Shown piece by piece: positions 1 through 64,000 of a stretch of 64,000 nt of DNA (position 1 is the first letter of the stretch; the number at the start of each line of letters is the position of its first letter). The stretch spans positions 1 to 64,000 of the forward strand of contig JAYMGJ010000540.1 of assembly GCA_037178675.1 (NCBI GenBank). Direction: 5' to 3'. A program made the translations under genes and the position numbers. This stretch comes from Scleroderma bovista (Eukaryota > Basidiomycota > Agaricomycetes > Boletales > Sclerodermataceae). The notes under the pieces are model-generated. The model was not told where the DNA came from. It saw nothing but the letters and a program-made list of their open reading frames with translations, and did not search any database.

Positions 1-496
1 GGTCCTCCCGCCTTCGACTAGTTAAACAAAGACCTACCCCCTATTCCCGTCTCCACCCCTACTAGGTCGTCATGGCAGACCTCAACCAGCTTCTTGCCCA
101 GCTTATCCAGGGGCAAGTTAACCTCCAAGCGCGCGCATATCACGGCCCTTGTGGCTGCACAGCCTCAGCCTGCACTGCCGCCGCGCAAGAAGGTGGTCGC
201 GGATCCCGGGAGTTATGACGGCTCCCCTCAGAAGTTCCACGAATGGTGGTCTAAGATCAAAATCTGGTTACAGATCTCGATGGAGGGGGCAACTGACACT
301 CAGGTCACCGCTGCGGTTCTCTCCCGGCTCACTGGCCCGAAGGCTGGTCCATGGGCTCAGGTCCATTTGGATAGCTGCATGGCAGCAGCACAAGCCCTTG
401 CCAATGCCCCACCTGTCCCAGCTGGACAACCCGCACCCCCGCCAGCCTGGCCTGCTTGGGATGACTTCTCGGAGGAGATAGAAAGGTTCTTTCTCC

Positions 497-1861
497 TGTC
501 AAGACCGGTTCTCCTCAACGATCTTACTAGGAGGTCCAGAGGTGCAGGGAACTAATGAGGAGGTAAGTCCAGACACTAGTAGGTGCTAGTTAGTGCGGAG
601 AGTCAAGTCCGGGTCAAACGAACGAAGTCCGGCCACTAGAGAAGCACAGGGAGTAAGTCCGGGTTTTTGCGGAGTAAGTCCGGACCGCGGGAAAGTGGTC
701 CGGAGTTGAGCGCAGCTTGTCCGGAGCGAAGTACATCCCAGAGGTGGGATAAGTCCTGAGAGGTCTAGCGTCAAGTCTGGGACAGAGGTGGCTTCTGCCC
801 TCGTGCAAGTAGGAGACTTGCTAGGATCGGACATAGGACCAAGGGGATGAGATAGGACGGAGGCCGGAGTTGGCCGGAGTTCAGGAGAACAAGATGGGAT
901 TAGGAGAGCATGGTGGGTAGTACAGAGTGGGGAGTATCTTAGTCGAGATTTGATCTAAGGACTACTAGGCCAGAGTACGGTAGTTTATATAGTAATGAAA
1001 CTAAGGTGAGTATATACGGTGACAAGTAAACATCTTAATGTCGAGACAAGGGATGGAGCAGAAGCAGACAGGAAAATAAACCAGGTACAAGAAAATAAAG
1101 CAGGGACAGGAAAATAAACCGGAGCGGAAGCAGACACGGGGAACTAGAGTTACAGGGACGACGGAGGAAAAGCAGGGACAAGGGAACTAGGTTGGAAGAG
1201 GACAGGTAAGGGTCAGAGGTGGACTTAACTAATGTTAAGTCCGGAGCAATGTCCAGGACTGGAGGAAGTGGGACCGGAGGAAGTGGGACTGGAGGAAGTG
1301 GGACCGGAGGAAGTGCACGAGCGGAGGAAGTGCAAGAGCAGAGGGAGTGCACAGGTGGAGGAAGGGCGGAGTAGCCGGAGGAAGGTCCGGAGTTGGACAT
1401 GGAAATGTCCTAAGCCTTTGGTGGACCTGACAGAGGAAGCGGAGCAGGAGCAGGAGCAGAACTGAGCCGGAGTTGGATGTACCAGCCGGAGTTGGGCTAC
1501 GTTGCAGACAAGGCTAAGGGAGTGGAGCAGAACAGGAGCAGACCTGAGCCGGAGTTGGATGTACCAGCCGGAGTTGGGCTAGGTTGCAGACCAGACAAAG
1601 GGAGTGGCCGGACTGAAACCGGAGTAGCGACTAATGGTAGGTACAGGTCCGACATGGAGGAGTTAGACTGCGGATCTGTCTGTAGGAAGACAGGGGTTAG
1701 TCCTGAGGCGGAGATGGACATAGTGACCGGAGTTGAGCTGGAGTGCAGCTATAGGGCTGGAGATGGCTGGACTAGATCCAGAGTTGCGTCTATGCCTAAG
1801 GAGTGGTCAGGCGGGCCAGGGTTAGACTGGAGTTGTGACTGGGAAAAGTATGGATATGACA
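497..1861 (-). repeat. solo LTR A inside Gypsy-1 gag
   Basis: The insert begins TGTCAAGACC and ends GGATATGACA, with TGTCA/TGACA inverted tips. It is flanked by a perfect direct repeat TTTCTCC (490-496 and 1862-1868), slightly longer than the 5-bp duplications of other copies. Sense is taken as minus because related plus-strand copies show a TATATAAA box in that orientation. At 1365 bp it is the longest copy here, partly because of internal duplications. It is unusually CpG-rich, so probably a recent insertion. Confidence 0.9.
1258..1590. repeat. internal duplications within LTR A
   Basis: At about 1258-1345 a GGAGGAAGTGGGACC-type 15-bp unit is repeated four to five times with drift. At about 1461-1590 a block of about 83 bp containing GAGCCGGAGTTGGATG is directly duplicated. 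The copy at 60122-61374 has only one of the larger blocks, which explains part of the length difference. Confidence 0.7.
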
Positions 1862-2451
1862 TTTCTCCCCAGTAACAACGCCGAGTGGGCACATGCCCAG
1901 CTTCTCCGCCTTAGGCAGGGCCCGAGGCAGAGGATTGACGACTTCTTAGCGCAGTTCGAGGCGCTCAAGAATCAGGGAATCCTGGATGCGTGGACGATTA
2001 CGCTCACGATTTGCTTGAACATGTGCTCCAGAGGAAACTCTTGGAGCAAATCTATATACAAGGCATGCATCGGGACATGTATGTTCACCTTGCAAACTCA
2101 GCTCGTGCGATGGGAAGAGCCCAGGAACTCTTCCTCATCAATCTCCAAGGGCAAGGCTTGGCCCAGTATTACCAGGGCCAAAATTATTCGTCTTCAGCCG
2201 CATCCAGGAGTGGTGTCCCTATGGATATAGGTGCCACTGAGACAAACCAGCAAAGGGGTAAAGGGCCCCAATGCTACAATTGCCAATTATTTGGCCATAT
2301 TGCACATGAGTGCACAAAGCCGCACTGCCCTCATCGTGGGCAACCACAAGCACGGGCAACGCAAGCCCAGCCAGAGGATGACCAGCTAAATGCAGTCAGA
2401 GGAATGATGTTTGCAGAAATGCAGGCATTTTTCAAAGGTTTAAAAGATTAG

Positions 2452-3404
2452 TGAGTGAGGACAAATCGGGCATCCTCGCTCTCGAATCTTCTTTGGACAC
2501 AGCTGTATGTGTTCTGGACTATAGACTTTCTCGCGCTACTACTCCTGCAGTGCAGGAAATATTTAAATACTGCATTGCTTTGCTATGTACAAAAATAGCG
2601 AAAACCTACAAAAAAGTGTCTTCTGTAGTTTCTCCTGTCTCGGTTTCTCCTTCTCGCTTTTCTGTTTTGTCAGTTGATAGCATGGACTGTGACTTGGACT
2701 ATACTGCACCTTCTAAGGGCGTCCCTGCAAAGGGCTCAGCGCCGGAAGTAAAATCGAGTGTGCTTAATTCCCGATTGAATAAAAATATTTCTTCTCCTTC
2801 TTTGGCATCTAAGGAACCGGAAAGTCCTGCCAGCAACTTAGGAGTTTCTATGGACTTATGAAGGTCCTTCACAATGGAACGTGAAGTGACGGTACCGGTC
2901 TGCATCCACGGACCACTTAATACTATAAAGGTAGACACTCTGCTAGACAGCGGCGCCACTGGTTGTTTTGTTGACAAGAGCTGGGCTCTTGATCGACGGC
3001 TTCAGTTATCTAAGCTGGTAAAGCCTGTCCCTGTGCTTAACGTAGATGGCACTAGGAATCAGGAGGGCAATATCACGCATTATGTATTGTTGACAGTTGG
3101 TATTGGGAAACATGCTGAAAAGCTGTGGTGTGCCGTCACATGCCTTGGAAAAGTACTGCTTATCCTTGGCCACACCTGGCTTCAAAAGCATAATCCCGAT
3201 ATAGATTGGGTAACCGGCAAAGTTAATTTAACTAGGTGTCCTCCAGAGTGCAAGTCGCTTTTGGAGACACACTTTGCTAAGTTATTACGGGAAAATGAAT
3301 CTCAGGAAACTTGGGTGCAAGCTTTAAAAGCTCATGAATCAAAGGTCACTATTGATGAGTCGACCCTAGAAGAAGCTCAGAAGCAGGTACCTAAAGAGTA
3401 CTGA
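2452..3404 (+). pseudogene. pol: Gypsy-1 pol N-terminal part with retropepsin
   Basis: This reading frame is the same one used by the downstream pol, and differs from that of gag, so pol was probably reached by frameshift or readthrough at the gag stop (2449-2451). An in-frame TGA at 2859-2861 separates a low-complexity Ser/Pro-rich linker from the protease. The protease segment (2874-3404) carries the retropepsin active site LLDSGAT (about 2940-2960) and the LGHTWL motif (about 3166-3183). A second TGA at 3402-3404 follows KEY and precedes EFLDVF; CGA to TGA is the simplest explanation. Removing both stops would join it to the 926-codon ORF. Confidence 0.8.
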
Positions 3405-3443
3405 GAATTCTTAGACGTATTTAGTAAAAAGTCGTCAGAGCGC

Positions 3444-6224
3444 ATGCTGCTAAGAAAACCTTGGGATCATGGAATTGATCTAAAAGAAGACTTCCCGCCC
3501 AAAAAGGGAAGACTTATTCCGCTCTCTGTTGATGAACAAAAAGAAGTTGAATTGTTCCTCGATGATCAACTCGCTAAAGGATATATTCGGCCTTCTATTA
3601 GTCAGCAGACGTCACCGGTCTTCTTTATCCTGAAAAAGGACAGCAAGAAGTGCATGGTACAGGATTACCATTATGTAAACGACTGGATGATTAAAAATAA
3701 CTATCCGCTACCGCTTATCTCTCACCTTGTTGACAAGCTTAAAGGTTGCAAACTCTTCATGAAAATGGATCTTCGTTGGGGTTACAACAATGTGAGGATT
3801 CGCGAAGGCAATGAATGGAAAGCTGCATTTGTAACCCACAAAGGGGCTTTCGAGCCATTAGTTATGTATTTCGGTCTCTGTAATTCACCTGCGACATTCC
3901 AGAAGATGATGAATGAGATATTCCACGATATGTCGGATGTCTGCGTGGTGTATATCGATGACCTTATGATATTTATGGATACAGATGATCAGGAAAAGCA
4001 TGATAGAATTGTGCTAGAAGTTTTGAAACGTTTACGTGATAACAATTTGTTTGTCAAACCCGAGAAGTGTCGCTTCAGAGTCACCAAAGTCGACTTCCTC
4101 AGTATGATCGTGTCATGTGAAGGTATCAAAATGGACCCTGAGAAAGTTAATGCTATTTTGAAGTGGCCTGAGCCAACGAATGTAAAGCAGATTCGTGCGT
4201 TCCTAGGTCTTGGCAATTTCTATAGATGCTTCATTAAAGATTATGCAATCATGGCTAGGCCTATGACGGACCTTACGTGTAAAGATACGGTATTTAACTT
4301 TGGAGAGAAAGAACGCACTGCGTTTGAGGCTTTGAAAGCCGCCTTTACTCGTGCTCCGGTACTTCAGTACCCTGACCAGGACCGCGAATTCCGCCTCGAA
4401 ACCAATGCGTCTGAGTTCGCCATCAGGGGAGTGATATCCATGAAGTGTGAAGACGGCGAATTCAGACCCGTCGCGTACATGTCACATTCCATGACACCTC
4501 CAGAACGAAATTATCCTATTCACAATAAAGAGATGCTGGCCATCATAAAAGCAACAGAGGCCTGGCGCCATTATCTCGAAGCCACTCCTTATGCTTTCGA
4601 GATATATACGGACCACCATAATTTAACATACTTTACTAAGTCACAGAACTTGTCTAAGTGCCAAGCGCGCTGGCAAATGTGGATGACACAGTTTAACTAT
4701 TCGCTTATCTATAAAAAGGGAACCCAGATGCATGTTGCAGATCCGCTTAGTAGGCGATCAGACCATTACATATCTAGTTCCGAAGACAACAAGGACCAGG
4801 TCCTGTTAAACCCGGTATCTATTAAACTGATCGATGTCACTGATCAGTCTTACGAAGAGCGACAGTCACTCATTATGAACTTTCACGATACTCCTGTTGC
4901 TGGCCATAAAGGAGTAAAAGCTACATATAATGCACTCAGGAAGCATTACTCTTGGAAAGAGATGAAGGAGCAGATTCAAACCTACGTAAAGCACTGTCAA
5001 AAGTGCCAACAGTCCAAGGTATCGAATCAAAAGACTTCTGGAAGTCTTGTTCCTCTCCCTACCCCTAGCGGCCTGTGGCTTGACGTCACTATGGACTTCA
5101 CCGAGATGCCGGAATCCCTCAGTTACAATTATATATTAGTCGTGGTTGATCGGTTCTCCAAGGAGGTCGTGTTTGTGCCTTGCACTAAAGAGGAAACCGC
5201 CTTATCAACCACTGAGTTATTTAGAGACCATGTCTGGTGTCAGCATGGACTCCCGTCTTCCATTGTGTCAGACCGTGGATCGGTCTTTGCAAGCAACTTC
5301 CTGGGGAAGTTGTACAGACTCTTAGGCGTAAAAAGGAAAATGTCTATGGCATTTCACCCTCAGACCAATGGTCAAACAGAGCAGTTGAACCATGAAATTA
5401 ATCAGTATCTCCGAACCTACGTAAACGATCGACAGAACAAATGGGACAAATGGATCAAAATTGCCCAGTTCATCTGGAACAACACGGTCTTGGAGGTAAC
5501 CACTGATTCACCATTTGGAATCACCCAGAGTTATTTCCCTCGTATGGGTGTTGAGACGGTGGACACAGTAGCCCCAGCGGCTAAAGACTTTGCCGCCATA
5601 TTTAATAAAGTTGTTGAGTCTTCTGAGAAGGCAAAACGTAATATGAAGCTTCAGGTGGATAAGCATAGAAATCCCACCCCGAACTATGTTGTAGGCCAAC
5701 AGGTTTGGCTTTCTACGGATAACCTTTGTATGCTAAATCATGCTTCTAAGAAGCTTACAGAGAAGTGGATTGGTCCCTATGAGGTCACTCACATAATCCC
5801 GAATGCGGTTGAGCTTAAGCTCCTGAAAACTCTTCGGATTCACCCGGTTGTGAATGTTTCGCGAGTAAAACCTTATTTAGGTCCTCTTCCCGGTCAGCCC
5901 GTGTCTCGGCCTGGTCTGGTATATGTTTCTGAAGAATGCGATGAAGAATACAAAGTAGACTATATTGTGGCTTCTCGTATTTATAAAAGGCAACTCCAGT
6001 ATCTGGTACACTGGAAAGGATACGAAGAACATGAGAGAACATGGGAACCCTCATTGAATTTAAAGAATTCTCCTCTGGTAGTCGAGCGCTTTTACCGAGA
6101 AAACCCCTCTGCTCCTTGGAAACTTTGTATGGCCCAAGCGGACTTTGACTCGTTATTTAGTCATGTCCCTGAAAACCCCACGGTTTGCGATGCTCAGTTC
6201 TGCAGTCTGGAATCCTGCACCTGA
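3444..6224 (+). CDS. pol: Gypsy-1 pol: reverse transcriptase, RNase H, integrase, chromodomain
   Basis: A 926-codon open frame continuing the protease frame after the TGA at 3402. RT carries YIDD at residues 170-173. RNase H has TNAS where the family has TDAS: residue 321 is Asn (codon 4404-4406), a GAT-to-AAT type change that removes the first catalytic Asp. Integrase has an HHCC zinc region ending KHCQKC, then D551, D610 and E646, giving the D,D35E spacing. A chromodomain lies at about residues 839-886 (YLVHWKGY), which in chromoviruses directs integration to heterochromatin. The ATG at 3444 is only the first Met after the stop, not a true start. Polyprotein function is lost. Confidence 0.88.
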   Translation: MLLRKPWDHGIDLKEDFPPKKGRLIPLSVDEQKEVELFLDDQLAKGYIRPSISQQTSPVFFILKKDSKKCMVQDYHYVNDWMIKNNYPLPLISHLVDKLKGCKLFMKMDLRWGYNNVRIREGNEWKAAFVTHKGAFEPLVMYFGLCNSPATFQKMMNEIFHDMSDVCVVYIDDLMIFMDTDDQEKHDRIVLEVLKRLRDNNLFVKPEKCRFRVTKVDFLSMIVSCEGIKMDPEKVNAILKWPEPTNVKQIRAFLGLGNFYRCFIKDYAIMARPMTDLTCKDTVFNFGEKERTAFEALKAAFTRAPVLQYPDQDREFRLETNASEFAIRGVISMKCEDGEFRPVAYMSHSMTPPERNYPIHNKEMLAIIKATEAWRHYLEATPYAFEIYTDHHNLTYFTKSQNLSKCQARWQMWMTQFNYSLIYKKGTQMHVADPLSRRSDHYISSSEDNKDQVLLNPVSIKLIDVTDQSYEERQSLIMNFHDTPVAGHKGVKATYNALRKHYSWKEMKEQIQTYVKHCQKCQQSKVSNQKTSGSLVPLPTPSGLWLDVTMDFTEMPESLSYNYILVVVDRFSKEVVFVPCTKEETALSTTELFRDHVWCQHGLPSSIVSDRGSVFASNFLGKLYRLLGVKRKMSMAFHPQTNGQTEQLNHEINQYLRTYVNDRQNKWDKWIKIAQFIWNNTVLEVTTDSPFGITQSYFPRMGVETVDTVAPAAKDFAAIFNKVVESSEKAKRNMKLQVDKHRNPTPNYVVGQQVWLSTDNLCMLNHASKKLTEKWIGPYEVTHIIPNAVELKLLKTLRIHPVVNVSRVKPYLGPLPGQPVSRPGLVYVSEECDEEYKVDYIVASRIYKRQLQYLVHWKGYEEHERTWEPSLNLKNSPLVVERFYRENPSAPWKLCMAQADFDSLFSHVPENPTVCDAQFCSLESCT

Positions 6225-6235
6225 GGGGGGAGTAG

Positions 6236-6574
6236 TGTTACGGTCCAACTTTTTATCTTATCTTAGTGTACAGCCTCTATCTTATCTACCTAGTCTAGAC
6301 CTGTACCTTGTGCTGTACACACTGCCACCCTTGACATCATTACACATAGCCTTAGCTCCACAGTGATGTCATTACATAGCCTTCTACCTGCACACAGCCT
6401 CATGGATAGCCTCGTGTAGCCCTCGTGTATAGTAGTATATATACCATGCAATCAAGTACCCAGAGGCTCCCCATTCGAGCTCATCTTGGGTCTTTGCTCT
6501 AGATACTCACATCCTATCCTCTCAGAGTCTTAGCGTGTGGTTAGGTCCTTGGTGTTTTGCCTAGGGTCGTCTCA
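6236..6574 (+). repeat. Gypsy-1 3' LTR
   Basis: Starts TGTTACGGTCC shortly after a GAGGGGGGAG purine tract and ends GGGTCGTCTCA. The boundaries are confirmed by the solo copy at 43239-43620, which has the same ends and a clear duplication. It includes a TATATATA stretch near 6433. Confidence 0.88.
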
Positions 6575-6591
6575 GTAACAGCCAGGGTTGC

Positions 6592-7230
6592 TGTTACGAC
6601 CATGTCCAACTCCGGATCTTATCTGGTTACTCCGGTCGCATTGCAGCCCCATAGCTCAACTCCGGTCGTTCTCAGTTACTCCGGTCATGGTCATGCAGAT
6701 AACCTTCTGCTAACTACGACCCTTGGTCTATACTCCATTCGCTCTTACTACACCTCACCATCTACCCTGCCTTGACGTGAGTTCTCCGTGAACTCGATAT
6801 ATCCTATACCTTGTAGCATTTTCACCGGACCTGATTTATTTTACCCGGTCCTGACTTTATTTTCACCGGACCTGACCTAGTCCTAACTCCGGTCATCCCT
6901 TGTCCGCTATTAGGTTGTTTACTTGTCACTGTATGTACTCAACCCTAGTTTCTACTTAGTATAAGTACCCTCTAGTTTACCTTGTAGACCTCAGTCTGAA
7001 ATCAACATAAGTCACTACTCCTGTTCTCATCCACCTCTGTCTCTGTCTCTGTCTCCTTCCCTTGACTGGAACCTACGCAAGGGGTCAACGCTTGTTGTCC
7101 TTAGTCGTTGAACCCAATCGGTCACCAACTCCGGCCGGACTAATCTCTTGTCCAGCATCTGCCCTTCTCCTTCGTCCGCTTTCGTCCGGACTTGACCAGA
7201 CCCCCTACCAGAGTAGACGCGGACTTGACA
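6592..7230 (+). repeat. solo LTR B inside Gypsy-B1 gag
   Basis: Runs TGTTACGACC...GGACTTGACA, 639 bp, flanked by the perfect 5-bp duplication GTTGC (6587-6591 and 7231-7235). Its orientation is opposite to the host element's own LTR, giving a misleading inverted LTR pair. Confidence 0.92.
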
Positions 7231-7524
7231 GTTGCAATGTTCTGGAGTGGAGTCGTGATGGTATGGGAAGTTGTCGCTGGGAATGGATCCATGGTGACCA
7301 GGGTCTGCAGAACCACAAAGGCTCTGAGATGCAGCGTCGCAACGTAGAGTCATCAACACTGCTGGACTTTGAGCTGTGAAGCTCCTAAAATGGCTTACAG
7401 AAGCCGGAGGTTGCCTGTGGTTAGACAGGGCTTGTTGGGCGGCGGAGAGGTGGAGATCATCCACTGCACCTGCTTCTTCAGCAAGTGCTGCCGCAGTACG
7501 AGCGCGAGAGCGCATAGTCATGGT
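7231..7524 (-). pseudogene. gag: Gypsy-B1 gag N-terminal fragment
   Basis: On the minus strand a gag N-terminus beginning MTMTMRSRARTAAAL can be read, closely matching the start of gag at 15950 in Gypsy-B2. The frame is open up to the solo LTR B insertion and resumes for 17 bases (6591-6575) before Gypsy-1. No downstream gag, protease or pol of this element is in the window. The longer open frame on this strand that begins within the left LTR and continues through this fragment is an artefact of nesting. Confidence 0.75.
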
Positions 7525-7598
7525 CATAAGGAAATGGAACTGGATATGTGTATGAGGTTTTGGGACAGTGAACCCACACAAGTGTGAGTCTGAAATAC

Positions 7599-8243
7599 TG
7601 TCAAGTCCGCGTCTACTCTGATAGGGGGTCTGGTCAAGTCTGGACAAAGGCAGACAAAGGAGGAGGGCAGAGGGCTGGACAAGGGATTAGTCCAGCCAGA
7701 GTTGGTGACCGCTTGGATTCAATGACAAGGACAATGTGTGTTGATCCCTTGCATAGGTTCCAGTCAAGGTGACAGAGATGGAGACAGAGGCAGAGACAGA
7801 GACAGATAGAGACTGGAGTAGTGACTAAGTTGATTTCAGACTGAGGTGTACAAGGTAAACTAGAGGGTACTTATACTAAGTAGAAACTAGGGTTGAGTAC
7901 ATACAGTGACAAGTAAACAACCTAATAGCAGACAAGGGATGACTGGAGTTAGGACTAGGTCAGGTCCGGTGAAAATAAAGTCAGGTCCGGGTAAAATAAA
8001 TCAGGTCTGGTGAAAATGCTACAAGGTCTAGGATATATTGAGTTCACGGGAACTCACGTCAAGGCAGAGCAGACGGCAAAGTGTAGTAAGAGTGAATGGG
8101 GTATAGACCAAGGGTCGTACTTAACGGAAGGTTATCTGTGTGACCGCAACTGGAGTAAGTGACAAGCGACCAGAGTTGAGCTGTAGGGCTGCAATGTGAC
8201 CAGAGTAACTGGATAAGATCTGGAGTTGGACATGGTCGTAACA
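7599..8243 (-). repeat. 5' LTR B of Gypsy-B1
   Basis: Reads TGTCAAGTCC...GTCGTAACA on the plus strand (645 bp). Immediately right is CTTGC (8244-8248), the presumptive target duplication whose partner is outside the window. It interrupts the FunK1 pseudogene. Confidence 0.88.
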
Positions 8244-8261
8244 CTTGCACATCCTCATCAG

Positions 8262-9778
8262 CATCACCTCTGGTTCACTTCATACCCTTGGGTTCGATGT
8301 CTCGATCAACTGGTGACAGAAACCTGGTGACAGCAAACCTGTTGACCTGAAGAAGGAAATAAAAATTCAAGTGGACCTCACCACTCAGTTCACTATTGAG
8401 CTCACAAAAGTGCTCTTTATCTCCGACAATCTATTCGGTTGAGGAACAACGGTTTGGGGAGGTGTTATGGAAATTGGGGAGGTGGTTGTGAAAGATTCGT
8501 GGATTGATCCCGTCTGAAAGTATACCAAGGGATTTATTCTCTGGGTCTTGAATGGCCACATGATTAAAGGCATCCCAACATTAATTCACAAGCAACAGGT
8601 CAAAGCACCCTATCCCTCAACCATCAAGAATCTACTGGTCAATAGTTCAACTCACTTCATCCATTCAGACCTTGCCCATGCCAAGTATGACTACCTCCGA
8701 ATATTATCCCGCCTTGTTACTCAGCCCATCGGTGACCTCATCATGGAATTTTCCTGTCTGGGAGAGCTCCTAGTAGCCTTCATTGATTATATAGCTGGTG
8801 AGCAAGACTATCACTCATGGGCTATAGTAGTCACTGATTGAATTATTGATAGCCCACAAGAATGTGGTCAAGGTCGCTGGCATTCTGCACCACAATGTTA
8901 GCTTGGTCAACCTCTTCCTCACCTGTACAAAACAACAAAGCAATCATGCAGATTTTGTGCAAAAGATGTCTGGTCTGTCTGCAAATGCACAAGTTGAGTT
9001 GTGCGAGAGAATAGGAAATGTCAAGCGGTGAGGGGTACTTGGTGATTGGGGTTATGCAGTCCCAATGACTGATCATTCTACTGCCACCTGCTCGAGCACT
9101 GCCTGTCCTGATGCCACTGATCCTCCCACACAGCCAATTACAATGCTGTCTCAAATGGCAGACAAATCCACCAACTGTGTCCCTGTCGTACCTGTGCTTT
9201 CAGATAATGCTCAGCCTACTTTGACTTTGGTCTCAGAGTTGATGAAGGACAATAATATTGTCCTCGCTATGGGTCCTCAGGCCAATGCAGAGAGTGACCC
9301 ACGTCATACCATTGATACATCCCCTCTTTATCACACGGTACGTTCAACCTTCCATGCATGTGAAGTAACTCAACAAATAAAATACTATTAAGGAACATGG
9401 TTGTGGATGTTGGCATAGCTTGTCATGGCAGGCACTGGGCAGCTGGTGATACACGAGCCAATCCATGATCTTGAATCTTTTTTCTATGTTCTCATCAGTA
9501 TCTGTGTCCTTCTCAATGGTCCTTACAAGCCAAAATCTGACAAGGACCTTGGACAGTGTTTTGACAAGTTCTTCAACACCTTTGAGCTGAGTGTGCTCAA
9601 GACGATCATGATCCAGTCGAATCTCACATGGAAACTGTCCATCTTGCAGCATGTTTCAACATATTTCGAACTCATTATTGACCTTCTGATGCACCTATGT
9701 GATGCTATCATTGTGCCTCTGTCCACTTATGACCACAGTAATATCAGCTGCAACAAGTCTTTTATGTTGGAGTTATAA
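8262..9778 (+). pseudogene. FunK1-type fungal protein kinase, degraded
   Basis: The plus strand encodes a recognisable FunK1 kinase, a serine/threonine-like kinase family expanded in Agaricomycetes. In order: an N-terminal stretch LGFDVS; a glycine-rich loop near 8441-8480; VVVKDSW (about 8480-8500, the VAIK-like lysine); a long alpha-helical linker (8548-8838); a catalytic loop reading ILHHNVSLVN at about 8879-8908, where HRD has become HHN; a DFG-region equivalent GVLGDWGYAV (about 9030-9060); and the late motif VIHEPIHDLESFFYVL (9445-9500). There are at least five in-frame stops, several being TGA at expected CGA codons, plus a frame break near 9390-9425. It was also cut at the 5' side by Gypsy-B1. 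Non-functional. Confidence 0.85.
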
Positions 9779-9928
9779 ACAGATTGTTGTGGTATATTTA
9801 CCTACTTACATAAGCATACATCGCACATACAGTAGAGTCTATTACCATAGTCCCTCAGTAGCTTGCCAGACTACTGAGGTTACCCTACAGGTCTCCTCCT
9901 TTTCCCTTCCTTAGGCTAGACCTTCCCT

Positions 9929-10468
9929 GTGCAGACCACCACCTTTCTATATTTTACCCACAACATGTTCATTGTGAACATCATCCAAACTCTCTCACAT
10001 CTTAATGCTGACACATGGACACCTGTGGATCAAGCAAACAAGCATGATTCCAACTCCAACCTGAAGGTGCAGGTCAAAGAGGTGTTGGTAGGTGTGGCAA
10101 ATGAAGAATCCTGCCCTGCTGATACTGCAAATGAATCACCTGGCGAATCCATTCTCCCAGCCATGGCGTTGAGACTGCCCCCCATGTTGCCCAGGCTCAC
10201 TTCTCATCGGCCCTTTGCAGGTCCAGGGTTTTACAGTGTGGACCCAGGCCTGGCTCTTTGCCACACTCATGATGAGGCTGAGGAGGAGTCATACCACAAC
10301 TTTCTGCACAAGCATTGCCGTTCCTCATTTCGTGGTGCTTCTTCTACATACCGTACTTCCAGCTCATCGACTTATGTCATCTTGAACTACATTCTTTATG
10401 ATTGGAGGGGCAGGAGCACCAGTTCCATACCCCGACTGCCTGTGCGTAGTAACACAAAGTGCAAGTAG
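9929..10468 (+). CDS. hypothetical ORF downstream of FunK1 relic
   Basis: A 179-codon open frame rich in Ser, Pro and acidic residues, without a domain I recognise. It follows the kinase relic by about 150 bp and could be a C-terminal extension of it or an independent short gene. The second half (SYHNFLHKHCRSSFRGASS...) is basic and Ser-rich. No intron signals decide the start. It may not be a gene at all. Confidence 0.3.
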   Translation: MQTTTFLYFTHNMFIVNIIQTLSHLNADTWTPVDQANKHDSNSNLKVQVKEVLVGVANEESCPADTANESPGESILPAMALRLPPMLPRLTSHRPFAGPGFYSVDPGLALCHTHDEAEEESYHNFLHKHCRSSFRGASSTYRTSSSSTYVILNYILYDWRGRSTSSIPRLPVRSNTKCK

Positions 10469-10623
10469 CTTTCTGATTTCACTTTTATCTGCAGTCTTCT
10501 ATCCATGATCCATTTTCACTATATGTACTTGTAGTATGAACAATTTACCACGGCGTGTAAATTTATGACCGTAGTCTATTTAAAGTATCTGTAGGATTTT
10601 TAATTCTTCAGCTGTGACCAGTA

Positions 10624-12000
10624 TGCCTCCCAAGTGCAAACACAGCAGCAAAACCACTGTCGACTCTCAGATTGCTGCTGTAGACAATGGAGGCGATGCA
10701 GTCAATGCAGTCGAGCCATCACATGCAAAGTGCCAAAGAGCTAATCATGTTTTTGACTCTGAGGAACCTGTGCCTGGTGGGTTTGTTTAATTGTTTCTGT
10801 CATTCTGACCTTGTCTTGCAAATCCAGAAACCGATGGATCTCAAACAAGGCACTCCTCATGCTGTCATATCCATACTTTTCTCAGTCACAACTCCAGTCT
10901 AACCCTGGCCCGCCTGACCTCCCCTTAAGCATAGACACAACTCTGGATCTAGTCTGGCCATCTCCAGCCTCATAGCTGCACTCCAGCTCAACTCTGGTCA
11001 CTATGTCCATCTCTGCCTCAGGACTAACCCCTGTCTTCCTGCAGACAGATCCACGGTCTAACTCCTCCATGTCAGACCTGTACCTACCATTAGTCGCTAC
11101 TCTGGTTTCAGTCCGGCCACTCCCTTTGTCTGGTCTGCGACCCCTTACTTGTCCTCTTCTGACCTAGTTCCCTTTACCTACTTGTCCCTGCATCTGCTCC
11201 ATCATCCCTGTAATCCTAGTTCCCCATGTCTGCTCCCACTCTGGTTTATTTTCCTGTACCTGGTTTATTTTCCTGTCCATTTCTGCTCCATCCCTTGTCC
11301 CGACTAAGGTATTTACTTGTCACCATATATACTCACCCTAGTTCTCATTACTATATAAACTACCATACTCTGGCCTAGTAGATCCTTAGATCAAATCTCG
11401 ACTAAGATACTCCCCACTCTGTACTACCCAATATGCTCTCCTAATCCATCTGTTCACCTGAACTCCTGAACTCTGGCCAACTCTGGCCTCCATCCTATCT
11501 CATCCCCTTGGTCCTATGTCCGATCCTAGCAAGTCTCCTACTCACATGAGGGCAAAAGCCACCCCAGTTCCAGACTCAATGCTAGACCTCTCAGGACTTA
11601 TCCCACCTCTGGGATGTCCTTCACTCTGGACAAGCTGTGCTCAACTCCGGACCACTTTCCCGCAGTCCGGACTTACTCCACAAAAACCCAGACTTACTCT
11701 CTGTGCTTCTCTAGTGCCCAGACTTCATTCATTTAACCTGAACTTGACCCTCCGCACTAACTAGCACCTACTAGTGTCTGGACTTACCTCCTCATTAGTT
11801 CCCTGCACCTCTGGACCTCCTAGTAAGATCATCGAGGAGAACTGATCCTGACACATGCGCTGGAAAAGGTGGTGGGGTGGTGGTGGTGACTGCGTCGTTG
11901 ACGCAGGTGGAGGGTGGTTGCACCATTGTTGACGACGGTGGGGTGGTGGTGACTGTGTTGTCACGTGGTCTATCTGCCTGTCAAGTTCCGACACAAATCC
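10624..12000 (+). pseudogene. hypothetical gene N-terminus split by solo LTR A
   Basis: An ATG at 10624 opens MPPKCKHSSKTTVDSQ..., a basic N-terminus of a kind common in Agaricomycete transposon-linked proteins. The frame is open for about 51 codons, then a plausible intron (GTGGGTTTG...CCAG, about 10778-10830) leads to a second exon. That exon is cut at 10862 by LTR A and, after removal of the LTR and one CATGC, continues open through GKGGG... to about 11990. The product is unknown. The part after 11990 loses coding character. Confidence 0.4.
10863..11853 (+). repeat. solo LTR A (short copy)
   Basis: Starts TGTCATATCC, ends GATCCTGACA, 991 bp, with the perfect 5-bp duplication CATGC (10858-10862, 11854-11858). 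It has a TATATAAA box near 11349. Relative to the 1365-bp copy it has lost internal sequence and many CpGs (TCCGG to TCTGG or TCCAG). Confidence 0.92.
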
Positions 12001-12049
12001 ATTCATTTCCCACGGAGATATTCCCCCCGCAATCCAGACATTCACTTCA

Positions 12050-12433
12050 TTGCTCACTATGGAGTCCATATTTTCTCTGGATCATTTCTCTGCTATTGCT
12101 GCAGATCTCCACTATGTCCTGCTCTTAGGACAGCCTCTCCTGGAGTTCCCGTGCACTGCCTGGCACATATCTTCCCAGCCTGCTCCCTCAGTCCCTCTCA
12201 TTCTTGGTCAGCGCATTCTCCTTGTCAGTCCTGCGTCAAGGACGTACTTTGGTCATCTTAGGTCTATTGTCAAGCTTGAGAAGTCTTCTCTGGTCGTCTC
12301 TGTGTCCCCTGAGCCATCAGCCTATGGTCCCTTCCTCCCAGATACTTGCCATGTCCATCTTCCTCTGTCGTTCGTCTTGCTTCCCTGGATGTGTCGAATT
12401 CAATACTCTATCCACTTCCCTACTTTCAGATGA
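12050..12433 (+). other. unassigned open frame, 127 codons
   Basis: An open frame beginning MLTMESIFSLDHFSAIAADL; I recognise no family. It could be an exon of the gene started at 10624 or chance. Coding status is undecided. Confidence 0.2.
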
Positions 12434-13660
12434 CGTCCCCCAGCACCATGACAGTTATGCCCCCACTTTATAGTGCTATTAGGAAGGAGAACCCTCTCTT
12501 GTTCTTTCCCAGAAGAGAGCTCGTCAAGGGAGCCCATGGTTGCGCTTCAGCGGCGCTAGAACACATGCACTATACCTTAGTGTATGCTGACCCCCCAAAA
12601 AAGACCTCTGGACCCCTGGTACCCTTCTTGTGGCTGTTTTGTCTCGGATCAATCCCCCTATTAATCCCAGATCTTCCCTATTGTTGTCCCATCAAATTCC
12701 TGATGGTACACAGCCCCCCATCAAACTTCTTAGGCTGTGCATCAATGACTCCTTCTGCTGTGCAGTGACTCATCCCTTGCTTACTGATGCTCTCTTGTCA
12801 TCAGTATTACTCTATCCCTTTCGCATTTTTGGTATATTACTCAGCTGATGACTCACTCCCTTACCAATCAATCTTGTCATGCAGCTTACTCATTCCTTTA
12901 CTCAGCAGCTTATTCATGCTTCCTATGCTTACTCATTCCTGCTTATCCCTTGCTTACTGATCGCTTACAAACCCCTTACAAAGCTCTTACCAATCCCTTA
13001 CCAATCCTTGACAAATTCTGCTTACTCCTTTCTCTTTTTGTACTTTAATGCTGTGCCCCCCCATGTATTTAAACCCTGGGCTCAGCCCAGTGAGGAGAGA
13101 CCCAATTGCACGAAATTATCCCTCTCTCAGACTCTCTCAGTCAGTATCCCCTCAGCTCTTTGATTCTTGTAGGCTTCAGTGAAGGTCTAAAGGCTCTGAT
13201 ATCTCAATTTTATTCAATCCATTCAAGTCCAAGTATTTCTCTAGGCTCAAGCGGAGTCTAGCCAGTCAATCCTTCATCTCTCATTGCTTCTGGACGTCAG
13301 GAGCCCCCTTGTCCCCTTGCTGCACCAATCTCTAGGTGTAGTATCGCTGTTTCAGTCGCAGTCAACCCAATCCCCGCTTTGACACTTCCTAGGCTTTAGG
13401 AAGAGTCCAGACCCCTATCCCCTTCATCTTCTATTACTCCTGTACCCCAGGAGTATCCTGCATCATCGTCTGCATCACCCTGTTGGTGTAGATCCCCTTC
13501 CCCCCTCCTCAGCACATCCTCTCTAGACATCGCGGAGGTAAACCACCACTCGCACATTTTTGTAGTCCTTTGTTGGTGTTGTGTTTGGGTTATTACTCTG
13601 ACCAAAATCCACACTTTACTCACACCGCTCTATTGCTGCTGCTGCCAGCTACTATTAATT
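12434..13660. other. gene-free tract, possible LTR remnant
   Basis: No convincing protein. From 12777 to about 13030 the sequence is dominated by imperfect CTTAC repeats. A TATTTAAA box at 13067 followed by a pyrimidine-rich CTCTCAGACTCTCTCAG tract resembles the promoter and R/U5 part of an LTR, but I could not find matching TG/CA ends or a target duplication. Confidence 0.3.
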
Positions 13661-13809
13661 CAATTGTAGCAATGTATTAATTTGATAGTAGTAATATAAT
13701 TATAATAATATTCATTGTACTAGTGTAGATGATTGTGCTACCCAATATAAGTCTGTCTAATATAAATATTTGATTGGCTGATAATCTCATCTACTGCACA
13801 TATGATAAT

Positions 13810-14600
13810 CTGATGATCTAAGCATATGCCAAGCTGGAACCTCTGATATTCTGATTTACTGAGTAGCCAAGTATCTGAGCTTACTGATTTTCTGCCTGAG
13901 GATATGCTAGGTTGAAATCTCTGAAATTCTGATATACTGAGTGTCTGAGTGTCTGGGTGCTGAGATTTCTGCACACATGATCTTCTGAAAAGGTGGTAGT
14001 CTGACCTGGTCTGAAGATCTGGGGGCCAGACAATATGCTGAGCTGAAACCTCTGATCTTCTGATCTTCTGAGTGTCTGAGTGTCTGACCTTCCTAATGGT
14101 CTTGGGATCTGAGAATTTGTTGAGCTGAACTTCATCTGGCTAGCTGCTGGTCTTATATGTATTATTTCCTGTGTAGCTAGTAGCCTTATTGGTTGATATG
14201 TCTGATGATCTGAAAGTCTAGCTGGCTGACTGGTTTTAAAAGAATTATTGACTGGGTGTCTGGCTAACTGATGGTCTTATATGTCTTATTTCCTGTTGAG
14301 CTAGAAGTCTTATTAGCTGATATGGCTGAAATATATTATGGCCTGTGAAACTAGTAATCTTACAAGCTGACATGTCTGAAAGCCTAAGGGTCTACCTAAC
14401 TGAGTGGTCTTATATGTTTTATTTCCTGTCCAGCTAGAGGTCTTATCAGCTGACATGTCTGAAAGCCTAAAGGTCTGGCTGTCTGGCTGTCTGGCTGTCT
14501 GATTTCAGACACCATATTGTTTTGATGGTCTGAAATGGTCTGACTGGCTGATGGGACTTATTCATCTGAACTGTCTGATTTCAGACACCCCAGACACTGT
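13810..14600. repeat. degenerate TCTGA-rich tandem arrays
   Basis: Two overlapping arrays. The first has three drifting units with the core CTCTGATATTCTGAT...CTGAGTGTCTGAG, near 13826, 13902 and 14034. The second has units of about 125-130 bp starting near 14138, 14263 and 14395 with the shared core GGTCTTATATGT(A/C/T)TTATTTCCTG. The end is a short run of GGCTGTCT (about 14478-14500). Flanks at 13660-13810 are plain AT-rich DNA. Confidence 0.75.
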
Positions 14601-14859
14601 AAGTCAGTTCAAGTGTGCATCTGTTTCATCATGCGAGTTTCCAATCTGAAGAGTCCATGCAGCAACAAGCTGAGGAACTCCCTTCAATCAAAAAGTTGAA
14701 GAAAATCCAATCTATGATATCATATGGCTGGGACTTGACTTCAATGGTGTCAACCCTGGCATTCAAAAGGTGTTGGGGGATAGATGTGAAGTAAATCAGC
14801 ATCAGATTGTATCCAACATTTTCAGAGTTCCCAAGTGTGAGTATAGCAAGCATGGACAC
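14601..14859. other. no recognisable feature
   Basis: About 260 bp between the tandem arrays and an old LTR B. A minus-strand open frame exists but I see no family or intron structure. Confidence 0.4.
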
Positions 14860-15309
14860 TGTTATGACCATGTCAAACTCCAGGTCTTATCTGGTCACTG
14901 CAGTCACATCACAGCTCTCTAGCCCAACTCTGGTCACTCATCACTTACTCCAGTCACAGTCACACAGATAACCTCCCATTAAGTACAACCCTTGGACTAT
15001 GCTCTATTCACTCATTATCACACCTCACTGTCTACCCTGCCTTGATGTGAGTTCTCTATGAACTCAATATATTCTATACCTTGTAGCATTTTCACTGGAC
15101 CTGATCTAATCCTTACTCTGGTCATCCCTTGTCCACTACTAGGTTGTTTGCTTGTCACCATATGTATTTGACCCTAGTTTCCACTTAGTATAGGTACCCT
15201 TTAGTTTATCTTGTACACCTCAGTCTGAAATCAACATAAGTCACTACTCCTGTTCTTGTATGTCTCTGTCTCTGTCTCCTTCTCTTGACTGGAACCTATG
15301 CAAGGGATA
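14860..15309 (+). repeat. LTR B, old copy truncated by Gypsy-B2
   Basis: Begins TGTTATGACC and follows LTR B to ...CCTATGCAAGGGAT, where Gypsy-B2's own LTR starts. CpG sites are largely TG or CA, so this copy predates the CpG-richer LTR that follows. The missing 3' part of this LTR was not found on the other side of Gypsy-B2. Confidence 0.82.
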
Positions 15310-15879
15310 TGTTACGACCATGTCCAACTTCAGATCTTATCCGGTTACTCCGGTCACATCGCAGCCCTACAGCTCAACTCCAGTCGCGGTCGTGCAGATA
15401 ACCTTCCGTTAAGTACAACCCTTGGTCTATACCCCATTCACTCTTACTACACTTCGCCGTCTACCCTGCCTTGACGTGAGTTCCCCGTGAACTCGATATA
15501 TCCTAGACCTTGTAGCATTTTCACCGGACCTGACCTAGTCCTAACTCTGGTCATCCCTTGTCTGCTATTAGGTTGTTTACTTGTCACCATATGTACTCGA
15601 CCCTAGTTTCTGCTTAGTATAAGTACCCTCTAGTTTACCTTGTACACCTCAGTCTGAAATCAACCATAGTCACTACTCCTGCTTCCGTCTGTCTCCATCT
15701 CCACCTCTGCCTGACCGGAACCTATGCAAGGGATCAATGCTCATTGTCCTTAGTCATTGAATCCAATCAGTCACCAACTCCGGCCAAACTAATCTCTTGT
15801 CCACCATCTGCTCTCCCCCTTCATCCACTTCCATTCAGACTTGACCAGACCTCCTACCGGAGTAGACCAGGACTTGACA
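15310..15879 (+). repeat. 5' LTR B of Gypsy-B2
   Basis: Runs TGTTACGACC...GGACTTGACA, 570 bp; many CpGs are retained. The five bases on the left are GGATA; no partner is available because the 3' end is lost. Confidence 0.88.
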
Positions 15880-15949
15880 GTATTTCAGACTCACACTTGT
15901 GTGGGTTCACTGTCCCAAACCTCATACGCATATCCAGTTCCATTTCCTT

Positions 15950-16775
15950 ATGACCATGACTACGTGCTCTCGCACTCGTACTGCAGCAGCACTTGCTGAA
16001 GAAGCAGGTGCAGTGGATGATCTCCACCTCTCTGCCACCCAACAAGCCGTGTCTAACCACAGGCAACCTCTGGCTTCTGTAAGCCAATTTAGGAGCTTCA
16101 CAGCTTGAAGTCTGGCAGTGTTGATGACTCCGCATCACAACACTGCGTCTCAGAGCCTTCATGGTTCTGCAGACCCTGGCCACCATGGATCCATTCCCGG
16201 CAATGACTTCCCGTACCATCGCAACTCCACTCTGGAATGTCGCAACCCCAGCCGTTACCAATGGTTTGGCCCTGAGGATGGACCTGGAGATGATCTGGAT
16301 GACCCCAGAGATGGCGATAACGACAATGACAATGACAACAACAACAATGAGTTCATCGATGCCACGGAGGAGCTAGACCCTAGTCTAGCTGTTTTTCACA
16401 ATCTCGCTCTCGCCGTGGTAACCTTTGCTCAGTCCTATCTCAAAGGTATGACGTTGGAATGGTTCAAACCGGACCTCCTGAACTCCAGCGATCTGGCTGA
16501 CCGTCTGCACTGGATGGATAGCTGGGTCCACTTTGTCACCGAACTACAAAGTACGTTCGGACCTCATGCTTGGTAAGGATGGAAAGCTCACCGCCGAGGA
16601 GGGAAAGCGGCGACTAGACAACAACCTCTGCATGTTCTGCAGAGGTACTGGTCATTTTGCAGACAACTGTCCCAAAAAAATCAAAAAGGCCAAAGCTCGC
16701 ACTGCAGCCATCGCTGCTGAGTCCAGTAAGATGGACTTCAACTTGGGTGCCAACTCCGAGTCAAAAAAAGAGTAA
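15950..16775 (+). pseudogene. gag: Gypsy-B2 gag, deleted
   Basis: Gag starts at ATG 15950 (MTMTTCSRTRTAAAL), the same N-terminus as the Gypsy-B1 fragment. A TGA stops it at about 16106, and the next open segment (from 16118) has an Asp/Asn-rich run. It joins abruptly from NLALAV to VTFAQSYLKGM, so I infer a deleted stretch of capsid. A second break near 16573 joins LQSTFGPHA to the nucleocapsid part, which is read in another frame and has a CCHC knuckle (CMFCRGTGHFADNC, about 16630-16673). Confidence 0.75.
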
Positions 16776-16879
16776 GCAGCTCCCAGCCCTCTGCACAACC
16801 AGCAAGCTGCGTTGACTCCAGAAGTGCACCCAAGGAGGCTCACCTCAACACGTCCACTTTCTTAGATCCTAATTCTCTT

Positions 16880-18594
16880 ATGCCTCATGTTCTCCTTTTG
16901 TCTTATGATTTACCAGAACTCCGTGCGCTTGTGGACTCCAGTTCCACACACTGTTTTGTAGATACCAAATATGCTCTCAGACACTCTCTCCTCACTTACT
17001 CTGTTTCCCCGGTTGTACTCCGGCTTTTCAACGGTACCTCAAATTTTGTAATTACCCAAGCCGTCGACCTATCAGTGAAGTTCCCCACATCTGGTGATGT
17101 CACCCCCATGACCTTTTACCTAACTCTGCTGGATTCTGAATGCAAAATTGTTCTCGGACATAACTGGCTCACCAGCTACAATCTGTTGATTGACTGGGTA
17201 TGGAGCAGTTTAACATTCTGAACACTTGCAGAAAGTTTGCCAGCACCCCCATTGACTCCCTCTCCGGTTCTGTCCGGTAACCCTGTCTCCGGCCTCTCTG
17301 GCCAATCTGACCCCAGCCTCGCGCCATCTGTCAACACTCTGGTTTGCACCCCTCCGCACATCTCTCTGATTAATGCAGCCGCATTCATGCATGTGTGCAA
17401 GTTAGAGGGATCCACCAAATACTAACTTCAGCTGTGTCCCTCTGACTCAGCAAAGGCTCGTTCTTCCTCCGCCTCTACTCTGCCAGACTTGTGTTGATAT
17501 TGAGTGTTTGTGCACTCTTGTGGTGTTGTGTGGCGCATTTGCAGTGATTACTTGAGGTGTTTCCTTTCCAGGTTGATCAGGTGATTTGTGCCTTTTGTGT
17601 TACACTGTTTTTCCTTGTTTGCTTTGTTTGTGTAGTTGAAATTTTCGTGCCCAGAGTCCTTTCTCTTCAGTCTCTGACACTGGGCACAAGGTCTGTAATC
17701 TGTAGCTCTCCTCATAATTAAGTCTCTGACACTGGGCACAAGTGTGCTCCTTTGTGGTTTATCTTAACAACTTGGACATCGTTCCTCCGGAGTATTGCGA
17801 TTATGTGGTCGTGTTCAGTAAGGCAAAGGCCTCTGAACTTCCCCTGCATTGTGAGTACAATCTGAAGATCGACCTTGAAGAAGGTACCTCTCCACCTTTG
17901 GGAACTCTCTACTCACTGTCTCCGGTTGAGCTCTCCGCTATCCGGACGTTCATCAACGAGAATCTTAATACAGGTTTCATCCATCCTACCACCTCCTCCC
18001 ACACTGCTCCGGTCCTCTTCATAAAGAAGAAGGATGGCTCGCTCCACCTCTGCATTGACTTCCGAGGTCTAAACAAAATCACCAAGAAGGATCACTATCC
18101 ACTCCCCCTCATCTCTGACCTACTAGACTCCCCTAGCTGTGCTAAGATCTACTCGAAGATCGACCTCCAGCATGTGTACCATCTAGTCCTGATTGCTCCA
18201 GGCAATGAATGGAAGACCGCCTTCCACACGCACTATAGGTCTTATGAGTGGTTAGTAATGCCCTTCAGCCTCACCAATGCCCCTGCAGCCTTCCAGCGCT
18301 TCGTCAACACCATCTTCGCTGACATGCTGGACGTCTGCATCGTCGTGTACCTTGACGACATCCTTATTTACTCTGAGGATATGGAGTCCCACCAGCAGCA
18401 TGTCAAGGAAGTCCTCTGCCAACTCTGGTTACATGGCCTCTTCGTCAAACCAGAGAAGTGTGAGTTCCACTCAGACTTGGTTGAGTACGTTGGCTATCGC
18501 CTCTCTCCAGATGATTTGACTATGTCTCTGGACAAGATCCAAACCATCTCCGACTGGCCTGAACCTCGAAAGGTAAAGGACATCCAGTCCTTCT
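16880..18594 (+). pseudogene. pol: Gypsy-B2 protease and partial reverse transcriptase
   Basis: The protease part (16880-17218) has [11 protein letters not shown] where the family has DSG, so the active-site Gly is Ser, and LGHNWL at about 17155-17172. A 3-base-phase change follows, then a linker stopped by TAA at 17423-17425 (CAA expected). After excision of solo LTR C and one ACTTG the linker runs in frame into RT. RT (17775-18594) contains KKKDGSLHLCIDFRGLN, YPLPLI and the catalytic YLDD (about 18349-18360). It ends at DIQSF where a palm/connection region should continue. Confidence 0.8.
17492..17769 (+). repeat. solo LTR C in Gypsy-B2 pol
   Basis: Runs TGTTGATATTGAG...TTATCTTAACA, 278 bp, with the perfect target duplication ACTTG (17487-17491, 17770-17774). 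Removing it rejoins the pol frame. Confidence 0.94.
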
Positions 18595-18713
18595 CCCAAA
18601 GGCAGTATTGCCTTGATGTCCTTGACAGGTTTGGTATGGCTGACTGTAGGCCCATCTCCACTCCCATGGAACCTGGACTTTGCCTCTCTCAAACTCAGAG
18701 CCCCCAGAATCAA
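18595..18713 (+). mobile_element. Copia-1 RT fragment fused to Gypsy-B2
   Basis: Starts in TCCCAAAGGCAGTATTGCC and encodes SQRQYCLDVLDRFGMADC..., identical in type to residues 946-982 of Copia-1. The frame is shared with the upstream Gypsy RT, so a continuous 332-codon chimeric frame (17742-18740) exists. The join lies in a short TC/CTCC-like microhomology. Confidence 0.85.
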
Positions 18714-19067
18714 AGAAGAACTGGCCACCAAAAAAGATGACGAAACTTACCCGCCGCGAGTTTCAAGTAGTTCAAGTAGTTCAAGTAATTCAAGTAATTC
18801 GCCAGTGTCGCATCGAGCGGTTGAGCCATGTGGGATGCCTGATTTGGATGCCTTGCCCACATGGCCGTGCTGTAATTGACGTTTGACATGGGAGAAGTAC
18901 GAAAAATCAGTGAAAACGCGGCTAATATGTGCAAACAAACCACTTTTCCTACTGTGGGGGAAGTGGGCACTCGGAAATCAATAGCGGGCGAAATAATTTC
19001 AATACAGGCTGCCAATACAACCAAGTGATTAGATACCCTTCCTCTGCAGCCCTGTATTTGACTCGAT
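18714..19067. other. CpG-rich single-copy-looking tract with 9-bp microsatellite
   Basis: No gene is recognised. It contains four tandem TTCAAGTAG/TTCAAGTAA units (about 18767-18803). CpG is much more frequent here (CCGCCGCGAG, TCGCATCGAGCGG) than in the decayed repeats around it. Confidence 0.5.
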
Positions 19068-19315
19068 TTGACTCAAGTGGTAAATGAAGCCACTATATGT
19101 TGGAACTTAAGATGCTTATGCTATTCTAAAGGGTTAATTCACCCAGTTGGCTGAACTACTGCAGCAATACATCAAAATCAGATCATTACTATTGACTCAA
19201 GTGGTAAATGGAGCTACTATATATCGGAAATTGAGATGCTTATGCTATTCTGAAGGGTTGATTCACCCTTGGCTGTACTACTGCAGCAACACATTTAAAC
19301 CAAAATCATTACTGA
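19068..19315. repeat. tandem duplication, two units of about 124 bp
   Basis: Both units begin TTGACTCAAGTGGTAAATG (19068 and 19192) and share AAGATGCTTATGCTATTCT and CTACTGCAGCAA. They differ mainly by transitions. Confidence 0.85.
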
Positions 19316-19379
19316 TTACCAATGTATGTGACAATGCTGCTCATACATTTCACAAAACTAATGAGAGATGGTAAATAGA

Positions 19380-19657
19380 TGTTCAAATAAACCACAAAGG
19401 AGGACACTTGTGCCCAGTGTCAGAGACTAAATTATGAGGAGAGCTACAGATTACAGACCTTGTGCCCAGTGTCAGAGACTGAAGAGAAAGGACTCTGGGC
19501 ACGAAAATTTCAACTACACAAACAAAGCAAACAAGGAAAAACAGTGTAACACAAAAGGCACAAATCACCTGATCAACCTGGAAAGGAAACACCTCAAGTA
19601 ATCACTGCAAATGCGCCACACAACACCACAAGAGTGCACAAACACTCAATATCAACA
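19380..19657 (-). repeat. 3' LTR C of Copia-1
   Basis: Plus-strand reading TGTTCAAATAAACC...CAATATCAACA, 278 bp, nearly identical to the solo copy at 17492-17769. Confidence 0.9.
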
Positions 19658-19688
19658 CTTCCCCCTGATTGTGCATCTCTGCAAATCA

Positions 19689-22600
19689 CTAACTCCCCCC
19701 AGATCCACCAAGTCCCAGCATCTGACAAAACTCCCTCACCTTGGGTGTAGTCAACGGTTTGGTGAGCAGATCAGCAGCCTGTTGAGTGGTAGGGACGAAT
19801 GAAGGTGTGATAGCCTGTTCCTGGGCCGCATCTCGAAGCCAGTAGTAGCAAAGGTCCAGCTGCTTCATCCTGCCATGGTGTTCTGGGTTCTTAGCCACAG
19901 AAATCGCAGATTGGTTGTCAATGAGCAGAGAGGAGGCGCCAGGAAGGGGAATACCAAGCTCATGCATCAGATTGCGCATCCATTTGATCTCCTTGCCTGC
20001 CTGGACTGCTGCCATATACTCAGCTTCAGTAGTAGAGAGAGCAACGACGTTCTGGAGCTTAGAAGACCAGGAAACCGCACCAGTACCCATCTTGACTACA
20101 TATCCACCAGTAGAGTGACCAGTATCCTTGCATCCACCATGGTCTGCATCAGAGAAAGTGATAAAGGTCTCAGGTGGTGATGGATCAGGGGAGGTGATGG
20201 AGTAGTCAAGGGTACCCTTAATGTATCGCAGAAGGTGTTTGACAGCGAACCAGTGGGTCCAGCCAGGATTGGAGTTGAATCTGGCCAATACTCTGACAGA
20301 ATATGCAATATCTGGACAAGTAGTGGTAGCAAGGTACATCAGAGCACCAACAGCAGAGAGATAAGGAGTCTGACGCATAGTTGCAGCTTCCTGAGCATCC
20401 TGAGGGCTCTGAGTGCGAGAGAGGCGAAGGCCAGGTTCCATGGGAGTAGAGATGGGCTTACAGTCAGCCATACCAAACCTATCCAGGACATCGAGGCAAT
20501 ACTGCCTTTGGGAGAGTGAGATAGAGCGCTTGGAACGATCCCTGTCGATTTTGATGCCTAGAAGCTGAGTGGTAGGCCCCAGATCGCGGATTTTGAAGTG
20601 CTGGCTGAGTTGGGCGATGAAAGACTGGATGGCAGGTTCAGATTTTGAGGCTAGGGTCATATCATCGACAAAGACAGTGAGAATGATAGTTACACCATCC
20701 TTGGAATAGATATAGATGCTGGCATCGGAGTAGGTCTGCCTGAAGTCAAGAGACTGAAGCACAGAGCGCATCTTCTTGTTCCAGCGGTTTCCGCCCTGTT
20801 TGCTGCCATAGATAGCCTTCTGAAGCAGACACACCTTTGCTTTTGGATCTCCCTCCACAAAGCCTTCAGGTTGCGCCATATAGACCTCACAGTCCATTTC
20901 TCCATTGAGGTACGCATGAGAGACGTCGAGAGAGTGCAGGTGGAGGTCCTGGAGTGCAGCAAGCGCGAGAATAACCCGGATGGACGAAAGGCGAACAGTA
21001 GGAGCGAAGACTTCAAGGTAATCGAATCCAGGACGCTGGTTGTAGCCCTTGGCCACCAATCGAGCCTTGTAGCGGTCTACAGAGCCATCTGCATTGCGCT
21101 TTACCTTGAATACCCACTTTGAACCGATGACCTTACTCCCAGCAGGTCTAGGAACAAGGGACCAAGTACCATTTGACTGGTGAGCAGCCAGCTCCTCCAA
21201 AGCAGCCTGTCTCCACTTTTCTGCATCAGGGCGAGTCAGAGCCTCTGCAAATGTGAGTGGCTCATCAGGGAGAGATGCAGACATAGCCAGTTCGTCATCA
21301 CTGTCCTCCATCTCATCTGGTTCATCGAGCTGCGCAGGGGAGAGCTTCCACCACTCTCTAGGCTTCTGTCTGTTGCGCATAGGTAGTCTGGCACCGATTC
21401 CGACGGGACTAGATGGTCTGGGACGTGGTTGTGGGGATGGAGTGCGCACAGGAGGCGCAGGAGCTTCATCTGGAACAGCAGGAGGTTCTGGATTAGCAGG
21501 TAAAGGTATAGGCTCCCCCCCATGATCCAGTACCTCATTGCATTCGCTCTCAGAGTCCAGAGTCGCACCAGGGTTGTAGTAGTCAACAGGGGGCGAAGGT
21601 GGGACAATAGCAGGAGCAGTAGGGGGAGGCTGGGAGGGTAAGGGCGATCTTTTGGACATAGGGAAGTACCTTTCGTCGAAATCAGCCCTTTCAGAGATTA
21701 GAGTGCGCTTGGAGGTAGGATTATAGAACTTCCAGCCTTTGTAACCCTCAGGATAGCCTAGAAAGACGCATTTCTCCATGTGTGACTCCAGAGGTCGCCT
21801 CTTGTCCTTTTGCACATGCACATAGGCAGTACAGCCCCAAACTCGAAGGTGGGACACATCAGGCTTGCACCCATGCCACAGTTCATAGGGAGTAGCATCC
21901 TTGATGGCCTCAGTAGGACACCTATTCCAGACATGGACTAGAGAGGCAAGACAGTCGCCCCAGAAACCTTTGGCAAGGCCAGACTCGTCCAACATCGCAG
22001 TAATCCGCTCGGATAGAACCCTATTAGCACGCTCTGCAACTCCATTCTGCTGGGGTCGATTCCTGACAGTATGCTGGCGAAGAATGCCACATTGGGTCGT
22101 GAAATCGATGAAAGTGATCCAGTATCGATACCCAGACATGGAGAGGTGGCCTACATCGTGGACGTCGCTATGGACGAGTTCCAGAGGTCTGGAGGCGCGC
22201 CAAGAAGAGCTAGGGAAGGGGTTGGCATGCATCTTACCAGCCAGGCAGGGTTCACAGATAGGATCAGGGGCAGTCTTCGAGTCTATAGTCATCCCAGTGA
22301 CCAGATTGTGACGCAGTAGGGCCTTCACATCGGCCAGGTGGTGGTGGGCAAGTCTCCTATGCCAGAGGTCGAGATCTAGAGGAGTAGTGGTAGCTGCAGA
22401 CGCAAATTCGACCAGTGGGGCAGTTTCTCCATCCAGAAAAGCACAGTTGGTGTTCCCAATGTTTGCCACAAAGAGGACAGGTCCAGGAGGTCGTCTGAAG
22501 GCCATCTGCGTCGCATTGATGCTCACAAGGAAGCCCTTACTTCGACACAAGTATAGCACAGAGAGTAAATTATTCCTGAGATCAGGGACATGTAGGACAT

Positions 22601-23651
22601 TGGTAAACTCCACAGGACGCTGCTTTCTCCCTCCAATAACCGGTTGAAAGACTACAGACCCCACTCCAGCTGAATAGACGACCTTGTTGTCTGCCAACTT
22701 CACAGGGACGCATTTTGGAGTATAATTGCGCATCCAGTGGCGATGGGGGGTCATATGAGCAGTGGCCCCAGTGTCTGCATTCCAATGGACGTCAGCATCG
22801 AGTTGGAGGGGATACAGAGGAGAGGAGGGATCAAGGGAACGAAGACTTGCATTTCCAGCGAACTCCATGGCCTGGGAAACAGACTGGGAGCCAGAGGACA
22901 ACTCAGCAGGTGCCTGGGAAGAGCTAGAGGCGTCAGAGGCCTGATTTGCGGCGTTACCACCCTTCTTAGTGCGCCTAGACTTCTGGGAAAGGTAGTTGGA
23001 CTTAGCCTTGACCAGGTTCTGGCACTTATGGACACAGTGGTTCGAGTACTCGCAGAAAGAGCACGAAATAGAAGGGGGACACTTGCAGTTGCTGCCAGAT
23101 GCGAACAGGACCGCCTCAGACGCAGTAGTCGACTCAGGACGCCGCATGCGCTGTAGTTCCTCCGCTAGGAAGGCTTCCTTGAGTCTGTCCTTCTCCAAGG
23201 ACTGGAAGAGGAGTAGAGAGGACGCAAAATGCGAGTATTCATCGCCTAGAGAGCGCACCATAGCCATGCAGATGAGCTCATTATCCATGTCCTTCATGGT
23301 ATAAGGGGTGGTGGCATCCTTGGGGCGAAGCTGCTGGATCTTGGACATAGAGTCCTCAATCCTGGCGATGAGGGAGGTCAGGGACTCGTCCTGCTTCTTC
23401 CTAATCGAAAAGAAGTCGTCCCAGGCGTTGAAGCGGGCTCCAGGACGCTGTTGGAGGTGGAGGGACTCGAGGGTGGACCAGATCTGCGCAGGGTTGTCTT
23501 GGACAGCATCTATATGGGTCCTTTGTTCAGCAGAAAGCGATAGGTAGAGTTGTCCAGCAGCCTTGTCCGCTCTAAGGTCCCACTTAGCCTGGAGGTCAGA
23601 CTGGGAGTCATCAGGGCGCTTCTCAGCACCACTAACAATAGTCCAGAGGCC
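19689..23651 (-). CDS. Copia-1 gag-pol with long open frame and integrase deletion
   Basis: The frame is open for 1219 codons from Met at 23348 to a stop at 19689, and upstream sequence to 23651 is still in frame gag (WTIVSGAEKRPD..., UBN2-like). Numbering from 23348: CCHC knuckle 96-109; protease DTGATAH from 192; integrase zinc region H330, C365, C368; first catalytic D395; E439 in NGVAER; RT VDD 894-896; RNase H SDAD near 1066-1069. Between residues 415 and 416 there is an in-frame gap relative to Copia-2a, where the matching 162 bp (33739-33900) encode 54 residues including LRDDKGGEY. The second DDE aspartate is therefore absent. RT and RNase H motifs look intact; integration should not work without help. 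Confidence 0.9.
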   Translation of the reverse strand, partial: GLWTIVSGAEKRPDDSQSDLQAKWDLRADKAAGQLYLSLSAEQRTHIDAVQDNPAQIWSTLESLHLQQRPGARFNAWDDFFSIRKKQDESLTSLIARIEDSMSKIQQLRPKDATTPYTMKDMDNELICMAMVRSLGDEYSHFASSLLLFQSLEKDRLKEAFLAEELQRMRRPESTTASEAVLFASGSNCKCPPSISCSFCEYSNHCVHKCQNLVKAKSNYLSQKSRRTKKGGNAANQASDASSSSQAPAELSSGSQSVSQAMEFAGNASLRSLDPSSPLYPLQLDADVHWNADTGATAHMTPHRHWMRNYTPKCVPVKLADNKVVYSAGVGSVVFQPVIGGRKQRPVEFTNVLHVPDLRNNLLSVLYLCRSKGFLVSINATQMAFRRPPGPVLFVANIGNTNCAFLDGETAPLVEFASAATTTPLDLDLWHRRLAHHHLADVKALLRHNLVTGMTIDSKTAPDPICEPCLAGKMHANPFPSSSWRASRPLELVHSDVHDVGHLSMSGYRYWITFIDFTTQCGILRQHTVRNRPQQNGVAERANRVLSERITAMLDESGLAKGFWGDCLASLVHVWNRCPTEAIKDATPYELWHGCKPDVSHLRVWGCTAYVHVQKDKRRPLESHMEKCVFLGYPEGYKGWKFYNPTSKRTLISERADFDERYFPMSKRSPLPSQPPPTAPAIVPPSPPVDYYNPGATLDSESECNEVLDHGGEPIPLPANPEPPAVPDEAPAPPVRTPSPQPRPRPSSPVGIGARLPMRNRQKPREWWKLSPAQLDEPDEMEDSDDELAMSASLPDEPLTFAEALTRPDAEKWRQAALEELAAHQSNGTWSLVPRPAGSKVIGSKWVFKVKRNADGSVDRYKARLVAKGYNQRPGFDYLEVFAPTVRLSSIRVILALAALQDLHLHSLDVSHAYLNGEMDCEVYMAQPEGFVEGDPKAKVCLLQKAIYGSKQGGNRWNKKMRSVLQSLDFRQTYSDASIYIYSKDGVTIILTVFVDDMTLASKSEPAIQSFIAQLSQHFKIRDLGPTTQLLGIKIDRDRSKRSISLSQRQYCLDVLDRFGMADCKPISTPMEPGLRLSRTQSPQDAQEAATMRQTPYLSAVGALMYLATTTCPDIAYSVRVLARFNSNPGWTHWFAVKHLLRYIKGTLDYSITSPDPSPPETFITFSDADHGGCKDTGHSTGGYVVKMGTGAVSWSSKLQNVVALSTTEAEYMAAVQAGKEIKWMRNLMHELGIPLPGASSLLIDNQSAISVAKNPEHHGRMKQLDLCYYWLRDAAQEQAITPSFVPTTQQAADLLTKPLTTPKVREFCQMLGLGGSGGS

Positions 23652-24971
23652 TTTGCTCCTACTGTTCGCCTTTCATCCATCCGGGTTACCATCGCACGTG
23701 CTGCACTCCAGGACCTCCACCTGCACTCCCTGGACGTCTCTCATGCCTACCTCAATGGGGAAATGGACTGTGAGGTCTATATGGTGCAACCTGAAGGATT
23801 TGTAGAGGGAGATCCCAAAGCCAAGGTGTGTCTGCTTCAGAAGGCGATCTATGGCAGCAAACAGGGCGGAAACCGCTGGAACAAGAAGATGTGCTCTGTA
23901 CTCGAGTCCCTTGACTTCAGACAGACCTACTCCGATGCCAGCATCTACCTCTACTCCAAGGATGGTGTAACTATCATTCTCCCTGCCTTTGTTGATGATA
24001 TAACTCTAGCTTCGAAATCTGAACCTGCCATCCAGTCTTTCATCGCCCAACTCAGCCAGCACTTCAAAATCCGCGATCTGGGGTCTACTACTCAGCTTCT
24101 AGGTATCAAAATCGACAGGGATGGTCCTAAGCGATCTATCTCACTCTCCCAAAGGCAGTATTGCCTTGATGTCCTGGACAGGTTTGGTATGGCTGACTGT
24201 AAGCCCATCTCCACTCCCATGGAACCTGGACTTTGTATGTCTCGCACTCAGAGCCCCCAGAACACTCAGGAAGCCGACATTATGCGTCAGACTCCTTATC
24301 TCTGTGCTGTTGGTGCTCTGATGTACCTTGCTACCACTACTTGTCCAGATATTGCATATTCTGTCAGAGTATTGGCCAGATTCAACTCCAATCCTGGCTG
24401 GACCCACTGGTTCGCTGTCAAACACCTTCTGCGATACATTAAGGGTACCCTTGACTACTCCATCACCTCCCCTGATCCATCACCACCTGAGACCTTTATC
24501 ACCTTCTCTGATGCAGACCATGGTGGATGCAAGGATACTGGTCACTCTACTGGTGGATATGTAGTCAAGATGGGTACTGGTGCGGTTTCCTGGTCTTCCA
24601 ATCTCCAAAACATTGTCACTCTGTCTACTACTGAAGCTGAGTTTATGGCAGCTGTCCAAGCAGGCAAGGAGATCAAATGAATGTGCAATCTGATGCATGA
24701 GCTTGGCATTCCCCTTCCTGGTGCCTACTCTCTGCTCATTGACAACCAATCTGCGATTTCTGTGGCCATCAATCCAGAACACCATGGCAGGATAAAACAG
24801 CTGGATCTTTGCTACTACTGGCTTCGAGATACGGTCCAGGAACAGGTCATCACACCTTCCTTCATCCCTACCACTCAACAGGCTGCTGAGCTGCTCACCA
24901 AACCATTGACTACACCCAAGGTGAGGGAGTTATGTCAGATGCTGGGACTTGGTGGATTTGGGGGGAGTTGA
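23651..24971 (+). pseudogene. Copia-1b RT-RNase H 3' half of pol
   Basis: Open to 24680, then TGA replaces the Trp of KEIKW (TGG to TGA), after which the frame continues to a natural stop at 24969-24971. RT retains FVDDITLAS and QLLGIKI. RNase H retains SDADHGG and IDNQSAIS. There is no gag, protease or integrase. The open frame begins upstream at 23550 only because the antisense of Copia-1 gag happens to be open. Confidence 0.88.
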
Positions 24972-25002
24972 TGATTTGCAGAGATGCACAATCAGGGGGG
25001 AG

Positions 25003-25145
25003 TGTTGGTATTGAGTGTTTGTGCACTCTTGTGGTGTTGTGTGGTGCATTTGCAGTGATTACTTCAGCTGTTTCCTTTCCAGGTTGATTAGGTGATTTGT
25101 GGCTTTTGTCTTACACTGTTTTTCTGTGTTTGCATTGTATATTCT
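25003..25145 (+). repeat. LTR C, truncated
   Basis: Starts TGTTGGTATTGAG after a GGGGGGAG purine tract and fades after about 140 bp; the next recognisable sequence is Copia-2. Confidence 0.75.
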
Positions 25146-25165
25146 TTGAACATAATATTGTCTCT

Positions 25166-25306
25166 GTTTGTTCCCACTACTGAAATGCCTATTAACCTGT
25201 TATTGACTAAGGAAGGGCACCAGTCAAGTTGCAACACTTGTCAAATGGTAGAACTGGTGCCATCAGGAGGGAGTTAGGCTATCAGAGGTGCACAATCATG
25301 GGGAAG
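25166..25306 (+). mobile_element. Copia-2c 3' terminal pol scrap
   Basis: Encodes FVPTTEMP and a degraded end of pol matching about 36400-36517 of Copia-2a, followed by the ATCATGGGG-type tract that precedes LTR D. Confidence 0.75.
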
Positions 25307-25636
25307 TGTTAGTTTTTGTGATTTCCACCTCTGCTTAGACTCTATACTCTTATATCATGGTCTAACCTACTTACTACCAACTTTTTACAACTTCATAGCT
25401 TCATTGCAGCACTAGATGTGACCTTCATTTGGTTTCTTGACACTTATTTATCTAGAAGCTCACATACTTTATAGAGCCCAGTGTATTCTCTCTTTGATTA
25501 CTCATAGTGGACTCTAGGTGCTGTATACTCTTTACATCACAGATATCTTTGGTTGTTCACACTGGACTCTAGTCTGGACCTAGTCTCAATTGCCCAACAG
25601 CACTTTGTGTGCTTCCACCAAGTTTTGGCTTGAACA
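25307..25636 (+). repeat. LTR D of Copia-2c
   Basis: Runs TGTTAGTTTTTGTG...CTTGAACA, 330 bp. No target duplication can be tested because the element is truncated on the left. Confidence 0.82.
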
Positions 25637-25655
25637 GTAATTTGAGCCTTGTGAC

Positions 25656-25882
25656 TGTTAAGATAAACCACAAAGGAGCACACTAGTGCCCAGTGTCAGA
25701 GACTAAAGAGATGAGACTCTGGGCACGAAAATTTCAACTATACAAACAAAGCAAACACCGAAAAACAGTGTAATACAAAAGCCACAAATCACCTGATCAA
25801 CCTGGAAAGGAAACAGCTGAAGTAATCACTGGAAATGCGCCACAACAACACAACAAGAGTGCACAAACACTCAATATCAACA
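25656..25882 (-). repeat. solo LTR C (short)
   Basis: Plus-strand TGTTAAGATAAACC...ATATCAACA, 227 bp, with perfect duplication GTGAC (25651-25655, 25883-25887). One of the two GACACTGGGCAC-containing blocks found in full LTR C copies is deleted. Confidence 0.92.
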
Positions 25883-25887
25883 GTGAC

Positions 25888-26250
25888 TCAGGTTCTTCAA
25901 CTATAATGGGGAGTCTATCCATGCAATGGTATTCCAATACAAAGCTGGTGGTGTCAGTCTAGGCAACTTTCTCCAGTCAACAAGCACTTAGCTGCATTAC
26001 TCATTTTTATTTTGTGGCTGCAAATTTGATTCATTTTTGCTCAATGTTGAGGGATGAGAAGAGTCATGGTAGGGATATGCTAAAGGTCTTAGTGGGTTGG
26101 TGTAATGAATTGGCACTAGTAAGGTTGCTAGTAATTTCCTATACAAATGACATTCAAATGCCAGAGGTCAGTCAGTTTTTGTGTTTATTTCATGTCTTCT
26201 AACTTAGTAATGCTATTCATAGTCTCATTCACAAGTCTTAGTATATTAAG
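25888..26250 (+). other. coding-like remnant, unknown
   Basis: Short open pieces (for example FNYNGESIHAMVFQYKAGG near 25900-25960 and LRDEKSHGRDMLKVLVGW near 26047-26100) look like exons of a decayed gene but match no family I can name. They may belong with the fragment at 26595-26823 across the LTR D that separates them. Confidence 0.3.
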
Positions 26251-26252
26251 TC

Positions 26253-26591
26253 TGTTCAAGCCAAAACTTGCTGGAAGCGCACAAAGTGCTGCTGAGCTGC
26301 TCAAATAAGGTCCCGACTAGAGTCCAGTGTGAGTAACTAATGATATAGACAGTTGTAGAGAGGTATACAGCACCTAGAGTCCAGTGTGAGTAACTGAAGA
26401 GGAGAAACACTGGACTCTACAGGGTATGTGTGCTTCTGGGTAAACAAATGTAAACAACAAGTGAAGGAAACAAGTCAAGGGTGCATCTAGTGCAACAATG
26501 CAGCTATGAAGCTGAAACAACTTGGTAGTAAGTAGGGTAGACCATGATAGTAAGTAATACACTCATAAGAAGAGGTGGAAATCACCAACAC
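26253..26591 (-). repeat. LTR D, minus strand
   Basis: Plus-strand TGTTCAAGCCAAAAC to about GAAATCACCAACAC. The expected end AAACTAACA is mutated, and no duplication of AAGTC is seen. Confidence 0.8.
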
Positions 26592-26594
26592 TAT

Positions 26595-27500
26595 CAAAAT
26601 CTGTGTACCAGCTCCATCTCCAAAAGGTCTCCACTGTACAGAATGCCCTGCCAATGAGAACCTTCTTGGATTAGATCACCAGTTCTACAAGATATGTCTA
26701 TATTGCAGGGATGGATCAATCTATGCACTTCTTCTTGTCACAGAGATGGATCTTAAAGATGTTATTGGAAAGTCAAGTGCACTATTTTGCATTCACTATA
26801 TCCATCTTACTGATGCCTTGTGAATATGACCCAAGATTTGCCAAGCTTGGTCAAGCTACAAATTATCCCTACTATGCCCAAGTTGCATGAAATGATGTTC
26901 ATTAGAATTGTACTAGGTAATGTGGTGTTTGACTATACAAACCTCAAGGACTCTGATAGAAGGTTGAATCAGCTATGATCAAATTTGGTGCTTGTAGCAT
27001 TTACAAAGGCCAAAGACTGACAATGCACTGTGGATCTGTAACTTCCTGCTTTTCAAAAGGTATTACAATATCTAAAAGCCCTGTAGGATCTCAATTTTTG
27101 AGAATGATGTCTAGGATATATTAGATGGTTGTGCTGGTAATAGTGATCTGGCAAACCATGAATATATTTATGCAGCTCTGAAAACACCTCACATTGCTAA
27201 ATTCCTACCTATGTCACCTAAAACCATCCTTTGTCATCTCTACAAACTTTGATTATCAACATGCATTTAACCTCATCTACCCATGTACTGGCAATTTTGC
27301 CTTTGACTTTGAATGAACTGACATGCAACATGAATAAGCTATACATCTAGTATCTTTCATCCTTTTTTCACAGATAAAACCCTGAACATCAAACATTTCT
27401 TCAGAAAGACTCCTGGTAGGAGAAAGGTTTGCAAGAAGTGCTGATAAGTGCTCTAATCCCTCATTCTCTTCCATAGCTTAACTCATACAGACATGTGACT
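26595..27500 (+). other. decayed coding-like tract, unknown
   Basis: An open stretch (26575-26823) contains CTECPANENLLGLDHQFYK and YALLLVTEMDLKDVIG, with a Cys-x2-Cys flavour; the frame then breaks with many stops. I considered a telomere-protein OB fold or the N-terminal part of the adjacent hAT gene but cannot support either. Confidence 0.3.
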
Positions 27501-29030
27501 GGATGGTTCCCTCAGTGAACCCTCCAGCACTATGATTATGCTGCCAGCACCCAGTCTAATACTATTTATGGACACTTTCACTGTGTTCATTCTGGTGGTC
27601 TCAACCAATGGTGCAAAAATTCATGGCCAGATAAACAAACCTGAGCCTCAGAAGCAAGGCACTACTACTACCATGTCTGTTGGTGAAGCATCAAGTCTAT
27701 TGAAACTGGAGTTCAACTTTCAATCATTTCAAGAGGCCCTTCTTTGTTTTATTTTAGCTGGCAATCAGGTAATCTCTGCTTCTTACATACATTTTCTGGA
27801 TGATCATTTATTCTTTGGCAGAGTTCCACCATTATCAAAAACCTAGAATTTATGGAGCTTCTCCTGCTAATGAGACAGGAGTTCAAGAAGGTCCTAGGAT
27901 ATCTCAAACCAAGCAAAGATTTGAGAAATGGTCCTTACTGCTTGGAAAAGCCAGTTTGAAGTACTGAAAAAGGATTTGTTGGTGAGTTTATAGTGCATAT
28001 ATCCTGATTTTTCAGAACTAACAAGAAACCAGGCTGTTGTGGGTCAAATCTCATTCACAGCTGGCATCTGGTCAGACCAAAGTTGCCATGTCCATACTTG
28101 AATCTTACTGCATATAGGATCAAAAGAAATGTAAATGGACACTTCACTTTGGACAGTGCTATGATCAGTTTCCATTGTTTATTTGGACATAATGATGGTG
28201 CAGATTTAGCAAATGTCATTCTTAGTGTAATGGATTGAGCAGGTGTGACTGTAAAGGTATGCATCTGCACTATTTATTGTGTGCTAAGATTAATACAATG
28301 TACAGACTGGACATATTACCATGGACATCTTGGAGAATAGCAGCACATTTATCTACAAACTTGAGAAACTGCTCAAAAAGCATGATGTCACTTTCAATGC
28401 AAATAACCATCAGATACAGTGCCCTCCACACATTGTGGATGTTTGCACTGAATATGTTGTTGATGCAATAACCAATGCCAATCTCATTGAAGTCATAAAG
28501 GCCTTGTTAGTTTTGGTGATTTCCACCTCTTCTCATGACTCTATTCCTTGTTATCATGGTCTACCCTACTTACTACCAACTTGTTACAGCTTTATAGCTG
28601 CATTGTAGCACTAGATACACCCTTTGACTTGTTTCCTTCACTTGTTGTTTACATTTGTTTACCCAGAAGTGCACATACCCTGTAGAGTCCGGTGTTTCTA
28701 CTCTTTACTTACTCACACTAGACTCTAGTCTGGATCTTATCTGAGCAGCTCAGCAGCACTTTGTGCACTTCCAGCAAGTTGCTTCCCCAGGACCTAAGTG
28801 ATAGACAGAAGTATTGAGACATGCTGGCCTGAGACCCAATTGTTCTGGGCCATAATATCATCCAAGCCCTTTATACATCTGATTTGCAGATGTGTTCAGA
28901 GACTACATCACAAAAAGGAATGAGTGCAGTTATTGGAACACCAAGCATGATGATGGGTGAATCAAGAAGGTAAAAATAGATACTTTACAACTCATTCATG
29001 ACATGAAGATGTGGGAGGATCAATATTATT
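27500..29030 (+). pseudogene. hAT-family transposase, heavily degraded
   Basis: Several consecutive hAT signatures are readable on the plus strand: a segment FNFQSFQEALLCFILAGNQ followed by a GT-AG intron (about 27769-27821); QISFTAGIWSDQ (about 28048-28083); GHNDGADLANVILSVMD (about 28186-28240); a second GT-AG intron (about 28258-28306) leading into TGHITMDILENSSTF; HQIQCPPHIVDVC (about 28410-28450), equivalent to the RxRCxxHxxN block; and DTLQLIHDMKMWEDQYY (about 28978-29028), equivalent to the DVxTRWxS block. LTR D (28505-28777) interrupts it. Frameshifts and stops are frequent. The C-terminal dimerisation domain is missing, cut by LTR D at 29034. Confidence 0.72.
28505..28777 (+). repeat. 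LTR D in hAT relic, 3' end truncated
   Basis: Begins TGTTAGTTTTGGTG and ends at CCAGCAAGTT without the final GGCCTGAACA. A CTGTATACC-containing middle block is also missing. Confidence 0.82.
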
Positions 29031-29033
29031 TAA

Positions 29034-29313
29034 ACCAAAACTTGCTGGAAGTGCACAAAGGGCTTCTGAGCTGCTCAGATAAGGTCCAGACTAGAGTCTA
29101 GTGTGAGTAATTGAAGAGCAGAAACACTGGACTCTACAGGGTATGTGCACTTCTGGGTAAACAAATGTAAACAACAAGTGAAGGAAACAAGTCAAGGGTG
29201 CATCTAGCGCTACAATGCAGCTATGAAGCTAAAAGAACTTGGTAGTAAGTAGGGTAGGCCATGATAATGAGTAATACACTCATAAAAAGAGGTGGAAATC
29301 ACCAAAACTAACA
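29034..29313 (-). repeat. LTR D, minus strand (3' LTR of Copia-2d)
   Basis: Plus-strand CCAAAACTTGCTGG...CCAAAACTAACA. The outer TGTTCAGG tip is lost. Confidence 0.82.
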
Positions 29314-29369
29314 CTCTATGTTCTTTGGGTTTCTTAATCAAGCATCAAGTAACATTGCTTTTATGTGCA

Positions 29370-30235
29370 GCTAGCTCATCCAGGGCAGCCTGGTGCCACT
29401 GGTGAGTATCAGTGTAATGCATTGCCTCAGCATAGGTTTTAGGCTCAGACACAGCACTCAAAAAAGCCAAATCTGTGTCTTCATCCTCTTCCTCCATGGC
29501 ATCCTCAAGCTGCTCTGTACTAAGCTTCCATCACTCACATGGGGGTCATCTCTGGTATGTAGGCAGCCAGGCACCAATGCTGACAGGTGAAGGATGAGGT
29601 CAAGATGCAACTGGAGCTAGTGAAGATGCTGGAGGAGTCTGGAACCTGTCTGCTAGAGGTTGAGCAGGTGTAGGGTCATCATACAGAGAATCAGAGGTGT
29701 CCATAGGCGGTGCTAAAATGTTGGTACTCACAATAGGCAACTGGGGCACTACTGGTGGATGGCCCACTCCCTCTTGACCCTGTACATGTGGAGGAGGGTA
29801 ATCCTCACCATCAGAATCATCAGAGTCATCAATAGGAATACTAGAGTGGTGAGTAGGCTAAGAGGGCACACCAGGCACATTGGCAGACCTCTTAGATACC
29901 AGGAAATGATGTTCATCAAAGTCAGCATGCTTAGAAATGACTGTGCACTTGGTAGTGGGGTGATAGAACTCCCAACCCTTATACCCATCAGGATAGCCAA
30001 TAAAGACACACTTCTCCATGTGTGGGTCAAGCACAGCATTCTTATCATTCTGCACATGCACATAGGCAGTACATCCTGACACCCTCAGATGGGACACATC
30101 CAGTTAGCATGCATGCCACAGCTTATAGGGCATAGCACTGTCCACTGCATCAGTGGGATACCTGTTTCAGAAATGCACAAGAGCAGCAAGAGCCTTACCC
30201 CAGAACTTTGACAGATTGCTCATGCAGGGAACTAG
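29370..30235 (-). pseudogene. Copia-2d integrase tail to RT start, minus strand
   Basis: On the minus strand the integrase C-terminal region can be read (HLRVSGCTAYVHVQ, EKCVFIGYPDGYKGWEF), then the acidic-Pro-rich linker (DDSDDSDGED), then the start of RT (AALDELAAHKSN). It matches about 34060-34870 of Copia-2a. RNase H and most of RT are absent: LTR D follows after only about 55 bp, so a deletion of roughly 1.6 kb is inferred. Several stops are present. Confidence 0.8.
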
Positions 30236-30507
30236 CTCAGAGGCAAAACTGAGTGTCTGGTTTGGAACATGTGTATAATAACGAACCTAGCTTAGAGGCA
30301 AAACTAAGTAGGTTAGTACTAAGTAAATGGTGTAATTAGATATCTTACCTCAGTGTCTGGTTTGGACACTGAGGTGAAAAAAGTCCTCGAGCAGATGAAA
30401 AAATCCTCTGTGCTCATGTAAGAATACTCATCACACAAATAAGGAAACTAACAGTAAGCATAGAGAATAGTAGTGATGAAGTAGGCCTTTCAACACAGAA
30501 GGCCTTG
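30236..30507. other. short spacer with perfect hairpin
   Basis: No gene. CCTCAGTGTC and GACACTGAGG form a 10-bp perfect inverted repeat with a 7-base loop (30350-30376). GAGGCAAAACT(A/G)AG is directly repeated (about 30240 and 30296). Confidence 0.6.
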
Positions 30508-31397
30508 TGTCAGGATCAATTCTCCTTGACAATCTTACTAGAAGGTCCAGGCATGCAGGGGACTAATGAGGAGGTAAGTTCAGACACTAGTAGGTGCTAG
30601 TTAGTGCAGAGAGTCAAGTCTGGGTCATATGAAGTAAGTCCAGTCACTAGGGAGCACTGGGAGCAAAGTCTGGGTTGTATGAAGTAAGTCTGGATCATGG
30701 GAAAGTAGTTTGGAGTTAGCACAGCTTGTCCAGAGCAAAGGACATCCCAGAGGTGGGATAAGCCCTAAGGGGTCTAGCATTGAGTCTGGGATGAAGGTGG
30801 CTTTTGCCCTTGTGTGAGTAGGAGACCTGCTAGGAGCAGAGATAGGACCAAGGGGACAAGATAGGACTGAGGCCAGAGTTGGCCAGAGTTCAGGAGAACA
30901 AGACAAGATTAGGAGAGCATGGGGTAGTGCAAAGGTGAGGAGTATCTTAGTCAAGATTTGATTTAAGGATCTACTAGGCCAGAGTACAGTAGTTTATATA
31001 GCAATTAGAACTAAGGTGAGCATATATGGTAACAAGTAAACACCTTGGTCGGAACAAGAGATGGAGTGGAAACAGACTGGAAAATAAATTAGATTGGAGG
31101 CAGACATGGGGAACTAGGATTACAGGGATGATAGAGGAAAAGCAGGAACAAGTATGGTAAAGGGAAACTAGGTTGAAACAGGACAGGTAAGGGTTGGAGG
31201 TGAACTTAATTAAGTCTGGAGGGATGTCCAAGACTGGAGGAAGTGTAAGAGTGGAGGGAGTGTGCAGGTGGAGGAAGGGCAGAGTAGCTAAAGAAAGGTC
31301 TGGAGTTCAACATGGAAATGTCCTAAGACATTGGTGGACCTAACAGAGGAAGTGGAGTAGAACAGGAGCAGACCTGAGCTGGAGATGGATGTACCAG
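30508..31397 (-). repeat. LTR A, truncated
   Basis: Begins TGTCAGGATC on the plus strand and follows LTR A to GATGTACCAGC, where unrelated sequence starts (TGTTGAGTGG). Heavily CpG-depleted. Confidence 0.82.
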
Positions 31398-31486
31398 CTG
31401 TTGAGTGGTGTAATCTCAGCACCTCACCTCACTAGTTCTCAAGCTGGTACTTGGGTTAAACCCCCCCAAGTAAGCCATGTATCCTT
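31398..31486. other. spacer before tRNA-like module
   Basis: Starts TGTTGAGTGGTG at the point where LTR A breaks. It could be the tip of an unidentified LTR or SINE; nothing else is supported. Confidence 0.3.
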
Positions 31487-31559
31487 GACCATATAGCTCA
31501 GTGGTTAGAGCACCTGGTATAGACCTAGGAGGTCTAGGGTTCAATTCCCTGTCTGGTCA
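31487..31559 (+). tRNA. tRNA-like sequence, probably pseudo-tRNA or SINE head
   Basis: 73 bases fold as a cloverleaf: acceptor GACCATA/TCTGGTC with one mismatch, D stem GCTC/GAGC, anticodon stem CCTGG/CTAGG with one wobble, T stem TAGGG/CCCTG and T loop TTCAATT. Box A (TAGCTCAGTGG) and box B (GGTTCAATTCC) are present, and TTTT follows at 31566-31569. The anticodon loop TATAGAC lacks the invariant T33, and the nominal anticodon UAG would demand a long variable arm that is absent. I therefore doubt that it is a working tRNA. Confidence 0.5.
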
Positions 31560-31569
31560 CATTACTTTT

Positions 31570-32186
31570 AACAGGTTATAAACCCTGCACTCTAGCCACT
31601 CATCACACGCTCTGATCGCCTCAAAACTACGTCCATCAGATTCTCCATGCCTTAAAACCCCAATCTACTACTCTGATCTGAGAAACCTCCTTTTGATCTC
31701 TCCCAACACCCCTTTTGCCCCTAAAGCTCAATATTGCTCTCCTGCCTCAGGATCTTGTCCTGTCCTCTCGCAACTTGTGCCAGTGTCTCCCTAGGACCTG
31801 AAAACCCCGGAGACCAAGTTTGGTGGAGATTGAGGTGTGGGAACACTCTGTGCATCATTGGGAGCATTAAGGGAACCCTTAGTGCGCAAATCAGTCACCT
31901 CTTTCTTGTCATAATTCATCATCCTCTGCTCTGATCTCTTTGATTCTTTGATGATCATGCTTTGCGCCTCGAGGACCACTGGGGACTCCATTGGATTTTT
32001 GATCCATCACTCCGATTGTTGACAATGCCCTGCATATACTTTCTGCCAACATCGACCCATATCTCCACTTCCTGCCTGCCAATCTTGCCCATTCTTGTAC
32101 CTACAAGCTCCTCTCGATACCCTCTTGCACTCCAGACCATCATCAGGACTTTTCCCATCGTCCTCATCACTCTACTTGTCGTCATC
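31570..32186 (+). other. untranslated leader upstream of Copia-2a gag
   Basis: Pyrimidine-rich, no long meaningful frame, directly before the gag ATG at 32187. No LTR D is found here, so the 5' LTR of Copia-2a is lost or replaced. Confidence 0.4.
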
Positions 32187-33048
32187 ATGTCCTCTGAGTC
32201 TTCTCATCACATCAAACCCCTTACTGGCCTCAATTATTCCACCTGGAGTGAGGATATGAAGGCTCTGCTTCATTCCAAAAGCCTCTGGAGGCTGGTGGAT
32301 GCCAAGGAGACTTGCCCTGCTGACAATACTCAGTGATGGTGCTCAGGATAAATGGGATGCTAAAGCAGACAAGGCTGCAGGTGAAATCATGTTGAACATT
32401 GCCTATGACAAGTTCTTTGGCATCAGGAAGCAAGAGGATGAGTCTCTGTCTGCTCTGACTGCTAGAGTCGACCAGGCCATGCTCAAGATCAAGGAGCTGT
32501 GTCCATCTGATGCCTCCAACCCCTTTACCATTGATAACCTCGACAATGAGCTTGTCTGCATGACTCTGGTGTGCTCCTTGCCTCAGGAGTACTCCCATTT
32601 CACCTCATCTCTGCTTCTACTGTCCTCTATGGACAAGGAGACCCTCAAGTCCACCTTCATCACTGAGGATATGAACAGGCAGCCCAGGGCTGATGCTGCT
32701 ACCTCTTCTGGCAACTCTGCACTCGCCACTACTACTCCTAGATCCTGTGGATGCCCCACTACTTTGCCTTGTGACTTCTGTGACAAGCCTGGCCACTGTG
32801 AGCACATGTGCTATGCTAGGCAACATGCCAGAGACACTCACAAGCCGTCTAGGCACAAAGGGAAGGGCAGGAATGCAAACAAAGCTGAGGAGACATTCTC
32901 CAATACCCCTACAGCGACCAATACCCCCTCAGCACCTCCTATTACCTCTGCCTCTGCCAATGCTGGCTCCATGGGACATACTGAGAGTGCTGGCAATGCA
33001 AGTCTTCGTTCCTCTGATCCCTCTGATCCCTCGCCCCCTGCAAGTTGA
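32187..33048 (+). pseudogene. gag: Copia-2a gag
   Basis: Starts at ATG 32187 (MSSESSHHIKPLTGLNYSTW), a gag N-terminus of Copia elements. The frame hits TGA just after 32330 and gag continues in another frame (DGAQDKWDAKADKAAGE...). Compared with Copia-1 it lacks about 35 residues between KAAGE and YDKFFGIRKQ. A CCHC knuckle (CDFCDKPGHCEHMC) lies at about 32774-32815. It ends at TGA 33046-33048; protease is read in a different frame. Confidence 0.8.
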
Positions 33049-34681
33049 TGCTGACTTTGACTGGAATGCAAACACTGGGACCACTGCTCATATGACCCCC
33101 CATCGCCACTGGCTGCGAAACTATACCCCCAAACGTGTGCCAATCAAACTGGCAGATCATACCATTGTCTATTCTCCTGGGGTTGGTTCTGTGGTCTTTC
33201 AGCTGGTCATAGAGGGCAGGAGTGCAAGAGCAGTGGAGTTAACTCGAGTCTTGCATGTCCCTGACCTTAGAAAAAATCTCCTCTCAGTCCTGTATTTAAC
33301 TTGCCACTCTGGCTTTGTTATCAACATTAACTCATCTGCCATGGTGTTCTCTCGTCCCCCTGGGCCTACTCTCTTCGTCGCCACCATCAATGGCAGCAAT
33401 GCTGCATTCCTGGATGGAACCACCCTTCCAATAACCCAGTATGCACGACCTGCTTCGACTCTGCCCTTAGATTTGTCTCTCTGGCATCGCAGGCTTGCAC
33501 ACCATCATTTGGAGGGGGTCAAGATGCTCTACAAGTGTGACATGGTCACTGGGATGAAGGTGGACATCAGAACTCCACCTGATCCTGTCTGTGAGCCATG
33601 CCTGGCTGGCAAGATGCATGGCAATCCATTCCCTAGCTCTGAGTGGCACACTTCTCGTCCTCTGGAACTCGTGCACACTGATGTACACATGCTACCCTAT
33701 AGGACCTTCTCTGGCTATTGCTACTGGGTCACATTCATCGATGACTACTCCAGATATCGCTTTGTGACCCCCATTGCTGCCAAGTTGGACGTCTTCGAGG
33801 CCTTTAAATGCTTCAAGGCCTTTGCAGAGAACCAGAGTGAGCACAAGCTCAAGACTCTAAGGGATGACAAGGGTGGTGAGTACATGAGCAATGCTATGGC
33901 CGATTTCACTGCGCTGTGTGGTATTGAGCACCAGCACACTGTCAGGGCTCATCCTCAGCAGAATGGGGTGGCAGAACGTGCTAATAGACTATTGTCTGAG
34001 CGCATCACTGCTATGTTGGACGAGTCAGGCCTTGCCAAGGCCTTCTGGGGTGAGGCTCTTGCTGCTCTTGTACATGTTTGGAACAGGTGTCCCACTAATG
34101 CAGTGGATGGTGCTATGCCCTATGAGCTGTGGCATGGACGCAAACCCCATGTGTCCCATCTGAGGGTGTGGGGATGTATTGCCTATGTGCATGTGCAGAA
34201 GGATAAGTGTGCTGCGCTTGACCCACACATGGAGAAGTGTGTCTTTATTGGCTATCCTGATGGGTATAAGGGTTGGAAGTTCTATAACCCCACTACCAAG
34301 CGCACAGTCATTTCTGAGCGTGCTGACTTTGATGAACATCATTTCCTGGCATCTAAGAGGCCTGCCAATGTGCCTGGTGCACCCCCTCAGCCCACTGAAC
34401 ACTCTGTTGGTCTTATTGATGACTCTGATGATTCTGATGGCGAGGATGATCCTCCTTTGCATGTACAGGGTCAAGGGGGAGTGGGCCATCCACCAGTAGT
34501 GCCCCAGTTGCCTGCTGTGAGTACCAATGTCCCAGTGCAGCCTGTGGACACCTCTGGTGCTCTGGATAATGAGCCTGCACCTGCACAGCCTCCTCCAGCA
34601 TCTCCACCAGCTCCAGCTGTGCCTTTACCTCATCCTTCTCCTGTTCGCATTGGTGCCCGGTTGCCTGCATGCCAGAGATGA
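33035..34681 (+). pseudogene. pol: Copia-2a protease and integrase
   Basis: The protease active site reads NTGTTAH (codon AAC at 33071-33073) where Copia-1 has DTGATAH: the catalytic Asp is Asn, a G-to-A change. Integrase is complete by motif: LWHRRLAHHH, CEPCLAGK, D in HTDVH, WVTFIDDYSRY, RDDKGGEY with the second Asp, and QQNGVAER with Glu. It has a Pro/acid-rich linker at the end. The frame closes at TGA 34679-34681 where CGA is likely ancestral (RQ(K/R)PxxWWKLS context in Copia-1). The segment 33739-33900 is the one deleted in Copia-1. Confidence 0.85.
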
Positions 34682-36517
34682 CCTCCACACAAGTGGTGGA
34701 AGCTCAGTACAGAGCAGCTTGAGAATGATATGGAGGATGAAGATGAGGATGCAGATTTGGCATTTCTGAGTGCTGTGTCTGAGCCTAGGACTTATGCTGA
34801 GGTCATGCGTCGCACTGATGCTTCCCAGTGGCACCAGGCTGCCCTGGACGAGCTAGCTGCTCATAAGACCAATGGTACTTGGCGCTTGGTTAGGAGACCC
34901 AATGAATGTAGAGTCATTGGGTCCAAGTGGGTGTTTAAGGTCAAGCGCAATGCTGATGGCTCTATAGATCGCTACAAGGGACACCTTGTGGCCAAGCGCT
35001 ATAACCAGAGACCTGGCTTCGATTACCTCGAGATCTTTGCCCCTACTGTCTGCATAGCCTCCATTCGCATCATCCTTGCTCTTGCTGCTATCCACAACCT
35101 CCATCTGCACTCTGTCGATGTCTCCAATGCATACTTGAATGGGGAAATGGACTGTGACATCTATATGGAGCAGCCTGAGGGATTTGCTAAGGGTGATCCC
35201 AAAGAGTGGGTATGCTTACTGGTCAAGGCGATGCAGCCATCTATGTCATGTGCAAAGGTGATTTGCACATCATCCTTCCTGTCTTTGTCGATGATATGAC
35301 CTTTGTATCACAATCTCTCCCTGCAATTGAGGATATCATCTCCCAACTGCATCAGCACTTCAAACTGTGCGACTTGGGTCCTACATAGAGACCACTCAAA
35401 GTGTATCATTTCACTCTCCCAGCATCACTACTGTCTGGACATTCTCCAGCACTTTGGAATGGCAGACTGCAAGCCTGTCACCACTCTCATGGACCCTGGA
35501 TCACGTCTTGTGCATTCCCAGAGCCCTCAGACCACTCAGGAGGTGACCCAGATGTGTTCCATCAACTATTTGGGTGCTGGTGCACTGATGTATCTTGCCA
35601 CCTCTGCCAGACCAGATATAGTGTATGCTGTTGGTGTTCTAGCATGCTTTAATGTCAATCCTGGCCTGGCCCATTGGAACACAGTCAAGCACCTATTTCA
35701 TTACCTGAAGGGCACTGCTCACTTTGCTTTGACCTATGGTCCAGATTCTTCGTCCTCTGGATTGTTTACCACCTTTAGTGATGCTGATCATGGTGGGTGC
35801 AAGGACTCTGAGCGATCCACCAGTGCATATGTGGTCAAGATCCTGGAGTTCCAAGCTTCAGGGACTTGTTGCCCTGTACACTACAAAGGCTGAATACATT
35901 GCTGCAGTGGTTACTGGGAAGGAGAATGTTGTTGAAGTCGCACGTGCACCCGGCGTAAACCGTCGACGAAGTGCGCACAAGATTGCGACCCATATTAGTG
36001 TAGACTTAGTAATAGTCCTCTTTAGAGTAGATGTTACATGTCACACGTCATGCGTCACAGTCACGTGTCACACTATTTGTTGTATATAAACAGCATCCAC
36101 CGCTTATATAATATAACAGCTCTTAACCAGCTACCGCTACCATCTCTGGTTGTGCACTCCACCCAACAGGTGAGTTGGAGTAGCAGTTCCTCTACGTATA
36201 TAGGTATTGCTTCAACAAATGTCTGGTTGCGCAACCTACTCGATGAGATGGGCTTCTCTGTTAGTGCTCCTTTGATCCTGCACACTGACAACCAATCTGC
36301 CATCCAAGTAGCCAAAAATCTGGAGCATCATGGATGCATGAAGCACCTGGATTTGCACTGGTTCTGGCTGAGAGATGGGGTGGACCAAGGGCTGATTTTG
36401 CCTGTGTTTGTCCCCACTACTGAAATGCCTGCTGATCTGTTGACCAAGCCTTTGGCTCGTGTCAAGGTGCAGCAGTTCTGTGAGATGCTGGGACTGGTGC
36501 CATCAGGGTGGAGTTAG
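34682..36517 (+). pseudogene. pol: Copia-2a reverse transcriptase and RNase H
   Basis: RT begins AALDELAAHKTNGTW and is open to about 35230, where a frameshifting deletion joins LLVKA to DAAIYVMCKG and removes the QGGNRW part. FVDDMTFVS is intact (about 35287-35315). A smaller deletion at about 35383-35390 removes QLLGIKI and shifts frame. RNase H then reads SLSQHHYCLDIL... through FSDADHGG; LTR E (35930-36217) is inserted at KEN|VWLRNL. After removal of LTR E and one AATGT the end is in frame to a stop at 36515-36517. Confidence 0.85.
35930..36217 (+). repeat. solo LTR E, CpG-rich copy
   Basis: Runs TGTTGAAGTCGCACG...TTGCTTCAACA, 288 bp, TGTTGAAG/CTTCAACA tips, perfect duplication AATGT (35925-35929, 36218-36222), TATATAAA box near 36085. 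About 15 CpGs by eye, so young. No internal region of this family is in the window. Confidence 0.94.
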
Positions 36518-36547
36518 GACTATCAGATGTGCACAATCATGGGGGAG

Positions 36548-36891
36548 TGTTAGTTTTGGTGATTTCCACCTCTTCTTATGAGTGTATTACTTACTATCAT
36601 GGTCTACCCTACTTACTACCAAGTTGTTTTAGCTTCATAGCTGCATTGTAGCACTAGATGTGCCCTTGACTTGTTTCCTTGACTTGTTGTTTACATTTGT
36701 TTACCCAGAAGCAAACATACCCTGTAGAGTCCAGCGTTTCTCCTCTTCAGTTCCTCACACTGGACTGTGGGTGCTGTATACCTCTCTACAACTGTCTATA
36801 TCATTAGTTACTCACACTGGACTCTAGTCTGGACCTTATTTGAGCAGCTCAGCAGCACTTTGTGCGCTTCCAGCAAGTTTTGGCCTGAACA
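36548..36891 (+). repeat. 3' LTR D of Copia-2a
   Basis: Runs TGTTAGTTTTGGTG...TGGCCTGAACA, 344 bp, preceded by GGGGGAG. It is followed directly by a piece of LTR D in reverse orientation. Confidence 0.9.
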
Positions 36892-37990
36892 GTAAGTAGG
36901 GTAGACCATGATAGTAAGTAATACACTCATAAGAAGAGGTGGAAATCACCAAAACTAACACTCCCCCATGATTGCACACCTCTGATAGCCCTAACTCTCC
37001 CCTGATGGTGCCAGTCCCAGCATTTGACAGAACTGTTAGGCATTTCAGTAGTGGGGACAAACACAGGCAAAATCAGCCCTTGGTCCACCACATCTCTCAG
37101 TCAGAACCAGTGCAAATCCAAGTGCTTCATGCATCCATGATGCTCCAGATTTTTGGCTACCTGGATGGCAGACTGGTTGTCAATGTGCAGGATCAAAGGA
37201 GAACTAACAGAGAAGCCCATCTCATCAAGTAGGTTGTGCAACCAGACAATCTCCTCCACAGCCTCCACTGCAGCAATGTATTCAGCCTCTGTAGTGGACA
37301 GGGCAACGAGTCCCTGAAACTTGGAACTCCAGGAGACAGCTCCAGTACCCATCTTGACCACATATGCGCCGGTGGATCGCCCAAAGTCCTTGCACCCACC
37401 ATGATCAGCATCACAGAAGGTGGTAAACAATCCAGAGGATGAAGAATCTGAGCCATTGGTCAAAGTAAAGTGAGCAGTGCCCTTCAGGTAATGAAATAGA
37501 TGCTTGACTGCGTTCCAATGGGCCAGGCCAGGATTGGCATTAAAGCGTGCTAGAACACCAACAGCATAGGCTATATCTGGTCTGGTAGAGGTGGCAAGAT
37601 ACATCAGCGCACCAACAGCACCCAAATAGTTGATGGAACACATCTGGGTCGCCTCCTGAGTGGTCTGAGGGCTCTGGGAATGTGAGAGGTGTGATCCAGG
37701 GTCCATGGGGGTTGTGATAGGCTTGCAGTCTGCCATTCCAAAGTGCTGGAGAATGTCCAGACAGTAGTGATGCTGGGAGAGGGAAATGGTATGCTTTGAG
37801 CGGTCTCTATCAATCTTGATGCCCAAGAGTTGCGTGGTAGGGCCCAAGTCGCGCAGTTTGAAGTGCTGACACAGTTGGGTGATGATATCCTTAATGGCAG
37901 GGAGAGATTGTGATACAAAGGTCATATCATTGATAAAGACAGGAAGGATGATGTGCAAATCACCTTTGGACATGACATAAAAAGTGGGAG
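36892..37990 (-). mobile_element. Copia-2b, 3' end only, tail to tail with Copia-2a
   Basis: Plus-strand order: the last 69 bp of LTR D reversed (36892-36960), purine tract, RNase H and part of RT. The 5' side stops at about 37990, just before LTR A. Confidence 0.85.
36990..37990 (-). pseudogene. Copia-2b RT-RNase H fragment
   Basis: A 290-codon minus-strand frame (37973-37101) covers the RT palm to RNase H, continuing after a TAG/TGA break towards FVPTTEMP. The catalytic RT motif reads FINDM instead of FVDDM: the first Asp is Asn (around 37925-37935). QLLGIKIDRD, STTEAEYIAA and HIDNQSAIQ are well kept. The upstream third of RT and everything before it is missing. Confidence 0.85.
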
Positions 37991-38016
37991 AAAGGTGTGT
38001 TATCTACGCCAGTTGT

Positions 38017-38248
38017 GTCAAGTTGTCAGGATTGGTTCTCCTCAATGATCTTACTAGAAGGTCCAGGATTGCAGGGGACTAATGAGGAGGTAATTCCAGA
38101 CACTAGTAGGTGCTAGTTAGTGCTGAGAGTCAAGTCCAGGTCATACAAAGTAAGTCCAGACACTAGAGGAGTACAGAGAGTAAGTCCAGGTTGTATGGAG
38201 TAAGTCCATACCACAGGAAAGTAGTCCAGAATTAGCACAGTTGTTCGG
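38017..38248 (-). repeat. LTR A, left part, split by the 38.2-45.9 kb element
   Basis: Starts TGTCAGGATTGG on the plus strand and ends GTTGTTCGG at the inverted-repeat boundary. The right part resumes at 45877. Confidence 0.85.
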
Positions 38249-38310
38249 TATGACATTAAATCTGCACAAATATTATTTACTCCGAATTGGATTGCACAGG
38301 GTGTCTGACC
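38249..38310 (+). repeat. left terminal inverted repeat
   Basis: Reads TATGACATTAAATCTGC... to ...GGGTGTCTGACC. Mismatches with the right end are all transitions. Confidence 0.85.
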
Positions 38311-38869
38311 AAAATGGCAAGAATTTCACTTGGTAATATACTTCTTAAATTATTAGTAGTAGGCTAAAGACCATGCCCCAAGTTTATTGGCCTTCAGTGG
38401 TTAGTTTTTGAAGGGAAACAGACATTTCGAGTCAATGCTCTAAGTGCTTATGTAAGAAAAGTGAAAATTTGACCTCTGTCCTGTTCCTGCTTTCCACAAC
38501 AGCTTCCCAGCACACCAGGGTGCTGTAGTACAGGGTATTGATAGATAAAATGCAATGTAGTGTGCTGCCACCTGTAGCTGGGGTACTGGTGGACCAGTGA
38601 GGTCATGAAGGTGTACTACTAGGATGTGCACTTATGTAAGCAGCCCCTTGAGCTTGAAAATTTCACTCTGGCCTGCTTCACTCTGCAGCACAGCTCCAGC
38701 TACCATTCTACCAGTTCAGCTCCTCCTAGACCCTGGTTCTTACCTCCATGGGGTCCAATCATAGGCAGGGTAAGGGAAGAAAGCATAAATCCTGATCAAA
38801 TTGGGACTCAAAGCCATGTGAGTTGTACCAGCACCACATATCTTACTGCATGCTTACCAGGGTAATGTT
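38311..38869. other. subterminal region, no confident gene
   Basis: Short open pieces exist (38626-38865) but show no domain. Some of it may be the first exons of the dioxygenase gene. Confidence 0.35.
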
Positions 38870-40904
38870 AGTCATTGCTTATGTGAATGATCTCAGGCTC
38901 AAAGGAGAATTTAGAGGGCTCTTGGCCACTGATCTCATTGGGCCATCCGCAAAGTTCAGGGCTATTTTCGATGGTGCTACTAAGCTCACCCCTAATGCCC
39001 CTAATGAACTTAAGGTGAGTGCCATCCTTTTACTACCTATAGTTCTATCTGCTAAGGATACACACTAAAGACAGATGACTTCATATACCTTGGGCATTCA
39101 GTAGTAGCCAGATCAGACAGCTAGCTCTGCAATGTCTTTGATCAGCTGTCCAAGATTCAAGATGAGGCAAAGGCAACTTCTGGTACTGCCTCTCACTGGG
39201 CCAAGCATACACTGGTATGTTTTCTTATCTGTTCATGATACTATTCATGTGTCTCATGAGATAGTAGGTTCACTCCTTGTCTCTGGACAGCCTGCCCTAC
39301 TGCTTATTTGACCACTGGCATGGTAGTGAGGATGCAAATACTGTCATTATGGGTCCCTATGGTCCAGTCTCCATCATCCAGCGTGAATGGGGTGCAAAGC
39401 CATTTGGTTTACATGTGGATATGACCAAGGTTCCAGCTGACAGTGTAAAGGGTAATCATGCCCTTGTTGACAAGACAACAGGGTTTTATGCTGTTCAGCC
39501 TGATGAATCAGTGATTTTTGTGTCAGATAAAGATGGTGAGTGGAAAGTCATGGCATTGGCTAATCTAGGCTGATTTTTTAGGTAAACCTGCTATTGAGCT
39601 TGTTGTTATCCAAGGTGTTGGGATGAACTCATCTGTGAGTACATCACTATTTGGGTGGCTGCAGGAGGTGGTCGATCATGCCTGTGCCAGCCACCATGAT
39701 GTTCGAGTATGTCATGCCAACTATCATTGAATACTGCACTCATATACACATTGACAGCCAAACCATCCAGGGAAGATGGTTCAGGCTGATCTCAATATGG
39801 GTCCTCGGCATGCACGTGTTCTTGGTTGGGCAAAAAGCTTTAACAAAAACCTCAACAGTGAGGATAGAATCATGCAGGACCAAGAGGTAATCGGTGCTAC
39901 TAGTCTAATGTGGAGTCTCATTCAGTTAGCTGTACCACTTGAGATCTCTGAGCATGTGATGGAGTGCTTGAAGAAGGAATCACTTCCAACCCTTGCCACG
40001 AGGGATGTTAAGACAGGTGAGTGGTGATTATTTGGTGTCCTATCATATTTATTCATATATTTTAAAGGCTCTGGTTTTCAGATTGTATTGAATGGGCACA
40101 TTTTCTCCTTTAAGGAGGCAAACCGTGCCCCTCCTGAAACATATCTTGCTTGTGGTTATGTTGCGTATGCATCTATCTATTGCAGATGGAATAGTGGCTA
40201 ATGTCTTCATAGCTGGTCACACATAGATCCTGCATATTGTACCTGGGCATTTTCTTTGTGTGTTGGCAGGGAGACAGGAACATATTCTCCCCCCCAGTCT
40301 GCCACTACCTGCCCAACATGGGGAGGATCCAAGTAGGCTTCAACTTCCCAGAAGATATCCCAGCCATTCATTGATGGTGGGGGAGCAAACTTTGTTGATG
40401 CCACCTTAAAGGCCGTTGTCAAAGCTGCAGTTGGTACTCTTTTTATCTTTCAACCAGACCAACTTCATGGGACAACACTTGCCTATGGAGCTGTGAATCA
40501 TAACATCGCAATCACTTTTTCTCAGCGTGTTGCAGATGGATATAGGGAGGTGTTGGTATTGAGTGTTTGTGCACTCTTGTTGTACTTATGGATGCCTTTT
40601 TTAGTGATTACTTCAGCTCCTTCCTTTTATGGATCATCACATGATTAGTGGCTTATGTTTTCCTTTGTTTCTCTTTGTTTGCTTTGTTTGTATAGTTGAA
40701 ATTTTCGTGCCCAGAGTCTCTTCTCTTCAGTCTCTGACACTGGGCACTAGGTCTGTATCCTGTAGCTATCCTCTCAATTTAGTCTCTGACACTGGGCACT
40801 AGAGTGCTTATTTGTGGTTTATCTTAACAGGAGGTACTGGAAAAAGGTCAATCCATTTCTTCTGGAGGTGGAGCTGGAGAGGGAAATCCAGCCAATAATA
40901 AGTA
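38870..40904 (+). pseudogene. TET/JBP-like 2OG-Fe(II) dioxygenase, broken
   Basis: A multi-exon gene with several GT-AG introns (e.g. about 39211-39265, 39636-39665, 40017-40081). The C-terminal half looks like a double-stranded beta-helix dioxygenase: HID at 40218-40226 in SHIDPAYCTWAF (the Fe-binding HxD), His in DQLHGTT at 40466-40468, and Arg in TFSQRV at 40526-40528 (2-oxoglutarate binding). GGGANFVDATLKAVVK precedes the distal His. Upstream is a conserved block GPRHARVLGWAKSF. I infer the basidiomycete TET/JBP-type family, known for expansion with DNA transposons and for oxidising 5-methylcytosine. Frame breaks and stops near 40203-40360, plus LTR C (40551-40829) in the last exon, inactivate it; excising LTR C restores the frame to TAG at about 40902. 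Another 2OG oxygenase is possible. Confidence 0.55.
40551..40829 (+). repeat. solo LTR C in dioxygenase gene
   Basis: Runs TGTTGGTATTGAG...TTATCTTAACA, 279 bp, with perfect duplication GGAGG (40546-40550, 40830-40834). Confidence 0.94.
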
Positions 40905-40997
40905 GTGCATTCATATTTATGTAATGTAATATTGAAACCACTCCATTTCTTTTACTACATTAACTTGATTTCTCTCTGTCCTTGTATACTTGAGAAG

Positions 40998-41651
40998 TTA
41001 CAAAGTAACAAAGTACTGCTGAACTGCCTCGACTGCACCACTGATAATCTGCTCCTTGGCATCCAATGCACCACTGTCCACAGCCTGTTTAATGATTTCC
41101 CCCTTACACTCCATATTCAAACTGATTGAATGAGCTTGAGTAGCCACATACTCCACAATTCCACTAAGAGCGAGGGGACTGACAGGATGAAGAAGTTGGT
41201 GAGCAACCTTTTGCCACCAAAACTTAGCCCATGCATTTCTGCACTGGGAGTGCTGAGTAGCATTACAGCTGGTGGAAGGTCCAAGAGAGAGACCAGGAGG
41301 TACAGCTGCAAGAGTCCTTCTCTCTGTATCCATGACTTCATATGCTTTGGCAATAATAGAGTACACCTGAAGCCCAAGCCAATGAGTATCGTCCTCAGAA
41401 ATTATTGAGAAAAGTGAAAGGATCAGAGTGCAGATGGCAGGTGCAACCCACTGAGGAATAGTGTACATGTGTGCCAGTTTGAGTTTGTGTGCAGGAGATA
41501 GGTCAAGCTCATTGAGATGATCAATGACCCACTGGATACTGTTCTTGACCATCCACAGTCATGAGACCTTTAGGATTGCCACAAGAGAGGGAACATCCAG
41601 CTGATGTAAACCCTCATATCTGACAGTGATCTTGATTTTCTGGTCTGCCAT
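40998..41651 (-). pseudogene. BTB/POZ-type protein, C-terminal part
   Basis: Minus strand. ATG at 41651 (MADQKIKITVRYEG) leads to LHQLDVPSLVAILKVS, then TGA, then 184 open codons (41552-40998). The block DLSPAHKLKLAHMY...IPQWVAPAI, YSIIAKAYEV and the late Cys-rich HSQCRNAWAKFWWQK are typical of Agaricomycete BTB proteins, which I know only as a large family of uncertain function. The N-terminal BTB fold is mostly missing. It is convergent with the dioxygenase (94 bp apart) and divergent from the transposase (about 60 bp apart). One TGA (likely CGA) breaks it. Confidence 0.55.
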
Positions 41652-41709
41652 TTTCATAGTCTTAAGCCACAGTCTGGCCTTTGGTACCTATCTGGTTCCT
41701 TAAATCGCC

Positions 41710-43051
41710 ATGGGCTACGCATTCAGAGGCAGCGTATTGCTGAATCTCTTCGCCATGTTGATCCTCTTGGAAGAGTACTTCGGTGCCGTACCACTATCTA
41801 TTGCTGGCAATACCAGGTATCCCACCCCAATGCTCTGTGGCACATGGATGGGCATCACAAACTTATTTACTGAGGCATCGTCATTCATGGAGTTATTGAT
41901 GGATATTGCCAAACTGTAAGTGCTAGATTTTCAGATGATATGTTTAATGTCATGGACTTTGGTAGGCTGTTGCATTGGAAGCTCATACCAACAACAATTC
42001 CTCCACTGTGCTAGAAACATTTCTACATGCTGTGAGCAAATATGGACTGCCATCTCGTGTCTGTGGTGATAGGGGAGGTGAGAATAAAGAAGTATCAATT
42101 TTCATGATTATGGCACAAGGACCCAATAGAGCCAGTTTCATGTGGGGAACGTAAGTGTATCAGACTTCTTTATGACTATTCACATGCTGTAACATTACAC
42201 AGATCCACTCATAACACCCGCATAGAGCGTTTATGGGTTGAAATTGGGGTCCACTTTGCACGACCATGGCATGCATTCTTTTCTCGGCTTGGGAGGCTTC
42301 ACCATCTTGATCACTCTGATCCACATCATTTGTGACTCCTCCACTATCTTTTTCTCTCAGAGATCAATGCTGACTGTGCAGCATTTTGTGAGGAATAGAA
42401 TGCTCACCCTATTTCTGGAGAAGGGCATGATCAAAGCCCTAATGTAGGTGTCGCAATTCTATAATATAAGTAAAGCTAATCTAGGATTGGTTCTACTAGG
42501 ATATGAGATTTATTGGACAGCTTGAGCATGGCCTTTATGTCGACAATGACCTAACCATTCATCCTGAAGTCATGAACCACTATTATGGTTCTAGGATTGC
42601 CAGCCAACAGGAGCAGACCCATAGTGAGACTAACTTAGACAAGCAGGACAGTGACGAAGAATGGGAGGAAGTGGAGGATGATGAAGCAGTAACCAGTGAT
42701 CACCATGCAGACCTTACCTCCCGAATTGCAGAAGAACAGGCCCCACAGTTTCTGCATGAACCTGCCGATGTTCCCAAGCAAACCAATCCATTCAATCACC
42801 AGGGCTTGGAAATTGTTTTCAAGCAAGCATTGGACAAGGTCCAGGGACTTGGTCATATACCTTCAGGATTAGGTATACAAGAGGAGGAGTGGGATGATGA
42901 AGGATATTATGAAATGGAAGCCATTCTTTCTAAGCGACGAGGGCAAAAGGAACTTGTGATCGAACTCCCACATTTCCTCTGGTATCCCCAAGCAGTGAAA
43001 TGGTGCCAAGCACTCGAGGTTCTTAATTACACTATGGCTTTAGTTGACTAG
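41710..43051 (+). pseudogene. integrase-core (rve-like) DDE transposase, broken
   Basis: Exons joined by GT-AG introns (about 41918-41967, 42150-42201, 42447-42500) encode a basidiomycete integrase-core protein. Catalytic residues are all visible: D in LWHMDGHHK (about 41835-41861), D in CGDRGGEN (about 42061-42084) and E in NTRIERLW (about 42212-42235). The C-terminal exon (42503-43051) starts MRFIGQLEHGLYVDN and carries an acidic linker. Three in-frame stops are seen, and each falls where relatives have Trp: TGA after KLIY, TGA in HHL-LLHYLF and TAG in CEE-NAHPISG. It is the best candidate for the enzyme that moved the 7.6 kb unit. The N-terminal helix-turn-helix region upstream of 41710 is not resolved. 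Confidence 0.72.
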
Positions 43052-43238
43052 GCTGTATTCATAAACTCTGTTTGTCTAGTTGAAGTACAATGCACATTGA
43101 ATCTGCTAGCAGGGTGACCTGTGTGAAAATGATTTGTAATGCTATGCCACTGTCTTTTTTGTGTCTTTGTGCTTCGTCACGACTCTGAACCATCTTCCTT
43201 TCATTCATTTTAAATATCATCTCTCCTTAATACACACT

Positions 43239-43620
43239 TGAGACGACCCTAGGCAAACACCAAGGACCCAACCACACACTAAGACTCTGAGAGGAATAGG
43301 ACATGAGTATCTAGAGCAAAGACCCAAAATGAGCTCAAATGGAGAGCCTCTGGGTGCTGGATTGCACTGTATATATACTACTATACACGAGGGCTACACG
43401 AGGGCTACACGAGGCTATCCATGAGGCTATGTGCAGGCAGAAGGCTATGTAGTGACATCACTGTGGAGCTAAGGCTATGCGTAATGATGTCAAGGGTGGC
43501 AGCGTGTACAGCATGAGGCACAGGTCTAGACTAGGTAGATAAGATAGAGGCTGTACACTAAGATAAGATAAATGCTATCTAATCATAGATTAGATAAGAT
43601 AAAAAGTTGGTCCATAACAA
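43239..43620 (-). repeat. solo Gypsy-1 LTR
   Basis: Plus-strand TGAGACGACCC...GGTCCATAACA, 382 bp, with perfect duplication ACACT (43234-43238, 43621-43625). It proves the LTR ends used for Gypsy-1. Short CACGAGGGCTA units are tandemly repeated inside (about 43386-43415). Confidence 0.93.
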
Positions 43621-43641
43621 CACTCCTTTGGACATTTACCC

Positions 43642-45149
43642 ATGGGCAGGCAGCTAAAGAGGAAAAGAGTCATGTCTTCTTTAGAGGATGAAGACATTCC
43701 TGCCTCTCAAGCCCAGTCCTCGTCATTCATTGTTGACTCTGTCTTGAGAACAATGCTCTCCAAATCCTCAGCTTCATCTAGCACTCACCCACCTCTCTCT
43801 CAGTCTTTGTCCACTCCCTTATTTGTCTTGTATAGGCAGGCTAATCTTGAGGCCAACAAGGGTCTCAGAGGAAAGGCGAGGTCATCAAAGTCAATGGGTG
43901 GATGAATAGCCAGTGGTGGTGCTTTCAAAAACCAGGTACTATATGACATTCTATCTAATAACTAGTCTAATCTGTGTCATATAGAGCAAACATGGTCAAG
44001 CAAAGATTTTGACCTTCTTCATTTCTCGCATTGTCTTTCTCCCTGATGGTACTGATGAGGTGAGCCATCATCCTAAATAACTATTGTTACAGTTAATCTA
44101 TTTACCTACTATAGCCTGATGATATGGACATCAGCAAGCTCAGTCTCAAGCATCTGTTTTCCATTCCTTGTCGTTCCAAAGGTCTCACGAGTGCTGAGCT
44201 CAGCAGGCTAGAGGCTGTTAGCCTTGCTCAATCAGACTTTCACAACTATTTTGAGTTTGACAGGGATTGGGATTTTTTTAGGTTGGATGCAGAACTTCGT
44301 ACTTTATTTCCTAGACTGTTTTCATATTTTGATCAGTGCCCCAAGGTATGTGCACATTTGCTAGCTTTTTTTCTACTCCTGCTCATCTATGATAAGGTGA
44401 TCAATAAGGACTATGAGAGCTCACAGGACTCTTGTTTCAAGTATCTTCCTCCTTATCTTCTCTGCCTCAGAAGCCACAAGGAGATCGCTGTTGTTAGTGG
44501 TGTCAATTTTCCCACTGGTGAGGTCATCTTCGAGAAAGTCAAGGCTGGAAAGAGGCCTGTCAGAGACAAGGCTGAGCTTATATTTGGTATGCTACTACAT
44601 CCACTTGCTTCATCTATGCTAATATATACTATGGTATGTATACTAGTGACACGAGATGTGATTCCACATAGGATAGTAGAGGAATGGACTCAATCAACAA
44701 GCAAAGGAAAGGGGAGAAGAAATGCAGCCGACTCCTCATCTGACTCTATATAGCTGATTTTGCATCCAGAAGAGCTGGGTCAGATAGTGAGGCCAAATCT
44801 CTGGATGATTTCATTGCAGCTCGTCGTCCAAAATGAATATGTATTGCTAGTAAGTCCCCCTGTATTCAACCATATATCATTGCTGGTATACCCTCTAACA
44901 ACCATAATAGAAACCAGTGACACTCCTGTTGCTGCACACCAGGTCAAAACATCTATGATTGATCTTATAGAGGGACCCTCTGGTCCTCCAGATGGATGTT
45001 CCCATGGCCTCGTCACTTGAGCCACAGATGGTTACTGCCCCCTCAACTCCAATCAACACTCAGGCCATCCACCCCCCACCATCAGGTTCTTTCACTGTTG
45101 ACGAGTCTCTTGCTAACCCATGGAAGTCTGGTCGCACATTTAATTTCTG
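43642..45149 (+). pseudogene. unknown multi-exon gene in the 7.6 kb unit
   Basis: ATG at 43642 (MGRQLKRKRVMSSLED) starts a Ser-rich exon that meets TGA at about 43903. After introns near 43935-43985 and 44060-44115 there is a long exon (44124-44753) with LDAELRTLFPRLFSYFDQCPK and LPPYLLCLRSHKEIAVVSG. The last exons include SGPPDG and end FTVDESLANPWKSGRTFNF at about 45149. I recall similar Agaricomycete hypothetical proteins but know no function. It may be a cargo gene of the transposon or an older host gene. A stop in exon 1 and small breaks suggest it is dead. Confidence 0.45.
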
Positions 45150-45445
45150 ATCCTTGCTGCTTGCTTCTCCTTAGTACATATACTACATATACCCATTGCC
45201 TCACATATACTATGCCCATTGCTTTGCATATACTATACCCTTGATATACTCTTCATTCAAAAGTACATGCTATCGCTTTACAACTTACTGAACATAAAAA
45301 AGAAAAACCACATGTAGTAGCCTTTTAATACCAGTTATTTCCTGTAATGGGTAGTAGTCAGTGTGTGATCAAGATTTGGATAGTGAAAGTGAAAGGAGCT
45401 CAGGCCTATAGCTAGTGTGAAAAAAAATCAATGGTACAAAATACC

Positions 45446-45552
45446 TTTTTTTTTTTACACAGGGAGGGAATTGAACTTAGACCTTGTGGACTCAAGCCTG
45501 CCAGCATTAATTCACAGCTGGGGATGAATCCATTAGACCATAATGCCAACAC
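45446..45552 (-). repeat. tRNA-like SINE module, minus strand
   Basis: Read on the minus strand: box A TGGTCTAATGG (45540-45530), box B AAGTTCAATTCC (about 45478-45467), then an A-rich tail (T run 45446-45456 on the plus strand). It is a Pol III promoter-type unit. No target duplication was found by eye. Confidence 0.5.
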
Positions 45553-45559
45553 TACAAAG

Positions 45560-45814
45560 CAATGATTTAAGCCTATGACTCCAATGCCCCTACAGTACTA
45601 TACCACAACTTCAAATAAACTATTATCAAACTTCATAGTCACATCTACTTGTAATCGATACTAGGCAATATTTGCTAATCAAGGATTATAATTATTGCTG
45701 TCCAAAATGTTCAGACATATTGCTGTTCTGTTTGGACATATTGCTGTTTTGTTTGGGCATGTTGTTGTTTTGCTCAGACATGTTGCTGTTTAGTCTGGAC
45801 ATACTTGTCATTCT
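45560..45814. repeat. subterminal repeats before right inverted repeat
   Basis: Five drifting units of about 22-25 bp with the core (C/G)ACAT(A/G)TTGCTGTT, between 45700 and 45800. Subterminal arrays of this sort often bind transposase in cut-and-paste elements; that role is inference. Confidence 0.6.
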
Positions 45815-45876
45815 GATCAGACACTCTGTGCAATCCAATTCGGGGTAAATAATATTTGTGCAGATTTAACGTCATA
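45815..45876 (-). repeat. right terminal inverted repeat
   Basis: Inverse of 38249-38310, ending ...GATTTAACGTCATA. Confidence 0.85.
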
Positions 45877-46548
45877 GTTCAGAGCAAAGGACAGTAAGTC
45901 CAGACACTAGAGGAGTACAGAGAGTAAGTCCATACCACAGGAAAGTAGTCCAGAGTTAGCACAATTGTTCAGAGCAAAGGACATCCCAGAGGTGGGATAA
46001 GTCCTAAGGTGTCTAGCATCAAGTTCAGGACAGGGGTGGCTTTTGCCCTTGTGTGAGTAAGAGACTTGCTAGGAGCAGACATAGGACCAAGGGGATGAGA
46101 CAGGACAGAGGCTGGAGTTGGCTGGAGTTCAGGAGAACAAGATGGAATTAGAAGAGCATGGGTAGTACAGAGGTGAGGAGTATCTTAGTCAAGATTTGAT
46201 CTAAGGACTACTAGGCCAGAGTATGGTAGTTTATATAGGAGTGAAAATGAAGGTGAGTATATATGGTGACAAGTAAACACATTGATAGTGGCACAAGGGG
46301 TGGAGCAGAAACAGACAGGAAAATAAACTAGGTATAGGAAAATAAACTAGAGCAGAAGCAGACATGGGAACTAGGATTACAGGGTCAATGGAACAGATGC
46401 AGGAATGACTGTGGTAAAGGGAACTAGATCAGAACAGGACAAGTAAGGGTCAGAGGTGGACTTAACTAATGTTAAGTCTGAAGCAATGTCCAGGACCAGA
46501 GGAAGTAGGACTGGAGGAAGTGCAAGAGTGGAGGGAGTGCACAAGTGA
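45877..46548 (-). repeat. LTR A, right part of split copy
   Basis: Resumes GTTCAGAGCAAAGG. An AGTAAGTCCAGACACTAG block of about 100 bp occurs here again although it is already present in the left part (about 38148), so the original LTR had a tandem duplication. The end is truncated at GTGCACAAGTG. Confidence 0.78.
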
Positions 46549-46588
46549 TAAACCCCCTTCTATATAGCAAACCAGTTTTTCCTGATGT

Positions 46589-46778
46589 TGGAGAATCCCC
46601 AGCTCACCATGGAGAATTCTCAGCCCACCTTGGAGAATTCCCAATCCACCGTGGAGAATTCCTGACCCACTGAGGAGAATCTCAAACCCATCTTGAAGAA
46701 TCCTCAGCCCACCTTGAAGAATTCCCAACCTGCTGTGGAGAACCCCCAGCTCATTTAGGAGAATCCTTGGACACTCCC
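46589..46778. repeat. 21-bp minisatellite, about nine units
   Basis: Units follow TTGGAGAATTCCCAGCCCACC with drift and are exactly 21 bp, so frame is kept. On the minus strand (ORF 46827-46462) this gives a heptapeptide repeat of type GGLGILQ. Confidence 0.88.
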
Positions 46779-46844
46779 CAACCCAACTTGGAGATTCTCC
46801 ATTGTGCTTTGGAAAATTCTTTACCAATCTTGGTCAATGATGGT

Positions 46845-46989
46845 CTCAGAAAAGGTCTATTCAGGCTGCAGAATGTTTTATTTATTCCAAATCAATCATC
46901 TAGAAGCAGATTTATTCACTCTGAATCAAGTTCTATTCATTGCAGATTAACCTGTTAGAAAAAGGTATATTTAGGCTGGAGATAGTTCT
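46845..46989. repeat. GGCTGGAG-type interspersed repeats, left block
   Basis: Sentences of type AAAGGTCTATTTAGGCTGGAG recur near 46848 and 46965 and again right of LTR G (near 47708, 47790, 47845 and 47892). Confidence 0.65.
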
Positions 46990-47680
46990 TGTCACAACTG
47001 CATGACACCTTGTGACTCCACAAGACCTCTAGCCTGTTGTAGACTCAAGTCCAATCACAATCACACACCTCCAATGCTATGTACCCATCTCCACTCCAAC
47101 ATTTGATGCTCTGTTTCTTTTTAGTAAATAATTCTGTGCTTACACTTCCAGTTATTGTATGCTTCCATTCTGCTTCTGTTCTTGCTTCCTTTGTTCCCAT
47201 TTTAGATTAGATCTAATTACTCATAGCTGTGTTCTGTTAACCTTTCAATCCATTATGCTTATCACTGATCTCTGTTCCATGTATGTTACTCATCCATTTG
47301 TCATCTGTAGACTCTTACCTACATCTTCACTATGTCTCTCCTCTGCCTCTTGGTTACTGTACATATCCAATGGAAAGTATAAGTACTCTACACACTGAGG
47401 AGATTGTCCCTCAGTTCAGATATCAGCTTGAATACTTCCTGTGAACTCACCTCTGTTCTCCTCTGTCTCCTCTGCCTTCTGGCAACTCTGAGCTTTGTCA
47501 GACCTCTGTCTCTCTGTCCCTTTGTCCTCCAAAATACAAGGACACAGGTATTGCAAGGGCCCAGCACACACACTGAAGTCAAGTCCTCAGACCTCTCTGC
47601 AATCTCTCTGCTTATCATTGACAACCCTTCAGACTTATCTCTACTCATGTCAGAGTTCATCGGAAGAACTGGTTCTGACA
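46990..47680 (+). repeat. solo LTR, orphan family (LTR G)
   Basis: TGTCACAACTGC...GGTTCTGACA, 691 bp, flanked by GTTCT (46985-46989) and GTTCC (47681-47685). Its target is one of the AGTTCC-bearing repeats. It has a pyrimidine-rich U5-like end. Boundaries are less certain than for the other solo LTRs. Confidence 0.65.
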
Positions 47681-47699
47681 GTTCCATTCATATCATATT

Positions 47700-47925
47700 A
47701 CTTACCTAGAAAATGATCTATTAGGCTGGAGAAAGTTCCAGTCATACCCCATTCATCACTGAGAAAGAGATCCATTTGAACTGGTAAAATGGTCTATTTG
47801 GGCTGGAGAAAGTTCCAGTCATACCACACTCATCAACTAGAAAAAGGTCTATTTGCACTGGTGAGAGTTAGATCAATCACTGAAAAAATGATCTATTTAG
47901 GCTGATCTAATTATCTCAGGAACAG
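47700..47925. repeat. GGCTGGAG-type interspersed repeats, right block
   Basis: Four units with GGCTGGAGAAAGTTCC or derivatives, some followed by AGTCATACC(A/C)CA. Confidence 0.65.
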
Positions 47926-47929
47926 CTGG

Positions 47930-48190
47930 ATATAAGTCTTATGGGGTAGTAGCAGCCTGTTGGGAGTGTGTATATGCATCAGCAAGTTGACAATTGGTCT
48001 TAACCCATTTATGGTGTCTGGATGGTCTGAAATCAGAGGGTTAAGATGGATAAGTGTGATAAGTTGGTCAGACCAGTCAGACCAGCCAGACTAGCCATAG
48101 CAATCAGACCAGTAGTCAGTCCGACCAGCCAGATCATTCAGATCACAGTCCCCCAGGCTATTCAGTATTCAAGAACATCAGATTACATGA
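47930..48190. repeat. AGACCAG-rich short repeat tract
   Basis: A run of CAGACCAG/CAGACTAG/CCGACCAG units at about 48060-48130, reminiscent of the TCTGA arrays at 13.8-14.6 kb in reverse orientation. No gene. Confidence 0.5.
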
Positions 48191-48228
48191 ATTGAATTCA
48201 CTAAACATTGAAACAATTTGGGTGGTAA

Positions 48229-49260
48229 TTAGTCTGAATCTACTTCATAGCATGTGGCCCTGCAAGATACCAGTCCCAACTGTGCACATGTGGCATCCCC
48301 GCCTGGTACTGGCCTATGGGCACCAACATAACCCTCAGCTCCTTCAAGAATCCTCTTCCACTTCTTCTCTGAAAGCTTATCTACTGAGCCCATAACTTCA
48401 TTAGTAGCAAATGCCCACTGAGCAGCTGAGAACTTGTGAACACTTTTATTTTCTGGGAGCACGAAATTACCAGTTGCCCAATATTGGAATGCTCTCTCAA
48501 CCTAGAAGTAATATTGGTCAGTCAAACTCACAAAGGCAGATATGGACACACAGCCACAGTTGCAAGAGCCAGAGCTCCTCATGGGTATCTGCAAGCATGA
48601 ACATTACTCGGAACATTGCAAGTACTCTCAAGAAAGCCAATATATCCAGGATACACTCATGTTGGAATGGACCTTGTGCAACCTAGACAGGATTTGAGCA
48701 CCATCAAATACTAACAGATTAGTAGCATACTGGGCTTTCAGGGTTGCTTTCATCAACAACCCACCACATGTATGGAAATAGCTGTGGTGGGACAAGAACC
48801 TTTCATCTGTGCTGATCAATACATTCCTCAGGTTCAGGGACTGCCCAGCCAACATACACCACACGAGCATCAAGGGCACTGAACTCTTCATATCGATCAA
48901 AGAAGGCCGCGACAGCCTTCACTGCATGATCAGCCATCCCACTGCACCACTCGTAGGTGCATTGCTTCAACTATGAATGAAAAAGGTTAGTTATGGGCAG
49001 TAGAATAGCATGGAGACTACCAAATAGAAAACTGGCTCATCATTAGAAGCGAGAATATGGGGAATATTCCCCATCATGTGGCTCCAGATGGTTTGTGCTG
49101 TAGCAATGTGCTCTGGGTGGCTGAGGTTCCAAATGTTGTTGACTGTTGCAAGATACTGAAACCAAAGTGGAAGGAATCCATCGTGCCATGTCAACATTGA
49201 ACCCAGGAGACCAGGGAGGTCCACATTGTGGAATGTCCATGCCTTGTGCTGCTTTCATCT
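48229..49260 (-). pseudogene. hypothetical Agaricomycete protein, degraded
   Basis: On the minus strand pieces are readable in order: FNVDMARWIPSTLVS near 49200; CSGMADHAVKAVAAFFDRYEEF near 48900-48950; FPYMWWVVDESN near 48750-48780; GPFQHECILDILAF near 48620-48670; and an end segment FSAAQWAFATNEVMGSVDKLSEKKW near 48340-48430. They look like one gene without identified function. Many stops and at least two introns or frameshifts are needed. Confidence 0.4.
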
Positions 49261-49435
49261 TCCAGGCTGTTGTCTTTCCTGTAGGTCATGGCTGTCATTG
49301 TCATCATCAGAGCTCGGCACCTCTTGATCACCATTGCATTCTAATGTGGCAGCTGCTGGGCGGGGCCCATGAGTTGAACTACATTGGGATGTGCCAGGTA
49401 CCTTGTGCATTAGGCCTGTAGTCTATATACTTCTC

Positions 49436-49568
49436 AATGCAGCACCCAGAGGCTCTCCATTTGAGCTCTCTTTGGGTTTTCACTCTAAGCTGCTCAGTCC
49501 TATTTCCCCTCAGAGTCTTGTATGTGATAGTTCTTTGGGTGTTTGCCCTTAGGGTTGTCTCAGCAACT
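49436..49568 (+). repeat. Gypsy-1 LTR, 3' part
   Basis: CACCCAGAGGCTCTCC through AGGGTTGTCTCA corresponds to the last third of the Gypsy-1 LTR. The left part is missing. Confidence 0.75.
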
Positions 49569-49636
49569 GTGACTAGAGTAAACAACAAGCGACCAGAGTA
49601 ACTGGATAAGGTCTGGAGTTGGACATGATTGTAACA
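49569..49636 (-). repeat. LTR B terminal fragment
   Basis: The last about 68 bp of LTR B in reverse, ending GGACATGATTGTAACA. It abuts the Gypsy-1 LTR fragment, as LTR B sits 17 bp from the Gypsy-1 LTR at 6574-6592. Confidence 0.75.
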
Positions 49637-49739
49637 TTCTTCATGTCCACTCATGGCAACTCTAGTATGTGTCCCTATTCAATCATAGCACAGTTATCAT
49701 ATTTTGTGACATAAGAACAGTTGATTTAGGGTGCAGAAG

Positions 49740-50030
49740 GTTTACATTTAATCAATATTTAGATGTATTTGTGCTGGAAAAAGTCCCCATTTAACCCATA
49801 TTTAGGTGTATTTGCACTGGGGGAAATTTTCCATTGACCTCATATTTAGGTGTATTTGGTCTGGGAAAAGCCCCCATTTAACCCCCATTTAGGTCTATTT
49901 GTGCTGGGAAAAGTCTCTATTTGACCCTAATTTAGGTGTATGTGTTGGGAAATGTTTTCATTTAATCCTTATTTAGGTCTATTTATCCTGGAAAAAGTGG
50001 CCAAATAAAGGTCTATTTACACTGGAGAAA
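49740..50030. repeat. 43-bp tandem repeat, six to seven units
   Basis: Units follow CATTTAACCC(A/C)(T/C)ATTTAGG then TGTATTTGTGCTGGGAAAAG. They share TCTATTT...CTGGAGAAAG with the repeats at 47.7 kb, so the two arrays may have a common origin. Confidence 0.82.
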
Positions 50031-50267
50031 GTTGTGCCTGGACCCCAGACACTCTGTTACATCATGTCACATAGGTATATTAGTCGTGGAGAAATGTATT
50101 TCTCCACCACAGTACAATAGTGCCCTGGTGAATCCCTGACTCGGGCGGTATAGGTGAGCCCATATTTCATCATACCAAGTAGCATAGATGGGCTAAGATT
50201 TGATCTGTCCAATGGAATATAGATGAGCCCATGTAAAATTGCATCATCCCATGAGTCAAGGGGGGGC
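50031..50267. other. no recognisable feature
   Basis: A non-coding spacer with a few GATGAGCCCAT motifs. It is the insertion target of LTR E. Confidence 0.5.
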
Positions 50268-50272
50268 TATGA

Positions 50273-50541
50273 TGTTGAAGTTGCACGTGCACCCGGCATA
50301 AACCATCAATGAAGTGCACACAAGACTGCAACCCATTTTAGTGTAGACTTAGTAATAGTCCTCTTTAGAGTAGATGTTACATGTCACACATCACACATCA
50401 CACTATTTGTTGTATATAAGCAGTGGACATTGCTTATATAAGAAAACAGCTCTTAACCAGCTACTGCTACCATCTCTGGTTGTGCACTCCACCCAACAGG
50501 TGAGTTGGAGTTCCTCTACATATATAGGTATTGCTTCAACA
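50273..50541 (+). repeat. solo LTR E, CpG-depleted copy
   Basis: TGTTGAAGTTGCACG...TTGCTTCAACA, 269 bp, perfect duplication TATGA (50268-50272, 50542-50546). Only two CpGs remain. Confidence 0.94.
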
Positions 50542-50546
50542 TATGA

Positions 50547-50941
50547 ATCAGTTGTGACCTGGAATATGGGTGGGCCAAAATATCACTGGAATGTAAATCA
50601 AAGCAGGGCCCATAATATCTAGCCCCATTGACATGGTTAGGCTGACATATGATGTTTCCCTCTAATGTGGATTGGCCCATAGATAACTGGCTGAGAGTGA
50701 TGGATGGGCTGACAGAGTCTGGTACATGGGTATAAGGTGAGCCAAAGATGGCCGTGGCAGGAGAATGCAGCTGACAGAAGCTGCGGTGTTATAGTAAATA
50801 CAAGTCCAGAAACATAATAAGCAACCACACAGCAGCTGTAGCAACATGATAAGCATTATCATTTCTAAAATTCAACTCCATATGTATTTATTAATTCACA
50901 TAGAAAGAGATGTCAATAGTGAAATACATATGTTCTATAAA
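50547..50941. other. no recognisable feature
   Basis: AT-rich spacer between LTR E and the SINE-like element; only short frames. Confidence 0.45.
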
Positions 50942-50957
50942 CTCCTCTGCACTTTAC

Positions 50958-51563
50958 GGGGGTCGGGTGGTCTAGCGGTTACCCCAGCTGCCTTCGTGCA
51001 GTGAGTTGCTTGTTCAACTCCCCCCCAAGCCCATTTTTACTGCTACTTGCCGTCATGGGAATCACAATGACGTCACAACCAAGGGTGAACTGGAGGGCCC
51101 TACGAGATTAGTGTGGGCAATGGATGGGATAATGGGAGCTATATGCCAAGTTTAGCGATGGGACCAGTCCTCAAAGTTGGCCATGGGAGTTAGGAGGGGT
51201 CACCCCGACCAGGCGCGAACCTGGATTAAAATACTAGCCAAAAACTAACTTACCAGCCACCACCAGCACCTCCACCTAAGTGAGCCGTCCGAGAATAGTA
51301 TTCACACCTCTCTGGCCAGTCGGAACAGGCGGGTGGGACAAACCTCTAATGGTGGTCAGGGAGCCTTTAATGGGCAGTTACCTAATTGGTTTGGTGACTA
51401 GGGTTAACCCAGTAGCAGGGGGTTACAAGTGCGAGTGAGGTGTTTCTAGGGCTTCATGGACACAGGTGGAAATTAGATAATCTCACTCCAACCAGCTGTG
51501 TCTTACTCAGATTTTCTCTGTTGTTGCTTACACGGGATATAAATAAAGATGTTCTCTCTCTCT
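50958..51563 (+). mobile_element. SINE-like retroelement, 606 bp, 16-bp target duplication
   Basis: Flanked by identical CTCCTCTGCACTTTAC (50942-50957 and 51564-51579). The 5' end has Pol III promoter boxes in tRNA spacing: box A TGGTCTAGCGG (50968-50978) and box B TGTTCAACTCC (51011-51021). The 3' end is AAATAAAGATG followed by a TC repeat. Long target duplications with a simple-repeat tail are the mark of target-primed reverse transcription, so a LINE in this genome probably moved it. It encodes no protein. GAACCTGGATTAAAATACTAGCC (51217-51239) has a relative near 57180. Confidence 0.8.
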
Positions 51564-51589
51564 CTCCTCTGCACTTTACAGTATGGTAG

Positions 51590-52320
51590 GCCTCAGCAAC
51601 CTCTCCACACTATCAATCCTCATCCAATCTGCACACCTTGGAACATTTGCCCAATGGTGAATGTTATCCCTCATATAGTAGGTCAAACAGTACCAGTTTC
51701 CTTCTACAGCATTTACCCTGTGCCTAAGAAGCCTCCTGAAGAATGTGATTGTGGTACCAGGCTTGTACACCAGCTCAATGCCAAGGGTAGGGATGATCAT
51801 GATACAGTCAGTGTATTCACTCACATTTACTATAATATCATACCAACTGGCACAGGATTGGGGATCAGGTGGAGGGGGGTGCACCAGTTTGCAATAACTG
51901 AAATATTGGTAAACATGTCATTTGCGGAAGACCAATCTTCCAATAAACTAATTCCTCACATACCATCCTCATACAGCTGTGGATGCATGATTGATAATGC
52001 ACCCAATATAATAAAGGTCAGCTGCATTATATCTTGCAACCACTGGAAACCTGCAGCCATATTGAGGTCCACAGAAATGGAAGTGTTTTCATGCTGAATA
52101 TGATATTATCAATTAATTCATGGCAGGAATGGTAAGCACCCACATAATGACCCATTCAATGTCTTGCAGGAGAAAGCTCCAAACAACTGGTCACATGGGT
52201 CTGTTCTGGATGAAAGTACTGCAGGTCATTGCGCCATGTCTGGCCAGTTATACTGGCGGACAGTTGTGTATGGAGTGAACTTAATGCCTGCAGAATATTT
52301 GTCTACAGGTATTATAGAAG
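51590..52320 (+). CDS. hypothetical gene, two or more exons
   Basis: An open frame up to about 52097 contains PKKPPEECDCGTRLVHQLN and GTGLGIRWRGVHQFAITEIL. A plausible GT-AG intron (about 52082-52126) joins it to NGKHPHNDPFNVLQEKAPNN and SGQLYWRTVVYGVNL. The product is unknown to me. The true start is hidden: the SINE-like element has inserted at or before the 5' end, so the first exon may be lost. Confidence 0.42.
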
Positions 52321-52846
52321 ATTATGAACAGAAGACATATTGAATCAACCTGTGTTGGGCATGCCAAGCCACCAGGGAGATACCACAAAGCTACAGTTCC
52401 TCCCTCCCCCAAAATCACTGCTGGTTCATCAATTAGACTTGAAATAGTAGCAGGGAACTTGTTAAGGAAGCTTTGCTCCCTATCCACGGTGGTCCCAGGC
52501 TCCATGGATGCCAATGATTCAGCAAGCCAGATGAGGTCAACACCACAGTCAACTGGACAAAGATGAGTACTTGAGGAAAGGGGCATGGAGGAGGCATACT
52601 GCAATAATTATATGTGGTGACCAAAGTGGCTACCATCTGGTGCATCCCAATGGAAAGGTCGACTGGGAGGTTAAGGGGAATTTGAGGTGCCGCAGTTTCA
52701 GAGTCAGGGAAGCCAAGGAACAGAAATGGCATCACATATAACCAGAAACTTGATGAGATAGCTGGTAGTTGGTTGGGTAAGACATAGGAGCAGCAATGAA
52801 GGGGAGAGAGATGAGTCCCAAGCAAAGCCAGGATACTGAAGAACAT
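52290..52846 (-). CDS. hypothetical gene or relic, minus strand
   Basis: The minus strand shows LIDEPAVILGEGGTVALWYLPGG (about 52365-52440) and an upstream hydrophobic segment (about 52700-52846). The ALWYLPG motif recurs in Agaricomycete hypothetical proteins I have seen, with unknown function. The frame changes once near 52433-52604. Confidence 0.3.
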
Positions 52847-52859
52847 TTATATTGAGACC

Positions 52860-53780
52860 ATGGGTAGGTGGTGGCAGGGTGGTGGCTATGGATAATCAAC
52901 AAAATTCAAACCAATAAATAAATTATATAGGAAAAATAAAGACAAGGAATAAAATTTACAATGTTGGGATGGTGCCAATACAAATACATTTATATCAAGT
53001 CAGAGATCAGCTGCGGGTGGAACCCACATTGGTGAGCATTGTGTGGTAAAACCTGCAATTACTCTAAAAGGAGAAATTTGACAAATCAATAGAATTTGAA
53101 ATGTCACCAAAATTACCCTGTTAGTATGAAGTCCACGGGAAAGGTGTTCTGCGCAGAGTGTTGCCCAGCCACAGTGGCCAATTGGAACATAGTGATGGGT
53201 CAGTTTACAACATCAATTCCTTATCCCACATGTACTAGATGGATAATACCATAAAGAAGAGAGGGTAACACAACCCTTGGAATAATTCTTATCGTGTAGG
53301 GTTACCCATGTGTTACCCCCAGGTTAATACGCCAGGGACATCAGATGATTTTAGGCATGTCAGAGATTGCCAAAATGGATCACCAATTGAAAATAAAACA
53401 AGGGAACAATAAGGTGTCAATTTCCTGACAAAGTCTGTTTTATATTTGGCTATCTAGTGAACTAAATATATAGCAACCGCAGTTGTATTTCACCTTGGTG
53501 AGACTAGAAATCTAATTGAAATTCAATCATTCACTGATATGCTAATCAAATATATGTGGAACAAAAGGGATGTAGCAATTATATACCCATATGACCACCT
53601 GGTGATATTCAACAATGCCACCTGGGTGGGTGGTCATTGTGTCATAAACAATGGTAGGCCATATATGGGAATGTTGGTGGATAAATTATAAATAACCACC
53701 TTTATAATATCTGCCTTTATTCCCATCCTACACCCATGGATTCCTCCATTATTCAGGCATGCACACTATCTGTGACTTTG
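52860..53780. other. about 900 bp without a recognisable gene
   Basis: Non-coding, moderately AT-rich, no repeats that I could match elsewhere in the window. Confidence 0.5.
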
Positions 53781-54530
53781 CAATATGCAGGTATCAGATT
53801 CTGTTGGTTTGTCCATGCTTTGCAGCAGACAGGGGAAGATTCGCTATGGGAGAAGATTGATTGGCATAGCCATGTACTGGCAGAAGTGGTGTGATCCTGG
53901 ATTACCCATCACATCAAATAGGCTGACCAATCTTGCAGGCAATTCTGGAGCGATTACTTGGCGTATGTAACAAGCATGGGCTGGTGATGCAGGTTCCTGC
54001 AGTTGCAGCCCAAGTGATGGAATGGGTTTCTGTTGGGGACCCTGATGCACCAACTTTGATGGGCCAGATCAAAACCATTGATGTCTTCAAGGTTTATCCC
54101 GTGGAAGCCAGAGTCTAAAGTATATGGACCACACCTGGGGTGTGGTGGGTATGGAGTGTCCCCTACAATGTTGTACCGTGGACAATACTCCGCCAGCTGG
54201 TCACAGAGGCACAGCAATTCTGCAGACCCAGTTGAGTTCACAGGGTTATGCCAACAAATTTCTAATCAACATTCTTTGCAACCTGGGGATTATGGAATTC
54301 CAACCCTATTCAATGTCCAGGAAACCCCAGGCATGAGGATCGAAGATATCAAATTACACATGCAGCATCTCTTGAAAGAAGTCAATGAGAAGATCTTCCA
54401 TCAAAATACACTATTACATCATCTCATCAACTGCATGACCATAGTGGAATATCTAACTGATTCTCCTGATGAGCTGGAGGAGAAGTGGGCGGTGTCCGCA
54501 GATAAACTTTGGAGGGGAAAGGACAATTGA
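53781..54530 (+). CDS. hypothetical gene, C-terminal 150 codons open
   Basis: The open frame 54078-54530 contains TPGMRIEDIKLHMQHLLKEVNEKI and DSPDELEEKWAVSADKLW, which looks like genuine, perhaps coiled-coil, protein. Upstream open pieces (53785-54118) may be earlier exons. No family recognised. Confidence 0.35.
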
Positions 54531-54719
54531 ATGGTGTTTCATAATTGCATGTAAATTGTAGAACTAGTAATTCCCATGTATGGCACTGGTGAAAGCCCCA
54601 GCCTTGGGGAATATCCATAAAACAAGACCTATTAGGTGGATACATTTGTAGAAGAATATGAATATGGACCTAATAGGTCCCCAAGGGGGTTGACTGAAGT
54701 GAGCATTGTTAGATAAGTT

Positions 54720-55019
54720 AATTTATAGTGGTAGTGGAAAACTTACCATTAGTTCTGGCACTAACATTTGTGGTGTAGTCAAAGGACCTATTACTATTGT
54801 TAGACCAGTGAATTTGTAGTGATACTAGGAAACTTACCATTAGCTCCAGCACTAGCATTTGTTGTGTAGTGAAATAACCTATTAGTACAGTTGTTAGACT
54901 AGTCAATAGATAGTTGTAGTAGCAAACTTACCATTAACTCCAGCACTAACATTTGTTGTGTTGAGCCCACTCCTACATAGTAGGAAAAGGCATTTATTTG
55001 GGCCAGTTTGCCACATTGC
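54720..55019. repeat. outer satellite of left arm, three units of about 85 bp
   Basis: Units contain AAACTTACCATTA(A/G)(C/T)TCCAGCACTA and TTGTGTAGT. The inverse array lies at 62990-63390, so these are the outer parts of a large inverted repeat. Confidence 0.82.
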
Positions 55020-56141
55020 TGTCAAGTCTGGGTCTACTCTGGTAGGGGGTCTGGTCAAGTCCAGATGAAAATAGAGAAGGTCAGAGGTTTTGGCAGAGAT
55101 TTGCCTGGGCCAGAGTTGCAACTGATTGGATTCAACAACAAGGACAACAAGCATTGATCCCTTGCATAGGTTCTGGTCAGACAGAGATGGAGATGGAGAT
55201 GGACAAAGATCAGCAGTAGTAACTTTGATGATTTCAGACTGAGGTATACAGGATAAACTACAAGGTACTTATACTAAGTGAGAACTAGGGACAAGTATAT
55301 ATGGTGACAAGTAAACAGCCTAATGGGTGGACAAGGAACAACTGGAGTAAGGACTAGATCAGGTCCGGTGAAAATGATACAAGGTATATGATATATTGAG
55401 TTCACAGAGAACTCATGTCAAGGCAGGGTACATGGCAAGGTGTGGTAAAGAGTGAATAGAATATAGACCAAGGGTCATACTTAGCAGAAGGTTATCTGTG
55501 CAACTGTTATGACCATGTCCAACTCCAGGTCTTATCTGGTCACTCCAGTCACATTGCAGCACTCTAGTCCAACTCTGGTCACTCATCACTTACTCTGGTC
55601 ATGGTCATGCAGATAACCTTTTGTTAAGTATGACCCTTGGTCTATACTCCATTCACTCATTACCACACCTCACTGTCTGCCTTGCCTTGATGTGAGTTCT
55701 CCATGAACTTGTTATATCCTATACCTTGTATTTTCACCAGACCAATCCTAGTCCTAACTCTGGTCATTCCTTGTCTGCCATTAGGCTGTTTACTTGTCAC
55801 CATATGTACTTGACCCTAATTTCTTCTTTGTATAAGTACCAGTCTGAAATCATCTAAGTCACTACTCCTGTCCCTCTGTCTGTCTCTGTCTCCATCTCTG
55901 TCTGACTGAAACCTATGCAAGGGATCAACACTTGTTGTCCTTGTTGTTGAATCCAATTGGTTGCAACTCCAGCCTGGGCTAACCTCTGCCCAAACATCTG
56001 ACCTCCCTTCTTGTCTACTTTTGTCTGGACTTGACTGGACCCCCCTACTGGAGTAAGTGATGAGCAACTGGAGTTGAGCTATAGAGCTGCAATGTGATCA
56101 GAGTGACTGGATGAGACCTGGAGTTGGACATGGTCATAACA
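55020..56141 (-). repeat. LTR B, with a second LTR B inserted
   Basis: Outer LTR B on the minus strand: plus-strand TGTCAAGTCTGG...GGTCATAACA, split by LTR B in plus orientation (about 55505-56057, beginning TGTTATGACC; its last bases are missing). Flanks ATTGC (55015-55019) and GTTGT (56142-56146) are a degraded 5-bp duplication; the intact right arm at about 62940 shows the uninterrupted target. Confidence 0.85.
55505..56057 (+). repeat. inner LTR B, nested
   Basis: Starts TGTTATGACCATG and runs to CCCCCTACTGGAG; the final ACTTGACA is lost. It is inserted in an LTR of its own family in opposite orientation. Confidence 0.8.
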
Positions 56142-56760
56142 GTTGTGCAAGAGGCATGACAAACAGTGTCCACAATATCACATTTTTGGCATTTTTGGGC
56201 ATTACTACACTTTTTACTACACTTTTTCTACACTTTTTTCTACACTTTTACTATACTTTTTACTACACTTTCACTACACTTTTTGATACACTTTTACTAC
56301 ACTTTTACTATGCATTTTTGGTACACTTTTACTACACATTTTCCATACCTTTTGATGACACTTCTCCCAATGCTGGTTCTAAAAGTGTATCAAAGACATA
56401 TAGTAAAGATTTACCCACAAATGTAGTAAAAGTGTACCAAAAAGTATAGTAAAAGTGTAATAAAAGTGGACCAAAAATGTATAGCAAAATTGTACTAAAA
56501 AGTGTATTAAAAATGTGTGGTAAAAGTGTATCAAAAAGTGTAGTAAAAAGTGTACCAAAAATATGTAGTGAAAGTGTAGTAAAAGTGGAGGACATTAGGT
56601 TAAGAAGTGCAATCATGACTAGTTTAAGTACTGTAGTCATGACTGGTTTAAGAAGTGTAGTAATGATTAGGTTTGGAAGCATAGTCATTGCTAGGTTTAG
56701 TACTGCAGTCATGATTAGGTTAAGTAACATAGTAAATGTGTATTGTCATTTATATAATAT
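56142..56760. repeat. inner left arm: ACACTTTT repeats forming a hairpin, then TAGTCATGA repeats
   Basis: From about 56200 to 56345 the plus strand repeats CTACACTTTT; from about 56385 to 56590 it repeats AAAAGTGTA. The two are complementary around a loop of about 40-50 bp. Next come TAGTCATGACTGGTTTAAG-type units (56610-56720). Confidence 0.8.
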
Positions 56761-57100
56761 ATGGTGATAAATCTACCATAGTGTCCCATGCACATAAATA
56801 CTACCAGGTTTTAATCTATAGCATCTATGGTATTACTAGTTTTTTCTGATGCAGAGTTAGACCATGAATTTGTCTAGAGAAAGACAGGGGTTAGTCATAA
56901 GGTGGAGATGGATGCAGTGACCAGAGTTGAGCTGAAGTGCAGCTATGAGGCTGGTGATGGCCAGACTACATGGCAAGGAAAAGTGTGTGTCCACAGGTCA
57001 AACATAGATAGATACATGTAGGGTATTGTAGACCTGAAATGTGGGTTAAAAAAGGCGAGAGGAATGTGGGATGTAACTATGATTTGGACAATGGGTGTGA
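56761..57100 (-). repeat. spacer with LTR A fragment
   Basis: Positions about 56854-56970 match the terminal part of LTR A (GACAGGGGTTAGTC...GAGTTGAGCTG). The rest is unassigned. Confidence 0.7.
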
Positions 57101-57400
57101 ATTCTTGCAACCAGTGTTTCTAACTAAATTGTACTAGGGCAGTAAGGTACACCAACTATCCGAGTCAGTGTCATTGAACCTGGGTTCAAAATGGTGGCCA
57201 ACTTTTCGATAACCCTAGGTTATCCCTGGTGTACAGCACAGCTAGTTGCCGAAATTGTAATTTTTATGTCACAGCATGTCACACTTCACATTGGATGCCT
57301 GCAGAAAAAATAGTCTGAAAAAAAAGTACACAGGAAGAATTGAACACAAGGCACAGATCAATTCCATTACATTACAGCAACATTAACCACTAGGCCACTG
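57100..57400 (-). repeat. SINE-like module abutting LINE ORF1
   Basis: Minus-strand box A TGGCCTAGTGG (57397-57387) and box B TGTTCAATTC (about 57346-57337), followed by a T run (A run on plus, 57317-57325). A stretch near 57177-57202 (GAACCTGGGTTCAAAATGG) resembles the middle of the 51 kb SINE-like element. Its start coincides with the broken end of LINE ORF1. Confidence 0.5.
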
Positions 57401-59713
57401 GACCACTGATATCAATGTCAACCCGGATCTTGTCTGGATTATGGGTGTGTGTTGGCTGAGGGGGAGCGTGGCATGGGTCCAGGGTTCGTCAGTCAGGAAG
57501 TAGGGGATAGCATTTTCCAGGATCTTGGCGTTCAGTTTGTCAAGTCTCTTTATGTAGTTGGGGCAGCCTCTGTCTGAACTGCTGTGCGAGGTGGACTTGC
57601 AGTTTACGCAGTAGTTTGTCTGGTATGTGTTGCAGATGTGTGCACAGTGGGGACCTCTGCACACTCCGCATGTGTCCTTTTCTTCCTTGCAGTCCTTTGA
57701 GAAGTGTCCCCATCTTTGGCATTTGAGGCAATGCATGGGCTCCTTTTTGTCCTTGTGGGTGCGTAGCTTGGAGTGGTTGAGGTAGAGTCCAACACCGATA
57801 AGTTTGTTCACAGCTTGTAGGGAGGTCAATGAGAGGAGGGCATGGGCTATGTGTTGTTTGAAGCTGCATTGGGATGGATCTTTGATCCACTTGATGCTGC
57901 TGACCAAGTCTTTGGGGAGTCCATTCTCTTGTTCGATTTTCTGTTGGATATCTGGGTCTGAAAGGTCAGTGATGACTGGGACGAAGGGGACTACTACATT
58001 GGATAATCTGTCTTTGATCTGGGCTTTCCCATCTAGTTTCCTCAAGAAGTTAGCTTTCCTGAGTGGGTCCTTTATCCATTTGACTGCCTCGGCACTAGGG
58101 AATTCAATTACCAGTCCTCCATTCCTGAGTTTGGTTAGGGCTTTGATCTTGAGAGAGGGGGCAGAGTTGTCTTCTAGGGGAGTGAGCACTTGTTGGAGGA
58201 ATGTGATCACTTCGTTTCTTGGGGAGTCTTCTTTGATGTTGGGGTGGTCCGGGTTGATGTCAAGTCCGGGTCTACTCCGATAGGGGGTCCAGTCAAGTCC
58301 GGATGGAAACGGACGAAGGAGAAGGGCAGAGGCTGGACAAGGGGTTTAGTCCAGCCGGAGTTGGGACCAATTGGATTCAATGACAAGAGGATCGAGCATT
58401 GATCCCTTGCATAGGTTCCGGTCAGGTGGAGATGGAGACGGAGACAGACAGAGTACGGGAGTAGAGACTAAGTTGATTTCAGACTAAGGTATACAGGATG
58501 GAGTACAGGATACTTATACTATGGAGAACTAGGGTCAAGTATTTACGGTGACAAGTAAACATCCTAAAGGGCAGATAAGGAACAATCGGAGTTGGGACTA
58601 GGTCAGGTCTGATGAAAATAAGCAAGGTCCGGAGAAAATACTACAAGTTAGAAGATATAAACGGAACACGGAGAACTCACGGTCCTACAGGGTTGATGGG
58701 GAGGTGAAGTAACAACTGGATAGAGATTAATGCAAAGGGGTTGCACTTAACGGAAGAGTATGTGTGCATCCAGGACCGGAGTGATGCGCAGAGGTCTGGA
58801 GTTGGACTGTAGTGCTGCGATGCAACCGGAGTAACCAGATAAGAGTCCGGAGTTGGACATGGTCCTGACATTTGACGTCTACCAGTAGTTGTCTTTCTTT
58901 TATCACGGCATTTCCTCTTGTGTAGTCAGTGAAGGGGTATTTGTGGGGCATCTGTCTGTTGTCTGTTGGAAGAGGAGAAGGGTCCGATAGGAGGATCTCT
59001 TGGTATGAGGTGGCAGGAATGGGGGCTGAGTGGGCTGTGGGGGCTTGTTGCCGGGGTATTTCTTCGAGTTTGGCCAGGATCTGGGGGGAGAGTGTTACCA
59101 GTTCTTCTACAGATTCATTGATTACCTGGGCTGTGGTTTGTAGGTCGTTACTTGCTTCATCAACTACTCTTGTTAGCATGTCAGCCATCTCCTTATTAGT
59201 TTGTGTGGTGTCTTGGATTTCTTGTATTGCTTCTTTCAGGCAGAGGACCTGGTTCTCGAGATTGGATAGTTGCATTGCATCCCAGTTGGGAGAGTGGGTG
59301 GTTGGGGGGGGTGGTGGTGGTGGTGGCATGGCCTCGAGGATGATTGCTACTGTCTGTAATGCTTCTGCTGTGATGGCCAAGACTCCTGGGGCTGTGAAGG
59401 CTAAATTGGGTAACACTAGGCTTAGCGAGGAGTGGTTGGGGTCCTTGTTGTGTGTAATCAGTAGGTGTTCAGCTAGGAATCTCAGTGCTTGTTCCTTGGT
59501 GTTCATGGACATGGAGAATTTGGGGGAGCTGATTAGATCCTCCTTGGTTCTGCCTGTTGTGAGTCTGTCATATGCTGCTGTTTGGTGTCTGGTGTAGACC
59601 GTCGTTCTTGGTGGGGGGGTCTGAGTGGGGGGGGCTGAAACCGTTGGGACATTTGTTGGTGGGGCCAATGTTATGTTTGGCAGTTCATTGTCTGCTGCTA
59701 GTGGAGGAGACAT
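57383..59713 (-). pseudogene. LINE (Tad-like) ORF1, split by LTR B and truncated
   Basis: Minus strand. ATG at 59713 (MSPPLAADNELPN) starts a Pro-rich N-terminus with an eight-proline run, then a probable coiled coil (LENQVLCLKEAIQEIQ, about 58.9-59.3 kb). At 58870 LTR B interrupts; removing it and one 5-bp flank rejoins LLVDV to NPDHPNIKED. The rest (58210-57383) has three Cys clusters: CLKCQRWGHFSKDC, CGVCRGPHCAHIC and CVNCKSTSHSS...C, typical of ORF1 proteins (nucleic-acid chaperones) of fungal Tad-clade LINEs. The C-terminus runs into the SINE-like box A and stops. No ORF2 (endonuclease/RT) is in the window. Confidence 0.75.
58258..58870 (-). repeat. solo LTR B in LINE ORF1
   Basis: Plus-strand TGTCAAGTCC...GGTCCTGACA, 613 bp. 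Flanks GTTGA (58253-58257) and TTTGA (58871-58875) are the target duplication with one mismatch. CpG-rich, so comparatively recent. Confidence 0.9.
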
Positions 59714-60121
59714 GTTACTGGTGTACTGGGCAAGTCTACAGAGGAGGAAGAACAGGGTGATATTATGCTGCTTAATGTTGTAGTGTGTATGATGGGCTCC
59801 ACAACAGATGGGGCGATGAGTTTCGAACTTGCTTGTTTGAGGTCCTAGTCAGGGTGCCACATGGAGCAAAGTCAAGAAGCGATTGAAGTGGGACTTTTGG
59901 TGAGTTAGATTGCAGTGATGGTGGTAGTGGTCTTGTCAATGTGATGTCCTATGGGGACTGTGGCTCTTGGTCTGACAGTAGCTGGAAGTTGCTGTTGATA
60001 CCTGGGGTATTCGTGCCTATGTGAGGTGTAGATGTTTCAGCTATGAAACAACCTCTGCCATCTCTTTCTGGTAAGTGTCTGCAGGACAGGTTCACTGCTT
60101 CCTGGTGGTTTTGTTTGACTA
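59714..60121 (-). other. probable LINE 5' untranslated region
   Basis: About 400 bp upstream of ORF1 without a meaningful frame, ending at the target site GACTA of LTR A. The assignment rests only on position. Confidence 0.4.
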
Positions 60122-61374
60122 TGTCATATCCATACTTTTCCCAGTCGCAACTCCGGTCTAACCCTGGCCCGCCTGACCTCTCCTTAGGCATAGACACAAC
60201 TCCAGATCTAGTCCGGCCATCTCCAGCCTCATAGCTGCACTCCAGCTCAACTCCGGTCACTACGTCCATCTCTGCCTCAGGACTAAACCCCTGTCTTCCT
60301 ACAGACAGATCTGCGATCTAACTCCTCCATGTCAGACCTGTACCTACCATTAGTCACTACTCTGGTTTCAGTCCGGCCACTCCCCTTGTCTGGTCTGTGA
60401 CCTAGCCCAACTCCGGCTGGTACATCCAACTTCAGCTCAGGTCTGCTCCTGTTCCGCTCTGCTTCCCCTGATAGGTCCACCAATGGCCTTGGACATTTCC
60501 ATGTCCAACTCTGGACCTTCCTCCGGCTACTCCACCCTTCCTCCACCTGTGCACTCCCTCTGCTTGTGCACTCCCTCCACTCTTGCACTTCCTCTGGTCC
60601 TGGACATCGCTCTGGACTTAACATTAGTTAAATCCACCTCCAACCCTTACTTGTCCTCTTCCGACCTAGTTCCCTTTACCTACTTGTCCCTGCATCTGCT
60701 CTTTCATCCCTGTAATCCTAGTTCCCTGTTTCTGCTTCCGCTCTGGTTTATTTTCCTGTTCCTGCTTTATTTTCTTGTACCTGGTTTATTTTCCTGTCTG
60801 CTTCTGCTCCATCCCTTGTCTTGACATTAAGGTGTTTACTTGTCACCGTATATACTCACCTTAGTTTCATTACTATATAAACTACCATACTCTGGCCTAG
60901 TAGTCCTTAGATCAAATCTCGACTAAGATACTCCCCACTCTGTACTACCCACTATGCTCTCCTAATCCATCTGTTCAACTGAACTCCTGAACTCCGGCCA
61001 ACTCTGGCCTCCATCCTATCTCGTCCCCTTGGTCCTATGTCCGATCCTAGCAAGTCTCCTACTCACACAAGGGCAAAAGCCACCTCTGTCCCAGACTCGA
61101 CGCTAGACCTCTCAGGACTTATCCCACCTCTGGGATGTCCTTCGCTCCAGACAAGCTGCGCTCAACTCTGGACCACTTTCCCATGGTCCAGACTTACTCT
61201 ACAAAAACCCGGACTTACTCCCTGTGCTTCTCTAGTGCCCGGACTTTGTTCGTTTGACCCAGACTTGACTCTCAGCACTAACTAGCACCTACTAGTGTCT
61301 GGACTTACCTCCTCATTAGTTCCCTGCACCTCTGGACCTCCTAGTAAGATCGTCAAGAAGAACCGGTCTTGACA
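60122..61374 (+). repeat. solo LTR A (full length, 1253 bp)
   Basis: TGTCATATCC...GTCTTGACA with perfect duplication GACTA (60117-60121, 61375-61379). TATATAAA box near 60873. It serves as the reference copy for LTR A. Confidence 0.94.
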
Positions 61375-61379
61375 GACTA

Positions 61380-61910
61380 CTGATATACTGCTATGCACAT
61401 GTAGGTCATGCGTTCTGTTGCTGCAGATGGCTGCGACTGCACATCAGGAAAAATGGTTTTTGCCTTAGATAATTTTACAAGCATCAATGTTGCTTTATGG
61501 AGCTATGGAAGAATTGAAAGCATCTCTGGTATTTTATATTGCTATATATGAGGGGGCAATAATCTAGATATGATAAATGGCACCACAGTTGCCTTATATT
61601 GCTATATATTAGGGGCCAATAATCTAGATACCATTAATAGCACCTCAGTTGCCTTACATTGCTATATATTAGCTATCCATAATGTAGATATGATTAATAG
61701 CATCTATGGATGACATATGTTGTCTTAAATCAACCAGTGATGACTTAAGACAACACTGGTTGCTATAGAAGCTTTTAATGGTCTTATATTGCTTTATTTC
61801 ACTTTTTATATCTTTAAATTATGGCTTATATAAACTACTTCGCTGGTCATAACTACACTTCACCTAGTCATGACTATACTTCTTAGTAACCTAATCATGA
61901 CTACCATCCT
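61380..61910. repeat. AT-rich tandem units, about 68 bp, then TCATGACTA repeats
   Basis: Three units with CCTTATATTGCTATATAT and AATAATCTAGATA lie at about 61530-61700. TAGTCATGACTA-type units at 61850-61910 are the inverse of those at 56.6-56.7 kb. Confidence 0.75.
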
Positions 61911-62520
61911 TAATGTAGTAAAAGTGTACCAGAAAGTGTACCAAAAGGGTAGTCCAAGTGTAGTAAATGTGTACCAAAAATGTGTAGTAAAAGTGTACCA
62001 AAAGTGAGTAAAAAGTGTAATCAATGTGTACCACAAAAGTGTACTAAAAGTGTACTAACAATGTGTAGTAAAGTGTAGTAAAAAGTGTAGTAAATGTGTA
62101 TCAAAAAAGGGTAGTAAATGTGTACCCAAAATGTGTAGTAAAGGTGTAGTAAAGGTGTAGTAAAGGTGTACCAAAAATGTGTAGTAAAGTGTAGTAAAAG
62201 TGTACCAAAAAATGTACCAAATATGTAGTCAAAGTGTATCAAAAAAGTGTATTAAATGTGTAGTAAATGTGTATCAAAAAAGCATAGTAAATGTGTAGTA
62301 ACAGTGTAGTAAATGTGTGCCAAAAAAGTGTAGTAAAAGGGTACCAAAAAAGTGTAGTAAAGTGTAGTCAAAGTGTAGTAAAAAGTGTAGTCAAAGTGTA
62401 GTAAATGTGTAGTAAATGTGTACCAAAAATGCATAGTAAAGTGTAGTAAAAGTGTACCAAAAAGTGTAGTGAAAGTGTGATAAAAGTGTACCACAAAGGG
62501 TAGTGAAAGTGTAGTAGAAA
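61911..62520. repeat. inner right arm: AAAAGTGTA repeats
   Basis: Continuous short units of type GTAGTAAAAGTGTACCAAAA, about 15-30 bp, for 600 bp. They are the inverse of the ACACTTTT tract of the left arm. Confidence 0.88.
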
Positions 62521-62820
62521 GTGTTGTGTTGTGTTTGTATTGTAGTGTTGATTACCAAAAATGTGTAGTGTCAATTAGGAAGTGTTGTGTTGTGTTTGTA
62601 TTGTAGTGTTGATTACCAAAAATGTGTAGTGTCAATTAGGAAGTGTTGTGTAGTGTTTGTGGTGTAGTGTTGATTACCAAAAATGCATAGTATTGATTAG
62701 GATGTGTTGTGTAGTTTTTGTGTTGTAGTGTTGATTACCAAAAATGTGTAGTGTTGATTAGGAAATGTTGTGTAGTGTTGTGTTGTAGTGTTGATTACCA
62801 AAAATGTGTAGTGCAGTTGT
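62520..62820. repeat. 61-bp tandem repeat, five units
   Basis: Each unit contains GTAGTGTTGATTACCAAAAATG and TTGTGTAGTG or TTGTGTTGTG; starts near 62520, 62581, 62642, 62703 and 62764. The first two are nearly identical. Confidence 0.88.
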
Positions 62821-62869
62821 TGTGTAGCAAAAGTGTAGTCCCAGTTGGTAGTTGTCACTGCCACTGTGT

Positions 62870-63390
62870 GTCCAAAATTTGGCTAAGTGCCCAAAAATGC
62901 CAAAAATGCGATATTGTGGACACTGTTTGTCATGCCTCTTGCGCAATATGGCAAACTCAACCAAACAGATGCCTTTTCCTACTATGTAGGAGTGGGCTTA
63001 ACACAACAAATGTTAATGTTGGAGCTAATGGTAAGTTTCCTGCTACCACTACATATTAACTTGTCTAACAAAGCTACCAATAGCTTATTGGACTACACAA
63101 CCAATGTTAGTGCCGGAGTTAATGGTAAGTTTTCCACTACCACTACACATTAACTTGGCTAACAATAGTACTAATAGGTTATTTGACTACACAACAAAAG
63201 TTAGTGCCAGAACCAAAGGTAAGCTTCCCACTACCACCATCTATTAACTTGTCTAACAATGGTACTAATGAGTTATTTGACTACACAACAAATGTTAGTG
63301 CCAGAATAAATTGTAAGTTTGTCACTATCAATACTATTAATTTCTCTAACCATGATCCTAATAGGTTATTTGACTATTGTCAAATACAAC
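62870..63390. repeat. outer right arm with satellite of about 85 bp, four to five units
   Basis: The inverse of 54720-55019 plus 56142-56205. It holds the uninterrupted form of the left-arm LTR B target (TTGCGCAATATGGC, 62939-62952) and units with TTAGTGCC(A/G)GA and GGTAAGTTT. Confidence 0.85.
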
Positions 63391-63930
63391 TGGAGGTTAT
63401 TAGCCTGCCGGATATTGCAAGCCATGTACTAGTTACTTTGGTGGGTTAAGTAGTCCTTTGAGTAGTAAACACACCATGTATGTAGTTAGCGATTGATAAT
63501 ATATTGGCTTTGATGTATGCTATTTGGAGTGCTTGAATGAGTATCATTGAAGTTGGACTGGGTGAATTGAGTATGAAAAGTCAGAAAAAGTCACACATAG
63601 GAAAGAGCTGAAGTCATTCAAATCAATATTATAAAAGGCATTTGCAGTTTGTGCTGATTAGTATGCACCAAGTATTGCATTTAGCTGAAATCTAGCTTGC
63701 TAGATAGATGCTATATATTCAATCATGATTGTGGCCCTGGCTTTTTATTGCTTTATGTTGCTATAGATTGTTTTGTATTGTCTTTTTTATGATTAAATAT
63801 TTGGACATGTCCTTTTATTGCTTTTGAGCTTTATGTTGATTAAATGCAAAAAAGACGATAAAAAGTGACATAAAGTAATAAAATTCATGGGGGGTTTTTC
63901 CTGATGCATGTGGTTCAGATCTGCTCTCAT
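63391..63930. other. no recognisable feature
   Basis: AT-rich spacer without coding signal; short runs such as TATTGCTTT(A/T) recur. Confidence 0.5.
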
Positions 63931-64000
63931 TGTTAGTTTTGGTGATTTTCACCTTTTCTGATGACTCTATTGCTTACTATCATAGTCCACCCTACTTACT
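63931..64000 (+). repeat. LTR D, start only (runs off window)
   Basis: TGTTAGTTTTGGTGATTTTC opens a Copia-2 LTR cut by the window end. Confidence 0.88.

What the first reader, a model, noticed from the sequence alone, without database searches (positions are those of the whole stretch)
38249..45876. A 7.6 kb inverted-repeat transposon that appears to carry a TET/JBP-like DNA-demethylation enzyme
Seen: matching 62-bp inverted termini in a split LTR A, subterminal repeats, and relics of an integrase-core DDE transposase, a 2OG-Fe(II) dioxygenase with HxD, distal His and Arg, a BTB protein and an unknown gene. Known: fungal TET/JBP genes are expanded and linked with KDZ-type DNA transposons. Here the neighbour enzyme is of the integrase-core type, not a KDZ transposase that I can recognise. 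Inference: the dioxygenase could counter methylation-based silencing of the element, and the genome shows CpG decay. This pairing may be an undescribed element type.
Basis: partly seen in the sequence, partly recalled or inferred. Interest (0 to 1): 0.92.

Follow-up and report, generated by a model that had tools for sequence, protein, structure and literature searches.

The report
Mushroom transposon carrying dioxygenase-like gene
A decayed 7.6-kb fungal jumping gene in this window belongs to a family whose intact copies carry four genes, one of them looking like an iron-dependent dioxygenase that might help the element escape DNA-methylation silencing, although it could not be shown to be a true TET enzyme.

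Summary
38249-45876 is an inverted-repeat element (TIRs 71/79 identical, TA..TA ends, target duplication GTTCGG/GTTCAG) inside an LTR. The four genes are a real unit: a complete copy elsewhere in the genome (C182:19154-27259, 8,106 bp, perfect AATATG duplication) carries dioxygenase-like, BTB, integrase-core transposase and unknown genes between its termini. So does C267:75796-85347, whose partial near-twin on C799 differs by 20 substitutions in 7,422 sites. The gene segments compared show purifying selection. Ends, duplication and transposase fit the known IS3EU/GingerRoot superfamily. The window copy is dead: two nested solo-LTR-like inserts, a deletion that removed the BTB domain, stops, CpG decay.

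The TET/JBP label is not established. HxD and distal His are kept (Arg in three subfamilies), but Tet_JBP does not match at E up to 10, a profile of five of the genome's own TET genes shows no relation, and both structure predictions failed. TET+ IS3EU elements were published in 2025 from rusts and a truffle, with an alpha-kinase gene. A BTB gene and an HxD dioxygenase of unrecognised family make this a new variant of a known kind. That the enzyme counters silencing is plausible, not shown.

The parts
38249..45876 (+). whole element, in the orientation of the transposase gene
   Evidence: TIRs, TA..TA ends and 6-bp duplication
38243..38248 (.). left target-site duplication GTTCGG
   Evidence: 5 of 6 letters equal to the right copy
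45877..45882 (.). right target-site duplication GTTCAG
38249..38327 (+). left terminal inverted repeat
   Evidence: 71 of 79 with the right arm
45798..45876 (-). right terminal inverted repeat
45708..45791 (+). subterminal 21-bp direct repeats
   Evidence: family D4
38796..40905 (+). decayed dioxygenase-like gene (several exons; HID from 40220, distal His near 40466, His in place of Arg near 40499)
   Evidence: tblastn with the spliced C267 copy 1 protein, pieces from 38871 to 40555; motif positions; outer ends approximate
40551..40829 (.). nested 279-bp insert, TG..CA, GGAGG duplication (solo-LTR-like), inside the dioxygenase gene
   Evidence: absent from the same place in the C748 copy; ends and duplication
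40998..41612 (-). C-terminal part of the BTB-protein gene; BTB-domain end deleted
   Evidence: 46% to the C182 BTB protein; about 1.1 kb more lies here in C267 copy 1
41616..43051 (+). decayed integrase-core (rva_4) DDE transposase gene; start approximate
   Evidence: Pfam PF24764 pieces; 73% DNA identity to C267 copy 1
43239..43619 (.). nested 381-bp insert, TG..CA, ACACT duplication (solo-LTR-like); 35 other places at 89-92% listed
   Evidence: absent from the C75 copy; copies; duplication
43642..45150 (+). decayed gene of unknown family
   Evidence: 67-68% DNA identity to C267 copy 1; hit by the C182 protein at 44172-44597

Best explanation
The locus is a dead copy of a DNA transposon of the IS3EU/GingerRoot kind. 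In working copies the DDE transposase (rva_4 core) cuts at the TA..TA inverted ends and inserts with a 6-bp duplication; the structure is shown, the catalysis inferred. Three accessory genes travel with it: a 2OG-Fe(II) dioxygenase-like protein, a BTB protein encoded on the strand opposite to the transposase, and a serine-rich protein of unknown family. The most likely job of the dioxygenase is to oxidise methylated cytosine on the element's own DNA and so delay silencing and CpG decay (inferred). The BTB protein may be a dimerisation or Cullin-3 adaptor that deals with host factors (inferred from recalled knowledge of the family).
For: Complete C182 copy with perfect AATATG duplication and all four genes; complete C267 copy 2 with 98.99%-identical ends over 99 bases and all four genes, and a partial copy on C799, 99.6% identical over 7.4 kb, whose flank beyond the dioxygenase-side terminus differs from that of C267 copy 2, which points to recent movement. 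Same four genes and order at about 67-75% DNA identity in C267 copy 1. dN/dS below 0.3 in the conserved segments compared: dioxygenase 0.149, transposase 0.058, BTB 0.295, unknown 0.144 between C182 and C267 copy 2; dioxygenase 0.173 between C267 copy 1 and the window. 5 of 13 dioxygenase loci lie within 7 kb of one of 30 transposase loci (weak ones included), binomial chance 6e-8. CpG observed/expected 0.66-0.68 in C267 copy 2 and C799 against 0.13-0.20 in C75, window and C748, and 15 of 20 substitutions between C267 copy 2 and C799 are CpG transitions, so these elements meet CpG-directed mutation.
Against: No sequence test places the dioxygenase in TET/JBP or in any 2OG family. Both structure predictions failed (mean pLDDT 34.7 and 33.2). 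CpG decay occurs in dioxygenase-bearing copies too, so any protection is incomplete; methylation was not measured. C516 carries the dioxygenase without the rest. C267 copy 2 shows no target duplication, so its surroundings may have been rearranged, which weakens the flank comparison with C799.
Confidence: 0.45

Rival explanations
1. The same IS3EU-like element, but the dioxygenase-like protein acts on something else: histone methyl-lysine, N6-methyladenine, RNA or a protein side chain, possibly of the transposase complex.
For: It matches no TET/JBP model while the genome's true TET genes match readily. The motif set HxD..H..R is common to the whole 2OG superfamily (recalled).
Against: Its recurrence in a CpG-decaying transposon, and the published recurrence of TET genes in IS3EU and other fungal transposons (PMC12730594), make DNA the simplest substrate.
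Confidence: 0.3
2. The gene is a highly diverged TET/JBP of the published PU or PE type in a mushroom IS3EU element, so the case is a plain new member of Kojima's TET+ IS3EU set.
For: Kojima reports that PE-type enzymes are linked to TET only through structure-based comparison; IS3EU carries TET genes in rusts and Tuber.
Against: PE type has HxE; here it is HxD (HVD, HID, HTD, HQD). PU type is reported only from Pucciniomycetes. The neighbours differ: BTB and an unknown gene instead of an alpha-kinase; none of the 8 alpha-kinase hits lies on the contigs of these copies.
Confidence: 0.15
3. The protein is not a dioxygenase at all; the HxD/H/R pattern is coincidental and it is an accessory transposition protein.
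For: No family match at E up to 10 other than weak unrelated ones (Nup85 0.013-0.031, an antiporter model 0.073, lectin chains 0.9); failed fold predictions.
Against: H, D and the distal H are invariant in the five sequences aligned, with a GG..F..GT..F..LHG..N.R segment that looks like the 2OG core (judged by eye). Purifying selection.
Confidence: 0.1

Closest known systems
TET+ IS3EU transposons of Pucciniales and Tuber indicum (Kojima 2025, PMC12730594)
   Same: 6-bp duplications, TIRs over 30 bp, TA ends, a DDE transposase with a dioxygenase gene in the same element.
   Different: Reported rust ends TAYGG..CCRTA (here TATGA..TCATA); reported to have the TET gene between transposase and alpha-kinase (here dioxygenase, BTB, transposase, unknown; no alpha-kinase found); here the dioxygenase does not match Tet_JBP.
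IS3EU/GingerRoot superfamily (PMC10045372)
   Same: TA..TA termini and 6-bp duplications are stated there as typical.
   Different: Passenger genes; relation to Repbase transposases could not be tested.
AG-type TET/JBP of Kyakuja/Zisupton elements (CcTET)
   Same: Passenger 2OG-like enzyme in fungal DNA transposons; this genome gave 150 Tet_JBP matches, 150 of 159 candidates scored.
   Different: hhalign Prob 0.4% between five of ours and five of those; different transposase.
Plavaka and KDZ elements
   Same: Abundant in this genome (166 KDZ and 148 Plavaka matches) and described as TET carriers in PMC12730594.
   Different: The four C182 proteins match neither family at E up to 1.

Membership tests
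IS3EU/GingerRoot DNA transposon | TA..TA termini | tested here: met
   TATGAC..GTCATA in the window; TATGAA..TTCATA in C182 and C267 copy 2
IS3EU/GingerRoot DNA transposon | 6-bp target-site duplication | tested here: met
   C182 AATATG/AATATG; window 5 of 6; C267 copy 2 shows none; other copies lack one end or were not examined
IS3EU/GingerRoot DNA transposon | DDE transposase with integrase-type core, no HHCC domain | tested here: met
   rva_4 212.8 bits in C182; the Pfam scan at E up to 1 lists no integrase zinc-binding family; D, D and E read by eye
IS3EU/GingerRoot DNA transposon | transposase clusters with Repbase IS3EU in a tree | not testable with these tools
   no Repbase here; protein database switched off
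TET+ IS3EU of rusts (Kojima) | ends TAYGG..CCRTA | tested here: not met
   TATGA..TCATA
TET+ IS3EU of rusts (Kojima) | alpha-kinase gene in the element | tested here: not met
   8 alpha-kinase hits in the genome, none on C539, C182, C267, C799, C748, C75, C166 or C447
TET/JBP dioxygenase | match to Tet_JBP (PF12851) | tested here: not met
   none at E up to 10 for the spliced C267 copy 1 protein and the five family sequences of A1, none at E up to 1 for C182; HMMER's filters drop most matches above about 0.1; control: 5 of 5 genuine ones match
TET/JBP dioxygenase | HxD, distal His, Arg of the 2OG core | tested here: met
   H, D and distal H in 5 of 5 aligned; Arg at +11 in C267 copies 1 and 2 and C516; His there in the window, C748, C673 and C182, the last with Arg at +10; this motif set is not specific to TET
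TET/JBP dioxygenase | fold nearest to TET/CMD1 | tested here: inconclusive
   two AlphaFold jobs, pLDDT 34.7 and 33.2; no fold search made
TET/JBP dioxygenase | activity on 5-methylcytosine DNA | not testable with these tools
   needs an experiment
PE-type TET | HxE in place of HxD | tested here: not met
   HVD, HID, HTD, HQD
AG-type TET (CcTET-like) | sequence similarity to CcTET-like proteins | tested here: not met
   hhalign Prob 0.4, no PDB hit; control A2 hits CcTet at 5.1e-30
KDZ transposon | KDZ transposase inside the element | tested here: not met
   Pfam scan of the four C182 proteins at E up to 1 shows no KDZ
BTB/POZ protein | match to PF00651 over its cut-off | tested here: met
   C182 protein 24.5 bits, cut-off 20.5; the window copy has lost this part and has no hit

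The most novel reading that the evidence does not exclude
IS3EU-like elements of this fungus carry a fourth, hitherto unrecognised type of transposon-borne DNA-modifying dioxygenase (HxD, no sequence relation to the AG type found and differing in motif from PE), kept by selection together with a BTB partner and exchanged between elements as a module: between C182 and C267 copy 2 the dioxygenase block is inverted and its synonymous divergence (0.66) is lower than that of the transposase (2.07).
Probability: 0.3. Interest if true: 0.72.

Novelty: new variant of a known kind. Interest (0 to 1): 0.52.

Why it matters
Transposons that carry their own anti-silencing enzymes are a current topic in fungal epigenetics. 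This family adds a lineage and gene set that the one paper found on TET+ IS3EU does not list, keeps the genes under purifying selection, and has near-identical copies in one genome, so its dioxygenase can be expressed and tested on methylated DNA. If it acts on 5mC without any detectable TET sequence, similar enzymes are probably being missed by family searches elsewhere.

Tried and rejected
Rejected: TET/JBP by family model. PF20515 in the genome gave 0 hits, but the control did not ring either, so that search says nothing. Tried: profile-profile comparison with five of the genome's TET genes (nine such loci were read, three near-duplicates and one whose longest frame was not TET were left out), PDB profile search, Smith-Waterman against shuffles, 9 pairs, the best reached by 26 of 300 shuffles, the others by 59 to 268. 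Tried: AlphaFold twice on single-frame readings with retained introns; useless confidence, so no fold search was run. A first structure alignment (A3) misplaced short exon pieces and was replaced by A4 and A5, one more misplaced row being dropped. Considered that the four genes met by chance: rejected by C182, C267 copy 1 and C267 copy 2. Considered that the C516/C259 dioxygenase sits in the same element: no transposase, BTB or unknown-gene hit in C516:18700-29300; for C259 only 3.1 kb was read, and C639 and C472 were not read. The Rfam scan of 36000-48000 found nothing. dN/dS used chosen conserved segments, which lowers dN, and dS near or above 1 is unreliable. Literature: six completed searches; PMC12730594 was read in the outline, passages, section 3.2, section 3.4 and part 1 of 2 of the Discussion, its supplements not at all; PMC10045372 in passages only; other papers as search listings.
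Full report
What is there. The element is exactly 38249-45876. Its ends form a 79-bp inverted repeat with 71 identities, begin TATGAC and end GTCATA, and are flanked by GTTCGG and GTTCAG. Both flanks belong to an LTR with other copies in the window. Inside are two nested inserts, each TG..CA with a 5-bp duplication: 40551-40829 and 43239-43619. Partial copies on C748 and C75, 92-96% identical piece by piece, lack the first and the second insert respectively. The C748 copy has lost its left end (match starts at element base 74), and the C75 copy stops at element base 6938 beside LTR sequence.

Is it a unit? Yes. C267 copy 1 has the same order at about 67-75% DNA identity: dioxygenase-like, BTB (reverse), transposase, unknown gene, the last interrupted by a copia element. 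Its left end is probable by eye; its right end was not found, because C267 copy 2 lies next to it. Relative to it the window has lost about 1.1 kb between the BTB part and the transposase. C182:19154-27259 is complete: 8,106 bp, termini TATGAA..TTCATA, first 100 bases of both ends identical, AATATG on both sides, all four genes inside. C267:75796-85347 (copy 2, called E2 in scripts) is complete too: ends 98.99% over 99 bases, all four genes, no target duplication found. The C799 copy is 99.6% identical over 7.4 kb, 20 substitutions in 7,422 aligned sites, and ends at a contig edge; its flank beyond the dioxygenase-side terminus is different, so it is probably a separate insertion.

What the termini bound. 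The window's 62-bp end has 4 matches in the genome: its own two, C167 and C15. On C167 only the right end and the last 0.8 kb match; on C15 only the terminus matches, and no tblastx match to the element was found in C15:63633-74000 or C167:41000-45625. The 100-bp C182 end gave 13 matches. Pairs: C182 (four genes), C267 copy 2 (four genes), C166:7011-18496 (dioxygenase and unknown gene; no BTB or transposase hit, having scored 150 of 340 candidates), C165:21480-25551 (none of the four). Single ends: C447 (BTB, transposase, unknown), C799 (dioxygenase, BTB, transposase; contig edge), C14 (dioxygenase; near a contig edge), C673 (dioxygenase and BTB in the same order), C338 (no hit). So deletion derivatives exist.

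Where the dioxygenase occurs. 25 matches at 13 loci in the genome. 5 of 13 lie within 7 kb of a transposase hit (30 transposase loci, four of them below the family cut-off; binomial chance 6e-8): C539, C182, C799 and C267 twice. Four more have another element part: C748 (BTB and the first part of the transposase at the contig edge), C166, C14 and C673. C516 and C259 (99.4% alike over 3.1 kb) do not fit: no transposase, BTB or unknown-gene hit in 10.6 kb around C516. C639 and C472 were not read. All 23 hits of the unknown gene are on contigs with these elements: C182, C447, C166, C267, C75, C539.

The transposase and BTB. The spliced C182 transposase matches rva_4 with 212.8 bits, its BTB protein PF00651 with 24.5 bits over a cut-off of 20.5. 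Among more distant transposase loci, pieces of about 3 kb from C219, C206, C573, C546, C517, C202 and C237 show a BTB-like hit of 30-34% identity upstream on the other strand; those from C26, C676, C309, C61, C151, C192 and the second C202 locus do not, although C26, C676, C309 and C61 have BTB-like hits farther away. None of these contigs has a dioxygenase hit. That suggests BTB plus transposase is the older core and the dioxygenase an addition in a subset. TA..TA termini and a 6-bp duplication are the published marks of IS3EU (PMC10045372, passages).

The dioxygenase-like protein. H-x-D (HVD, HID, HTD, HQD) and a distal His in HGTT are kept in the five relatives aligned; Arg 11 residues on is present in C267 copies 1 and 2 and C516, and His stands there in the window, C748, C673 and C182 (C182 has Arg one residue earlier), which CpG decay (CGN to CAN) could explain. 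Beyond the motif every test for TET/JBP was negative: Pfam at E up to 10 (only a weak Nup85 match), NCBIfam (one weak antiporter match), PDB (only lectins at E 0.9, nothing), hhalign with five of the genome's own TET genes (Prob 0.4), shuffled Smith-Waterman. Controls worked: 5 of 5 TET sequences match PF12851 and their profile hits CcTet at 5.1e-30. Both profiles are shallow (5 sequences). Structure prediction failed twice, so kinship with TET at the fold level, the level at which PE-type enzymes were recognised (PMC12730594, section 3.2), is open.

Selection and decay. dN/dS (Nei-Gojobori, chosen conserved segments) between C182 and C267 copy 2: dioxygenase 0.149 over 301 codons, transposase 0.058 over 315, BTB 0.295 over 196, unknown 0.144 over 141; dioxygenase C182 against C516 0.06 over 208 (dS 4.7, saturated); C267 copy 1 against the window 0.173 over 301. 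CpG observed/expected falls from 0.66-0.68 in C267 copy 2 and C799 to 0.36 (C182), 0.30 (C267 copy 1), 0.20 (C748), 0.19 (window) and 0.13 (C75); 15 of the 20 substitutions between C267 copy 2 and C799 are CpG transitions, 34 of 113 for window against C748, 28 of 105 against C75 and 6 of 45 against C167. These elements therefore meet CpG-directed mutation, as methylation would cause; methylation itself was not measured.

A module? Between C182 and C267 copy 2 about 2 kb holding the dioxygenase is inverted (E2 335-2317 against L072 5990-4028, 76% identity) while the other genes keep their direction. Its dS (0.66) is lower than that of the transposase (2.07), BTB (0.95) or unknown gene (1.26). 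This fits exchange of the dioxygenase between elements, as Kojima proposes for TET genes, or inversion with slower divergence; it is suggestive only, since dS above 1 is saturated.

Prior art. PMC12730594 (December 2025; abstract, passages, sections 3.2 and 3.4, part 1 of the Discussion read) lists TET+ IS3EU from seven Pucciniales species and Tuber indicum, says that all TET+ IS3EU have the gene between transposase and alpha-kinase, and for Agaricomycotina names five TET+ lineages: Kyakuja, Zisupton, EnSpm, Plavaka and Helitron2; BTB does not occur in its main text. The search for IS3EU with dioxygenase returned this paper alone. Its supplements were not read.

Verdict. A real, apparently recently mobile IS3EU-like family with a conserved four-gene cargo; the window copy is a fossil of it. 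New variant of a known kind. The demethylase idea is reasonable, with the TET identity neither shown nor excluded. The host is inferred to be an agaricomycete from its CcTET-like genes and KDZ/Plavaka load; it was not identified.

Noticed in passing
G000 genome: 150 Tet_JBP matches, 166 KDZ-transposase matches and 148 Plavaka matches in a 51.8-Mb genome, not all candidates scored and some genes matched in pieces: a strong TET/KDZ expansion.
   Followed up: partly
C516:22700-25800 (L074) and C259:32400-35500 (L075): Two copies, 99.4% alike over 3.1 kb, of a related dioxygenase gene (HQD) lie beside a CCHC zinc-knuckle-like reading frame (by eye) and, for C516, no transposase of this family within 10.6 kb; possibly carriage by another kind of repeat.
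   Followed up: partly
C30:89400-93518: An alpha-kinase hit lies 3.4 kb from a weak rva_4 hit (27.1 bits), resembling the published IS3EU gene pair; a different branch from the window's family.
   Followed up: no
window 45458-45556 and C267 copy 1 near both ends: A stretch resembling a tRNA-derived sequence (A-box and B-box like, by eye) near the right end; it occurs inverted at both ends of C267 copy 1. No Rfam or ARAGORN hit there.
   Followed up: partly
window 43239-43619: High-copy 381-bp solo-LTR-like repeat with 35 other places of about 89-92% identity listed in a capped search.
   Followed up: no
C267 copy 2 (E2), about positions 2050-3700: Long repetitive block between the dioxygenase and BTB genes in C267 copy 2 and C799, with no match in the C182 copy.
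   Followed up: no
window 46569-46778: Tandem 21-bp units (GGAGAAT-like) downstream of the element (family D1).
   Followed up: no
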